Positions 1 to 64,000 of a DNA stretch of 64,000 nucleotides are shown in pieces (the stretch's first letter is position 1; every line of letters begins with the position of its first letter). Position numbers and translations under genes: made by a program. Source of the DNA: Rhytidiadelphus loreus (taxonomy: Eukaryota > Streptophyta > Bryopsida > Hypnales > Hylocomiaceae). The notes under the pieces are model-generated. The model saw nothing but the letters and a program-made list of their open reading frames with translations. It ran no database searches and was not told where the DNA came from. Location: the NCBI GenBank assembly GCA_947034895.1, contig OX344763.1, forward strand, positions 22,103,001 to 22,167,000, in the 5' to 3' direction.

Positions 1-1607
1 TCGTTGCCCGGACGGACCAATACCACCAGCACAAGTTCGTGAACCCACCACACGTGAAGGAGGGCTATGCGATCAAGGACTGCCGGGACAAGAGGCACAG
101 GCGGCTGCTCCGGTTTCTGCTACCGATCTTGTACCCGGACAAGAGTTCCCGGGTTACGGTAACCATGGCCAACACGATCTTTGGGGCGTTTCAGGACCGG
201 GTCGTGAACTGGGGCCGGATCGTGGCGAGCGTGGTGGGGCGCTGCACCGGGAACTTGGCGAAGAACAAGCCGAAACCGCTCAGCACGTACCTGCTCCACT
301 TGTACCAGCACCGGGAACTGTTGACGGAAGACGAGGCGATGGATTATGAGACCGGTCTCATCATGCTCCAATGCAACTGCTCTGACAACGAGGAGCAGGA
401 GACGTAGGAGTCTGAGGAGGAGGAGGAGGAAGCCAAGCCGGAAGTCAAGCCGGAGATCAAGGAAGAGAAGTAGGAACCGGAACCAAAGCAGACACAGAGG
501 GAGAAGGAGGAACGGGAGCAGCCATCGGGAAGCAAAAGACGGAAGTCTACACTTCCAGCTGCCAGAGGTAAATTCCCGGGTCCCTTTCTCATCCAGGATA
601 AACAAGAGTGGGAAGGACCACGCTTCTTCGAGTGCGGAAAAGAGTGGATCCGGACCGCGAAGGATTACCACGACAGGCTCACGGAGATCGTACTCCGGTC
701 CGCGGAAGTGGTGAAGTGCGAACCGGAAAACCTGGTGGACGCGCTGAAGGCGTTACCGGCCGAGTCGGAATGGAACGAGATGAGGACGGAAATCCGGAAC
801 TTGAAGACGGAACGGGACGCGCTCAAGGGGAAGCTGATCTGGACGGAAGGAGAGCTGCACCAGTCTCAAGGGGCGACGCAGAAGGCATACCAAGCGTTCC
901 AGACCTTCCAGAAATGGATGGTCAGTCCGGCGGACCTCTATTACAAGGCGGCACTATATGACAAGATGCAGAAGACGTCCGCGGCCCTCACCAACACGAA
1001 GATAGTCCGGGTGATGGTGGAGATGTCCGAAAGAATGGAGGCATCGTTGAAGGAGTTCCGGTCCATGATGGCGAACATGGATCCGAACAAGCCTCTCGAC
1101 TTCGAGGGATTTCCGGAAGTTCCGGATGTTATCGCAACTCCGGCAACTCAACCTCCCATCTCGCCCATCAGACGGACATGTCAGTTTGGGTCACTGATCC
1201 ACATTGTTACTCAAGGGGGGCCCTCATCCGGATTTCTGGGTCAGGATATGCCGGTCCGGAGCAGTTTGGATGCCCGGATCGACCTTGTCTAGAATCCGGC
1301 ACGGACGCATCCGGAGCAGTTCGAGGATATCGAACCACCTCCACCGATGCCTTTACCTACACCGGATCCCATCGAGATATCGGAGGAAGCGGAAGTGGAG
1401 GAGGCAGAAGAGGAGGAGGATCCGAAGTCGTTGGAGAAGGCGGACCGGTCTCTCGTCCATACGGACGAGACGGATTCTGACAGTCCTCCTGTCCGGAAGA
1501 CGTCGGTCATCACCCGGGCGTCCCTCCGTACACCCCAAGGCAAGACCAGTACCCGGGGACAGTTAGGATTTGACAGTAGTTCGAAGAAACAGCGGAAGGG
1601 AAAGTAG
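1..1607 (+). pseudogene. Accessory (third) ORF of a Ty3-type element, C-terminal part
   Basis: One reading frame runs from before the window to TAG at 1605-1607, broken only by TAG codons at 405-407, 471-473 and 1290-1292. The N-terminal visible part has a VNWGRIVASVV segment resembling the INWAKLLARKL segment of the third ORF of the element at 27-40 kb, so I infer the same class of retrotransposon accessory protein. It is followed by a Glu/Lys/Pro-rich stretch (about 408-540), a predicted coiled coil (about 700-1100) and an acidic Pro-rich tail ending in a basic KKQRKGK. The DNA is packed with CCGGA/TCCGG. Each TAG could come from CAG by one C-to-T change. Function unknown; a structural or DNA-binding accessory protein is possible. 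Confidence 0.6.
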
Positions 1608-1617
1608 ATAGTTAGAC

Positions 1618-2640
1618 TGATAGTGTTTTCAGTTATCTTTTTGTTAGACTTAGAGTTCTGGGTCTCAATCAGAACCCGGATTCCGGATTTTCAGGGGTAA
1701 GTTTTAGTTAAACTTATCCGCCCGGACTTTTAGGGCAGTTTAGGATGGTGTTTAGTGGCACTTTCCGCGGGTTTTCCGGCATGTTGTTTTGCTTATAAAA
1801 GGAAGGGACCACTTGAGGTTCTTCATTCCTTTTCTTGCTATTCCTTATTTTGAGCAGTAAATATATATTTTGCATTTTTACTGTCTTTTTACTCATTGCC
1901 TTAGTTTTCTTTGTGGGTCCTTGGTTTCCTTGGGAGTTTGAAGGTTGCTTGGGCGCTTGCTTGAAGGTTTTGGCTACAGAGTAGAGAGATGGTAAGAAGG
2001 AGTCCAGATTAAGGGTTTCCCGGGTTTGTGAGCTATGTGTTGTCCAGGGAAGCAGTTTTAGCGTGTGTAGGAAGTGGTGCGGAGTCCGGCGTTGGTGGTG
2101 TGGGTGCGAGTCCGGAAGGCCAAGGAGGGTTCCGTGCGGAGATAAGCAACCGTCTGTGGAAAAACCCCGCTCACCCGGAAAGTTCCGTCCGTCTGCAAAA
2201 CACAAGTTGGAATGCTAGTACCGGACCCCGTCTCAGTTTCCGGGTAAGTCTTGTATTTGTCGTTGTAGCAAGGGGAGTCAGGTTGTATTCTGAGTGACCT
2301 GCTTCTGGAGAAATCCGAAGTTGTGAGGGTCAGCTAGTCTGTTCCTTGTTTGTGACGGAAAGATCTTTGGGTACGTGTCATTAGGAAGTTAGAGTTAGTG
2401 AAATACAAGGAGTGGTGTTGTCCTTACCCCTCCGGAAAAGTTAGTGAGGACCCTCTGAAGGTAAAACAGAGGTATCGAAAACCGTGTGTTAAGTTACGGA
2501 TCTGGTGTTTGTGATAATCCGGATCCGGTAGAGAGTCCGGATAGAGATAGAATCCGGGTTGGGGAGTGATAGTTTCATGTAATCACATTAACCGGATAAA
2601 TAAGGAATTTAGAACACCCTCTGGGGTTCCCTGGGACGAT
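1618..2640 (+). repeat. 3' LTR of the TCCGGA-rich element (borders approximate)
   Basis: It starts with TG 10 bp after the accessory ORF stop, just after a purine-rich run (GCGGAAGGGAAAG) that could be the polypurine tract. It contains a TATA box and continues the TCCGG/CCGGA motif density of the upstream ORF. No second LTR is in the window, so neither border nor a target duplication can be proven. The right border is set by the start of the splice acceptor region of the next gene. Confidence 0.5.
1794..1800 (+). promoter_or_regulatory. TATA box of the LTR promoter
   Basis: TATAAAA inside GCTTATAAAAGGAAGG, placed about 175 bp into the putative LTR where U3 promoters lie. A similar TATAAAAGGAG occurs at 50,899, in the other LTR-like region. 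Confidence 0.5.
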
Positions 2641-2689
2641 ATTCCGTGTCATCTTACCATGTTGTTGTGGTTAAGAGCGCTTACTACAG

Positions 2690-3230
2690 TATTACGCGCA
2701 CGACAGCGAATTTGAAGAAAAAAGAAGTCAATTGGGCTTTGGCGGCTTCTACTACAGCTTCTGAGAAAGCAGATCGAGCGCAGAGGTTGCTGTTGCGGCT
2801 GTTGAATCCAGATTTGAGCGACGAAGCCGGGGCATCTTCAGGACTGAAGCAGAGTACTTGTACATCCCACCGGCGGAGCGATGGTCACCGAAGCGTGGGA
2901 GCAATGGTGAAAGCGGAGGGATCACTTGCTAGGGCAGAGAGCAGTCCATTGGGTTCCGGGTTTAGGGACCTTTGTCCTTACGGAGTTTCCGCCCATGATT
3001 TGGATTCAGAGAGGGTGGTTAGTCAAATTGAGAGTGAGATTCTTGGAATCGCCACAGCTAAAGTCAGATATGTAGAGGCAAAGGTCAAGAAAATCAGGGA
3101 CAAGCTTGTTGGATTCAAGTTCACCATGGATGATCGGCGCATTACAGCAAAGGAAGATGAACAAAAGGTTGCGCAAGTGCAATTAGACTTTGATCAAGCT
3201 ACCAAGGCAGTTCTTGAATTGGAGCTTCAG
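2690..3230 (+). CDS. Exon 1 seen of the coiled-coil/RING-like gene
   Basis: Begins after a CTACAG acceptor and ends CTTCAG before the GTACAG donor. It encodes heptad-like Glu/Lys/Leu-rich sequence. True 5' exons are not seen. Confidence 0.55.
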
Positions 3231-6200
3231 GTACAGTTTAGGGCATATCAAAATTTCTGCTTCAGTTTACAGTGCTGATGTTAATTGTAGGAGGGTGGGT
3301 TGCAGTAACGTCGAGCAATTGGTTAGGCTGCTAGGGTGGGAAGTGCTTTGCAATTCTGCTTCAGTTTACAATGCTGATGTTAATTGTAGGAGGGTGGGGT
3401 GCGGTAACGTCGGGCAATTGGTTAGGTTGCTAGGGTGGGAAGTGCTTTGCAATTCTGCTTCAGTTTACGGTGCTGATGTTAATTGTAGGAGGGTGGGTTG
3501 CGGTAACATCGGGCAATTGGTTAGGCTGCTAGGGTGGGAAGTGCTTTGCAATTGCCTAAGCTTCACTTGAAAATGGGTTTGTCCATTGATCAAAGATGCA
3601 TCTTGTTTTGGCTGAATTCAGGGTTGAGGAGTGAATACACGGCATTTTGGTAGCTGTTGATTCCATGTCTTGAATTCTTTGCAGGCTATCGACATTTCCG
3701 TCGGAGGTGTTGAATATGATGAATTCAAAGAGAAATTAGCTTTCCTACGCAGTAAAAAGGATGCACTTGACAGGAAGCTTGACGTTTCTCGATCCGTGGT
3801 AGAGTCTAGTCGACAGAGGGCAATGAAGGGGGAGGACTTTTACCAAGACATCGAGGAGGAACAGACGAGAGCAGAATCGGATCTTCAAGTTCTAAAGAGG
3901 GAGATAGTAGACATGAAGAGACATGCAGTCGCGGTTGAGGAGCAATGTAGACATATGGAAAAGGGAGGTGGTCTATCGTTGTGGCCCAAGCCAGCGCTCC
4001 ATCCACCAATGCCAACTGATTCACACGTAAACTTGCCTACTTTGTCACTTCATCCTTGTGTGTTTTGCAGCAGGGGTTACCCGTACTATGACATTGTGAT
4101 TGCACCCTACAAACACATCTACCACATATTTTGTGCATCGGCAGTTACAAAACGAGACAATAGGTGCGTTCGTTGTGATGAGGTTTTCCACCCTCACTGG
4201 TGGCAGACTTTTGGATTTCGGGGTGCATACCCGAACTTAGAAGACGAGATCCTTAGGTTGCAATTACCAGCGCAGTTAGAGGAGCTCAAGCAATCTCTGA
4301 AGGAGAATGGGAGTCGTCGTGTAATGAATTGTAAGTGGGTTCCGTATCTGAGCATTGCCTATTCCAATCATTCATGTTTTGTCTTCGTATGCTCGTTTCA
4401 TTGCTTTGGAACCTGATTTCAAGCAACAAATTAGAACACAGCAGTGCTTAAGTCCTTGTCGTGCTTACCATTAGCTTCTTTTATATTAACTCATTCATGA
4501 ATTCCTTGGTTCTAAGGAAACAAGTACTTTTGCAACGCCAGAAGCTGCTTATTGCTTAGGAAAAGATCCATAACTGCTTTTAGAGAGGTGGGGCATCTGA
4601 ATGTTTGTGTTTGCTGCGTACAGAAGTGCTTGCTTCTTAGAGTCAGTGTTGTTGCTTACTATTTGTGCTCTTTGCCTAGAGAAGTTTCTGGTTGCTTTGA
4701 TTTTGTGCTTGTTGCTTAGAGAAGGACTTTGGTACTTAGAGTTTGGGCTAGCTATTTAGAGAAAGTGCTTCTTGCTTAGTGTTTGTGCTTGTTGCTTATA
4801 GAAGGTCCTTGCTTCTCGGAGAAGGTCCTCAGTGCTTATAGAAGATCCTTGCTGGTCAAAGAAGGTCCTTGTTGCTTAGAGTGTTTGTGCTTACTTCTTA
4901 GAGAAGGTCCTTGCAGCTTAGCGAAGGTTCTTACTGCTTATTTTTGGACTTGTTGCTTAGAGAAGGTCCTTGCTTCTCGGAGAAGGTCCTCAGTGCTTAT
5001 AGAAGGTCCTTGCTGGTCAAAGAAGGTCCTTGTTGCTTAGAGTGTTTGTGCTTACTTCTTAGAGAAGGTCCTTGCAGCTTAGCGAAGGTTCTTACTGCTT
5101 ATTTTTGGACTTGTTGCTTAGAGAAGGTCCTTGCTTCTTGGAGAAGGTCCTCAGTGCTTATAGAAGGTCCTTGCTTCTCGGAGAAGGTCCTCAGTGCTTA
5201 TAGAAGGTCCTTGTTGCTTAGAGTGTTTAGGCTTACTTCTTATTCTTAGAGAAGGTCCTTACAGCTTAGAGAGGGTCCTTGCTGCTTGCACGGGATGTGC
5301 TAGTGGCTTACTTTCCAACTATGGTGCAGGGAAAGGAAGTGCTTCCCAAATTTTTAAGTGCAACATTGTTGCTGTTTTCTTTTTCTATATGTTATTCTGT
5401 GTACAGGGTCTCCCTCAAGCTTGAAGCATTCCGATTGGGGATCATGTGGATCTAGACAACAAGGTATCGATCCGATCAGTGGAGGACGGAGCACAGCCAC
5501 AGAAAGTGTGCATAGGCTGACCAATCTTGAAAGTATTAGCCCTTGTGCTGAGCCTGAGAACACAAAAGTAGTTTTGCCATTTTGTAACTCGCGAGGGCAA
5601 GAAGTAGATTCCCCTGTAAAAAATCGCAACATTGACCACCAAGCTCTTGACGTAGATTCCCCTGTGAAAAATCACAGCATTGATCATCGACCTCTTCAAG
5701 TAGATTCCCCTGTGAAAAAACACAGCATTGATCATCAAGCTCTTGAAGTTGAAGACGTCACCCGGCATCTAGGTACACACATGAATTGCAATTTCTTTTC
5801 CAAAAGTACCTTTGCGACTGCTTCTAGTCTTTTTCATCGTGCAAATGGTACTGGTATTCATGGAAATTCATGTAGGATGTGCTTGCCACAGAACCATTGG
5901 CGGCAGAAGCAAGAAAGGCATGTGGTAAGTTTTGCAGCCACCTCATGAGTTTTGCTACTTGTGAAGCAAATTGCAGTTGTGGGCTTGTAGATACAGGATG
6001 TTGCGTATTGAGTATTTAGGTGTTTTGTTTTTTTCATGCAGAGGATTCCGACCTGCTAAGTCGGGCTTTACTTCGGAAGCCTCGATGTGCACTACTGAAA
6101 AGGCCTGCAGATTTGCCAGAAGATGATGGAGATGGGAGGAAAAAAGTAGCTATAGCTGCTTTAGGAGACAAGAATGTAGAAGTGCAGGTCCAGTTTCACA

Positions 6201-6367
6201 GTGAAGCGGAATTTAATGTTGAAGAATGCAATGAAGATACGGCTTTCAATTCCGCCACTGAGAAGGGTAAGGGCAAAGCGAAGTGTTCCAAAAGAAAGGC
6301 ACGTGAGCAAATTCCACAGACGAGCATGGGTAGAGTTTCTATACGAGCCGACACCAAAAAAAAATAA
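2690..6367 (+). CDS. Multi-exon gene: coiled-coil protein with RING-like zinc module
   Basis: Exons 2690-3230, 3685-4330, 5407-5772 and 6042-6367 join in frame with matching phases (0, 1, 1) and GT-AG borders (GTACAG, GTAAGT, GTACAC donors). The stop is TAA at 6365. No in-frame stop is present, unlike most genes here. Exons 1 and 2 encode long coiled coils. The end of exon 2 has a zinc module: CVFC, then YHIFC, then CVRC, then HPHWWQTFGF, resembling degenerate RING/PHD-type modules. Exon 3 holds a 16-residue repeat three times. The last exon is basic (KGKAKCSKRKAR), a likely nuclear signal. No ATG precedes exon 1; an acceptor (CTACAG) at 2687 suggests earlier exons upstream of the LTR. Function unknown: a host gene or a transposon passenger gene. 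Confidence 0.6.
3255..3551 (+). repeat. 99-bp tandem repeat, three copies, inside intron 1
   Basis: The phrase TTCTGCTTCAGTTTAC recurs at 3255, 3354 and 3453, giving a 99-bp period. Each copy ends in AAGTGCTTTGCAATT. Because 99 is divisible by three the array stays open in one frame, which makes a false 33-residue repeat protein. It lies wholly between a good donor and acceptor. Confidence 0.85.
3685..4330 (+). CDS. Exon 2: coiled coil and RING-like zinc module
   Basis: The acceptor TTTGCAG and the donor GTAAGT keep phase with the neighbouring exons. The Cys/His pairs lie around 4060-4200. This is the most diagnostic exon of the gene. Confidence 0.6.
4690..5285 (+). repeat. AAGGTCCTT-based array with 161-bp higher-order period, inside intron 2
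   Basis: About 15 exact AAGGTCCT sites occur between 4801 and 5260, roughly 20 bp apart. A larger unit repeats at 4801, 4962 and 5123 (161-162 bp period). AAGGWCCTT is palindromic. Short open frames across it are by-products of the repeat. Confidence 0.85.
5407..5772 (+). CDS. Exon 3: 16-residue repeat region
   Basis: The acceptor GTACAG gives the phase required by exon 2. A 48-bp unit starting GTAGATTCCCCTGT recurs at 5604, 5652 and 5700 and encodes VDSPVKNHSIDHQALE with small changes. A 33-bp microexon at 5892-5924 (CCACAG acceptor, GTAAGT donor) would also keep phase into the last exon. Confidence 0.5.
6042..6367 (+). CDS. Last exon of the coiled-coil/RING-like gene
   Basis: The acceptor CATGCAG gives the phase required by exon 3. 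It encodes an acidic then Lys-rich tail ending DTKKK and TAA. Confidence 0.5.
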
Positions 6368-7069
6368 AGAAACAGGTGAACCACAGTAGGTTCCACAGTT
6401 CAAGCAACATGTACCAAATTTACGATTAGGACTACAGGTATGCACCAATGAACTTTGACATACAAGTTTAGGGAGTAATACTAATATGGACATGTACTAA
6501 TATGGAGTAATACGGACATAACACTATATTCATTAAAATGAGAGATTTCCATGAGAATGAGAGGTCCAGAACACAATATATTTTATAAATACATCAGAAT
6601 TTGTGCTCTTGGGAGAGTGAAAAGCAATACATCAATACAAAAAATACATGTACAATTGCAAGTTTTTCATGAAAAGAATGGAATGTACTGATAATATTCA
6701 TCAAATATACAATTAGTAGTGTCTCCACATCCCAACATCCTACTTGTAATGGTGCGGATGTCTACAACACTTTTTCCACACAACCTGTACATTGTAAGAC
6801 ATCCACTGTCATCCCAAAATTACATATGGATTCTAGTCTTCACAATAGCCAAGTATAATCAATCCAAAGTTCTGGAATTCTCAGAACTACTTCAGCGTAT
6901 TTGATATTTTACTATACGTGCCCACTACAATGGACAAAGGAGACATGGCTGATTTTTCTATATGTACCCACTATGAGTGTGACCTACTCTTCAACTCCTC
7001 CAATGCCTTGAATATTTCAGGCCCTCGACTGTATCCACCATTATTTGCAGTCCTTTGACATATGATCTC
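6368..7069. other. Noncoding AT-rich stretch
   Basis: Between two convergent genes. I see only AT-rich sequence with short TACTAATATGGA duplications near 6480-6510. No gene or clear terminal inverted repeat. Confidence 0.5.
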
Positions 7070-7684
7070 TCACATTTGTTTCTTCAAAGATTTTCGCTCC
7101 CAAGCATCCCATGGACGGCGACTACCTTCAAACCGTGGTTCTCCAATATGAGTGTGACACTGGCGTTTAGCAACACCCATTGACCTGCACTTGGGTATAG
7201 GAGGCAATACGCCCTCAAACATGGTTGCCCTCGCTTCATATATACAAGAACTCCGAGATCGCTTCGTTTGCAAGCCTTTTGACGAAGAAGGCTGACACGG
7301 AAGCGAAGAGGCGAGAATCGGGCACATCCCTCCTTCAACCTGCACCTTCAGTCCTGTTGGAGTATCACAACATCCGTCTTCTTCATATAGCTTTCTTTGT
7401 GCCACTCTTTCAGAAGAAATTGGCGAAGTAGGTTGCCTTGACGATCGCAAAGGTGAAGGGGAGCAAGAAACGCGTGGGTGTGGTCTCCCACTGGGAGGAC
7501 TGTCGACCACGTTGTCCTCAATAGGCTTGGTCGAGAAGTCCATTGTTGAATTTGCAGTGGCTGCCGAACAAAGGAAATTTCCGGTGCTGAGAATGATTAA
7601 TTGACCATAGTCCAAGATGGAGTCTACTGATGCAGCGCAAGGTAATCCATCATGTGGGACATGTGTCTCTGAGATGCTCATCAT
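7070..7684 (-). CDS. Unknown Ser/Pro-rich gene (terminal exon)
   Basis: An open frame of about 204 codons follows a CTATCAG acceptor at about 7685 and ends TGA at 7070. The protein is Ser/Pro/Arg-rich with scattered Cys and no domain I recognise. It is on the same strand as the HAD-like and ParB-like genes and downstream of them, so it may be another passenger gene of the same element or a late exon. Confidence 0.35.
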   Translation of the reverse strand: MMSISETHVPHDGLPCAASVDSILDYGQLIILSTGNFLCSAATANSTMDFSTKPIEDNVVDSPPSGRPHPRVSCSPSPLRSSRQPTSPISSERVAQRKLYEEDGCCDTPTGLKVQVEGGMCPILASSLPCQPSSSKGLQTKRSRSSCIYEARATMFEGVLPPIPKCRSMGVAKRQCHTHIGEPRFEGSRRPWDAWERKSLKKQM

Positions 7685-7809
7685 CTGATAGAAAAAGTGC
7701 AGCTTAGACAAATTGAAATAATAACGTACAAATTCACTGAAAAACGTTAAGCAGCACCAATTGATGCAAACACTTTGCATATATAAGTATGTAAGACACC
7801 CATGTACAG

Positions 7810-7962
7810 TTAAGATCGGACCGAGCTAAATTACATATATCGATAAACAAGGGCTATAACACATGTAGACATGTTCACTTTAGGTCTCACCGAGCTAAAT
7901 TATAGAAATCGAAAAACATGATCTATAAAATAGACATGTTCATTTCAGGTCGGATCAAGCTA
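7810..7962. repeat. Degenerate copies of the GGTCGGACCGA motif
   Basis: Three imperfect copies (GATCGGACCGAGCTAAA, AGGTCTCACCGAGCTAAA, AGGTCGGATCAAGCTAAA) spaced 50-70 bp apart between the unknown gene and the HAD-like gene. They look like decayed relatives of the palindromes in the introns to the right, and mark this side as part of the same unit. Confidence 0.5.
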
Positions 7963-8019
7963 AAATGAACAAGACTAAAAATGACAGTTCACCTCACCTA
8001 AATCCCCCTAGACAATGAC

Positions 8020-8820
8020 CTAACATAAACTAGAAGATGCATGAACTGCTTCCATGAGCTTGTTGTACTCCTTCCGATTCCTCTCGTCGTAAAGCATACG
8101 CCGCCCAATTCTTCCTGGGCCGTTTTCCTTGAATGCCTTCAAACCCACGTCTCGAGCAACGTGAAGGCGTTGAAACCAAGGAAGCAAAACATCCAGTAGG
8201 AACAAATCCCTAGGACCATTTCCTTTATAACTCCATGAATCTGGGAGTATGACATTCTCAGGCTTGTTCATTATGTGTTTGATGGGACTGTCATCTACAA
8301 TGATGGTATTGGCATCCGAGAAGCTTCCTTTGGAGCCTTTGAACAACATGTCCAAATTCTTTAAAAACAAGTCCTTGTCCGTCCCAAGCTCCTTGAAAGA
8401 TACCAACCTCCCCGATCTTTCCCGCTGTTTCAATGTCTGGCATGAGTCTTGCCCTAGTATATGGAAGGGTGCCCCGACGTCCCGGAAAAGGTATTGACAA
8501 ATCATTTCAGTGGTGGACTTCTTCATGGAGCTCCACACTGAAATGATCGCAATTTTCCCTATTTCTAAGAGAAAATTTGAGCAATTAGGCCGCACCCAGA
8601 CTGCCTTGGGTCCAACTACAACGGGTTCTATTGCAAAGTGTGGCTGCGAGAATTCTCTCACTTTTTTGTGCAATAATCCTTTGGACTTCCAATCTTCGCA
8701 AACACAAAGAATGCCATTTAGGTCCAGGATAACATTGATCCACTTGTTCGCCACCCTGGACCTGAATGGGCGACTAACGCCCTCCGAAGATCCTCCACGA
8801 ACAGATGGAGGACCGGATTC
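8020..8820 (-). CDS. FCP1/NIF-like HAD-family protein (main exon)
   Basis: This exon starts after a GATAGCAG acceptor at 8821, runs in frame from exon 8970-9190 (phase 0) and ends TAG at 8020. Motifs seen: VILDLNGIL (HAD motif I), IISVWSSM (motif II) and TIIVDDSP (motif III/IV), in the order of FCP1/small CTD phosphatases. The first Asp of motif I is present, but the second (general acid/base) Asp is Asn, so catalysis is doubtful; plant FCP1-like proteins with DLNG are familiar to me. A Pro-rich N-terminal exon precedes. Its place between transposon-like genes suggests a captured host gene. Confidence 0.65.
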   Translation of the reverse strand, partial: ESGPPSVRGGSSEGVSRPFRSRVANKWINVILDLNGILCVCEDWKSKGLLHKKVREFSQPHFAIEPVVVGPKAVWVRPNCSNFLLEIGKIAIISVWSSMKKSTTEMICQYLFRDVGAPFHILGQDSCQTLKQRERSGRLVSFKELGTDKDLFLKNLDMLFKGSKGSFSDANTIIVDDSPIKHIMNKPENVILPDSWSYKGNGPRDLFLLDVLLPWFQRLHVARDVGLKAFKENGPGRIGRRMLYDERNRKEYNKLMEAVHASSSLC

Positions 8821-8969
8821 CTGCTATCAAACGGAAGAACGCGCAGACAATTATAATCTTGCACTCCTCTTTTACAACCAGGAATGAAGACACATGGGAA
8901 CTCGAAGACACATGGGATGAATAGAATACAACACATACCGGATTCAAAGAATGAAACACAACACCATAC

Positions 8970-9190
8970 CTTATGCTGAGAGGATTCAGCAGGAAAGCTT
9001 TGATCATCAAGTTGTTCATTGGGACGAATCGGACTCTGAATCACCTTCTTTGATGTCCTTGGCGATGTGATAGGCAATGTATCATCATGTACAACTACAT
9101 GCTCTGGATGCAATGCAGGAAATGATTGTTTTGTAGGAGTAGGGGCAGTGGGCATAATGGGAGCAAGGACAATGGGCAATATGGGAGGCC
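8970..9190 (-). CDS. Upstream Pro-rich exon of the HAD-like gene
   Basis: Bounded by acceptor GGTATTGCAG (9191) and donor GTATGG (8969). It encodes a Pro/Ala/Thr-rich segment ending SSQHK. The phase at its 3' end fits exon 8820-8020 exactly. The exon before it was not identified. Confidence 0.45.
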
Positions 9191-9417
9191 CTGCAATACC
9201 AAAGTTGAGACATGATGTTCTGTAAGACGTCAATATATTATAGCCTCAAAATTGAGTGTTAATGCACAAAAGTGCTTTGAAAATTTGGAACTCCATGGTT
9301 CAGTCCATTACAAGTTCAGGTTTACAAAAAAAAATGATCTACCTACATTATATCTACAACTGCAACTCTATGATACATATCAGCTCGAGTCGAGCTAAAA
9401 CAAATGACATCGAGTGA

Positions 9418-10506
9418 TTACTGGGCACAACCTGCTGGTGGATCTTCGCTGCATTCGGTGCCACTTCCTGGTACTACCTCCACAGGATCCACTGGCAGGC
9501 TGTGCCCACTACCAGATTGCTCTCCTTCACTTGGTTGTGCGCTGGTGTCAACATGTACACCTTTTGAAGCAGAGCCTCCCTGAGTTGTAGAAGTACTCTG
9601 ACCTGCAAGAGTTTCTTTGGCAGGAGGGGGAGGGGGGTTAGATTCAAGACGTCCAGGAGGAAGTGGTGGAGGTCCTGCCGGATTCCTCTGAGGAACGGAA
9701 ACTGCGCTATCGTTAGACCCAGAGGGATTAATTCCAAGCATCAATTGCTGGGAAGGAGATGCAGGTTCAATCGCGGCAACTGGTGCGGCTTGATTCTTAA
9801 GCAGATATTGGTTCCACATTTCACGATTCTACCTGTTCTCTTCCCTGTTAGCTTTCTGCTCGTCAAGAAAAGCCTTGGCCAGATCCTGAAAGCCCTTGCT
9901 TGAAGCCTCTTGGAACCTCCTGTTCTCCGCGCGATCCTCTGCTTGCGCGGCCCTAAGACGTTCTTACTCTTGTAGAACTGATTTCAACGAATCTGCAAGG
10001 GTCTGCATAGGATCAATCTTCTTCTTCTTTCCAGGCCGATTCCTAGACGACGGAGTGTTTGGCGTTGGAGCCAGTGCCCCCGACGGATTCAAACCAGATG
10101 AACTAGACGACCCAGGCACAGTTTGAGAAGCGGGAGCGGCCGGCGTTGTCAATTCATCAAGGCCACAAGCATCATCTTGGGTCTCTTGCTCCATGTCTTC
10201 ATCATCTTCATCATCGTCTTCATCATCTTCATCATCGTCTTCATCATCCTCATCATCGTCTTCGTCCAACACTGGCCTCTTGCCTCGCCGAGTCCTCGGC
10301 GACACAATACCAGACGATCGAGTCGTCCATCTTGTCGAACCAGGCGTGGACTGGGAACCATGAATTTCCAAGGCCTCTTCCTCAACCGCTGTATAGGAAG
10401 TGTCCAGAAAATCTGCTGAGTCTAGAGTTAGACCAACAGTGGCAATGCTGCTCCATGTTTCGGACTCAATATCCGGAACAACAGTGAATACATCGATTGA
10501 ACTCAT
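9418..10506 (-). pseudogene. Exon 3 of the ParB/DndB-like gene
   Basis: Starts after CCTTGCAG and ends TAA at 9418. Two in-frame stops (TAA 9966, TAG 9831) interrupt a Gln/Arg/Glu-rich coiled coil. The tail is Pro/Ser/Gln-rich. Confidence 0.5.
10200..10266 (-). repeat. Trinucleotide repeat coding an Asp/Glu tract
   Basis: Plus-strand CATCTTCATCATCGT units encode on the minus strand an acidic run of about 25 residues. Typical of chromatin-associated or histone-binding proteins, but also simply prone to expansion. Confidence 0.8.
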
Positions 10507-10570
10507 CTGCAAGGCAACCATTTTGTTTAAAAACAGTTTGTATGTTGCGAACTAGATCAGCAACTGAAAT

Positions 10571-10707
10571 GGCAATTCAGGTTGCACCAACCTAAATTGC
10601 CATATAAGAGTTTTTCGAATCGCAATTACGTTATGAGAATGCAATCTTATACAAATGATAAGGTCAAATAAGTGAGGGTGCAATTTAGGTCGGTCCGACC
10701 TGAAATG
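10571..10707. repeat. Two palindromes in intron 2 of the ParB-like gene
   Basis: AGGTTGCACCAACCT near 10,580 and AGGTCGGTCCGACCT near 10,690, both framed by CAATT...AATTGC or close variants. The second sits about 10 bp inside the 5' splice site. Confidence 0.75.
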
Positions 10708-10722
10708 TTGGGTCCTACTTAC

Positions 10723-12075
10723 CAGTGCGGCGCATGTCAGCTTTGATCCATCGAAGACAGAAAAAACACTCGATCCCGGAAGACAAAACATCTTCATGAG
10801 CTAGAGGTAAAACTCCATTCGGAGCTCCATTGTGTACATTCGGAACGGAAGTTCATCAAACCTTCTTGGATCCTTGTACACGATGGTTTCCGGAGCTCGA
10901 AATTCCGGATCAATTCGAGCCTGGAATGCGTTGTCTTTGCTTTGGAGAAAAATGAGGCGGACTTTCTTGAGGGCTTTTGCAGAATTCGAAGGCAGATCGT
11001 ATAGCCGTTCAGTCTTTGCCGAATAATAATCCGAGAAACTTCGATTGAAGGTCCTGAGACCTTTATTCTTCTCCACAAATGCAAGAACTTGAGACTGATC
11101 GATCTCGTCAGCGACAATAAACAGCCACGCTTTGATTTCTTCCAACTTGGGTTCTTTCTTCTCTTGCATCGATGATAACGCCTCGTAGAAGAAAGGATGG
11201 TCAATGGTGGAACCGTCCTTCTCCAACACCCCTGGAATGGACCTGAAGTCAATAACTCCTAGAAGAATTTTACTTGCCGTCTCTGGCGTCCACATATGCG
11301 CCGGCCAATCGAAGTGTTTATTTTCTCCGATGCTATAAGGTCGCATATGAGCAACTCCCGTCGGTGCTTGGAACTCCATTTTCTTCTGGAGAAAGACTAT
11401 AAAGAATTCTGCGGCCTTCGGAGATATATTCACAGCTGTCTTGTTTCTTGCTCTGACTTGCTTGCCCGTGGCGAAGTATGCTTCACCCGGCCTCTCCAGG
11501 AGCAGGTTCATTGTCGCACTTGTGATAAGACGACTTCTTTTGAAGGATCTCCAGTTCTCGACAATGATTTCACCTTTTGCATTGAATAGGCCTAGTTCTG
11601 GAGCGAGGAGGTGAATCTCTTTCTTCACCATCATTTTTCGCTTGACCCTCTCCACCCAGTCCTTCGAGCTATAGCAACTCACTAGGACTGAAGTTATAGG
11701 CTTGATTGTGACCTTGGGATATAGTTGCGTCCGGTTGGGACCAGAACGATTGAGAATGTGTCTCGCCATTTTCCTCATGTCGTCATATGTCAGATTCCCA
11801 AGCGGCTTGAAGAAGTCCCGGCTTAGCGCACAACTTTCTTGCTTCCAATTCTCCCGCTCGTTGAACTTCATCTTGCTGTCAGGGTCGTATAGCTCGCCTA
11901 GGGCAGCATTCATGATCACATCGCTCCACAGCTTGAACAAATCATCGGGTGCAGCAATGAGCTTTAGCTCGTTTACAATTTTTAACTTGTCGTCGCCACC
12001 TTTTTTCTTTGCTAGCAAGTGGTTCTTATTTACATCAATCATCGCAAAACGCTGAGTGATGGCTTTTTCGAATTT
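10723..12075 (-). CDS. Exon 2 of the ParB/DndB-like gene
   Basis: 451 codons, phase 0 at both ends. The frame crosses TAG at 10803-10801 and continues 26 codons to a strong GTAAGT donor, which shows the stop is internal to the exon. No domain recognised; Trp/Arg/Lys-rich with a conserved-looking HMRPYSIGENKHFDWP segment. Confidence 0.55.
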
Positions 12076-12167
12076 CTGCAGTTCAGACGTCAACTATTAG
12101 TGAGGTGGTCATTTAAAAAGAAAATCTACAAGATATCATTACAAAAGCCATTTCTCCTTCAGGAGAT

Positions 12168-12196
12168 GCAATTCAGGTCGGTCCGACTTGAATTGC
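12168..12196. repeat. Palindrome at the intron 1 donor of the ParB-like gene
   Basis: GCAATTCAGGTCGGTCCGAC followed by TTGAATTGC, a near-perfect inverted repeat that ends inside the GTGAGC donor. Confidence 0.75.
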
Positions 12197-12200
12197 TCAC

Positions 12201-13643
12201 CTTGAACTTGGTCGTCAATGAAGTGATCTCTCTGCGGCTCAACCCTGACGAGGAACTTCCATCTCCTTTTGGATGCTTGGGTCTGCCCATAGCTATCCAA
12301 ACTGATCTTGCGCCGAGAATGTTAGTAGCCCACGACGACTGAATAACTTGGAAATGGTTGATGCGGTTGTAGTAGGCTGAGATGGACCTCAGTTTCTCTG
12401 CACTCAGAGACCAAACAATGAAACAATTCCAAGTCTTGAAATACTGCTTTACATCGTCGCTTACTCCACTTCCCTCCTCCATCATGAGTTTACTAGCGGC
12501 CACGCTGTGCTGACCATTGATGATATAGAACATGCCGTCCTTGACTTCATCCCAGCTTTCGGGTTGCCTCTTGTTCCCTGCCGACAGGACTGGCATGATG
12601 CAGAGTGTCTGCTTGGTGCTCTTGTTTGGGATATTGACAAGATAATTCAACTGCTCTTGTACAATTGTGTCCTCCTTGACGCGGACGTTGAACTCAGCCG
12701 GTGCAGCGATCAATTTTTCTATGGGAAGCTCCTTTTTTTCTTCCGCACCAAAGATATACGCACTTGAGCACGTCTCCCAATACTTCTTGTACATCTCGCT
12801 TACAAGTTTATAGTTGGGCTTCTGGTTTGTCCTAAGCGCTTCAGGAACCGTATTGAGTTCCTCCATTAAGCTCACCGGGTCGAGGCCAGACTGTTCGGAT
12901 GCTTTCTCTGCCGATTTTTTTACCGACGGTGTCGCTAATGGACTGCTTGGTGCTACAGACCTAGGAGTTACCGGTGGTTTTCTGTTTTTGCTTCCCCGAC
13001 TTTGTGATCCATGGGTTTTACGTCCTATGGAAGGTTGCCCTTCTGTCTGGCTAATATTTTCAATGGAGACGGTTCGGGGAGTCATGAATGACCTTTGCAT
13101 ATCATGCTTATCCTTGAAGACAAGAAATGAGTTCATGAGAAGTGTGAGCTTCGTGCACAGACGCTTTCCATTCAGAGGAGTTCCATCTTGATTCTCGTAT
13201 TCACCGGCATCCACCTTCTGCTCCAACTGCTTCAGTTCGACACTGTATGGTGTTGGTTCCAGGCTCTGGAGGAAAGGAGAGATGTTGAAGTATATCTTCT
13301 CGGAGTTGAGAAGAAGCGTGAAATGATATTGCTGCTCAGGTGTACGATCATTGTTTGTTGTGACGCAGTGGATTTTAATGACTGGAAAGATGTCGGGGGT
13401 GATCCGCTTCACTTTCTCGTAGAAGGTGAGGGGCAAGTATGCGGCTGAGTTCTTGTACTTCATGTTGAAGTGCATATTATCCTTGAAGGGCACCATTTTC
13501 AAGGTCCATGACTCCACTTCCTTGGGTTCTGAGAATTCCCACCAATCCCCTTCGATCATCATTTCGTCATTACTGGCGTCCTCGGGTTCAATGTCTTCTC
13601 TTTTCTTGAAGTAACATTTGAGAAGTTTGATAATGTCGTCCAT
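12201..13643 (-). CDS. Exon 1 of the ParB/DndB-like gene (carries the GQH box)
   Basis: 481 open codons from an ATG abutting an acceptor (TGGTACAG) to the donor GTGAGC. The GQH box lies near 12,500-12,545. Upstream, the 5' intron contains the left palindrome array. Confidence 0.65.
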
Positions 13644-13676
13644 CCTGTACCAGACATTAGACGGGTTAGGCAAGTG

Positions 13677-14416
13677 TGCATTTTAGGTCGGTTCGACCTG
13701 AAATGTCATTATTTGCTAGTCATTGAAGCTACAATGGTTATTTAATTTTGGCGGTATCAATGATTTTTTCTTTTTGTGCAAATTATTCTGTTCAGGTGGA
13801 CTAGACCTTAATTGATACGGAAGGGGATTTATGAGATATGTTCGTCTGGCCTGTCCTAGTAAGGAATTGAAGAGCTTCTTCATTCGGTTTTGGTAGATGT
13901 GCACTTTAGGTCGGCTCGACTTGAATTGCTCTGGGCAAGGATTTGGGATCTAGGTTTATGTGTGACTTCATTTTAATCTTCTATGCGATCTAAGGGCTCC
14001 TCAATTCAGTTGATGAAGGTGTGCTTTTCAGGTCGGTTCGACCTGAATTGCTCTGGGAAAGGATTTGGGATCTAGGTTTATGTGTGACTGCATTTGAATC
14101 TTCTATGCGATCTAAGGGCTCTTTAATTCAGTTGATGAAGGTGTGCGTTTCAGGTCGGTTTGATCTGAATTGTTCTGGGCAAGGATTTGGGATCTAGGTT
14201 CACGTATGATTGCAGTTCTATCTAGTAAGTGATCGAGGAGCTTCTCAATTAAATTGAGGAAGGAGTGCGATTTAGGTCGGTTCGACCTGAATTGCTGTAG
14301 GCGGGTGTTTGGGAATCAGGTTTTCGAAGGGCGGAAGTTTTATCTAGTACGGGATCGAAGAACTCTTCCATTTAGTTCTGGAAGGTGTGCACTTTAGGTT
14401 GGTGCAACCTGAATTG
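13677..14416. repeat. Left array of AGGTCGGTTCGACCT palindromes, ~122-bp period
   Basis: Palindromes occur near 13,685, 13,907, 14,029, 14,151, 14,273 and 14,395, all but the first gap spaced about 122 bp. Spacers share GGGATCTAGGTT and GAGGAGCTTCTCAATT-type phrases. The array lies in the 5' intron of the ParB-like gene, directly upstream of its coding start. Confidence 0.85.
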
Positions 14417-16480
14417 CGTTTTTGTGTAACCTGATTTTGGTTCCGAGATAATTTGGTTTTGGAATCCACCTGAGACCCTTTGATATCCGGCTGAGACCCT
14501 GTGATATCCTTTTATACCCGCGTTATAGTCCACTGATATTTACTGATAATCCAAGAACATGTTTGGTTTGAGGGTTTTGTGAACCCTAAACCCTGAATCT
14601 GAGACCCTAAAATGGATAACTGAAACCTACAGCTTGAACCCTAATATCCTAATACCCTAAACCCGAAGACATAATCCATATACTGCATGCTTTCTACATT
14701 TGCTGGAATAATGAGCATTCTAACTAACCTCCAAACTGAGCAAGAGATAAACTTGTCAAATTTTTGGTACGCCCAAGACACACGGAGCTCCAAATCCTGC
14801 AAGAATTTCAAGATCCACAACAAATTCAGCATTCTAAATTTCCATGAAATTGCTAAACATTAAACAAGCAAACACTACACAAGCTAGCACTAAACAAGCC
14901 AAAACAACCAAGAAACCAAGAAACCACTAAACAAGCCAAAACACTAAACAAGCAAGCAAAACAACCACCAAACAAGGTAGCCTAAACCGTAAACAAAATA
15001 GTGAACAAGCAACTCTACATTTTCAAAAAATCTCATACAGTAACATCTAACAAATCTAAACCCTAAACCGCAAAATTGAGAATCACTTAAACCACGAAAT
15101 TGACAATCTCTAGATGGACCTAATTTTCAGATGTAAATCCTAATACAGAGCTCAAAAACATCAAACTGAGCTTTGAATCCACATTGTACTACAAAGTCTC
15201 AGACAACACTTGAAACAAACTGAATTGAACAAACCCAATGTCCAACAACTGGAACGTAGAGCCTGAAATTGGAACAAAGAGCTGCCCCGGAATTGAAACA
15301 AGCGCCCACCTTGAAGAAGAACGATACACATGACAATTGAAACAAAGAGCCCAGGAATTCAATGAAAGAGGAGCCCAACAATTCAAACAAGGAGATGAAG
15401 AATTGAAACAAATCGGCCACATGAAGAACTGAAACAAGAGACCACCAATAATTGAAACAACAGACCACCCAGCTTTGAGAGACTAACAACTAAAAAAGCA
15501 CCCAGCTTCAGACCCTAAACTGAAACAACAGACCACCTTCAAAAACGAACAAGTGACACACCCGCCCAGCTTCAAGCTAAACCCCGCGTCCAACAATTGA
15601 AGTCCAACAATCAAAGAGCCCTCAAATTCAAACAAACAGCTGGAAATCAATGAAAAGGGAGCCCGGAAGTTGAAATGAAGCAAAGGAAACAGAAACTTAC
15701 CTTCGCTCCGTCGCTGCAGCAGCGACCACCGAGAATCGAGACAGACAGCAATTACAAACCCTAGCTCGGCAGCGAGCACAACAATTTCAACCCCTAGCTC
15801 CGTTGCTGCAGCAGCGACCACCGAGAATCGAGACAGACAGCAATTACAAACCCTAGCTCAACAGCGAGCACTGACCACCAAAATTCCAAACACTGCCACG
15901 AAAATTCAGAACCCGCCACAGCAATTTCGAACCCGCAACAACAACTTCAAACCCTAGCTCGGTCGCTGAAGCAGCGAGCACTGAGAATCGGTGGTCAGCG
16001 CGGACCAAACCCGAACTCCGTCGCTCATACCCCGTAGTCGCGCTGAACCCTAGCTCCGTCGCTCCACAACCGACCACCGAGAATCAGAAGCACACACGGG
16101 AACACGACAAAAGAAAACACAACGACGAAGCAGCGTCCGAGAAAGCAGGTGGAGAAACCCTGAACACGACAAAACCCGACCTCCGTCGCTGAAGCACTGA
16201 GCACCGCAATGACCCAGCGCACATGCGAAGTTTTCAACCCGCCACTCGTCATCCGCCACCACGTGTCGAGTTGTGGTTTGATGGACCAGAATTTATACAC
16301 ACTGGCGGACCTCTCCCACGCACTTCCAGTGAAAAACCTGGCACGCCACACCACGTCGGAAATTTGGAAGCTGATTCTGCAGCTTTGTTTTTTGAAAATT
16401 TAGTTCCATTCTCCCACAAATCTTTTAAATTTTCTCTCACGAATTAATCTTCTCTTGAGTTTTGATTCTTCTAATGTTCA
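14417..16480. other. Upstream region of the minus-strand gene: degenerate repeats and GC-rich 5' part
   Basis: Contains CAAGCCAAAACACTAAACAAGC-like repeats (14,850-15,000), a degenerate AATTGAAACAAAGAGCCCA array (15,220-15,480) and a duplicated CCGTCGCTGCAGCAGCGACC segment (15,700-16,080). I interpret it as promoter and 5' UTR of the minus-strand gene. Short Phe/Cys-rich open frames here are repeat by-products. Confidence 0.45.
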
Positions 16481-16499
16481 ATTACATTGTGGCAAGGAG

Positions 16500-16850
16500 A
16501 TTACATATCTCTTCAGTGTCTTTGTTTTCTTGCAATAGTGTGAATTACACAGCCAAAACCAGTTTGGGGAAAACCAGCTAGGTGAAAAAGCAACTAGGTG
16601 AAAAAGCAGCTAGGTGAAAATCCAATGAGAAAATACTGTTAAATGACCATGAATCCAAATACAACAATAGATGATTCTAAATTTTTACATATCTCTTGAG
16701 TTTCTTTGTTTTCTTGCAGTACTATGAATTACACAACCAAAACCAGTTTGGTGAAAACCAGCTAGGTGAAAAAGCAACTAGGTGAAAATCCAATGAGAAA
16801 ATACTGTTAAATGACCATGAATCCAAATACAACAATAGATGATTCTAAAT
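16500..16850. repeat. 186-bp direct duplication
   Basis: TTACATATCTCTT at about 16,500 recurs at about 16,686 with the following CCAGTTTGG, AGCTAGGTGAAAAAGCA and ATGATTCTAAAT phrases. A shorter AGCTAGGTGAAAA repeat is internal. Confidence 0.8.
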
Positions 16851-17345
16851 TATTTTTTGTTCATGAATCAGAAAGAGAATGTAAACCCTAAGCATAGGTT
16901 TGTATGCATCTAGCTTAACTCTTAAATGCCAAAGGCACCACAATATGGTATGTGCAAAACTTTCAAGGGAACTAAAATTTTACCAAATTCCTATTATTAG
17001 TGGTTTATATTTTTGAAAGATTCCTTGAGAAGTCTAGTTTTACCATCAAAAAAATAATCTGATTTTCACAATGAATGATTATGATTTTTCTATCCAAGAT
17101 TTTGTGCAAGGGTACCGTTTGCAATCTTGACAATGTTGAGGGCTCTTGGATTTCAGCCTCAAAATACAATAGACCTTGTATACAAAATCACATTAGAGAT
17201 TCATTTAAAAAAAATTTAGAGTACATTTTGAATAGCTATAAATTGATTGAGGTTATGCTTGATAGGCCCTTCAACCTCATATCTTTTTGTTGACCAACTT
17301 TTTAAAGTTTAACAAGCAAAAAAAGAGCTCAAAGATTTTCATCAA

Positions 17346-18220
17346 CGTGAATTTCATGACTTTATATTTTTTTGGACATGAAAGTACAGGGCAGCTTCTT
17401 CCTTTAAATTTGTGTTTCAAAATAAGGTCATTCCAAGTGACCACCACTTGCATGTTTTTTTGAATTCTTGTGTTCATGAGTAATTGCAACTTCGACAACA
17501 TGTTTCCCATTAGTTCCCAACGTGAATTTCATGACTTTATATTTTTTTGGACATGAAAGTACAGGGCAGCTTCTTCCTTTAAATTTGTGTTTCAAAAAAA
17601 GGTCATTCCAAGTGACCACCACTTGCATGTTTTTTTGAATTCTTGCATTCACGAGTAATTGCAACTTCGACAACATGTTTCCCATTTGTTCCCAACGTGA
17701 ATTTCATGACTTTATATTTTTTTGGACATCAAAGTACAGGGTAGCTTCTTGCTTTAAATTTGTGTTTCAAAAAAAGGTCATTCCAAGTGACCACCACTTG
17801 CATGTTTTTTTGAATTCTTGCATTCACGAGTAATTGCAACTTCGACAACATGTTTCCCATTCGTTCCCAACGTGAATTTCATGACTTTATATTTTTTTGG
17901 ACATGAAAGTACAGGGCAGCTTCTTCCTTTAAATTTGTGTTTCAAAAAAAGGTCATTCCAAGTGACCACCACTTGCATGTTTTTTTGAATTCTTGTGTTC
18001 ACGAGTAATTGCAACTTCGACAACATGTTTCCCATTTGTTCCCAACGTGAATTTCATGACTTTATATTTTTTTGGACATCAAAGTATAGGGCATCTTCTT
18101 GCTTTAAATTGTGTTTCAAAAAAAAGGTCATTCCAGGATAGGGTCTCTCATTAATTTATTTTTTGCACATGTTCTCTGCAAAACTTTCATGGGTGAATTT
18201 CACGATTTTTAATTTTAGTG
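17346..18220. repeat. 175-bp satellite, five copies
   Basis: CGTGAATTTCATGACTTTAT starts at 17,346, 17,521, 17,696, 17,871 and 18,046, an exact 175-bp period; the last copy degenerates and diverged relatives continue to about 18,480. The size is like plant centromeric or subtelomeric satellites, but here it lies between two divergent genes. Confidence 0.9.
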
Positions 18221-18667
18221 GACATTTTAGTAGAGGGCAAGGTTCATGCACCAATTTGTTTTTTAACATTCAAGGTCATTCAATGTTACCACCAAATTAA
18301 TATTTTTTTGGATATTTGGATTTAAGAATAATTGCAACTTGTACCACATGTTTGCACATTTTTTTAGGTGAATTTCAAGAGTTATACTTCTCTTGGACAT
18401 GAAAGTATAGTGCAAAGTTGCTGCACCAATTTCTAATTTCATGTACATGGTCATTCAAAGTTACCACCAAATGAATATTTTTTGGGATTTTTCAATTTCA
18501 GAATAATTGGAACTTCAAAATAATTGCAACTTAAGAATAATTGGAATTTAAAAATAATTAACACCACATGTTTGCATATATTTTTTTGGATTCTTCAGTT
18601 TATTCTTTATGATTTTTGAGTTCTTTTTTTTCCATTTAGAATATGTCAATTAGGTTTTGTAAAGGTG

Positions 18668-18721
18668 ATCCCTAACCCCAAACCCTAAATCCTAACCCTA
18701 AACCCTAAACCCTAAACCCTA
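18668..18721. repeat. Interstitial telomere-like repeat (CCCTAAA)n
   Basis: Several CCCTAAA units with variants. This is the Arabidopsis-type plant telomere sequence. CCTAAACCCTAA also occurs as the telo-box of plant promoters, which fits a position between divergent genes. Confidence 0.8.
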
Positions 18722-19160
18722 TGTTTGAACATTGAAATCAAAATTCTGAAATTTTGGAGAAATTAATATTAAATTTAAAACAAAGTTTTCACTTTTTGGA
18801 AATTCAAGTCTTATTTTAGACATGCTTTATTGGAAAGCGGAAGAAAAAATGCCTGGAAATGTATCATCTAATTTTGAAATGTATTGTTCTATTTCTAAAA
18901 TTGTGAAGTAATGGTGCTTTCTGTAGGTTGGTACTTCACGAAAAAGAATTGACTTTGGCATTTTCCCTTACTGGAAATACGGAGAAGAATCTCCAAAATA
19001 AAGTCTTTCCCGGAAAATATGTGTATAGTTTGCTGTCAAATGGGAGAAGAATCTTCCAAGGAATGACAGCTTGCACTTATCCCAAAAATACTTTTGCGTG
19101 AAAAAGTGCTCAAAATTAGAAGGCGAATCTTTCCAAAACAATTTTTGAAATTTGAACTAT
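18722..19160. other. AT-rich spacer, probably promoter-distal
   Basis: No coding signal seen. GGAGAAGAATCTTCCAA-like phrases recur near 18,980-19,060. Confidence 0.4.
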
Positions 19161-19169
19161 CTCTTTTGA

Positions 19170-19199
19170 TTTGGCGCGATCTTTCCCCCCCGCGCCAAA
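19170..19199. promoter_or_regulatory. Inverted pair of E2F sites
   Basis: TTTGGCGC (19,170-19,177) and GCGCCAAA (19,192-19,199) match the E2F consensus TTTSSCGC in opposite orientations, 14 bp apart, upstream of the DDE-type gene. E2F drives S-phase genes in plants, so replication-coupled expression of the transposase is inferred. Confidence 0.5.
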
Positions 19200-19658
19200 A
19201 CTTTGTGCATTCGCTTGTGACTTCTGCGTTTGCGTACTCTCATTCCATTTTCCGTCGTCCACCGCTGCTCTCCCTCAAACTTTTGTTCAATTTTTAGTTT
19301 CTTGACGTTGTTGTTTCAATTTCTGGAGCGAGTCATTGTTGAAGTAGGCGTCTTGATCTTGCAGGTACCGATAATGTCCTACTACATGAGATTGAATTCT
19401 AACACTTTGTTTGAGTGATTTCTGCGTTGCATTTGTGTTTTGTTCTACACCTCGTACTCTTGATTTCTAGGTAGTCAATCAGTTGCAGTGCATTCAAGGA
19501 AGTTCAATTGCGAGCTTCATTTTTTGGTATTGGGAAGAATGTCTAAGTGTGAATGGGTTTCCGTAAATATGGATCTATTTTTAGAAATAATTTATGATTT
19601 TAAAATAAAAACAGATTACTACACTAAATTAATAGACATCCAATTTGCTAGACGAGCA

Positions 19659-20884
19659 ATTCAGGTTGCACCAACCTAAATTGCATATCTTCAGTCCTTT
19701 GTCCCACACCTTGATTTCAATATGAAAAATCAGAAGTATAGATGTGCAATTCAGGTAGATCCGACCTGAATTGTCATTTCGGAAATCAACAGTCATTTAT
19801 AGCATTTCAGGTTGCACCAACCTGAATTGCATATCTTCAATTCTATGTTCCCCGTCTGGATTTATATATGAAAGAATTCATAAGTATACGTGTGCAATTC
19901 AGGTTGGTCCGACCTGAAATGCCATGTCGGAAATCGATTGTCTACTAATGCATTTCAGGTTGCACCGACCTGAATTGCATAACGTCAATTCTAAGTCCCA
20001 CGTCTAGATGTATATATGAAAAAATTCAAAACTATATGTGTGCAATCCAGGTTGGTTCGACCTGAAATGCCATGTCGGAAATCGATTGTCTACTAATGCA
20101 TTTCAGGTTGCACCGACCTGAATTGCATAACGTCAATTCTAAGTCCTACGTCTGGATGTATATATGAAAAAATTCAAAACTATATGTGTGCAATCCAGGT
20201 TGGTTCGACCTGAAATGCCATGTCGGAAATCGATTGTCTACTAATGCATTTCAGGTTGCACAGACCTGAATTGCATAATGTCAATTCTAAGTCCCACGTC
20301 TGGATTTATGTATGAAAAAATTCAAAAGTATATGTGTGCAATTCAGGTTGGTCCGACCTGAAATGCCATGTCGGATATCGATTGTCTACTAATGCATTTT
20401 AGGTTGCACAGATCTGAATTGCATAACTTCAATTCTAAGTTCGACGTCTGGATTTATATATGATAATATTCGTAAGTATAGATGTGCAATTTAGGTTGGT
20501 CTGACCTGAATTGCATACCTTTAATTCTAAGTCTCTCGTCTAGGTTTCTATATGGGAAAGTTCATTAGTATGGGTGTGCAATTTAGGTTCGTCTGACCTG
20601 AAACGTCCTGTCGGAAATCAATAGTCTATTAATGCAATTTAGGTTGCACTAACCTGAATTGCATATCTTCAAATTTTATATCCCACACCTAGATTTAAAT
20701 ATGTACAGAACAGTAGTATATGTTCTCAATTTTGCTTGATTCGACCCTTTATGTCATGTTGGAAATGAATAGTCTACTAATGCATTTCAGGTTGCACTGA
20801 CCTGAATTGCATCCCTTTATTTGAAATAGAATGTGAAAAAATGTTTTGTGTAATCACATAATTCAGGTATGACCAACCTGAAGT
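19659..20884. repeat. Right array of alternating palindromes, ~148-bp period
   Basis: AGGTTGCACCGACCT and AGGTTGGTCCGACCT alternate; the first type recurs at about 19,951, 20,099, 20,247 and 20,395 (148 bp). About 16 sites in 1.2 kb, each framed by CAATT/AATTGC or CATTT/AATTGC. The array fills the 5' intron of the DDE-type gene up to the acceptor TGGATTGTAG at 20,960. Confidence 0.9.
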
Positions 20885-20971
20885 GAAAATGAAACAAATC
20901 TGAATGCCTTTCCTACTATTTATGCGATAACTAGTTTTAAATTGTTTTATGTTATTTGGATTGTAGACAAG

Positions 20972-23809
20972 ATGGGGTCCAATTCTTTACCGGATGACAT
21001 GATGGACTCATCAGAGGATGAGTTGCAAGCTCTGGAGCAAATGAATGTTGGCATTCCTGAGTGTGAAGGACTTCCGCGGCCAATGTGGAATACAAAATTT
21101 GTTACTTTGTATAATGTTGAAGCGGAACTTGTTGGAGAGGGTACTTGTCATAGTGTGAACTCTGAACTTGTACTTGGTGCCAATGGGCCTCTCAGAGACA
21201 CTCATGTATCAATGCACATTTCAAAGTCACATTCTGAAGTGGATATTCCTGCGGAGCACGTACATTCATTGCTGGCTTGGCCTATTACACTGGTCCATTG
21301 TCGTGGAGCAAGTCTGCATGATCATGAAGCTAGGGACAATTTCAATCGTCATCGAGCGGCGCTCTTGAACCCACCTTCCTCGAAATCTGCTAGACCATAT
21401 ACAAGTGCTGCAAGGAACCCACCTCGTGAGACTGCTGTCAAAACAAAAAAATTGCTCACACAAGAGTCAATCAACGAGGTTTCTAGCAAAGTGTGTTGCA
21501 ACCAAAATTGTATTCAACCCTTTCCTAGGGAGAAAATTTGGGCCTTTAGAGAACGCATGTATCGAAATTCGACGTTCAAACATAGAGCATTCATGAAGAC
21601 TGAAGTACATAGACAAATTCATCGCGATGCACGTGGTAGGCGGATGGTCACGGTTGAAGAAATAAATGTGTGTTTGCGCGCATGGATGCATATTGCCGGG
21701 GTCGCAGAGGCTACATTCTATCGGTATTTGAAATACATGAAGGACAATCGGGAAGCAAGGGACCACGGTAACATGGGATTGCTCAAGCCTAGAGAGCATA
21801 CCGAACAAGCTACAGCTTCGTTGAAGTGCATCCTAGAAAAGGAAGCCGATCACATGCCACATTGTACAAGGACTTTGAAGGCAGGTGAGAAGATTGTATC
21901 CAAGATTCTTCCAGCCTCATTTCAATGGAAGGATCAATTATTAAAACTGAATGAGACCAATGCGGCTTTTGGTTTGAAGGAGATTTCAACTTCGAAGTTG
22001 AGCAAGATCAGGTCAACCAAGTTCCCAGAGTACGATGTGAAGAAGCCGGGAGATAATTTTGCTCGATGTGGTACTTGTGACAAGTTGAATGAGCTTATGA
22101 AGGGTTCTATTGCTGGATCCCAAAGTTCTATGAAGTGGTCCAAGAGGTTGACCAAGCATAGTATCACTGCTCGCGCACACAGGGATTTGTATTACATAAA
22201 CCGGAATTGGTCGTATAATTTTCCACATGAATGTGTTACAATTATACACGACAAGATGGATCATGCCAAAACTGCTTCTCCAGTCTTTTCTCACAAGAGT
22301 AAAGAACTTGATGGGCTTGTGAAGCTACCCGTTTCCGTGACGGGTATGATTGTACATGGTCATGTAGATGTGCGTTATGCGCATTATGGCTTGGATGTCT
22401 TTGCCCATGATTCCAACTATACCATTGGTTCAATGGCAAAGTTGTTGCGAGATCTAGAGTTGGAACCGAAGTCTTCTTCTCGGGAGTTGTTCAAGAATTC
22501 AAAGTCCACCAATTTGTTTAAGGCGGTGCTTGAAGGTGCAAGTATGTGTGAAGCATCACTACTGCCGGTGCCGAATACATTAACCCCGGCGATGCGATTA
22601 CCACCAATTCTGAACGTGCAAATGGACAATGCCACTGGGGACAATAAGAATAGATATGTTTTCTGTTTTTGGTCTCTTCTTGTTGCGAACAAGATCTTCC
22701 GTGAAGTCTACATGAACTTCATGATTGTCGGTCACACGCATGATGACATTGATACGCTATTTGGAAGATGGAGCATGGATTTGAAGAAGGAGAACTTTCC
22801 TACAATTCCTTCTCTTATGAAGTCCTTCATGGATGTGGATTCCATCCCCACGATTCCTCATCTTATTGAAGAGGTGCCCGATTTCAAGGGTTTCATTGCA
22901 GGTTCATTTGTGGATGGTGATGACATCCTTGTTGGGCACACAAAACCACATCAAGTAAAGTTCTATCTGGATTCAACAGGATGTCCTGTCATGAAGTACA
23001 AGCTTTTGTGCACAGATGCAGACTGGTTAGGAGAAGACGGAAGAGGCATTAAGTTGTGGAAAGAAGATGATGAAGGACAAAGTTTTTGGCCACGCGGTTC
23101 GCCGTTGCCAGTTCCACTGAAGCCAATGAAAGGCTTGGACGACATCGTCAAAGGTGTATCAGGGTTTGTGAAGTATTGGGAGAATTTGTGCAATGCCGAT
23201 GTCACCGGGGAGTATAGAAGACGTTACAAGCATTTGGTGAAGTATTGGCATGGCGTGAAGGTAGCATTGATGGAACCATTTCCTACTTTTGATGTTTTGA
23301 AGGACGGTTTCTGGCCAACTACCCGCATTGAAGCAAGTCAAGTGGATCAATTAGACGATGACGGTGAGGATCGTGAAGAGTTTGGGGAGGATGAAGCATA
23401 CGTTGGACCATTGAGTGGCCGCCCAAATCCATCCTTCAGAGTAGCACGGGATTTGTTCGAAGGCTATTTTGTTGCGGTTCGACCCGCAGATGGTGACTCT
23501 CATCCAGTTTGGATTGCGAGGGCATTGTCTAATCCGAATTCCAACCTAGAGAATCCGAATTGTGTCCTCATTCAATATTTTCGTCCCACATCAAGGATTC
23601 AAAATGTTCAAGACTTCTATATTGGGTGGGATAGTGATAAAGGTTTGCGTTGGAGGGTTGATGAAACTGAACCACCAATTTGGCAACACACAGATGCTCT
23701 TATGACTGCGTGGAAGTCCAGGATTCAAAAAGATAGTGTGGAGTGTATGATCAAGATTCCGGCTATACAAATTGAAGTCATCAATCAAAGTTTGTCTTCA
23801 TATAATTGA
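20972..23809 (+). CDS. DDE-type transposase-like protein (DUF7869-like)
   Basis: 945 codons, ATG at 20,972 just after an intron acceptor (an ATG at 20,942 lies in the intron), stop TGA. The C-terminal half holds three acidic blocks in RNase H-fold order: IIHDKMDHAK (residue about 425), QMDNATGDNKN (about 550) and GHTHDDIDTLFGR (about 588), a plausible DDD/E catalytic core. The N-terminal half has Cys/His clusters (CCNQNC, CGTC) and the helical DNA-binding-like region expected before it. No premature stop, so it may be functional. It diverges from the ParB-like gene and shares its intronic palindromes. Family name is from memory of the GHTHxDID signature; catalysis is inferred. Confidence 0.65.
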   Translation: MGSNSLPDDMMDSSEDELQALEQMNVGIPECEGLPRPMWNTKFVTLYNVEAELVGEGTCHSVNSELVLGANGPLRDTHVSMHISKSHSEVDIPAEHVHSLLAWPITLVHCRGASLHDHEARDNFNRHRAALLNPPSSKSARPYTSAARNPPRETAVKTKKLLTQESINEVSSKVCCNQNCIQPFPREKIWAFRERMYRNSTFKHRAFMKTEVHRQIHRDARGRRMVTVEEINVCLRAWMHIAGVAEATFYRYLKYMKDNREARDHGNMGLLKPREHTEQATASLKCILEKEADHMPHCTRTLKAGEKIVSKILPASFQWKDQLLKLNETNAAFGLKEISTSKLSKIRSTKFPEYDVKKPGDNFARCGTCDKLNELMKGSIAGSQSSMKWSKRLTKHSITARAHRDLYYINRNWSYNFPHECVTIIHDKMDHAKTASPVFSHKSKELDGLVKLPVSVTGMIVHGHVDVRYAHYGLDVFAHDSNYTIGSMAKLLRDLELEPKSSSRELFKNSKSTNLFKAVLEGASMCEASLLPVPNTLTPAMRLPPILNVQMDNATGDNKNRYVFCFWSLLVANKIFREVYMNFMIVGHTHDDIDTLFGRWSMDLKKENFPTIPSLMKSFMDVDSIPTIPHLIEEVPDFKGFIAGSFVDGDDILVGHTKPHQVKFYLDSTGCPVMKYKLLCTDADWLGEDGRGIKLWKEDDEGQSFWPRGSPLPVPLKPMKGLDDIVKGVSGFVKYWENLCNADVTGEYRRRYKHLVKYWHGVKVALMEPFPTFDVLKDGFWPTTRIEASQVDQLDDDGEDREEFGEDEAYVGPLSGRPNPSFRVARDLFEGYFVAVRPADGDSHPVWIARALSNPNSNLENPNCVLIQYFRPTSRIQNVQDFYIGWDSDKGLRWRVDETEPPIWQHTDALMTAWKSRIQKDSVECMIKIPAIQIEVINQSLSSYN

Positions 23810-24560
23810 GAAGTCATAACCACGTATGTGCATATGTGGCATATTTTGATTTGTATTTGACATCAACATCTTCTGTGTAGAGGATGAAATTTATATTTTG
23901 TAGTAGGTGGTTTAGGTTTGGAAGTTGTTGGTTTGGATTTATAGTTTGGTACTGCTTAGTTGTATGTTTTGGAAAGTTCATCTTGTTTTTTAAAAACAAG
24001 AAAATTTTGTTTTAATATTAATATATTTTATTTATGTACTCTTGTGTTTTATTTATATATTTTCTACTCTAGAGTATTATTTAACTTGGTTATCGCAAGC
24101 ACATATGTTATAAAATCTCTTGAAATTTCATTTGAAAGTGTGAAGTGATGATAAAAAGGGGTAGTGGGTATAACCACTTTGTTTTGGATAAACATGTACT
24201 TCAATTGTCACATTCCGGATAGGGGCTAATTGGTTGTTAATACTTTCCTGCTTGTGTAAGTCACTAGCAACACCAAGTCATATTTGTCTTTCAGTCGCTC
24301 ATACGAATTCAAACAGAAATTTATTTAAGGACTTTGTATATCACTATACTATCATTTTAATGAAAATTGCAATTCAAAATAGACAATATTATTTTGAGAG
24401 GGTCCAAAACACTATATTCAAAATTTGAACACTATATACAAAACTAGTCATGTACTACACAAGGTACACTTTCAAGTGGCAAGGGTACACATTAGAGGGA
24501 TGGCACCCAATACTCAAGCAAAATATCTTGAGAGCATTCAATGAATATCAATTGTCATGA
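23810..24560. other. AT-rich 3' flank
   Basis: 3' UTR and spacer. AACACTATATTCA at about 24,408 also occurs at about 6,524, but this is too short to be called a terminal repeat. Confidence 0.4.
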
Positions 24561-24582
24561 TTAGCCTTGGATCTGGAATCGT

Positions 24583-25397
24583 GTGACTAAACTTGCTAGT
24601 GTTTTAGGTTATGATGGAGGTCCTTGCAAGTACTTTCTTCTTTGTGAAGGTGAAGACTACAAATTAGACTTCCAAGAGAAGCCATGGAACCCAGTACCAC
24701 CATGCTCCAGTCCTTGTGTACTCTTCTTCCGGGTGCTGGTTTCAGGGTTATTGCAGTTTAGCGTTGCCATTAAAATGTTGGCAGGTGAAGGGGATAGCAG
24801 CAACGGGGCTACCTGTAGCAAAGGCCCCGAACGGAGGAGACGCGACAACATGCAAGGATTGTTGAGCTTCGAGAGGACAATAAAGAAGTCCACATTTCAC
24901 ACTGTGGTGCGTTTCTTTTTTGTGCTTCACGTGTTTGGAATTCTATTGTGGTACTCATGGAGTGATGGTTTGGCATTGTCCTGCCTTCAAGTACCCACAG
25001 ACTAAGGAGTAACTTGATTTTAGATGATGAGGGAGCGAGGATGGATTCAATGGCTTAGCAACATTGCGGTTTTAGAGTATGCATCCTCTCTTCCTAGTGT
25101 GAGGTTGTTGGCTCATTAGATTAAGGGCTTGCCTTCCAGACTATACCAACAGATTTTATGCGCACTTGGGGAGACCAAGTCAAACATCCCGTTTACATTG
25201 TTTCAGACGAAGAAAGCATGGTGTGGGAAGTCTGTCTCACAGAGCAGCAGACCAAAGGAGAGCCACAAGTTAAGCTCGGACAGGGTTGGAAAGACTTTGC
25301 GATGTCCAATTGTCTGGGCCTTGGCAACCGATTGACATTCACTCTCACGAGCAAGTCCAAGTTCTTTGTGTTGATAACTCGAAATAAAGAAGAGTAA
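24583..25397 (+). CDS. B3 DNA-binding domain gene (REM-like), partial model
   Basis: The last exon begins after CTTCCAG at 25,138 and runs to TAA at 25,395-25,397. It reads IPTDFMRTWGDQ, then VWEVCL, KLGQGWKDFAMSN, LGLGNRLTFTL and KFFVLI, the strand-by-strand signature of a plant B3 domain. Earlier exons around 24,583-24,905 (FLLCEGEDYKLDF; Arg-rich PERRRRDN) are less certain. It follows the DDE-type gene on the same strand at 1.3 kb. B3 proteins are sequence-specific DNA binders; whether this one belongs to the transposon or is a nearby host relic is unknown. Confidence 0.6.
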
Positions 25398-25399
25398 CA

Positions 25400-26435
25400 G
25401 TTTAGGGTCATGGTTGGACGATGTACCTTGTTGGAAACCGTTTTCACTGCCATTTTTGAAGTTTTGGGAGGGACAATATTAGAATTGAAGTGAGGTTAGA
25501 AAACTTAGAAATTGGAGTGCCTCCCAATCCCGCTTGGCATTTTGGGTCCTTCAGAACCTCCGCAGTTCAACAATGTTTTTTGATTGACAATGCATTCTTA
25601 CAATAAGCATGACCATACTTTTACTAGCACTTTCCCCTTGTATGTAGGTTCTTTGAATGCACTTTACTTTCCCTTGTGTTGTGCTTTTTCTGGCTTTTTC
25701 TTCTACTGTGCTGTGTTAGTGGCTTTGCCTTATGTTGTGCTTATTGCATGTTTAGTAATGCATGAGATTGTTTGTGGTTTTTTGGGTGCTTCAGTATTTG
25801 AGTTTCGGTAGAGATTTAGAAGACATACTCTTTCAATGCATGTTTTCCAAGTAATGTATGTGAGTTTGTTTGGGGGTTACGGTCATGTTAAAAGTATTTT
25901 AGCGTTCATGAGATTTAGGTACGTAATATTCAATCCATGTTAGTTCAGGGTACACAAGTCTTCAGATTGCAAATGGAAAGCACATGAGCATTGTAACTCC
26001 AATGTCCAATACAACCTCATGACAACTGCTTATGGAATTGGGAGTCCAACAAATTCAACACGAATCAACGCAAGCAGATGTGCAAAACTATGGGCACAAG
26101 TAGTGTAGTCAATCAAATGCAGTCATTTCATATTGACAATGGGTGAAAAGAAACTTTACAAAGCTTGGTGGTGCCACTAAGTCATCACTGAAAAAGCTAA
26201 ATAAGAAAGCAAACACTACTCCGCCCAAGTGTAGAAATCCTGCTTCAGTGCCATACATCTGCCAAAATTCAAGAGATTGTGTAAGCGCGTGCCACAAGTT
26301 TATCCCCAAATAGGAGAAGCCATGACTACATTCAAGCAATTTTTCCAAGACACATGGCCAAATTGACAAAGCAACATGTACTCTAAACCATGACTTGCAG
26401 TGAAAATGCTTTAGTGCTGGCCAAGGAGACCTTAC
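25400..26435. other. Spacer without recognised gene
   Basis: Mixed composition; short open frames only. No repeat structure seen. Confidence 0.35.
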
Positions 26436-26887
26436 CTGCTTCAACGCTGGTCTGTGTGCGATGGAAGTGCATCCCCTTCTGTACATAGATTCAGATGAGT
26501 ATCCAGCCCAGAGGATCTGTCACAACCTGCTACTGGTGTCCGCATGGGTTCAATTGTCATTTGGGTCGGAGTTGGGTCAAAGCTATGATTTTCGTCAGCG
26601 TCCCAGTAGATACTGTCCTCTGGGTCGGAGTAGTAATTTGGGTCGCTGTCCCAAAGACAAATGTCATGGTGAATTGTATAAGCAACTCCGCTACAGAATT
26701 CCATATTCCGCAACTCAGCATTAGCAGCTCGTGTCCACCTCACTTGTGGACTGTCTCCTCTCTGCAAAAGCGCCCTCACTTGTTGTCCCCCAAAGAAAGG
26801 AACCTTACCTTTGCGTTGTGCGACCGTGTCATCAACCCGTGCAAGGTAAAATTGCAACTCAGCCTTTGTCATAGGAAGCTCCGCCAT
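26436..26887 (-). CDS. First exon of an unknown minus-strand gene
   Basis: ATG at 26,887, 148 open codons, TGA just before a GTAAGG donor at 26,435. The protein is acidic with Tyr/Asp-rich stretches (DSDPNYYSDPEDS) and no known domain. It lies on the strand of the transposase pseudogene at 40.7-44.3 kb, on the other side of the 13-kb retrotransposon insertion, so both may once have been adjacent parts of one element. Confidence 0.35.
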
Positions 26888-27346
26888 TACAAATACTAGA
26901 GTGCTTTAGATGGACAAGAATTGAAACTGTGAGCAATTAAAGCAGACTTGAAACTAAAGCAACGTAGGTGATTCACAGGATAAGAAGGCTCCGGACGCTC
27001 CAACACTGGACCAAACACAGGTGACCTGGAACGATGAGCAAGACTGAAAGAAATGAACAAGGTGAACCTGTTGTATACCTCGGCTTACCTGTTGCTGGTA
27101 GTAGTTCTGCTCCGTGCCCTACTCATATGCAGCACAATCGAGAACTAATAACTTCATTAGACACGAGTGAACACACATGCGCAATTAAGTGTGCTCATAA
27201 TTTTCAATGCAAATAGACTCTAACTAGTCAGTTCAGACGTCCTACACGTATGAATACAATGAATACAACGACAACAAAACTAGCATGCATTTAGAATTGA
27301 ACATTGGATCTAGTCACACTGGGATGACGTCAAGAATGGTAGCTGC

Positions 27347-27351
27347 CTATG
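27347..27351. repeat. Target site duplication, left (CTATG)
   Basis: Identical to 40,498-40,502. Confidence 0.9.
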
Positions 27352-28670
27352 TGTGGACCATAGTATAATTTTAGTTTTTGCCTATTGGTAGTTTTTCATG
27401 CTTAATATGTAGTTTTACCAATAGGGAGGTTAATTTCACTATATATACGGGCTATATGTCTTTTAATTGCTGATAGGGAACTCATGGTGATTTGGAGGGG
27501 CAGATTTTGATGCTCCGATTGGCGGTTATGATCAGTTGGCCTTTGGCCGGTATGTAGTGGTTTTTCACGATTGTGTTTTTTAGTTGACTTCAGAGAGAAA
27601 AGAAGCACTCCTTCCTGCGATTGGAAGTAAAAACAATTGTGTGTTTGTGTTTGTGTTTTTGAGTAATGAGATATGAGATGAATTGTTTTGCCAAATTGTG
27701 AAGTCTATGCAATTGGTGAAGTTTCTGTGTTATGGTTAATTGGAAAATTATGTGTTTTTGGAAGTTGTGTGATTTTGTGTGTTATGTGATGCATATGGCC
27801 AATTGGGTCTAAACTGACTGCATGTGTTAAATAGTTTCCCGATTGGGATATCTGGAATCACTGTGGATCATATACATTACCAATTGGAAAACTGATTGGA
27901 GAGTTTGAAGGATAGGATGGAGTGAGAAATTGGCATAATTGAACAATTGTGATAGATTGAAATAATTTGAGAGATTGAATAAGCATAAACGATTGGAATG
28001 AAAATTAATAAGAATGTTTAAAATGTAATAATTTAACGAATGTGTTTTAATGAGAAATTGATTGTGAGCTTGCGTGATTGAGGATAATTGTAGTCATTAA
28101 CCGATTGGAAAATATTGTGAATAATTTCTAAAAGCTGTATTTGAGACTAAGAATTGGAAATATCAATTGGAAAGCTTAGAAAGAATTTGTGTTGAGTTGT
28201 TAAATTCTAAGAGATCGATTGGTGTCTTAAATTGCAAAATTAAGATAAGTAAATAGAAATCAATCGGAAATGAATTTGGGAATTAAGAAACTGTGTGGAG
28301 TGATCAATTGTGAGGAAAGCTGATTGGTAAACTGAGATATTATACCTGTGGAGTTGAAGACCAATTAGAGAAAGGCTGTGCGTTTATTAGCGTGCTGTAA
28401 AGCAAACAATTGGAAGGTGGAGTAAAGCTGGGGAATTATTGGAGAAATTACCAATCAGAAAAGCTGGAAGACTATGGCCAATTGATTCGATAAGTGGTTC
28501 TAAACCGATTGGTTATTGATATATAATATGAATAAGTCTTACACTCGGAATCTTGCAATTGGCAATGCCGTGGAATAAATTTTACAATCCTATTGGAATA
28601 GTTTACCTCCTAGTGTTCGAATCCTTTCTTAGGATTTATTTTTATAGAAGAAATTAAAAATCCTTCTACA
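27352..28670 (+). repeat. 5' LTR
   Basis: Starts TGTGGACCATAG, ends CCTTCTACA. A TATA box (TATATATA) lies near 27,440. CAATTGG/CGATTGG occurs at high density also here, in noncoding sequence. Confidence 0.95.
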
Positions 28671-28693
28671 TTTTGGCGACCATGCTGGGGAGG
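28671..28693 (+). other. Primer binding site
   Basis: Directly after the LTR: TGGCGACCATGCTGGGG preceded by three T. The TGG start matches a tRNA CCA end and the form TGGCGACC...GGGG is usual for Tat/Ogre-type elements (tRNA-Arg suggested, not verified). Confidence 0.6.
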
Positions 28694-28782
28694 TAATTTT
28701 CATATTTCGATTGGAAGAATAAAATTTACTTAACCTAAATTGTCAATTGGAATGGTGGTGTATGAGATAATGATGAAAGCTC

Positions 28783-29400
28783 ATGAGTTATAATGGGGAA
28801 TCCGAGTCTAGCATAAGTGCTCGAGAGGCAAGGGCTCGTAGATGTTCGCATTCTCGATACCAATGGTGTATCAATCAGTTTGAACACAATCGGTCTGTTT
28901 CATTACCTACTAGTCCCGATTGGAGAAATTATAACGTAGACTCAGATACAACCTCTGACGAGGAAACCAGTAATCAGTGGATTCCACCAATTGGTCCAGT
29001 GGAAACTACAGGATCAGTGCATCCTAATAGTCCAGAGAGAAACGGTGAACCAATTGGAGTTGAAGTAAATTTTGAAACTGAACACCAATCGAGTAGTGAT
29101 TCTGAACCATTATCTCCCGAACCAGAAGTAGAAATCGATTGGTTTGAGAGTGATTGTTCCGACATGGATCATGCACCAGAGGCTCGTCAACAGGTATTAC
29201 CTGTTAGGATGAGAGACGGGGAAGAGGCTGATCGGCCGTATTCGTTAGTGCAATATCCCTATTTTTACGGACAAATCGGTAGTGATCCCGATAGGCATAT
29301 TCATGAATTTTTAACAGTATGTAATGCTAATAATGCTAGAACCGAGGCCCATTGGCTTAGTATATTTCCGGTTACGTTGCAAGCCCATGCTAAATAGTGA
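28783..29400 (+). pseudogene. gag, N-terminal part
   Basis: ATG at 28,783 opens an acidic Ser/Pro-rich segment leading to the capsid-like fold (GSDPDRHIHEFLTVC). TAG TGA at 29,395-29,400 interrupts the frame just before the central capsid segment; the same frame resumes at once with FQRQAPGHFANW. Both stops are explainable by C-to-T change (Gln, and Trp on the other strand). Confidence 0.75.
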
Positions 29401-32400
29401 TTTCAACGTCAAGCACCCGGTCACTTTGCCAATTGGACTGCCTTAAGAGATGAATTTTTAACCCAATTTAGACCAATAGCTTATGAAGAAAGGTTGAGTG
29501 AGCAATTACAAGATATTACAATGACTATGGGAGAATCTATTGATTCTTACTATGGCCGATTAGAAGATTTAGTTTTAAGACTTCCAGCCGGTCATGGTTA
29601 TAATGATCAAATGCAAATGAGATTTTTTATTAGAGGATTGGTACCACATAGGCTAAAAACATATGTAAAAGAAGTGGCTCCAGGTACTTTAAATGATGCC
29701 TATAGGAGGGCAAAATTATGGGAGGAGGTAAATTTTGAGGATAATTATGGGGTGGCTATACAATCTCAACCTCAATTGAGACCTAATATTAATGATAAGA
29801 TGACCTACCAAACTCCATATCCTCCCACTACCTATGTTCCTCCAAATTCTACCGTACAAGTGTCCATACCATCCATAGTGCCGGTCAATGCGGGGCCAGT
29901 ACAAACAATGCCTATTGGTACAACAGTAGTCAAACCAATACCAATAGAGCCAAATAAAATGGAAGCCCAATTGTTAGATTTAACCCATAAATTTGAAGAT
30001 TTGGCCGTTCATTTAAATAATGCAATAGAAAAGAAAGGTCAACCTCCAAATGATAGAGCTAATATATGGTGCACTAATTGTAGAGGTCAGGGCCATATGT
30101 TAAATGATTGTCCCTCGCCATCTAATTTATCCCCTAAGTGTAGATTTTGTGGAGGGAAGCATGAGACGGAATCTTGCCGTAATTTACAAAAAAGTTTAAT
30201 AAATGAGGCAAACCAACGTGCTCAATTGGGTCAAGTATTTGTAGTGGATAATAATAATAACAGTTATGATAATAGTAATAATCCCAATAGGTTTGTACGG
30301 CAATCCACTTATAAAGGAAATAATTTTAATCCTAATTTTGTACCCAAGAATAGAACCTTTAATCCTAATTTTAATCCGAACTTTAACCCAAAGAATTTCA
30401 ATAATGGGGGATTTAATAGTAACAACCCCAATAGGTATATACCACAAAATCCTACAAGTCAAAACCAAGGTTGGAATCAATTGCCCTTTGGAAGTCCTAA
30501 TCAAGGGAATCCTACCTATGGGGGAAATAACCCAAGTTGGCAAGAAAATCCAAATGTGCAATGCTATAATTGTAGAGAAATGGGACATTTCGCAAGAAAT
30601 TGCCCGAATGCTAAGGCTAGCATTCCCTATGTTCCATTGTGTGGCAATTGCAACCAGGCAGGCCATACCGCAGAAGAATGTAATGGGCCAAAACGGGAAA
30701 ATCCACGCAACAATGATGGAATGGTGCGGGAAAATAAAACCGGTCCAAAATTGGTAATGCTTAGCGAAGATAGGGTAGTTCACCATGTTTCAATAAATGA
30801 AGTGAGTTCATTGAGTGGTTGTGATAATTTGAATTTAAAAGAACAATTGAAATCTAATGACGATATTAAAAATGTTAAACAAGTTACTACTAGAGCAAAG
30901 GCTAATAAGCCATCAGTACCAATGGGAAATCAACCTATAATTAATGCCGATGTGATTTTACCGATAGGGAATAAAATTCTCAATGAGAATGTAGAAACAC
31001 CAACGTCAGTGGTGTCGCCATTGATTCAATCAGGGATCACCACTTTACCAATTGTTAATAATGAGAATAAACTATTAGAAAATCAAAACAATGGAGTTTT
31101 GGTGCAAAAAGAAACCCATTGGGTACCTCAAAATATTCCATTAAGTCAACCAGTCCCATCGGTAGATCCTGTGTTGTTAAATTTGAAAACCTTAAATCCT
31201 GTGACCCATGGAGAATTCCAAGAGTATCAACCAGCTCTTGGGATTTTTAAACATCCTATTCAAGAAATCCCATCGTTAGGTCAGGATTCAATAAATATGG
31301 CCAAACCAATTGGTGATGCATTGGATATAGTACCAGACCATCCCAATTGGAAAAAGCAAACAGTACCAATAGGTCAAGTACCGATGAGGAATCAAGTACT
31401 ACCAAATAAGATCAATCGGTTTAATAAAAATAGAAAATCTAAACCAATTGGTATTATGCATGGTACAATTGGCTATGATATTTTAGAAGACTTGGGAAAT
31501 TTAAAAGCTGATATATCTATAAAACAATTGTTAGGAGTAGCACCACAATGTAGGGCTACACTTCAAGAAAATTTAATTAGAAAAAGGAATAGAAAAATGG
31601 TAAATGAAGTTGCTATTAGCCCAGATCCTGGCGCTCCCATGATTGATGTGACAATTGATGGAGTTATAGTTAGTGGTGTACAAGTTGATGGAGGTTCGAG
31701 TGTAAATTTAATGAATTGGGAAACTATGATTAGTCTTCAATTGGAAGGGTTACAAGAAACTAAATTAGTCCTACGTATGGCTGACCAGAGTAGGGTCATA
31801 CCAAAAGGAATTTTACCTAAATTAAAAACCATGATCTCTGGTATTATTTATTATATAGATTATATTGTGTTCCAACAATTGTCTCCTAATACATCCTATC
31901 CTATATTACTAGGTCGGCCTTGGTTATACCAAGCCAAAGCTAAAGACGATTGGGGTAGGGGTTTATTAACAATTGGTTCTGGTTTATCTAAAGTTAAATT
32001 ACAAATGTATTCAAAAAAATACCATGGGGAAACACAATGGGAATCTATTGAACATACTAGTGATCTAGATTATGATTCAGATGTTGAAGAAAATGTAAAT
32101 GCCAACCAGGTACAATTTCATGGTTTAATAAAACCAAACAAATCACTAATTGGTAGAGTATTTAAGGAAATTGGGCCTGGGGAATATCTACTACCTTGTA
32201 AAGACAGTGAAGATTCCGATCGAGCCATTGCCTATTGGTTAATGGATAAGGCTGTCTATGGGGTATCTGATGACCAATCGGAATTAGAACCTACTTGGGA
32301 AACAGAGGACCATTGGGATTATTCTTCTGAGTCTATCCCAATTGAAAAACATGTTCCTAAAGATTTATGTATGGATTTAAATATTGGTAGTGAAGATGAT

Positions 32401-33825
32401 CCAAAAATAATACAAATAAGTCGAGAATTAAAATCAGATGAATTAAATCAATGGTTAAATTTCTTTAAAACTTATTTAGGGACTTTTGCTTTTTCCTATA
32501 AGGATTTGAAGGGTGTACCACCCGAGGTGTGTGAACACCATATAACCTTAGAGGAAGATGCTAAGCCGATTCACCAAAGGCAACATCGGTTAAATCCCAA
32601 ATATTCCCTATTGGTGAAGGATGAGATAGATAAACTTCTAGAAATAGGATTTATCTACCCCGTCCCATTTAGCGAATGGGTTAGTCCAATTGTTGTGGTA
32701 CCAAAGAAAAATGGAAAAATTCGTATATGTCAGGACTACCGGAAACTAAATGCAGCTACTAAGAAAGATTATTTCCCATTGCCATTTACCAATAGTGTTT
32801 TGGACTCTGTAGCAGGTCATGAAATGTATTCATTTCTAGACGGGTTTTCCGGATATAATCAAATTAGTATAGCATTAAAAGACCAATTGTTGACTACTTT
32901 TACTACCGATTGGGGTACGTATGCTCATAGAAGAATGCCATTTGGGGTTTGTAATGGTCCGGCCACTTTTCAAAGAATAGTCACAGTAGCCTTCCAAGAA
33001 TTTCTCCGTAAATTTATGGAGATTTTTCTGGACGACTTTTGTGTCTTTGGCACTAAAGAGGACCATTCTGCCCAATTGGCTCTTTGTTTTGGTCAATGTA
33101 ATAAATATGGTATTTCTCTTAATGCGTCTAAATGTCAATTTGCGGTACCATATGGTAAATTATTGGGGCATATTGTGAGTAAAGAAGGAATAAGTACTGA
33201 CCCTGATAAAATTGATTTAATCATAAATACTCCTAGACCTAGAACGGTAACGGATGTTAGAAGTTTTGTTAGTCTTGGTAGTTATTATAGGAGAGCGGTT
33301 AAAGATTTTGCTACTCATGCCGCTCCCTTAACTAATTTGTTAAAAAAATTAGAAAAGGGTGCTAGCTTGGTATGGACATCAGAGTGTACCAAAGCATTTA
33401 TTACTTTAAAAGAACGATTAAGTACAGCTCCTGTATTAATTCCACCCAATTGGGATGATCCATTTCACGTCTATGTGGATGCTTCCAATATAGCATTAGG
33501 GTGTGTTTTAAGTCAAAAGGATAAAAAGAATATGGACCATCCAATCTATTTTGCTAGTAGACAATTAATAGCGGCTGAGAAAAATTATACTACTACCGAA
33601 CGTGAGGCGTTAGGTATGATTTTTGCTGTTAAAAAGTTTCGTCATTATCTATTGGGATATCCATTCACATTTTATGTTGATCATGATGCATTAAAATATT
33701 TAATTAATAAACCGGATTTAAGTGGCCGATTGGCCCGTTGGGTATTACTCTTACAAGAGTTTAAATTTTCAATTGTGGTTAGGCCTGGCAAAACACATGC
33801 CAATGCTGATCATTTATCCCGATAG
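29401..33825 (+). pseudogene. gag-pol: capsid, zinc knuckles, protease, RT, RNase H
   Basis: Continuous with gag N-terminus. Capsid segment, then two pairs of zinc knuckles (CTNCRGQGHMLNDC and a second CX2C; CYNCREMGHFARNC and CGNCNQAGHTAEEC) separated by an Asn-rich linker of about 100 residues. Protease has VDGGSSVNLM (about 31,690). RT (about 32,600-33,200) has KIRICQDYRKLN, FGVCNGPATFQ and FLDDF. RNase H (about 33,470-33,820) has YVDAS, TTEREALG and YVDHDAL. The frame stops at TAG 33,823-33,825 yet continues in the same frame into integrase. Confidence 0.9.
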
Positions 33826-35199
33826 GAACCAACACCTAACTCCAACATTGTGCCAATTGATGATGAATTACCTGATGGCCAATTGTTTGTGGTTGAGGCA
33901 GTCCAATCGGAATATAAAAATATATTAGAATATTTAAAAACTAACCAAATACCAAGTCAATTGAGTGATAAACAAATTAAACACTTATTACATCAATGTG
34001 CTCCTTATACTTTAATAAATGATGTTTTATATAAACAAGGTACCGATGGGGTATTAAGACGTTGTATATTTTCTAATGAAATACCTTTAATTTTAGAGGG
34101 GTGTCATACCGATGGGTGTGGGGGACATTTCGCGGGAGAACTTACTGCCCGTAAAGTTTTAATGGCTGGTTATTGGTGGCCAACACTTTTTAAGGACGCT
34201 CACCATTTTGCTCGGGCATGTGATCCATGCCAAAGGGTGGGTCGTCCTACACCTACTAAGGCCATGCCATTACAACCCCTATTGGCATTAGCACCATTTG
34301 AAAAGTGGGGGATCGACTTCGTTGGTCCAATTGCTCCTCCTAGTAAACGTGGAAGGAAGCGTTATATTTTAGTTGCAACGGACTACGCCACTAAATGGGC
34401 GGAGGCGGTAGACACTAAAAATAATGATGCACAATCGGTAGCTAAGTTTTTATATGAAAATATAATTTCAAGGTTTGGTTGTCCAATTGAGTTAATAAGT
34501 GATAGGGGTACTCATTTCTTAAATGAAACAATTGAAACATTAACTACTAAATTTATGATTAAGCACCGTAAAACTAGTCCGTACCATCCTCGAGCCAATG
34601 GGCAGACAGAAAAAACAAACGGTTTATTATGTAATATTCTAACTAAAACGATTGCGGGTTCTGGAACTGATTGGGATGAAAAATTATGGGGAGCTCTTTG
34701 GGCTTACCGTACTGCATATAAGGTCACTACTAAGTATACACCATTCCAATTGGTTTATGGGCAGGAGGCTATTCTTCCAATAGAATTTGAGATACCTTCT
34801 TTGAGAATAGCCATTACCAATAGGTTAGGGGATGTTTCTAGTTTAGAAGCTAGACTTGTCCAATTGGAACATTTAGATGAGGAGCGGCGTGAGGCCGTAT
34901 TTAATACTTTTGTTGCTCAACAAAAACGTAAATCCTTTTATGATAGTAAACTACGTCCTAAACAATTTAAAGAAGGAGATTTAGTATTATTATATGATAG
35001 TCGATTCCTTAAATTCCCTGGAAAATTTCAAATCCATTGGTTAGGTCCCTATATTATTGTAAATATGAATCCCAATGGATCCACCCAATTGCAAGATTTT
35101 GAAGGTAAACTTCTTCCTACTCGTATCAATGGCTATCGGTTGCGCTTATATCATAGTTCAGCCGGGGCCGGCTTCAATGATGGAGTGGGGGAGGTGTAA
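33826..35199 (+). pseudogene. Integrase portion of pol
   Basis: In frame with RT/RNase H after TAG 33,823. HHCC zinc finger (GCHTDGCGGHF ... ACDPCQRVG), catalytic core D (GIDFVGP), D (SDRGTHF), E (NGQTEKTNG), then a C-terminal SH3-like region (KEGDLVLLYDSR). Ends TAA at 35,197-35,199. Confidence 0.9.
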
Positions 35200-36187
35200 T
35201 TTCAATTGATAGTTTTTGGGCGGGAGAATGAGATTAATTTATAAATATTAAGGAGAGTATAGGTGAAATTTAAAGTAATAATATTAAATAGTTAAAAATA
35301 AAAATAAATAAAAATAAAATAAATAAATAAATAAAAATAATAAGAAATTTTGGCAATTTTTGGAGTAAATAAAGAAGGATATATTAATGAGTGAGAGAGA
35401 AAAGAAAGCATATAAGGGCGTGAAAAAAAAAAAATAATAATAATAAATAATAAAAATGATAGTAATAATAAAGAAAGAAAAACATGATAATAATTAGTAA
35501 AAGAATAATAAAGGTATTATAGCCAATAGGATAAAATAAAATAACATGATAACGATTAGTAATAAGAATAAGAATAATTTTGAGTGTTTTAAAGAGAGGA
35601 TCTAAGTAGTAATTATGATAAATATAATAGTAAGAAAAGGACCAATGGGAAGAAGATCTTTTGGAGTATTTAAAGTAAAAACAAAAAACAAAAAACAAAA
35701 CAAAACAAAATATAATGATAGTAATAATAAAGAAAAAAATAAAAAATAAAAAAATAAAAAAAAATGAAATTAATGAAATTAATTAAGTAAAATTTAAGTA
35801 CCAATAATAATAATAATTATAGTTACAACAATAAATAAAACAAAATAAATTTGGCAAACATGATTTCAATATAAATTCAAAATACAAAATTATACCAATT
35901 GGAGTAATGATGAGGACGTGGGATTAAGGTGAGTTATGAGGTCCAATTGGTACGCGCGCCGTCAGGGCATCTGACAACCGATTGGAAAAAGGGGAGACTG
36001 AAGGCGGCGCAGAATGGGCACATCATCGCCACAATTGGGAAATACAGTGCAGGAGTTCAAGGTTTTGACAATTGGTAGTTCATTTGTAAATGTTGTAAGC
36101 GCCAATTGTTGTGGTTGTGTGTATGCATTGTGTTTCAATTGGTGAAGCAAGAGTGAGCTGGAGCGCGAGTTGAGAAAAGATTTTCCA
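35200..36187 (+). other. A-rich region between integrase and third ORF
   Basis: From 35,260 to 35,870 the plus strand is almost only A/T/G with ATAA and AAATA runs. No coding signal. From 35,890 the CCAATTGG-type motif returns. It may hold the splice site or promoter for the downstream ORF. Confidence 0.6.
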
Positions 36188-39139
36188 ATGGCGAAGGAGA
36201 AAGAGGATTCAGACGATGAGGTGATGATTGTGAAGGAGGTTTCGGCGCCGGGGGATCGCACATTGGCGGAATTTTTCCGATTGGTGAAGAAACCGAAGAT
36301 TGAAGGCGGGACGTCGGTGTCGGCGCACGGGGAGGCTGGTGCTGTCAACGTGATCTGATCGGTGCCCTGGCCTGCATTGGCGGAACAATTGGAGTTTTAC
36401 CGCGACACTGAAAACGTGAAGATGGTGAAAGAGGCAGGACTATTGGGATTTCTTTCGGCGAGTCTGGTTCCGACGCAAGTGCAAGAACAAGAAGTGGGCG
36501 AATTCGTGAACAAGTATCAATCGGGGACAAGAACCAGTTTTGTCCGGGGAAGACAATTGGAGTTGACGGCAGAGGTGGTTGGAAAGGCGTTGAAATTGCC
36601 CAATCGTGGAATATCTTATGCGGCATTGAGGGCAGAGGATTACCCGATTGGTGGGTGTTTTCCAACACCAGCTGAGGCAGTACCAATCGGGCAGGATAAA
36701 AAGGAGGAATCAATTAGGGTTTTCAAGGCCCAATTGAAGAATGAATGGCGCGAGACGGTGGATTTTGTACAACGATGGTTGCTGCTGGATCTGGATACCG
36801 ATCGGGTGGAAATTGGTGTGATAGTGGCGGCAGTGGCGTTATTTCAGCACGGGGTGGTGATCAATTGGGCGAAATTGCTGGCGAGGAAGCTTAACCAATC
36901 GGTGGAGGAAGTGAAGATTAATTCGAGCCATTCGGAGAAGACTTTTTGCGGAGGCTATTACTTGACGAAGATTTTGGAGGAAGCGAATCCGATTGCTGTG
37001 GTGACAGTCAAGCCCGAACCTGAAGTGAACGAAGTCCAATCGGCGTTGAAGGGGCCGGAGCATTATCAGAAAATGGCAGAGGAGGCAACCCAATTGAAAA
37101 TGCTAGCAACTCACCCATCGATATTCGAAGACTATGCGGCTTTACAACAGCAGCATAAGGATCTTAGAACTCAACACCAATTATTGCAGATTCAGGCGGA
37201 CCGATTGAAGGCGGCTGTTCCAACACCGACCAGTGAGAATTCAAAGGTTGTGGAGCTTCGAAATCAATTGGTACAACAGAAGATGGAGGCGGAGGGGCAT
37301 CGGCAGAAGTACGTGGATTCAAATACGAAACACATGCAAGACTGATCGTTGGTGGCGAATCAGAAGCAACGATTGGAGGATCTTACCGCTCAATATCAAG
37401 CATTGGAGAGGGAATATGAGCGACTTTCTCATCAGCTGACCAATCGGAAGGGTAAGGGAGTTATGGTGGTGGGCGATCCAATTAGCCAATTGGATGAGTC
37501 AACGGGAGGAATAACGGTGGAGGGGTTATTAGAATTATCCTCGTATATTCCACCTGCTCATAATTTGGAGCGAGTTTATACATACGATCGGCAGGTGTTC
37601 TTTCTTATTGCAGACCTGACCTTGAAGCAATGCCTATCGGCTATCGAATTTGAGCGGGTCTGGGAATTGGCAGAGGCATTCAAACAAGAAGACCTTTTGG
37701 CGGACATCGTGATGCGGGGAGATTTGCTTTTGCAAGATTATTGTGCAGGTTATTGGCTGATTGGCGATTTGGGAGCTCGACTATTGTGTTATCATCGCCA
37801 ATTGGAGGAAGTTCAGGCAGAACGGCACCGATTGGAGGCTTTATGTGCGGAACATATCCGGGAACCCAAGTGTGCCGAGTGGGGAAGAATGGTGGCGGAG
37901 AATTTAGCAACCAATTGGGCGCAGTGCCCTATTGCAGATTGGCAATCGACCATTTACAAACTACTGGATGGATTCCGATTGGAGGGATGGATAGTGCAGA
38001 TGATCAAGGATAACCAAGAACGATCGGCTAGAGCGCAGTTCTCGGATGTTCATCCCAGCGAGTATTTTTATACCTATCGGGATACAAAATCGAGATTGGA
38101 GCGTATGGTGAAGGCAAAGTCATTCTCCCAATTGCTGCCATTTAACTTGGATTCACATGCAGTTTTCAAGAACAAGTACAATTGGCAGGTTGCACCGGAG
38201 GCGATTGTAGGGATGCCGTTGAATTTAGATACGTGGAGTTTTGGGAAGTTTGGTAGTGCAACCGATGAGCAATTTTTGGGAAAGTGGGAGAGTTTGTTTG
38301 CCACTGTGGGTGACCGATCGGATGTTTTACTTTGGCAAGCTCTATTGTGGATCGGGAAGGACTACAACTACGAGCAGCAGGCATTAAGCAAACCAATTGA
38401 GTCTTTGATCGCCAACGAGGCTAATTTTCGATTGGACATTGGTGAAGTGCCGGAGAATGTTAAGGAGAATCCCAATTGGTGCTCAGTCGACCGTCGTTAC
38501 AAGTGGCGTATAGATGCACAATTGGATACGGTGTGGTACAATTGGCCGATTGTAGCAGGAACGTGGGGGAGTTGGTATGATTGCGCGGCGTCGTACCTGC
38601 GGTTTTGGCAGGATCACAAAACCCATCGGGATCCAGTGTGTTTTCGGGCGGCCATCTTCTGCAAAGCATTGGCGGAGTAGTGCCAATTTTTCCAAATTAT
38701 CATTGATCCACGATTGGGAGGGCGCATGTTGCAGGATGGAGAGCTCTATGCCCGATTAAATTACAACTGTTGTCGAAAGATGCGCCTATTGGAGTTGATG
38801 TTCATGATGCAGTTTTTGCAGGGGGCGCACAACAATCTGATTGGAGACAAGAATTCCAATCGGAAGGGGCCAATGGAAGTTTTCTTGAACCGAGACCGGG
38901 ATGGTTCACTGAAGCAAGAACGTGCCAATTGGAGAGCGTTATCTCTGGACTGTGATCGAGCCAATCAGGCAGAGCGGAAATCGGGAGCAGGGCGTCCAGT
39001 TTATCAGATGCTGTTACAATGGGTTCCGGGGGCTACTTTCCAATTGATTCCTTACGGGGTGTCGTCCAAGAGTGCCAGGCCGGCGAAGCAGGAGGCGTCT
39101 ACTTCTACGAAGACCAAGCCGATCGTTAAGAAGAAATGA
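36188..39139 (+). pseudogene. Third ORF of the retrotransposon (accessory protein)
   Basis: A single frame of about 983 codons interrupted by TGA 36,356-36,358, TGA 37,343-37,345 and TAG 38,678-38,680 and ending TGA at 39,137. The start at 36,188 is chosen because it opens MAKEKEDSDDEVMIVKEV; an in-frame ATG lies 18 bp upstream. N-terminus: acidic VMIV (SUMO-interaction-like) and RTLAEFF (PCNA-box-like). Middle: INWAKLLARKL shared with the element at 1-1.6 kb and reminiscent of Athila-type accessory ORFs, then a coiled coil (37,050-37,450). C-terminal half is Trp-rich with many NW, QLE and RLE pairs produced by the CCAATTGG motif. Ends Lys-rich. Function unknown. Confidence 0.65.
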
Positions 39140-39159
39140 TTGTATTTGCGGGGACGCAA

Positions 39160-39178
39160 ACAGATGAGATGGGGGCCA
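39160..39178 (+). other. Polypurine tract
   Basis: ACAGATGAGATGGGGGCCA directly before the 3' LTR. Confidence 0.7.
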
Positions 39179-40497
39179 TGTAGACCATAGTATAATTTTA
39201 GTTTTTGCCTATTGGTAGTTTTTCATGCTTAATATGTAGTTTTACCAATAGGGAGGTTAATTTCACTATATATACGGGCTGTATGTCTTTTAATTGCCGA
39301 TAGGGAACTCATGGTGATTTGGAGGGGCAGATTTTGATGCTCCGATTGGCGGTTATGATCAGTTGGCCTTTGGCCGGTATGTAGTGGTTTTTCACGATTG
39401 TGTTTTTCAGTTGACTTCAGAGAAAAAAGAAGCACTCCTTCCTGCGATTGGAAGTAAAAACAATTGTGTGTTTGTGTTTGTGTTTTTGAGTAATGAGATA
39501 TGAGATGAATTGTTTTGCCAAATTGTGAAGTCTATGCAATTGGTGAAGTTTCTGTGTTATGGTTAATTGGAAAATTATGTGTTTTTGGAAGTTGTGTGAT
39601 TTTGTGTGTTATGTGATGCATATGGCCAATTGGGTCTAAACTGACTGCATGTGTTAAATAGTTTCCCGATTGGGATATCTGGAATCACTGTGGATCGTAT
39701 ACATTACCAATTGGAAAACTGATTGGAGAGTTTGAAGGATAGGATGGAGTGAGAAATTGGCATAATTGAACAATTGTGATAGATTGAAATAATTTGAGAG
39801 ATTGAATAAGCATAAACGATTGGAATGAAAATTAATAAGAATGTTTAAAATGTAATAATTTAACGAATGTGTTTTAATGAGAAATTGATTGTGAGCTTGC
39901 GTGATTGAGGATAATTGTAGTCATTAACCGATTGGAAAATATTGTGAATAATTTCTAAAAGCTGTATTTGAGACTAAGAATTGGAAATATCAATTGGAAA
40001 GCTTAGAAAGAATTTGTGTTGAGTTGTTAAATTCTAAGAGATCGATTGGTGTCTTAAATTGCAAAATTAAGATAAGTAAATAGAAATCAATCGGAAATGA
40101 ATTTGGGAATTAAGAAACTGTGTGGAGTGATCAATTGTGAGGAAAGCTGATTGGTAAACTGAGATATTATACCTGTGGAGTTGAAGACCAATTAGAGAAA
40201 GGCTGTGCGTTTATTAGCGTGCTGTAAAGCAAACAATTGGAAGGTGGAGTAAAGCTGGGGAATTATTGGAGAAATTACCAATCAGAAAAGCTGGAAGACT
40301 ATGGCCAATTGATTCGATAAGTGGTTCTAAACCGATTGGTTATTGATATATAATATGAATAAGTCTTACACTCGGAATCTTGCAATTGGCAATGCCGTGG
40401 AATAAATTTTACAATCCTATTGGAATAGTTTACCTCCTAGTGTTCGAATCCTTTCTTAGGATTTATTTTTATAGAAGAAATTAAAAATCCTTCTACA
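39179..40497 (+). repeat. 3' LTR
   Basis: Starts TGTAGACCATAG, ends CCTTCTACA, followed by CTATG. All differences from the 5' LTR that I found are transitions. Confidence 0.95.
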
Positions 40498-40502
40498 CTA
40501 TG
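40498..40502. repeat. Target site duplication, right (CTATG)
   Basis: Matches 27,347-27,351. Confidence 0.9.
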
Positions 40503-40689
40503 TCTCAGCTTTAATAAGTAGCCCTATTCAGTCCTATATTCTAAACCTTTAGTGCACTGTTAGAATTTGAGATTCAGCAGACACATTAATGTACAAGGAG
40601 CAGAACTAGTGAATCTAATGAATGTAATGAGATTTGTTTGATCGCATACTCACCTAGTTTGGAGTCCCCGACGGCAACTGTCAACCAGC

Positions 40690-43600
40690 CTAGAAGCCTT
40701 TGGCCTCGGCATCTAAGAGAGACCCAACTATAGAATCTAAGATTGGCAGTTTCAATTCATAACTGCTGAAACTCCCCTTGACTGTATGGGCAGTAGGAGG
40801 CATCGAGAAGTCTTGTAGCAACACCGCATGGCTATGGACATATGCAAATGGCCTGTCATCTCGTAGGAGATAGGTTCTACTGTCAGGTTGGTATTGCTCA
40901 TACCAATACCCTTGAATCAAAGATTCACTAGGCACGAAATCATTTCCAAAGTCATTAGTAAAAGCATCAGTGTTCACATGGTCACCCCTAGTCACGAGCA
41001 TGACCCAGAAGCTTTTACCATCGTCACTGTCGGCCCTCACAGCTATGTTAAATCCAACTCGAATTCGGTCTCCTGAAACCTCGGTATCTAATTCAGCCTC
41101 AGTGTCATTCCATTCCAAGTCAGATAGTACCCATATGCCCATTTTTCTCTTTGCACAAATCCTTCGTAACGTCCACTGCGGCACATGGGCCTTCTGGTAG
41201 CAACTGAGATTTGAGTCTGGATCTAAACAAGCGACGCAAAAACAAGTGAGCTGGCGGAATTGAATGAGAGTGGGGTCCTTGCACGATAAAGACCGGCATT
41301 GGTGCATGCCCCTACTCCCCGAAATGGTTTCAGCCTCCAACTTGTCCACCCTTTGAATGTCACCGTCTTTGATCTCCCAGAAGAATTTATTGATTGTCTT
41401 CCGTTCACCAGGACGCCCTGCATGATATTTATTGCTCTCCTCCTGCAGAAACTGTACAACTTGAGCCGCATTTTACAACTGTCGACCATTGGGTTTGATT
41501 TGCTCCTTATACAACTCTCTTTTTAAAAGAGCACCAGGCCCGTCAACTTCTCCTTTGCCGTGTCCAGAGGCGAAGTAATTCCAGCACATTTGGCAACCTT
41601 CTAGCAATTGCTCACTCATAGTCAAACTAGGAAATCTGCTAACAAAATACCAAGCGCGAGCTGATTTGAATTAACCGCTACATCCATCACTCCACACCAC
41701 GTGATTAGTTGGTTGAAATCCATTGTCCCTCATGTGATTCCAGTGTAGCATGAAAGCATGCTGAACATATAATGAATCGTGCTGTTTGTCATCAGACACA
41801 TAGTAATGGACCTCTTTGAACAAGTAAGGCTCGCCATTGGCCTCTGACCAATTAGGATTCAGACGGTACATAATATGGACAAGAATTGAAACTTGGTCAG
41901 TGCGCCAATGCATGGACTGTATCTCATTCTACACCTTCATGGAGTAGTTTTCCGAGAAGTCCACACAAGATATGACAGTACCTTCAGGGACAGAAGAGAA
42001 TAACTCTTTGAATTGAAAATCTTGCCAACAAGCCAAGAAGTTATGGACAATGAATTCAGCTAGTTTCGGTTTCAAGAAATCTATAAGTTCGGAAGGCTTT
42101 GTCTCACAGTATATTATCTTAATTGCTTTTTTAGGCTTACCGTCCTCCCCCATGCCAATTGTCTCATAGCCAATGCGTTTCCATTTCACCAAATTTTCCG
42201 AATAGACCTCACGGGGGCAAATCCTGAGGTTATTCACTCCGCAGTTCAAACAATCCCCTAAAAGACAGTCGCGCTTGTACCACATGTCAAACTCACCCTT
42301 CTGGCACAAAATTGAACTCCAAAGGTGAGTTAGACGTTCATAAACCTCATTGTGTGCATCACATTCCGAAATCATGGTTTCAAAATCAGTGAGCGTTGCA
42401 CAAACAATACAAGAACATGTGCAAGTTTTGTGCACACCTTCCAAATCACGACGCATTCCATTCAAGGCATCTCGAAGGTGGTCAAAATCCTGGTGGTACC
42501 TGCAACAACAGGTATTCCATGCTTTCAACCTCCGCACCCACCAAGACTTTAAGCTTTCAAATGTCCTCAATCCGCATGCTACATCGGGAAACCTTTTCTT
42601 GAATTTTGTAAAGAACTCCAACTAACATACACATATGCATTAGTGCTTAGTTGCATGCCATTAACTAGTAAGGACGAATAAGGGCCACCAAGGATCGAAA
42701 AGGACTACAAAGGACTACAACATTAACTACGAAGGACGACTAAGGACCACGAAGGACTACAACAGTATTTGGAAAGGACAACTAAGGACCACAAAGGACT
42801 ACAGGTCCTCATCCACGTTGCTTACAATGAACAAGCACTAGATAGTGCTTTACTGCTTAGGGTCCTTAAAATTCCAAACCTTAAAGAACCAACGATACCA
42901 AGGACCAAGCAACTAGTAGATAGTGCTTACCTCCTGAGATTCCTTACAATTAATGACTTCAAAGAGCCAACAACGTAGGCAGTGTTTAGTTGCTATATAA
43001 GATCAGAGCAAAGGACCCAAAGGAACAAAGACACATATGGTTCTTTGAATAAAGCACAGGAGGCTCTAATCACTCATCCACAGTCCCCGCACCGCTGTCA
43101 AAAGGAGTCGAGATTCCTTGGCTCCTTACACCCTAAACCATCAATGACTACATAACTCCAAAAAAGCACCTGCAGCATAATGTGTTCTGGTTCGGCACAT
43201 AGGTGCTTAAATTCCTAAACCTTAAACCACTTCTAAGTGCTTGGAGACTGAAAAGGACATGTGGCAGCCTCCGAAACCAACAAAAGAACGACCTCAGCCG
43301 CTAGTATGCAGAAGCAGCCACCAGTTCTGCAATGCTTCGGATCTGATGAATACCATGAACAATGAAGGGCCTAAATCCTAAGACACAAGTGCTCACCTGT
43401 CCACATTAGATCATCAACTGAAGAGGAGGAGTGTGTCAAAATTGAAGCTTACTTGGGATAGCTGTAGATAGTGAGTTGCGTGTTCAATGTACAGCTTTGG
43501 CGCAATCCACTTCCTGACAATGTCCTTGCGATTAGGAGAAACTGTCGTCTCCTCTTCCTAGAACTTGGTGACCATTTTCTTTACTTCATCTGTGATTGCA

Positions 43601-44310
43601 CCAGAGCGGTTTCTTTTCTGATCTCTAAGCCAGAAAGCATCTTCAGTACTATCTAGAAGCACTCTCCTCGCGAGTGCCTTTTTGATGTTGAGCCGATCCA
43701 CTCCGAGTAAGCCTGCCACCCCCCTCTGACTCCCAATTCCTGGTACAACAGCTAACGTAGTGACAATGTTTTTCGCAAGAAGCGATTTAGCTTTCCGCAG
43801 TCCTACTAAGTGTGCTTGCATACCGTCTTTGAAACTACCGAGGACCTCATGTCCCAACTTCACCGCTCTTTGATCACTCAAAAAAGGTGGTACCATTCCT
43901 TTCAGCACTGCTTGCCCTAAAAACTTCGTGATGCTCAGGTGCTGAACCTCAGTATCGTGATTTTTTAACTTTTGAGCTGCATACAAGCTAATCTCTCGAG
44001 CAAGACGGGCACTAGTCCTGTGTTCTTTTTTCTGATCGGAACTTAGGCACCTGGGGTCTCCATTTTCGCTTTGAACTACAATCGATTCTACTACATTTTC
44101 GCTTCTTCCTACATTCGCTTCTACAACATTTCGCAATTCAAATTTCTTCGCACGACATCTGCGAGTCCTCTCTCGATTATCAACTTTGCGTTTCTCTGCG
44201 TACCAAACCCGGTAATTGGGGCCTGTTATGGAGAAAGATGCACATTCGGTAGCGAATTTAGAGCTAGCGGTTTGTTCAAACTCGACGGAATTAGCACTAG
44301 ACCCTTCCAT
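40690..44310 (-). pseudogene. Second DDE-type transposase-like gene, two exons, four internal stops
   Basis: Exon 44310-43453 (TAG at 43560 is internal; the frame runs on through VRKWIAPKLY...HYLQLSQ to donor GTAAGC) joins exon 42621-40690 in phase 0. Exon 2 begins with FFTKFKKRFP, then SWWVRRLKAWNTCCCRYH, then CVDFSENYS (acidic block 1), HWRTDQ, WSDGC (block 2) and GHGKGEVDG (block 3), a DDE-like order in a family I know only as widespread uncharacterised proteins. Internal stops TAG 43560, TAG 41931, TAA 41673 and TAA 41475 fall where Gln is expected (for example before NEIQ and in SDGxxxFK). Intron 42,622-43,452 has an AAGGAC array. The 5' region is cut by a MITE at 44,919. Confidence 0.65.
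42640..43010. repeat. AAGGAC array in the intron of the second transposase-like gene
   Basis: AAGGAC or AAGGACNAC occurs about a dozen times, with 9-20 bp spacing between 42,670 and 42,800 and looser spacing after. On the gene strand this is GTCCTT. It resembles the AAGGTCCTT array at 4.7-5.3 kb. Confidence 0.75.
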
Positions 44311-44498
44311 TTGGACAACTGGAACTCAATTCTTCTACAGAGTAACGCTCAATCAAAGAAGCCAAAACCAATTTAAGAGACTTCAAAGACACCCTTGCAC
44401 ACGTCCCTCACGCCGTAGACACTACAACATCAAACCTTTACCCTAAACTCTCAATCAAAGGTGTTGCACCCGTAATGGTAAATCCGAAAAACACAAGT

Positions 44499-44912
44499 TC
44501 AAGGCTTTGTTGCAATGGGAGAAGAATACCTTCTTGAGTCACGTCTTCGACCGGGAGGGAAGCACACAGTGGTCTGCCGCCAACGACATTTGCGCACAAC
44601 AGCCTCCGATGCACACGGTTGAATAGTCGGTTCCCAGAGAACTTGGTCGATAATCCTATCGTGCATATGAAGAAGACGGGCTGCTTTCCTTGTTGAAATT
44701 GAGTGGGAATCCAAATTATTCTCTAAAGCCTGAGGACGGAACTCTTGTGGGCTCTGAGGCGGCATCCAAAAAAATTCCTCCTTCGTGGATTCAACCTCAT
44801 CATCGCAAATACGCTTCAAAAATTCCCAAACTGCTGTACTCACTCGTTGCCATGCTGCACCTGGACGGCGTGAATTGGGGCCACCATATACAACGGAGGC
44901 GACATTCTTCAT
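44499..44912 (-). CDS. Unknown small ORF upstream of the second transposase-like gene
   Basis: 137 codons from ATG at 44,912, only 7 bp from the MITE. A donor (GTATTC) at 44,529 exists but the phase does not fit the next exon by the acceptor I can see. Arg/Trp-rich; no domain recognised. Could be a 5' exon or chance. Confidence 0.25.
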   Translation of the reverse strand: MKNVASVVYGGPNSRRPGAAWQRVSTAVWEFLKRICDDEVESTKEEFFWMPPQSPQEFRPQALENNLDSHSISTRKAARLLHMHDRIIDQVLWEPTIQPCASEAVVRKCRWRQTTVCFPPGRRRDSRRYSSPIATKP

Positions 44913-44918
44913 ATTTTC

Positions 44919-45500
44919 CCCGGGGAGGACACTCCCTATGTTTTAGCAAACTACGTGCGGCGGAAAAAGTAAAACAAGTAATACACCTTAAAATTTAATT
45001 TCTTTTTCAAAAAAAAATTATGGATAGATTTTACTACTTTATAAGTTTATGTTATGAATTATTGGTATTTTTTTGTGCTAATAGTAATTAGTTATAAATT
45101 TTTGAAGAAAAAAGATACACTGTAAAGCTGAAAATAACTTTCACACCTCTATATTATATAAGAAAAAAAATTTGAAAAATGAAAAATTTTTTATATAGAA
45201 TAGCTTTCTATTGAAAGTTTATTTTGGTTGAATATTGATGCAATAGTCATCTTCATGTGAGCTCTATAAATATTTTAGTTGGAGAACATGCCATTTTAGT
45301 TCATTTTTCAACCCTTTCTAGACAATATATCTTATGTTATTTGGAATTGAATTTTTTGTCAATAGAAACCTTTAGTCATTGTTAAACAAAGCTCAAAATT
45401 TTAGAATGAAATTATAGTTTATTCAAGGTGAATTACATGAATTACTTTTTCCACCGCCGCACGTAGGTACCCCAAATGTAGTGAGAGTGTCCTCCCCTAG
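44919..45500. mobile_element. hAT-type MITE, copy 1 (582 bp)
   Basis: Begins CCCGGGGAGGACACTC and ends GAGTGTCCTCCCCTAG (inverted repeats). Flanked by 8-bp direct repeats ATATTTTC at 44,911-44,918 and 45,501-45,508. Subterminal GTGCGGCGG / CCGCCGCAC also inverted. AT-rich interior, no coding. 8-bp TSD is the hAT hallmark. Confidence 0.9.
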
Positions 45501-45508
45501 ATATTTTC

Positions 45509-47127
45509 TAAACCCTAGACTGCCAACTTTGAAGAAAGACAAGTGTAAATTACACTGAACCTTACGCGCTTCAACGTTGTGTGCACAACGTAAACCCTAA
45601 ACCCTAAAGTTGCAACGTTCAACTTCTTAGAATCAATGAAGGAAGATCACAACTGCCGGTTGCAACGTTCAAAAAGTTGCACGCCTCAATGCAAACCAGA
45701 GAACTCTAGACTCCCAATGAGCGGCAACTTTGAAAAAAAAGGATTCTCAGCTTCCCACCAAGAATTTCAACATGGCAACAGCCATCGGTAGCAAACAGAG
45801 CGTCTGCTATAATGGGCAGTTATGAGCGGATCTTCATGTTCATCGGAAACTGCAATTAGAGATCCAAAGTTCTCCTCCACGGATGTTCAATTGCTGCTTT
45901 CATTCACTCCTAGTACCAACCTTTCATCCATCTTCAATCTTTTTTTCAAGGAACTAAGGACCAAAAGGGCTGGTTACATGCAATTTTTTGTCCTTAATCC
46001 ATTCTTTCACTTTGTCAAATACCACCATTTCTTGGGACAAGGCACATGTATAATGTTTGCATATGGTAGGAAAAAAAAATTAAGAGAATCTAAGATTGTG
46101 CCTCTTCAAATTTGAAATTTAACTCCCCAAAAGGAATGGTTACGGCCCGAGTGGCTCCTATTAGCTTGCTTTCACCCCTTCATGCAAATTGCCTACCTGG
46201 AGCTGAAAATCGACAAAGCGTGTCTTCAACAACACAATCAGACTTCAACAACAAAATCGTGTTTGTGTCACACCCTGGAGACAAGCAAGCATAGGAATTT
46301 GATGTCAAGATTCAGATGAAAACAGCAGATGACTCTAATTTTGTCTCTAAAACCCGATTCACATGTCATAGAACTTGGTGTCCAAAATGAAGCTCTCGAC
46401 CAACAAAAAAGAGAAAAAACCTAAGCAAATTAGGAAGGCTTACATACAAGTGCAGTGCGTTGTGCAGGTTCGACTTCTCCGTAGTCCAGCACTTGCCGAG
46501 ATCCTAGAACTGCTGAGGCCCGTAGCTCAACGTGGTGAGCGCCAGATGCAGCGCCAGATGTTAACTTCCAAGCCTAAGATGTAAAACACGTTTGAAAAGA
46601 ACGTCTTACAAAATGCACTTACTTATGCAAGAGACTAGTTTCTTTTTGTAAGGGGAGAGACAGCTCAAAAACACTCAAAAATCCTCGAATCCCACATCCT
46701 AGATGAAGAAAACCTACCTCGTCGGGAAAGCAACTTCATAGCTCCGCAGCAGCAGCTCCGCAACAACTTCGACTTCCATTGCGCAGCTCCGCAGCAACAA
46801 GCTCCGTTGTAGAGTCCCCCCCGACTTCGAACGCGCAGTGGTGGAGAACCCTAAAATCCCCGATCAGCAGCAAGCAATTTCAACTACGGACCCACGCGCA
46901 ACTCCGCAGCAACAGGCAACTTCACTTCCAACGCGCAGCGGCTTCGAACCCTGAAATCCCCAATCAAAATCCCAGAACCCTCAGATCCCTCCCAACCCGT
47001 CCGAGCGGCGGGGAACCCTAAAATCCCTAATCAAAATCGGAATTTCCTCAAAGAAGTCTTCAATTCCCTAAACTCTCAACTCCCCTCAGAAGCCACCGAA
47101 ACAAAGAAACACCGCAAAATCGTCAAC
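45509..47127. other. Spacer with GCAACGTTCAA and CCGCAGCAGC repeats
   Basis: TTGCAACGTTCAA phrases at 45,560-45,680, and a Ser/Ala-codon-like CAG/CCGCAGC degenerate repeat at 46,730-47,040 similar in style to 15,700-16,080, i.e. possibly a 5' UTR or promoter of a lost element. No supported gene. Confidence 0.4.
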
Positions 47128-47250
47128 AGTAAAATTTTACTAGAAAGACACAAATATCTTGTAAATTCTTACTAAAAATCTCCTAAAAAGGTCATTACTT
47201 AAAATGTTATCTCTAGGACTATACTTAAAACACCCCTTTCTCTTGTAGTG
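47128..47250. mobile_element. Half of a CACTA-type hairpin MITE
   Basis: AGTAAAATTTTACTAGAAAG through CCCCTTTCTCTTGTAGTG matches the right half of the 232-bp element at 57,690-57,921. The left half is missing. Confidence 0.85.
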
Positions 47251-49333
47251 TATAATTTTTTTTTAATTCCCAATTTATAGTTCATAATTTTTTAATTGAG
47301 AGGATTCAAGGTCCTATAATCTAGTTAGGCTAAGAGCAAAAAAAGGTTTTCTTTACTTTAAAAGCTTATATCTTGTAATCAATATGGTCAAAACATCTAA
47401 AATTTCTTCTAGACATTTTTAGACTAGTATAATATAAGATCCTACAATTGAATATGCAAAAGAAACAAATGTATAAAGTTCTTGTTGTTTGTAATGAAAA
47501 TGGAAATTTTGAGTGGTATTTGACGGAAAAAAAGTCTTGGGACTTTTAGGGGACAATTAATTATGTTAAATTGGTGCCATTAACCCTTTACTTCCCAAGA
47601 AGCCCATTTTGGGCCTCACATTTTTTTGGCAATTTTGAAGAGTTTATATGGAGATTTTTATTTATTTTAATAATTATTTATTTTAAACCAATGCATGCAA
47701 TATTCTTCACTCAAGCTAATGATATAATAAAATTTTCCATTTAGATTATACTTTCCATGATATGATCAATCAAAGTATGCAACTTAAAATCATGAATTCT
47801 TAGGAAGTAAAGGGTTAAATTAAAATGGCATCCTAAAAAAACAAGGAAGGAAGAAAATTAATGATTTACATGGATTTAAGATGGAGAATGAGGGTAGAAA
47901 TCTTAGGTTAGCAATGCACAATATTGTAGATGAAACAAAATCTACATTAATCTATCAGCACATTAAGCTAATGTAAATGCCAAAAGAGGCCTGGAATTGA
48001 CATTCCAAATTTGTTTTTTTAATGTATGATGTCATTTTACCCTTGAAGAATTAATCTGACCTTGTTACCAAAGTAGTTCATAAATTTTTTATTAAATTCA
48101 AAGATGAACGTGAGCATGAATCTTCATTTTTATACTTCTTTCCTTGAAAATCATTGATTAGAGACTTTTAGTCCTCTACATTTTCTTTGAGTTAATTTAG
48201 AGTTAATTATGAGTATCTCTTATATTAAATACAAACTATTTCATAATTTCATCTGGCATGTTTTCATTCGTTTTCATCTTAACCGTTTTTTATTAATGTG
48301 TTCTTGCTAAATCCTAATGACATCCATCTTCTCAATGGAAACATTGCAACTAGAGGAAACTTTTTTGGTGTTGCTAGATTGTAGTGTCAAACTTTGTTTT
48401 AGTATTAACAACTAGCCCTAGCAACTAGCTACACCTTAATTAGCTACATCCCTCTAATATTTGCATACTTTTAGAGTAAGGTATAGGAAGGTCTTTCTAC
48501 TACAATGGCAAAAAAAACACCTCAAATTGGGCCAATAGAAAGTATGAGTGACACACATTTCTAAGCAATGGACTCCTACCACAATTATAGTCAAATTTGA
48601 CCCAAACAACTCCAAGTCAAACTAAGGCAGCATCCTAAAAACGCCCAAATAGATGTTTTACAACCTACAATCATCTAATACATCTCCAAGGAGGCTAAGA
48701 CAACATGCATCTTATGCCCCAAATGTCCCTAAAATCACAATTTGAACTCCCAAATGGGCCAAATTGAGTCCTTACACTACCCCTCACACAAACACCATCC
48801 AAATTGATTCTAGATTCTATACTCAAATATTCTTGGACACCACAATTTGCAATCCCACATGGATTTGTAAGTTATCTACAAGCAAGTGATCAAGTACTTT
48901 CATGCCAATTTACTTTGGACCACAATCCACATATATTTATGTACATGCATCTCATATGTTCAACCATTACTCCTACACATTAAGCCACATTCAATGCTCA
49001 CAATTTCTAGTTCATGCATTGGATTCCTAAGTAATTTGGAGGAGTGCGAGCCCCAAATTCGTCACTTGAGACTCATAGTTTGTTTGTTTTAGATTGTTGC
49101 GGTTTAAGGCATAAAATTATACAAAAGCCCAAAAGAGTGTAGAACCAAATTAGGTATGTCACGTACCAATATAGCCTTTGGTCATAAATAGCCTTTTATC
49201 CTTAGAACCCCCCCAAAACCCACTTGTATATAGGTTAGAACCATATTGTAGTGGGAACCAACAGACTTGTAGGAAATTTACCCGAAATAGCCTAACTTCC
49301 AGTGCATGTGACTAGACTTGGCTAAATTGGTCC
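47251..49333. other. AT-rich DNA without recognised features
   Basis: No long ORF, repeat or element border seen. Confidence 0.5.
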
Positions 49334-49341
49334 CAGGAGAG

Positions 49342-49923
49342 CCCGGGGAGGACACTCCCTATGTTTTAGCAACCTACGTGCGGCGGAAAAAGTAAAACAA
49401 GTAATACACCTTAAAATTTAATTTCTTTTTCAAAAAAAAATTATGGATAGATTTTACTACTTTATAAGTTTATGTTTTGAATTATTGGTATTTTTTTGTG
49501 CTAATAGTAATTAGTTATAAATTTTTGAAGAAAAAAGATACACTGTAAAGCTGAAAATAACTTTCACACCTCTATATTATATAAGAAAAAAATTTTGAAA
49601 AATGAAAAAAAAATTATATAGAATAGCTTTCTATTGAAAGTTTATTTTGGTTGAATATTGATGCAATAGTCATCTTCATGTGAGCTCTATAAATATTTTA
49701 GTTGGAGAACATGCCATTTTAGTTCATTTTTCAACCCTTTCTAGACAATATATCTTATGTTATTTGGAATTGAATTTTTTGTCAATAGAAACCTTTAGTC
49801 ATTGTTAAACAAAGCTCAAAATTTTAGAATGAAATTATAGTTTATTCAAGGTGAATTACATGAATTACTTTTTCCACCGCCGCACGTAGGTACCCCAAAT
49901 GTAGTGAGAGTGTCCTCCCCTAG
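49342..49923. mobile_element. hAT-type MITE, copy 2 (582 bp)
   Basis: Same ends, length and nearly the same sequence as copy 1. Flanked by 8-bp repeats CAGGAGAG at 49,334-49,341 and 49,924-49,931. Length identity and few differences imply recent activity. Confidence 0.9.
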
Positions 49924-49931
49924 CAGGAGAG

Positions 49932-52020
49932 ATAGGGAGGTTCCTATGTAAATTTCCAAAGATAGATTCTAGTTTCCTCGTTCCATCGACAAAATATTAA
50001 GAACCCCAATTGTTAGTATGTAGGTGTCACTTTCTCAAGACACACCATACGGAAGAATCCACAGCCGCCGGATAGTTCTCTCGGATCAAAAACATATCAG
50101 GGAGTCCACAGCGAAATCAATTCGCCAAGATTCCCTCACGTGTAAAAGGTTCCCTGATTGTCGGTAATTAAGGAGAAGTTGTTTTTTACCTCTCTATTGA
50201 CCGTGCCCAAGACTAACTCAAGACTTGGCATGTGGTTTGGAGAATTCCATGAGAGGTTCCCCCAAAAGTCTCGGTTTTTTCTGATCTTCAAAGGATCTTT
50301 TTCCGAGCGGTCAATCGCTAGAAGTTACAAAGGGAAATTCATGTAAATTACCCAAGCTGCGATAAAATCTCACTAAAAATTAGATTATCTTTTTTATGTT
50401 AATAACCCGCCCTAACAAGTTTCACAGTGTTCCAATAGTGGGAGGTGGCCGAATCACCAACAGTCCCCCAAATATTAATTACAACAAGATTTTTGTAGAG
50501 TTGACCGGCATTCCGGGAGCACACGAAGTCGGAGTGAAGTCATCAAAGGGTCTTTTCTTACTCCCTAGGACCCTCCCGACAACCCTAGCTAGTTGCCCAA
50601 GTCAGAAAAGGTAACCTCCAAAAGTTAGATTTTAACCCTTTTACTGGTTTTAGTTGGCGCTAGTTGTCGATGGGTTTTTCACAATGGTAACAGGGAGTAG
50701 GGAGTCTTTTAGACCAAAAATGGCCTTCTGAAGCCATTGGCACAATCCATTTGCGATTTGGAGTTAAACTCCAAAAGTTAGACTTTAGGACCAGCGTAGA
50801 AACCTAAATGCGGTGAAAATCTTAAAAGATAAGGATGAAAATCTCGCATGATAAGGTTACTTAGTTTAGAAAGGGAGGAGAAGGGCGCCCCGGGAGAGTA
50901 TAAAAGGAGACCCTTCTCCCTCCCAAAACACCCCCAATACTTGTTTTAGGTCCGTGGGTCCAAACTATTTTGGATGTTTTGGCATTTTGGCAAAAACTCC
51001 CTACGGTGTTTTCAGAGCACTTTTGGCTCCTCTTGTTGCTACATTCTTAGTTTTGAAGGTTCGTGGAGGTCCTTCCTTTAGTCCTCGTAATCCTTGTGTA
51101 TGTCCTCGTGTCCTTGTCTATTAGTTGAGTGTCCTTGATAGTCCTTTCTTTTGGTGTCTTGTACTAACCTTAGAGCAACCCTCCATTGTACCTTGGCGAT
51201 GCCGCTTTGGAGAGCCTCTAGCTCCATGTTTTCTTTGTTGTACTAACTCCCCTTCTACTAACCACGTGTCCTCTCCATCTTTGTTACTAACTCAAGTCTT
51301 TCTTGTTGCATTAAATCTAGTCCTTTTGTCTTTGTTAAAAAAAGAGTAGGATGGTTCCTTTTGGGGTAACAAAACTCTACCTTTCATTGTCAATTCAGTC
51401 CTAAATTGCTTGTTAAAAGTCCACCAAACGGCGGAGCTTTGAACCCTTAGGGGCAGGCAGTTCTAATTTTGTTATTAAAACCAAATCAACAGCGAAGTCT
51501 TGCACTTCCTCCTCAGTTAACTCCAAAGTTTAGTTTCCAAAATGTGTTGGAAACTAACCAAAGTTTAGTATCTAAAATAGGGTCACTCAAGTTCATTAAG
51601 AATCAATGTTTTGTTCACTTTCCAAATTATCACGATTGAGAGGTTGAGAGTTATCTTCTTCTTGCTAGTCCAAGACAAGCCAGCTTAGCCTCAAAGTCAG
51701 CCAGCCCGCCACAGAGGCCGATTCAATTCGGTCCGAGACAACAATCAGGTCTAGGATTCAGCAGTTGGGTCTAGGATTCAACAGTCGGGTCTGGGGTTCA
51801 GCAATCTAGGCTGAGATTCAGTTTGAGGGTTCAGTAGTCTGGGATGGGGTTTAGTTCGGGGGGCCAGCAATCAGAGGTTCAACAATCGAGATTGTGGTTC
51901 AGTTTGGGGGTTCAATAGCCGGGGATTGGGTCAGCTGTGTCGGGTGAGCGAGGGGTTGGGTCAGCCAGGTCGGGTGAGCTAGGGGTTGGGTCAGTTCAGG
52001 GTTCAGCAACCGGGGGTTGG
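49932..52020 (+). repeat. LTR-like region, left part, rich in GGTTCAG/GTCAG
   Basis: Has a TATA box (TATAAAA at 50,899) followed by a C/T-rich leader with many GTCCTT (51,050-51,140), then from 51,700 a dense series of GGGTTCAG, GGTTGGGTCAG and TTCGG phrases. It continues at 54,732 after the 2.7-kb insertion. I read it as LTR/leader of an unrecognised retroelement; no pol seen. Confidence 0.4.
50899..50905 (+). promoter_or_regulatory. TATA box
   Basis: GAGTATAAAAGGAGACC, a canonical TATA context with T/C-rich sequence and GTTTTAGG downstream. Confidence 0.45.
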
Positions 52021-52288
52021 TACGGTGTACCAAAAGAGCCATACGGTGTAATCTTGGAATAAGCCCGGGGTACCCGCGCTCAAGCGTGGGGTACCTGCGC
52101 TCAACTGCGGGTCACCCGCGCTCAAGCCCGGGGCACCTGCGCTAGAGAATTTTTGTCAAAATTTTCACTGCCCACTCCAATTTCTCATCCGTTCACATGT
52201 CATCCAAATAATAGTGCTGGAAATTGCTGCTGCGGCACCGAAGCTGAGGAGTGGAAGAATTGTGGGCTTACACAGCGTGCCTCGATTT
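52021..52288 (+). repeat. Left terminal inverted repeat with GGGTACCTGCGCTC units
   Basis: Four 25-26-bp units between 52,065 and 52,145; candidates for transposase binding sites. Confidence 0.75.
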
Positions 52289-52586
52289 AGAAACAGTTGT
52301 CTCATTCTTCTCGGGCTTCAGTTTCGTCCCCTCGCACAGACGATCGCACATACGTGTTCTAGAGATGGTTAAGGAATGTTATGTGTGAAAGGTGATGGTT
52401 GGGTTGATTGTGATAGATTACCTCAGCTTTGAGCTTGCATTTGTCGCGGCTTGCTAGAAATTTCAGAAGTGCACATCAAAAGTGAATTATTTCATGTTTT
52501 TGGGGCTTGTATATCTGAGATAGGATTACCCACATGTTCATGATTTTCCAACGTAAGAATTACTTTGATCTCGATAACACTATGGA

Positions 52587-52793
52587 ATGATTGTTCGTGA
52601 ACATGAATTTTTGCCGTTGGAATCGTGCCAATTCAACGAAATTGACCATTCAGCCATTCAAGTTCAACAGTCTCCTTCATCATTCTATCCTCCACTTGAC
52701 TTCAGTATGCATTTCTTGATTGAATCCCTCTTACCGACTGCAAGCAAGTTACTGTTGAAAAAGGTACCGAAATTCGACACCAAAGCCAGCTGA
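52587..52793 (+). other. Possible captured exon, unknown
   Basis: 68 open codons inside the TIR element, no domain recognised. Low support. Confidence 0.15.
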
Positions 52794-52963
52794 CCTGAAT
52801 CCTCACCAGATGTTCGAACACGAACTAGAAGTATCACAGATATTTGGAGAATTTTATAAAGTGATTGATCGTTTCTTTCTTGTTCTTGGAGTTGTGTCGT
52901 ATCTAGAAATTATCAGTGAAGGACATGCAGGCTGTATTATGCAGGCTGGACATGCACGATGCA

Positions 52964-53119
52964 TTATCAGTGACGTACGCGTCGTTGGTGACGGACGCAC
53001 ACAAGTTTGGTCCGTTCACGGCGCAGGCGGAGCGATGGAATGGGCGCGTCGCCATGATCGGGTTCCCGGGACTCGTAGTGACGGAGCTCTTCACGCACTC
53101 GGCCGCCTTCGACATGTAA
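52964..53119 (+). pseudogene. Captured fragment of an ELIP/one-helix (light-harvesting-like) gene
   Basis: The frame reads FGPFTAQAERWNGRVAMIGF followed by GLVVTELFTHS and a stop. The E-x-x-N-G-R-x-A-M-x-G-F core is the chlorophyll-binding helix of ELIP, HLIP/OHP and LHC proteins. No transit peptide and only one helix are present, and it lies within a TIR element. A captured exon is the simplest reading; an expressed chimera is possible. Confidence 0.7.
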
Positions 53120-53585
53120 ATGTGCCGAATGGAGGCGGTGAAGACCTTGCTTCAGTTTTGGAGTGTATTGTACAGTTTGAGTAATTAGTTTATGGGAGTC
53201 GTTTCCAATTAATTTTGAGAATGTAGTCACCATGTTGATCGAGAAAGCAGTAGTTGTATATTGAGAAATGGCTGGCACCGATTCGTGCTGAGTTTGTATG
53301 ATCCTGTTTCATGGCATTGGATGTCTGGTTAACTTGAGATTATTTTATTGAACTTGTGAATCATATATACCACGCTGGTTTGAATGGGATTTTGAAATCA
53401 CACCTTTGCATCGGATGTTTGGATTGTATGCTCTTGATTTAGTGCAGCTCTTAGCTTGATGGGAGTTTTTATGCTGCATGAGTGAGTAGCCTGACACTGT
53501 TATTACCAACTCAAAACTGACCCTCTCATTTTTAATGCTGGACATCTTCAGCATGTAATTGAGCAGAGTTGAAGCAGTGAGTTCT

Positions 53586-53805
53586 GCGCAGGCAGAATTG
53601 GCCCCCTCATTGCCCCGGTCAACTTTGGTTTGAGAAAAAATCCCCCGAGTAATTTTTTGGTAATTCTTGCACCTCCCTCGAGTAGTTTTGGGGCTCTAAT
53701 TGCAAATATGAATTCAGAATTTAAAAAAAAAATTAAGCCTTGCAAATAAAAAATTCCAGGGTTTGCCCTGGAGGGGCAATGAGGGGGGGCAATTCACCCT
53801 GGCCA
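53586..53805. mobile_element. Small MITE inside the TIR element (220 bp)
   Basis: Imperfect inverted ends containing AATTGGCCCCCTCATTGCCC / GGGGCAATGAGGGGG, flanked by 8-bp direct repeats TGAGTTCT at 53,578-53,585 and 53,806-53,813. hAT-like by TSD length. Confidence 0.75.
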
Positions 53806-53950
53806 TGAGTTCTTGGGTTCGAGTTTAAATTCTGTCAGTTTGGAAGTGAATTGTTTAGTTGCAGTAATTAGTTTGTAACCGCCGCTCATCTATTGAGCTT
53901 GGAATTTACTTTGAGAACGTTGATGGAGAGTTGTAGTTGTGTAAAGTGAC

Positions 53951-54223
53951 ATGTTTCGATCTGGCACTAATATGTGCAGAGGGCGTAGAAGAGGACGCCG
54001 AGGATTAGAGAGGGAAAAGTCTCCATCCTGTGAAACACACCAGTCTGACGAAGAGGAGCGTGTTGAGCTTGATAGAAAAGGATCGAAAGGGGTTACGAAA
54101 TCTAGACAATTGGTGATGAACCTGTGGGAGCTGCGAAGAAACCAGTACTCAGAAGAGACTAAGCGGAGTCGAAAAAAAGATGATCTTCTGACAATGATGA
54201 TTATGTACCAAAACGGCGATTAG
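53951..54223 (+). CDS. Unknown Arg-rich ORF in the TIR element
   Basis: 90 codons, strongly basic (RGRRRGRRG), ending just before the right TIR. No family recognised; may be a captured exon. Confidence 0.2.
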   Translation: MFRSGTNMCRGRRRGRRGLEREKSPSCETHQSDEEERVELDRKGSKGVTKSRQLVMNLWELRRNQYSEETKRSRKKDDLLTMMIMYQNGD

Positions 54224-54506
54224 TACTTGATGAAGGTGAGGTATTTGCACACCAGGATTCAGACAGAGCACATTCAGCGGTGGTATATTAATTTTTTATT
54301 TATGACGACAACCACGTAAACTCCATAGAAACCATACCTCTGCTGAACTGTCCCCTTCCGAGCTAATCTTGTAGATCTTCCAAGCTAATCTTGTAGACAT
54401 CATTTTAATTCCAACAATATCAACAACAAAGTTGCTCATCACGCATGCATACCCAAGAAGAAATGAAGAAATGGTCCCAGAGCGAAGCGCCATCCGAAAC
54501 ATGTGA

Positions 54507-54731
54507 AATCGAGGCACGCTGCGTAAGCCCACAATTCTTCCACTCCTCAACTTCGGTGCCGCAGCAGCAATTTCCAGCACTGTTATTTGGATGACATGTG
54601 AACAGATGAGAAATTGGAGCAGGCAGTGAAAATTTTGACAAAAATTCTCTAGCGCAGGTGCCCCGGGCTTGAGCGCAGGTACCCCACGCTTGTTCCAAGA
54701 TTACACCGTATGGCTCTTTTGGTACACCATA
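54507..54731 (-). repeat. Right terminal inverted repeat
   Basis: Reverse complement of 52,021-52,288 minus part of the internal units. Confidence 0.75.
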
Positions 54732-56600
54732 GGTTGGGTCAATCGGGTCAGGGTTCAGTCGGGATGGGGTTCAATTCGGGGGTGGTCAGTAGCCGAGAGT
54801 TGGGTCAGTTCGGTTGAAACAACAATTGGGCTGAGGTGCAGTTTGGGCTTAGGCCAATTCGGAGGTTGGGTTCAGTAGCTCACGACAAGTCCAGCAACTC
54901 GGGGGTGCTTGGGGGAACTAGGGAATAGAAAAAAACTAGAAAAATAGAAAAGAACTAGGGAAATAGAAGAGAACTAGGGGAGTAGAAAAGAAACTAGGGA
55001 AAGAAGAAAGAAGCTGAGGGAGGTAGTATAAAAACTGGAAAAAGTGGTATAGAAACTCGAGGAGGCTTAGTTGAAATCGGGAAACCAAGAGCAAGCAAGG
55101 GACGTCGCTACTCAACATTACTACTCTCTACATCATCATCACAAGCAACCATCTCCGAATGCAAGAGTGAAGAGGTGGAGAGAAGCTTAGATAGAAGAAG
55201 GATGCCATAGTAAAGGATAGGGAGGAAATTCTTTCCACCATTAGGGTAAGCTGACGCGTAAGGTAGTTAGGTCGGGTGTAAGTGGTAGTTAGCTGGTATT
55301 TTGACTTTCTAAAAAAGTAGATGACAACCCAACTACTCCCAATCAATGGGGCACGAAGGTTGAGGTAAAAGAAAAGGAAGAAGAAAAAAAACTTCGAGAA
55401 AGAGTACTAATCTTTCAGTCTATAAAAATAAAGAATACTTTGGCCAACAAGTGGGCTCATCTTTACAACTCACAATGGTAGAAGGAGGAGACTTGACAAA
55501 CTTGATCATGGATCTTCATGCCAGGGTAAGATTCTAACTTCTCCTCGTTAAAACTAACCCACTAGGGGTCAAAATCTTAGGTAGACCGAGAGCTAGGTAC
55601 TATTAAGACGGAAGTCAGTTCGGATTTGAGTAGATAGACTTAAAGTAGACCCCGAGAGGTTTCCGAAAACGTAAGACACGTAGGAATCAAAGTTAGGATG
55701 CCCAAGATATCGAGGGATGAAGTTTAAAGCCCAAAACGGATGAAACTTGGGAGTATCCATCCACCTAAGTTGAAACTTAGGACTTAGCTAGAACATAAGG
55801 ATTTAAATTTGTAGGTCAAATTTTGCCCTTAATTGGAATTAGGAGCCCATAGAAAACTATGGATGAAGTTGGATAGCTAAGCAACCGAAACTTCATCCGC
55901 TCATAGCAGTTCACTAGAGAGTCCAAATTAAACGAGTCTTAGGTTTTTAGAAATGGTATGAGATAAGCTTCTACCTTAGGATGATAGAGTAGACTTTAGA
56001 AGTAGGAAACACATAACCATAACATAGCATGATTAGAAGTCATCCAGAACCACAATTAGAGAGATCCATTTAGGAAATTAGCAAAAGATCCATTGCTTGG
56101 AAGGCACAATGAATTGACGCTTAGACACCCATTAGAATAGAAACCTACCATAGGACTAGAACCTGGTTGTGTTCGCCGATTTACCAAGGGTGGATAAATA
56201 AGCACCCACAAGGAGCTACTCTTTTCCTTGGGAAAAATTGCAGTGAAGAATTCACTTGTTGAAATTGCTTCCTTCTTGATCAAGTTTTCAATTTCTAGAT
56301 GTGGGACTAACTTCTTTTTGTGGTCTTCCAGCTTTGGAATTGATGGCCGTTGCATCCTCCCCTATGATTTGGTTGGCAATTACAACCTTCATTGTGATGC
56401 TCTTTCCTCGAGCAGTAGCTTTGGATTCTATATGTAGCTATAATTTGATTAGTGTTTTTTGTCGTCTTTTTCTAGATTACTTATTACTCCTCGTGATTAG
56501 ATTTGGAATCCTTGATCTTTGCCCCTTGTGTTCAAATTGGCAGTGTATTGATGACCTCATGATCCTCTCACCACATCCAATCAAATTTGAACCACAAGCT
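54732..56600. other. Right part of the GGTTCAG-rich region and AT-rich flank
   Basis: GGTTGGGTCA, GGGTTCAG and GGGTTGG phrases to 54,900, then AACTAGGGAAATAGAA repeats to 55,020, then AT-rich DNA. No gene seen. Confidence 0.4.
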
Positions 56601-56889
56601 CCTCCATGTGGTCCAAATTACTCTTGAATGTCCTCTTTGTGGCCTCTTGTTGCTAGTTGTTTTGTTTGTTAAACTATAACTAAAACAATGAGGCAAGGAA
56701 GATAAGAGTCAAATCATTTTTGAATAACTTTTTAATTATAATGCTCAACATTTGAGCCTTTAAATAGAACATGAAAGGTTTCTAATCTATATCTAAAGAC
56801 ACATCCTTTGAGAAGGGTTATGTTTCTATGAAAGGTAACACCTTTTTCAGACTAATTATATTTAGTTTGATGTTACTACATCCATCAAC

Positions 56890-57136
56890 CCCCCTTAACA
56901 AAAACTTAATAACTTTTTCAGTTACAATACTACCAACAATTCCTAATCCAATAGATTGAACACATTTTTCATGTTTTATTTTACTTAATCCTTTTGTAAG
57001 GAAGTTTGCTAACATATTCTTAGTCAAACAATATTTTAGCTCCATTGTGCCATCCTTTACTTGTTCTCATATATAGTAATGTTGTATATCAATATGTTTT
57101 GTATGAGAATGGGATTTGGGATTATGACTTAGAGCA
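56890..57136 (-). pseudogene. copia RNase H, C-terminal tail
   Basis: LKYCLTKNMLANFLTKGLSKIKHEK matches in pattern the conserved end of copia pol; separated from the main part by a CACTA hairpin. Confidence 0.8.
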
Positions 57137-57368
57137 CACTACAAGAGAAAGGGGTGTTTTAAGTGTTTTAAGTATACTCCTAGAGATAAGATATTTATGT
57201 AATGACCTTTATGTTGACCTTTATGTAGATTTTTAGTAAAAATTTACTAAAAGTACACGTATTTTCAGTACATTTTTACTAAAAATCTACATAAAGGTCA
57301 ACATAAAGGTCATTACTTAATATCTTATCTCTAGGACTATACTTAAAACACCATTTTCTCTTATAGTG
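57137..57368. mobile_element. CACTA-type foldback MITE, copy 1 (232 bp)
   Basis: CACTACAAGAGAAAGGGGTG at the left is inverted at the right (CTCTTATAGTG). Nearly the whole element is one palindrome with its centre near 57,250. 3-bp TSD GCA at 57,134-57,136 and 57,369-57,371. CACTACAAG and 3-bp TSD are En/Spm hallmarks. Confidence 0.9.
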
Positions 57369-57429
57369 GCAATAGCTCTTTGATTACCACAATGTATAAT
57401 TGTGGATTGATGTTGTGTTTCTCCAAAGC

Positions 57430-57652
57430 CTTGAAACAAATTACAAAGCTATAGGACTTCTTTGATGGATTGTGAAGCAAAAACATATTCGGCTTTTGTT
57501 GAGGACAAAGCAATAATACTTTGTTGTTTGCTTTTCCAACTCACCGCTCCTCCTCCTAAAATAAATATGTAACTAGAAGTGAATTTGTAAGAGGCATGAT
57601 CCCCTGCCCAATCAACATCAGTAAAACCAATTAACTCAAATATGTCACACAT
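57430..57652 (-). pseudogene. copia RNase H, main part
   Basis: FTDVDWAGD, SSYIFILGGGAVSWKSKQQ and ALSSTKAEY are the copia RNase H signature (Glu of STEAEY changed to Lys). Confidence 0.85.
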
Positions 57653-57689
57653 CTTAGAGAAACAATTATAGGAGAGACCATAATTAGAA

Positions 57690-57921
57690 CACTACAAGAG
57701 AAAGGGGTGTTTTAAATATAATCCTAGAGATAACATTTTAAGTAATGACCTTTTTAGAAGATTTTCAGTAAGAATTTACAAGATATTTGTGTCTTTCTAG
57801 TAAAATTTTACTAGAAAGACACAAATATCTTGTAGATTCTTACTAAAAATCTCCTAAAAAGGTCATTACTTAAAATGTTATCTCTAGGATTATATTTAAA
57901 ACACCCCTTTCTCTTGTAGTG
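57690..57921. mobile_element. CACTA-type foldback MITE, copy 2 (232 bp)
   Basis: Same length and ends (CACTACAAGAG ... CTCTTGTAGTG), a near-perfect hairpin. TSD GAA at 57,687-57,689 and 57,922-57,924. Confidence 0.9.
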
Positions 57922-58565
57922 GAAGTACCTTGTAATTATATTAAAAAAAATCCGTTTAACATGATCTGTCCAATCTTGAGGTTGGAGATTAGATAAGTGT
58001 TGGGAGACTTGTCCAACCGCAAAACTAATATCGGGTCAAGTACAAACACTTGCATGGTTCAAACAACCAACAACTTCACAGTATGGAATTTCATTTATCT
58101 CTAATTGTTCTTCATGAGAAAGTTCTAATCATTCTATAGAATATGTTTAGATGAAGCTTCAACTAGAATAGAAATACATTTACAATTGGGCAATTGGCTA
58201 TATTAAATCATTTTAATACGTCTTCAATATATTGGTTTTGAGTAGGATACACCTTTTTAGAGGTGTGATCAACTATTCGTTGAATCCCAAGAATGTATTC
58301 TAATGAACCAAGGTCTGTCATACTATATTCTTTTTTCAATTGGATTTTAGTAGCTAAAAATAAACCTAAAGGATCATTAGTAATGAGAATTGTATCATCT
58401 ACATAAAGAACTATGACTACAAAGACATTAGAATCAATAGTGCTACTAATAAAACCTATAAACCCTAAAAATGTATGGATTTTGTGGTACCATGCCCTTG
58501 AGCTTTGTTTAAGTCTATATAGGGATTTATATAGGAGACAAACCTTTTGAGGAAATGTGTTAATG

Positions 58566-59066
58566 CAGTAAACTGCATCTTTTGAGGCTTTGAGCTCATT
58601 GTCATTGTGACAAAGTCACAATGAGCTCATTAATTAATTTCATTCCTTAATTAATTACCAACCACCCCCAACCACCCCCAAATTCAGAAATATTTATAAT
58701 TAAATTTTTACAGAACCTCCCCCCTCCCCCTTCCCCTCCCCCCCTCTTTTGTAATTTTGAGAAACAAATGATCTTACAATCAATATGGAATAAGTCAATC
58801 TTTCCCAAGTACATATGTGTATGCATATTAGTATGTATCTGTATTTGTATCTATATGTACGTATCTATATCCATATTTGTATCAACGTATTGTATTCATA
58901 TCAGCGTAATGTATCCGTATCAGTGTATCCGTATCAGCTATTGCATATGCATATCAGAGTTTTTTTGAAATCAACGGTTGTAGTAGTGATTTGTAATTTT
59001 TTTTTGTAAAAATCAACAGTTGTCATTTTTTAGGAGGGGAGGGGGGGGCAACTAATGGCAGTGATT
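58566..59066. mobile_element. Unclassified insert in the copia RT
   Basis: Bounded by TGCATCTTTTG on both sides, a possible 11-bp duplication. Contains a palindrome (CATTGTGACAAAGTCACAATG), C-rich CCCCTCCCCCC runs and the GTATCTGTATTTG microsatellite. No coding. Confidence 0.4.
58830..58955. repeat. GTATCNGTAT microsatellite-like repeat
   Basis: Degenerate 6-bp units (GTATCT, GTATCC, ATATCA). The Tyr/Ile-rich open frames over it are artefacts. Confidence 0.75.
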
Positions 59067-59761
59067 GCATCTTTTGGGCTCATTGTAAATCAATATACCC
59101 TTCTAGTTGTTGCATGTAAATCAATTCTTCTAGTAACCCATTTAGAAATGCACTTTTGACATCCATCTAATGTACAATGAGACCCCTAATAGTAGTCCAT
59201 GCTAAAAGAACACATATTGATGTAATTTTGACAATTGGGGAAAAATTATCATGAAAATCAAGGCCCTAAATTTGTGAATACCCCTTTGCAACAAGACATG
59301 CTTTGACCCTATCAATAGTACTGTTTGATTTTAATTGATTTTATAAAACCATATATAATTAATAAGCTAACAACCTTTGGGCAATTCTACAAGTGTCTAT
59401 GATTTATTATCTATCAAAGATTTATATTCATCATCCATTGCCACTTTCCACTAAGCAAAATCTGCACTTGTCATAGCCTCTTGATATGAATTAGGTTTGG
59501 CATTGGATTTGAAAGTTTCAATTGTAAAAGTTAAGGCTTCAAGGAATTTTTGTGAAAGAACCATTTCATGTGTAGATTATTGACAGAGGTACACTTGACA
59601 ATGCAGTATTAATGTCTTTACGAGAGGTAGGTAAGTCTTTCTTTGGTTCATTTTGTCCTTCAAATTCAGTGCCTAAATCATAAAATTTGGAATCAAAGTT
59701 AGAGTTTGAATGATGGTTTGGAATTTCTAGTGGTGGATTTTGCGAATTTTCTTCTACATCC

Positions 59762-61366
59762 TGTAGAAGAGGATATTTGACTAATTAAGAAAAGCACCCA
59801 ATAGTAAAATAAATTCGTTCCTAGGGAGAATATTAAATAGGACAATGATTAGGCAATTTCATTCCTAATAAGTTGCACAATATAAACGTTTTGAATTACA
59901 TATCCTTACACTAAGCTTAATTGCTTTCTACACTCCACTCTTAAAGGCCACAAGGGTAAGAATTGCTTCCATTATTATATTCTTAATCTTTAAATTAATC
60001 TTCCTTTAGCTTTTCCATATTCAATTCTTTATTCCCTTTCATTAGCTAAGCTTTCTCCAATTTGGCTTCACAGCATCCAAACGCAGTTCCAATTGGGCTT
60101 AATAGCCTATACAGCTTGCCATCCAAATCGGCTATCCGCAACAGAGCACCAAATCGGACTTTTCCTTCATGCACAGTGAGAATTGCCCAAATTGACTTTC
60201 TTCTGAGAACTAATTATGGCCCAAATCTATTACATCCACTGCTATTCTTTTATTATTGACATCTTCCTTCCTGATTCCTCAGCAGTCTTTACTTTTAACT
60301 TTACAAGACAACATTCAAACTTTATCTAATTCAATTGATTCCATTACATCATTGAGTTCTATACCAAATAGCTCTCAAATCAAACACACAAGGTAGTGTC
60401 CTTACGTCTTCCACTCTTCCACTTCCCAATTGATAAACACTCACGTGCAGACTCAAACCAAACTATTAAGACAGCCTAAGCACAAATGACCAATTAGTTC
60501 ATACACATAAATTTGCAACATTTTCAAACCCCATTTGGACTCATTCAATTGAAAGCATCAAATCTCAAATAAGAATAAATCATGATTGTATTCCAACTTG
60601 AATCCACATATACAAAGTTCCATACACAGCAAATAATGCAATCGCAGACCAATTAGGAACAATTACACACACAACAAAAGATCCTTCACTATAACACATT
60701 AATTCCCATTTGACAAATCAATCAAAATCAATTGACAAAATTCCAATTAGACTCACATCATCACACGTACATAAGCACACAGCAAACACTAAACATAACC
60801 AATTTATCAACAAAATATTCCATTACACAACTAATTGGGTACAAACCACATTTAAGTACAATTTGAATTAACTCCAAATATTCTAGATTTAAACTTCCAA
60901 ATTGTTTCAATACAAATCACCTTCACTCCTATCCATTGAATTTCACAGAATCTCATCCTATTAGTACTCAAAATTCAATCACAACTACAACGACACTCAC
61001 AAACACACATGTAAACGCAGCCAAATTGGACTGGGACTCCACTCGCACTCAGCAGTAATGGGCCTGGCACAAATCAAAATAATCAACCAAGTAGGCAGCC
61101 AAAAACAGTGAGCTCCCAATCGGCACACCAATTGATTGCTGAATCAGTTGGTCATTAATTCCAACTGCATTATTCAACTTGGATACCCTTGGTTCACACT
61201 AGCCTTCAGCTCAATTACATCCCAATTAATCATTCAACTGATACTTAACCAAAAAGCATCCAAAAACGCATATTTAGCATCCAAATTGGCTAAATACAAC
61301 ACAAAAGGCGAACAATACCTCAAAATTAGCAAAATTAAAACAATTTGGAAATTCATACTATCTACA
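59762..61366 (-). mobile_element. Solo LTR (1,605 bp) of the CCAATTGG-decorated Ty3 family
   Basis: Starts TGTAGAAGAGG and ends ATCTACA on the plus strand; on the minus strand it opens TGTAGATAGTATGAATT and ends CTTCTACA, like the LTRs at 27 and 39 kb. TSD CATCC at 59,757-59,761 and 61,367-61,371. Contains many CCAATTGG, CCAAATTGG and CCAATTAG sites. No coding. Confidence 0.85.
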
Positions 61367-61389
61367 CATCCGTAGGAGATTGAATTGGA

Positions 61390-62330
61390 TTATCATCAAG
61401 GAGATCAATAGTAGGAAAGGTGGTACTAGAATTTATTGGAATGTGAGAATTAAGGTTTGTGTCCTTTTTGGTAATAAGACCCTCATCAAAAACCACATCC
61501 CTACTAATTATAATAGACTTTTTCTAAAAAACATATAACCTATAGGCTTTAGTAGTGTCACTATATCCTACTAATATGCCTTCCTGACTTTTGCTATCAA
61601 ATTTCTTATGTTTTTTACTTGGAATTTGATAAAATACTTTACTACCAAAAACACAAAGGTGAGCAACAATGGGTTTAATACCACTCCATAATTCTTCTAT
61701 TGTGATATCTAGAAATGCATAGGTAGGTGATCTATTGAATATATATGACACAATAGCTATGGCTTCAACCCAAAAAATAATAACAATTCCTTCTTGGAAT
61801 AACATAAATTTTACACTCTCAACAAAGGTCCAATTCATTCTCTCAGCAACACTGTTCTGTTGAGGGGTATATGTAGCAATAAACTATTTAAGGATTCTAT
61901 AATCATTACAATACTTGATAAATAAGTCAAAAATATATTTCCCTTCATTATCGCTTCTTATTACCTTCAATTTACCTTCAATTTGGGTTTCAACCATATT
62001 TTTGTATTCAACAAATTTGTCAAAATCTTCACTTTTCTTGGCTATAAATTGAACAATTGTTCTTCACGAAAAACCATCAATAAAAGTCACAAAATATCAT
62101 GCTTCATCATGTGAAAATGTTTGCATTGGTCCTTAAACATCTGAATGAACAAGTTCAAATTTATCAAAGGCCTTATGTGCTTTTTCTATATTGAACCTAG
62201 ATTGTTGTTGTTTTCCTTTAAGACAACTAGGATACAAACTTAATTTATGGGATGATGTCAAATGTAAACCATGAACTAGGTGTTTGGCATGCATAAGCTA
62301 TAGTTTATGGAGGCATATGTGACCTAGGCA
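61390..62330 (-). pseudogene. copia integrase
   Basis: HSDV...GPMQTFSHDEA, YFVTFIDGFS, IRSDNEGKY, YTPQQNSVAERMNWT and FWVEAIAIVSYIFNRSP follow the copia order. Stops: TGA twice at Arg positions (ARYF, DFSR), TAG 61,886-61,884 at the Gln before F(I)ATYTPQQ, TAA after HSDV. Confidence 0.85.
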
Positions 62331-62362
62331 TTGATGCCATAAATCAACATTAGTCATGACTT

Positions 62363-62867
62363 TCATTGAAGGTATCTTAGTAGTAACGAAGCTTGATCAT
62401 TTTGATCTTTTGGAACAATGTTTCCAAAAATGCCTAAGCTATATAAATTTCCTTGTCTTTGTCCGGAAATAATTACTAGATTATTGGTTATATCTTTTAT
62501 AAGACATAAATTTGTATTAAACTCAAGTTTATAACCAACATCAGTGATTTTACTAACTGAGATTAGGTTCTTTTTAAAACTGGGAATATGATACACATTC
62601 TCTATGTGTCTTTTAGACCCATCTTTTAACTTGGTAGCAACCGCTCCATGTCCTTTAATGACATGATTGGTGTCATCACCTAACAATATCCTTTCGTTTG
62701 AGGGAAATATGTGAGAAACCAATCTTGATTGGATTCATGTGTTGCGTGGTTTTTGAATCAAGATACCATTTATCACTTTCTGTGATGTTGGCTGAAAAAG
62801 ATGTTATAAATAGTAAAAGAGAGTCAATGACATTGTTGACCTGTTTCCTTCCTTCCTTCTTTTGCAA
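62363..62867 (-). pseudogene. copia protease and GAG-pre-integrase
   Basis: WYLDSKTTQHM corresponds to the protease DSG(A/C)(T/S) box with Gly-Ala changed to Lys-Thr, which should inactivate it. Then LLGDDTNHVIKGHG and IENVYHIPSFKKNLISVS, typical of the pre-integrase region. Confidence 0.8.
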
Positions 62868-62879
62868 TTCTTTACCAAC

Positions 62880-63545
62880 AGTCTTTTATGTGATGACCTA
62901 GTTTTTGACAATAAAAACATTTTCCTACTCTCTTAGAAAAATTTTGTGGTTCTTTATTCTCATATTTCTTCTTAGGAAAAATTTTAATTTGCTTTTAATG
63001 AGAGAACAATGCTACAAGCTTTCCTAAGTTACTAGCTCTTTCCATTGACTTACTTCTTACTTCTTACTTCTTCACACAAAAGTAGGCACACTACGGTTTA
63101 CAAAGTGAAAGTAGTTTGTCCACTTAAGGAAACAACAAGTCCTTTACTTGACTCTGGAAGTGTGCTTCATAGAGCTACAACACTACCTTCATTAGATATT
63201 GCTACACCAACAGTAGCTAATTGTTCTATAATTGACTAAAAATTGTCAACATGATCTGTTATTGATTCTTCTTCGGACATTTTCATGCTGTATAATTTTT
63301 GACTAAAAAAGACTTTGGTTGCAACATGTTTAGTTTCAAACATACCACACAAACCATTCCACATTTCCTTAGATGTTTTTAAGCTATTGACTAACAATAA
63401 CTATAAGTCTTTCAAATGTAAGAGGATGCAAGCTCTTGCCTTGCCATCCTTTTTGTCCCAATTTGATGGATCATTTGATGGCTTGGTTTCAAAACCATCA
63501 AGAAGCTTCCATAGATCTTTATCAATAAAATGCACACTATAAAAA
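62880..63545 (-). pseudogene. copia gag (UBN2-like) with zinc knuckle
   Basis: Reads LWKLLDGFETKPSND, WDKKDGKARACILLHL, MWNGLCGMFE and, near 62,920, a CX2CX4HX4C knuckle (CFYCQKLGHHIKDC). Stops in frame at expected Gln or Arg sites. Confidence 0.75.
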
Positions 63546-63654
63546 ACTCGTGTTTTACATGATGGATTTAGTTGACAACTACTATGACAACCTATGTTTT
63601 TATGTCAACTATGACATCCAAGGTAACATCAAGATGTTTTGTTGAACCTTATAG

Positions 63655-64000
63655 CTCGGGGAGGTCACTTAGAGTGTCCATTTGAAACCACGTGCCAACA
63701 AAACTTTGGACCCCCTATATACTTTTTGAATTTTAAATAAAACAAAATAAGAAAAATATGAATAGATTTTTCTACTTTGAAAGTTTATGTTTTGAATTAT
63801 TGATATTTTTATTTGTTAATAATAATTAGTTACAAATTTTTGAAGTAAAAAGATACACTACAGAACTGAAAAATAACTTTCACACCCCTATATTATATAA
63901 GAAAAAATTGTCTAAAAAATGAACAAAAAATTCTTAAAAATAACTCTCTATTGAAAGCTTATTTTGAGTTGAATATTGATTCAATTGTCATCTAAATGTG
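63655..64000. mobile_element. hAT-type MITE, copy 3, diverged and cut by the window end
   Basis: Begins CTCGGGGAGGTCACT and then follows copies 1 and 2 (TTCTACTTTGAAAGTTTATG, AAGATACACT, ATTATATAAGAAAAAA) with scattered differences. Confidence 0.8.

Follow-up and report, generated by a model that had tools for sequence, protein, structure and literature searches.

What keeps one short palindrome at high density throughout a retrotransposon, in its long terminal repeats (LTRs) and its coding DNA alike? The question arises from a 64,000-nucleotide stretch of the moss Rhytidiadelphus loreus (contig OX344763.1, positions 22,103,001 to 22,167,000; here called the window), in which LTR alignment, target duplication, and Pfam domains delimit an element of 13,146 bp with the motif termed class A below (27352..40497, forward strand). 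It is a whole Ty3/gypsy LTR retrotransposon. The 5' LTR (27352..28670) and the 3' LTR (39179..40497), each of 1,319 bp on the forward strand, lie between two copies of the 5-bp target duplication CTATG read from the sequence (27347..27351 on the left and 40498..40502 on the right), and the Pfam domains follow in the order gag, zinc knuckle, reverse transcriptase (RT), RNase H, and integrase. The aligned LTRs differ at 6 of 1,319 positions, by transitions only. Between them, and likewise on the forward strand, are a gag-pol frame (28777..35199), an A-rich, noncoding spacer (35200..36358), and a third open reading frame, ORF3 (36359..39139), the candidate reader of the motif, with an N-terminal part, a coiled-coil-like middle, and a C-terminal part bearing HKTHRDPVCFRAAIFC. 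In this copy gag-pol is broken by TAG at 29395, TGA at 29398, and TAG at 33823, and ORF3 by TGA at 37343 and TAG at 38678; homologous ORF3 frames without interruption exist in other copies. Plant Ty3/gypsy elements of the Athila/Tat-like kind have a gag-pol order, a third ORF after pol, and long LTRs. The window element resembles them in all three respects but differs in that its ORF3 has no Pfam match above the cut-off.

The original prediction was that the motif saturates the element, and the excess proved even stronger than claimed. Words were counted over 11,827 bp, the interior together with a single LTR, against an order-1 Markov expectation. CAATTG occurred 69 times (6.3 expected), CCAATTGG 19 times (0.45), CCGATTGG 12 times (0.20), CCAATCGG 7 times (0.13), and CCTATTGG 7 times (0.21). 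With both LTRs included, the element holds 79 copies of CAATTG, and its 21 exact copies of CCAATTGG span 27799..39714 (first start 27799, last start 39707). Counts in the remaining 50.9 kb of the window were near expectation (CAATTG, 36 versus 26.8; CCAATTGG, 1 versus 1.4). Core sites were present in every part of the element, as predicted, with 22 in the 5' LTR, 68 in gag-pol, and 48 in ORF3. The predicted interval of 50 to 100 bp holds for the mean core spacing of 79 bp, but density is uneven among the parts, a core site recurring on average every 60 bp in the LTR, every 94 bp in gag-pol, and every 58 bp in ORF3.

The excess in coding DNA survived the proposed check against a codon-preserving null. 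Over 1,000 permutations, the 51 coding copies of CAATTG compared with 17.4 ± 3.4 (maximum, 28) and the 15 of CCAATTGG with 3.9 ± 1.7 (maximum, 10). Among all 4,096 hexamers in coding DNA, CAATTG was the most extreme over 300 codon permutations (51 versus 17.0; z, 9.9; next, 6.5). When the pieces were taken singly, the two large pol pieces were the only ones in which CAATTG was more frequent than in every one of the 1,000 permutations (29401-33822, 23 versus a maximum of 14; 33826-35196, 9 versus 8). The looser core CNATNG reached this level in these pieces and also in the larger two from ORF3 (18 versus a maximum of 14; 27 versus 20). Neither word exceeded all 1,000 permutations in the small pieces 28777-29394 and 38681-39136. 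Against 300 dinucleotide shuffles, CAATTG was in excess in the LTR (10 versus 0.67; maximum, 3) and in the spacer (7 versus 0.56; maximum, 3). The coding copies of CAATTG fall in all three reading frames, as had been claimed, but not evenly (25, 16, and 10), with Gln-Leu favored.

The repeated unit is an 8-bp dyad, CCRATYGG, in which C2, A4, T5, and G7 are strict and positions 1, 3, 6, and 8 are tolerant; variants of CCAATTGG in which C2 or G7 alone is altered are rare, at 0 to 2 copies each. An E-box (bHLH) with a free center was rejected as a description of the site, the center AT being strict, positions 3 and 6 tolerant, and CAATTG alone among the 16 CANNTG words clearly enriched. The possibility that the element has recruited a host transcription factor (CCAAT-box NF-Y, E-box bHLH, or similar), gathering sites for transcription, gains from CCAAT, which makes up one half of the class A dyad and is enriched (74 versus 18.3 expected), as is ATTGG (100 versus 30 expected), and from the richness of the LTRs in sites. 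This explanation is nevertheless improbable, as ORF3 is as site-dense as the LTR and gag-pol still has a site per 94 bp, the CANNTG pattern is unlike that of an E-box, and one host factor would not predict the different dyads that we found in lineages sharing one nucleus.

The edges of the sites are sharp: information falls from 0.63 bits at the last base of the motif to 0.01 at the next base out. This near absence of flanking information indicates that no longer unit has been copied around, and it speaks against the gene conversion that had been proposed beside selection. Spacing was also more even than chance, with 18 gaps of less than 30 bp (41.1 ± 4.5 in controls) and 62 gaps of 30 to 60 bp (36.5 ± 5.2), and none of 400 control patterns for the window element was as extreme. 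The RT/RNase H region and the A-rich spacer hold the biggest gaps (33073-33447 and 35524-35896, respectively). No helical or nucleosomal periodicity was found at the ten periods tried.

Asymmetric variants of the site were enriched both ways round (CGATTG, 9.6-fold, and CAATCG, 8.0-fold; CCGATTGG, 59, and CCAATCGG, 52), and so were CTATTG (4.8-fold) and CAATAG (2.8-fold), a class A pair that is not self-complementary as RNA. Enrichment in both orientations points to double-stranded DNA. It makes a signal at the RNA level, such as Gag/nucleocapsid packaging or RNA dimerization, very improbable, even though the sites run along the entire full-length RNA, packaging specific to a family would likewise diversify, and one distant relative discussed below (L045) has an orientation bias, with 25 of its 34 ACCGGA/TCCGGT sites one way. 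The packaging alternative of the original prediction is thus disfavored by strand symmetry; its other alternative, an integration-related role, may still apply.

Sites were also conserved at positions where the protein does not constrain them. Among nine class A copies, 23 silent positions within sites were polymorphic, about half of the 48.9 expected from matched outside positions; third codon positions contributed 6 (18.0 expected) and noncoding positions 17 (30.9 expected). The pairwise ratio at class A sites was 0.48, and none of 89 control dyads was lower (lowest, 0.50). The suggested comparison of family copies therefore bears out conservation in class A, and less so in class B (ratio, 0.64; 18 of 81 controls lower) and class C (0.67; 8 of 79 controls lower). 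Together with the codon-null excess, the enrichment in both orientations, and the even spacing, the slower silent change supports the claim of selection at the DNA level. A neutral origin, whether by biased mutation, by spread in the manner of a microsatellite, or by gene conversion of some repeat unit, could appeal to the short tandem arrays in the element, one of which in each LTR includes CAATTG (27938-27979 in the 5' LTR, 2.4 copies). It is hardly credible in the face of the codon-null excess, the even spacing, the slower silent change, the absence of flanking homology, and counts close to expectation in the rest of the window.

Other dyads occur in the relatives whose third ORF is homologous. 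We examined 32 of the 75 ORF3 matches in the host genome and scored 30 loci for class. The strong dyads were CCRATYGG (class A), CTATAG (class B), CCAANTTGG, and GWCWANTWGWC, and 28 of the 30 loci carried one of the four classes at a z of 10.9 or more, the class definitions being drawn partly from loci scored afterwards. With two further lineage-specific dyads, this makes four strong and two additional dyads within one genome. The class G dyad, WGTACW, found by counting GTAC, is a weak signal, and motif models for class G and for TAGTTGCA of locus L033 gave no sharp dyad. On the ORF3 tree the class labels require 4 changes, the minimum possible (shuffled mean, 15.8). Class C is not necessarily one clade on this tree. 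Classes A to D have C-x-A, 0 or 1 base, and T-x-G in common, as though homologous proteins read the dyads; class G and a CCGG class lack the C-x-A core.

Upstream, the pol stretches of the same elements repeat the dyads seen at their ORF3 loci (CTATAG, 29 versus 1.4; CCAANTTGG, 8, 6, and 9 versus 0.2). When eight other ORF3 loci were tested for their own class with 500 codon-preserving permutations each, all eight lay beyond the maximum (given in parentheses): class A L009, 46 versus 17.0 (28); class B L020, 23 versus 7.6 (15), and L021, 24 versus 6.6 (14); class C L027, 20 versus 4.3 (10), L024, 8 versus 2.2 (6), and L030, 20 versus 2.9 (8); and class D L042, 12 versus 0.7 (4), and L043, 7 versus 0.4 (3). 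CAATTG is common to classes A and B, so that their 6-mer forms overlap: class B ORF3 loci score a z of about 11 for CRATYG, class A pieces score 8 to 17 for CWATWG, and L020, L021, and L009 pass the codon null for the other of the two classes too. The separation of A and B is due to CCRATYGG and CTATAG. Even spacing was not found in the class B pol stretch L037, and sites are sparse in the class C and D loci for the spacing test.

The original prediction proposed an element-encoded protein, perhaps the third ORF, as reader, and the agreement of the classes with the ORF3 tree lends this circumstantial support. The integrases of classes B to D are 65 to 73% identical to that of the window element, and ORF3 identity to P0122, a metagenomic relative, is 28 to 36% in classes B to D and 56 to 73% in class A. 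In these sequence comparisons it is the faster-evolving protein, ORF3 rather than integrase, that tracks the motif. All genes of one element are linked, and co-variation has no power to single out ORF3. A different element protein (integrase, Gag, or a protease-region product) could be the reader, with ORF3 merely traveling along, which complete linkage would allow; we regard this as unlikely, since integrase has stayed so similar between class A and classes B to D despite quite different dyads, and ORF3 far less so. Distant pol relatives bear on both sides of this alternative. Of six, one (L045) is saturated with WCCGGW and has no ORF3 homology over 8 kb, whereas five that have integrase and no detectable ORF3 carry no comparable motif. 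These five represent about two lineages. ORF3 queries, including N-terminal parts, found no ORF3 within 4 kb of the integrase start in any of the six, a distance that barely reaches the ORF3 profile match of the window, which starts at about +3.5 kb; nor was any found in the 4 kb further downstream in three of the six, or near any of the six in a genome search with class D ORF3. The L045 motif may mean that another protein does likewise or that ORF3 is not the reader.

A Pfam search of ORF3 recognized no DNA-binding domain, and a class D relative had only a sub-threshold match to the plant transposon protein PF20167 (E, 0.026). Structures modeled for two parts of ORF3 were of unusable quality (pLDDT, 58 and 43). 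A PDB sequence search gave no match for P0001; four matches obtained with the ORF3 alignment at E values of 0.38 to 0.89 were not believed.

The best explanation overall, to which we assign a probability of roughly 0.6 from sequence evidence, is that an element-encoded dimeric DNA-binding protein reads a lineage-specific self-label. The element and its relatives would be written over with a dyad labeling their own DNA lengthwise, and the protein would bind double-stranded DNA at about one site per 30 to 80 bp and so recognize self DNA. Selection would hold site density high even as individual sites come and go, and the joint divergence of motif and protein would keep any lineage from serving its rivals. 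The predicted reader is quite probably ORF3. As for purpose, the leading candidate, which we hold tentatively and by analogy, is that silencing along the element is lifted or blocked in a sequence-specific way, in convergence with VANC. Other uses of the same recognition, namely cDNA protection or packaging or the prevention of self-integration, are less likely by a clear step. A protein acting on cDNA through the same label, as a coat against self-integration, in condensation, or in nuclear import or retention rather than anti-silencing, would suit the fairly even full-length coverage, coding DNA included, and VANC sites are by contrast described in noncoding regions. Such a role has rather low odds, as the DNA-binding protein must stay with the cDNA.

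To return to the self-label with a silencing-related purpose, the motifs of VANC proteins of VANDAL elements are short, family specific, and different between related families and sit in tandem repeats of noncoding regions (PMC5735166, PMC10398659), with hypomethylation spreading over the element (PMC5735166, PMC10398659; summarized in PMC12844716). The window element shares with this system a short motif differing between related families and a candidate element-encoded reader. It differs in being an LTR retrotransposon, whereas VANDAL is a Mu-like DNA transposon, and in having palindromic dyads that are dispersed, abundant in coding DNA, and not in tandem arrays; its own tandem arrays are short or A-rich, and 51 of the 69 CAATTG copies lie in coding frames. 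ORF3, as noted, lacks a Pfam match above the cut-off. The VANDAL precedent invoked in the original prediction is apt for how the system may work but does not extend to membership. To our knowledge, anti-silencing by an element protein reading its own motif is established for Mu-like DNA transposons only. Sunflower Tekay elements are, like the window element, LTR retrotransposons with additional ORFs and are treated beside VANC under elements shaping their own methylation; their product is described as resembling double-stranded-RNA-binding proteins, and the passage concerned mentions no saturating motif (PMC12844716). In titles and abstract openings of the open-license literature, we found no description of motif saturation in LTR elements.

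Bacterial self-recognition words (DNA uptake sequences, Chi, and KOPS) are dispersed, saturate coding and noncoding DNA, and are kept by a DNA-level process. The present case differs in being a eukaryotic retrotransposon with several lineage-specific words that co-vary with an element ORF. In En/Spm and Ac/Ds, TnpA or transposase binds many short motifs in subterminal repeats near the element ends, whereas the sites here cover the full length and the element-encoded reader is a candidate. LTR retrotransposons would here display the logic of the Mu-like transposons in extreme form, with dyads set within coding sequence and, for class A, maintained by selection; the codon choice of a transposon would be bent by something other than translation. 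It is possible, though somewhat short of an even chance on these sequences, that we are seeing a radiation of plant LTR retrotransposons with private DNA passwords. In each lineage the sequence, down to its codons, would have been rewritten to fit the dyad that its ORF3 binds. The outcome would be a self/non-self code under which the shield that ORF3 gives against silencing (or its coating of cDNA) reaches no other lineage, and it would have arisen independently of VANC and with possibly more than one origin (the CCGG class of L045 and of window positions 1-2960). If true, this would provide a natural set of matched protein-motif pairs for the evolution of dimeric DNA-binding specificity, a way to test any genome for self-recognition by sequence alone (a word saturating a family), and perhaps tools that edit silencing at addresses set by sequence.

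Relatives outside the host genome were also sought. Words from the first 500 residues of ORF3 found none among 7,993 scored candidates, and words from residues 400-926 found seven. The metagenomic ORF3 relatives P0122 and P0124 kept peptide room for the dyad even at positions unlike those of the window element (z for the core, 2.5 and 3.9). P0123 (1.5 and 1.7) and P0009 were not significant in this test, in P0008 the 8-mer alone was significant (3.6; core, -1.2), and there was nothing in P0125, P0126, and P0128. The viral contigs searched held no relative, and plasmids had no match to a 999-bp piece; of the 45 stretches that matched in prokaryote contigs, 2 code for distant relatives, and these lie in MAGs and lack the motif. 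Peptide counts (PIG, NW, and QL) in 24 RT relatives were mostly negative, the exceptions being P0009 (PIG, 4 versus 0.5) and P0008, with excess NW and QL.

Two further features of the window carry such motifs. Positions 1-2960 belong to the CCGG class, without ORF3 homology. A related solo LTR of 1,605 bp (59762..61366, reverse strand), with a similar terminal sequence and the duplication CATCC, has a mixed, class C-like motif (CAA-N1-TTG, 9; CCAA-N1-TTGG, 3), with AATTGG at 13 versus 2.1 expected and ATTTGG at 12 versus 2.1, and additionally bears the class A-type CRATYG (8 versus 1.6 expected).

A complete Ty3/gypsy LTR retrotransposon occupies positions 27352 to 40497, with LTRs of 1,319 bp each that differ at 6 aligned positions, all transitions, and with the 5-bp target duplication CTATG on both flanks. 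Its interior encodes gag, a zinc knuckle, reverse transcriptase, RNase H, and integrase (domains from Pfam), followed by an A-rich spacer and then by ORF3, a third frame that had no Pfam match above the cut-off. In this copy, stops interrupt gag-pol at 29395, 29398, and 33823 and ORF3 at 37343 and 38678; some other genomic copies of gag-pol/ORF3 elements have uninterrupted frames. The best 120 of 6,272 proteins matching the reverse transcriptase included those of the liverworts Riccia and Marchantia at 57 to 60% identity, many from flowering plants at lower identity, and metagenome proteins at up to 71%. The ORF3 family was also found in environmental data (proteins P0122 to P0128, without a Pfam match above the cut-off), and most of these members have in common a stretch around HKTHRDPVCFRAAIFC.

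The original prediction that this element is saturated with a palindromic motif was borne out. With one LTR counted (11,827 bp), CAATTG occurred 69 times versus 6.3 expected and CCAATTGG 19 times versus 0.45, and both were near expectation in the window outside the element. The excess, which had been held to lie beyond the reach of protein selection, remained against a codon-preserving null: coding DNA contained 51 CAATTG sites, compared to 17.4 ± 3.4 (maximum, 28) in 1,000 synonymous-codon permutations, and CAATTG was the most extreme of the 4,096 hexamers under this null. The motif profile is a symmetric 8-mer in which C2, A4, T5, and G7 are strict, with 0.01 bits of information one base beyond the edge, and about 200 sites were estimated in the element by an expectation-maximization model. 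Asymmetric variants of the motif were similarly enriched in the two orientations, as would be expected for recognition of double-stranded DNA rather than for an RNA signal.

Judged from sequence, the motif classes follow the ORF3 tree. A search of the host assembly (407 Mb, 489 contigs) with the metagenomic ORF3 relative P0122 gave at least 75 matches, with 75 of 191 candidates scored. Motif class was scored at 30 loci, which are 32 of the listed ORF3 matches minus two that overlap others. Ten loci were assigned to class A (CCRATYGG, the class of the window element), 5 to class B (CTATAG), 11 to class C (CCAANTTGG, pooling lineages first labeled C, E, and F, distinguished by their central base), and 2 to class D (GWCWANTWGWC). 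The two loci outside classes A to D were enriched in WGTACW (class G), with 17 per 4.3 kb each versus 2 to 3 in six other loci. The z score of the own class was at least 10.9 at all 28 assigned loci, and those of the other classes were below 5 except for class A words in two class C loci (L025, 7.4; L029, 5.9). CAATTG belongs to the 6-mer forms of both class A and class B, which therefore overlap. The five labels can be placed on the ORF3 tree with 4 changes, the fewest possible, versus a mean of 15.8 in 200 shuffles, none of which was as low; near-copies inflate this kind of clustering. Because some of the scored loci had served to define the classes, the pol stretches upstream of ORF3 provide a fairer test. 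There, CTATAG occurred 29 times versus 1.4 expected in class B (L037), CCAANTTGG 8, 6, and 9 times versus 0.2 in class C, counting lineages E and F (L038, L039, and L040), and GTAC 28 times versus 12.7 in class G (L041). The excess held under codon nulls in every one of classes A to D. Genome-wide, GWCWANTWGWC was found 13,857 times and CCAATTGG 10,579 times, versus 3,101 and 4,060, respectively, for the patterns read backwards. The places listed included dense class D runs, such as 21 sites within C1:2921717-2927178, which adjoins an ORF3 (C1:2926241-2929111) 40% identical to that of locus L042. At locus L033, the 8-mer TAGTTGCA occurred 12 times versus 0.2 expected alongside CCAANTTGG; it was absent from the pol stretch L040. 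In a solo LTR at 59762 to 61366 (minus strand; duplication CATCC), the motif is mixed and class C-like, and its dyad is one base wider.

The anticipated conservation of sites among family copies was found at silent positions in class A. Nine copies were compared (excluding L012, at 59% identity, and also L017 and L023, because of overlap with other loci), with the expected polymorphism at strict motif positions taken from the same bases outside sites. Of 66 third codon positions, 6 were polymorphic (18.0 expected), as were 17 of 91 in non-coding DNA (30.9 expected); the 13 of 94 at first and second codon positions did not differ from expectation (11.7). When sites were drawn from any copy, which biases toward variable ones, the counts were 16 versus 21.2 and 37 versus 45.7. 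None of 16 usable control dyads fell below the motif at silent positions (nearest control, 0.48 versus 0.47). The pairwise ratio of observed to expected change was 0.48 for class A (0 of 89 controls lower; lowest, 0.50), 0.64 for class B (18 of 81 lower), and 0.67 for class C (8 of 79 lower). The class C copies L024 and L025 had 1 of 17 sites common in place, alignments below 50% identity being unsure; since few sites are shared although both copies are enriched, this suggests turnover at maintained density among distant class C copies.

Core sites (a looser 6-mer form; n = 150) were more evenly spaced than expected by chance, with 18 gaps below 30 bp versus 41.1 ± 4.5 expected (z = -5.1) and 62 gaps of 30 to 60 bp versus 36.5 ± 5.2 (z = +5.0); 400 similarly abundant control patterns reached no further than -2.5 and +2.4. 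Short gaps were likewise avoided in L009 (class A) and in L018 and L020 (class B), less strongly in L013, and not at all in the class B stretch L037 (19 below 30 bp versus 18.7 expected). Loci of classes C and D tend in this direction, with sites too sparse to decide. No periodicity was found at ten period values. The spacing suggests that each site would be occupied by a single protein needing steric room, or that coverage is under selection.

Six distant relatives by integrase (45 to 51% identity) served as a control set. Five of them (L044, L046, and L048 to L050; about two lineages) had no comparable motif, with best hexamer z scores of 5.7 to 7.2 and best dyads of 4.1 to 6.0 in four; the top five words of L044, at 10.7 to 15.4, were A/T only. 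Profile and translated searches found no ORF3 within 8 kb from the integrase start at L044, L045, and L046 or within 4 kb at L048 to L050, where a distal ORF3 would escape, and none lay beside the six among the matches listed in two genome-wide ORF3 searches. WCCGGW saturates the sixth relative, L045, with 42 copies in 4 kb. ACCGGA/TCCGGT occurred 34 times versus 2.3 expected, dispersed over L045 positions 217 to 3921; 25 of these 34 copies have the same orientation, in contrast to the symmetry of class A. The third frame of L045 encodes a different coiled-coil protein without ORF3 homology. Window positions 1 to 2960 contain 55 CCGG versus 16.7 expected, ending sharply near 2,960, and 13 TCCGGA versus 1.4; one frame has 10 WCCGGW versus 3.1 ± 1.4 (maximum, 9 in 2,000 permutations) and weakly resembles the L045 frame (E = 1e-4, single comparison). 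This stretch seems to be the terminal part of a further element, similar to L045 and bearing a dyad of its own. Motif saturation may therefore reach beyond the ORF3 family, which would speak for the generality of the phenomenon and against ORF3 as the sole possible agent. Downstream of L045, L052 (C1:1579664-1583663) has 10 GGCGAC versus 0.7 expected and 8 CGA-N2-TCG versus 0.22.

We infer that ORF3 is the candidate reader of the dyad. Because the motifs are dyads, the reader would be a dimer, and the middle of ORF3 looks like a coiled coil (leucine-zipper profile, E = 0.0015; 19.1 bits, below the 28.1-bit cut-off). The half sites C-x-A/T-x-G recur in classes A to D with a center of 0 or 1 base, a pattern expected of homologous proteins that have altered their spacing and flank preference; these half sites are lacking in class G and in the CCGG class. 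ORF3 diverges much faster than integrase. For function, the best precedent would be anti-silencing along the element, as by the VANC proteins of VANDAL transposons (PMC5735166, PMC10398659, PMC12844716), and the main rival is protection of cDNA by a protein at the dyads. VANDAL motifs are described as tandem and non-coding (PMC5735166, PMC10398659), unlike those of the window element, which therefore does not qualify as a VANC system on the features tested; it may nevertheless work like one. The likeliest function is already known, and for the motif anatomy itself we found no description in LTR retrotransposons in the open-license literature, mostly at the title and abstract level.

Elsewhere in the window, a 975-amino-acid frame with DUF7869 (20882 to 23806; E = 1.4e-42) is preceded by tandem arrays at 17343 to 18135 and 19656 to 20514. 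Direct repeats at 44919 to 45218 and 49342 to 49641, 98% alike and 4,423 bp apart, are perhaps the LTRs of another element, and a partial third copy lies at 63749. Inverted repeat arms of 187 nt at 52102 to 52288 and 54506 to 54692, 94% complementary and 2.2 kb apart, mark a candidate DNA transposon.
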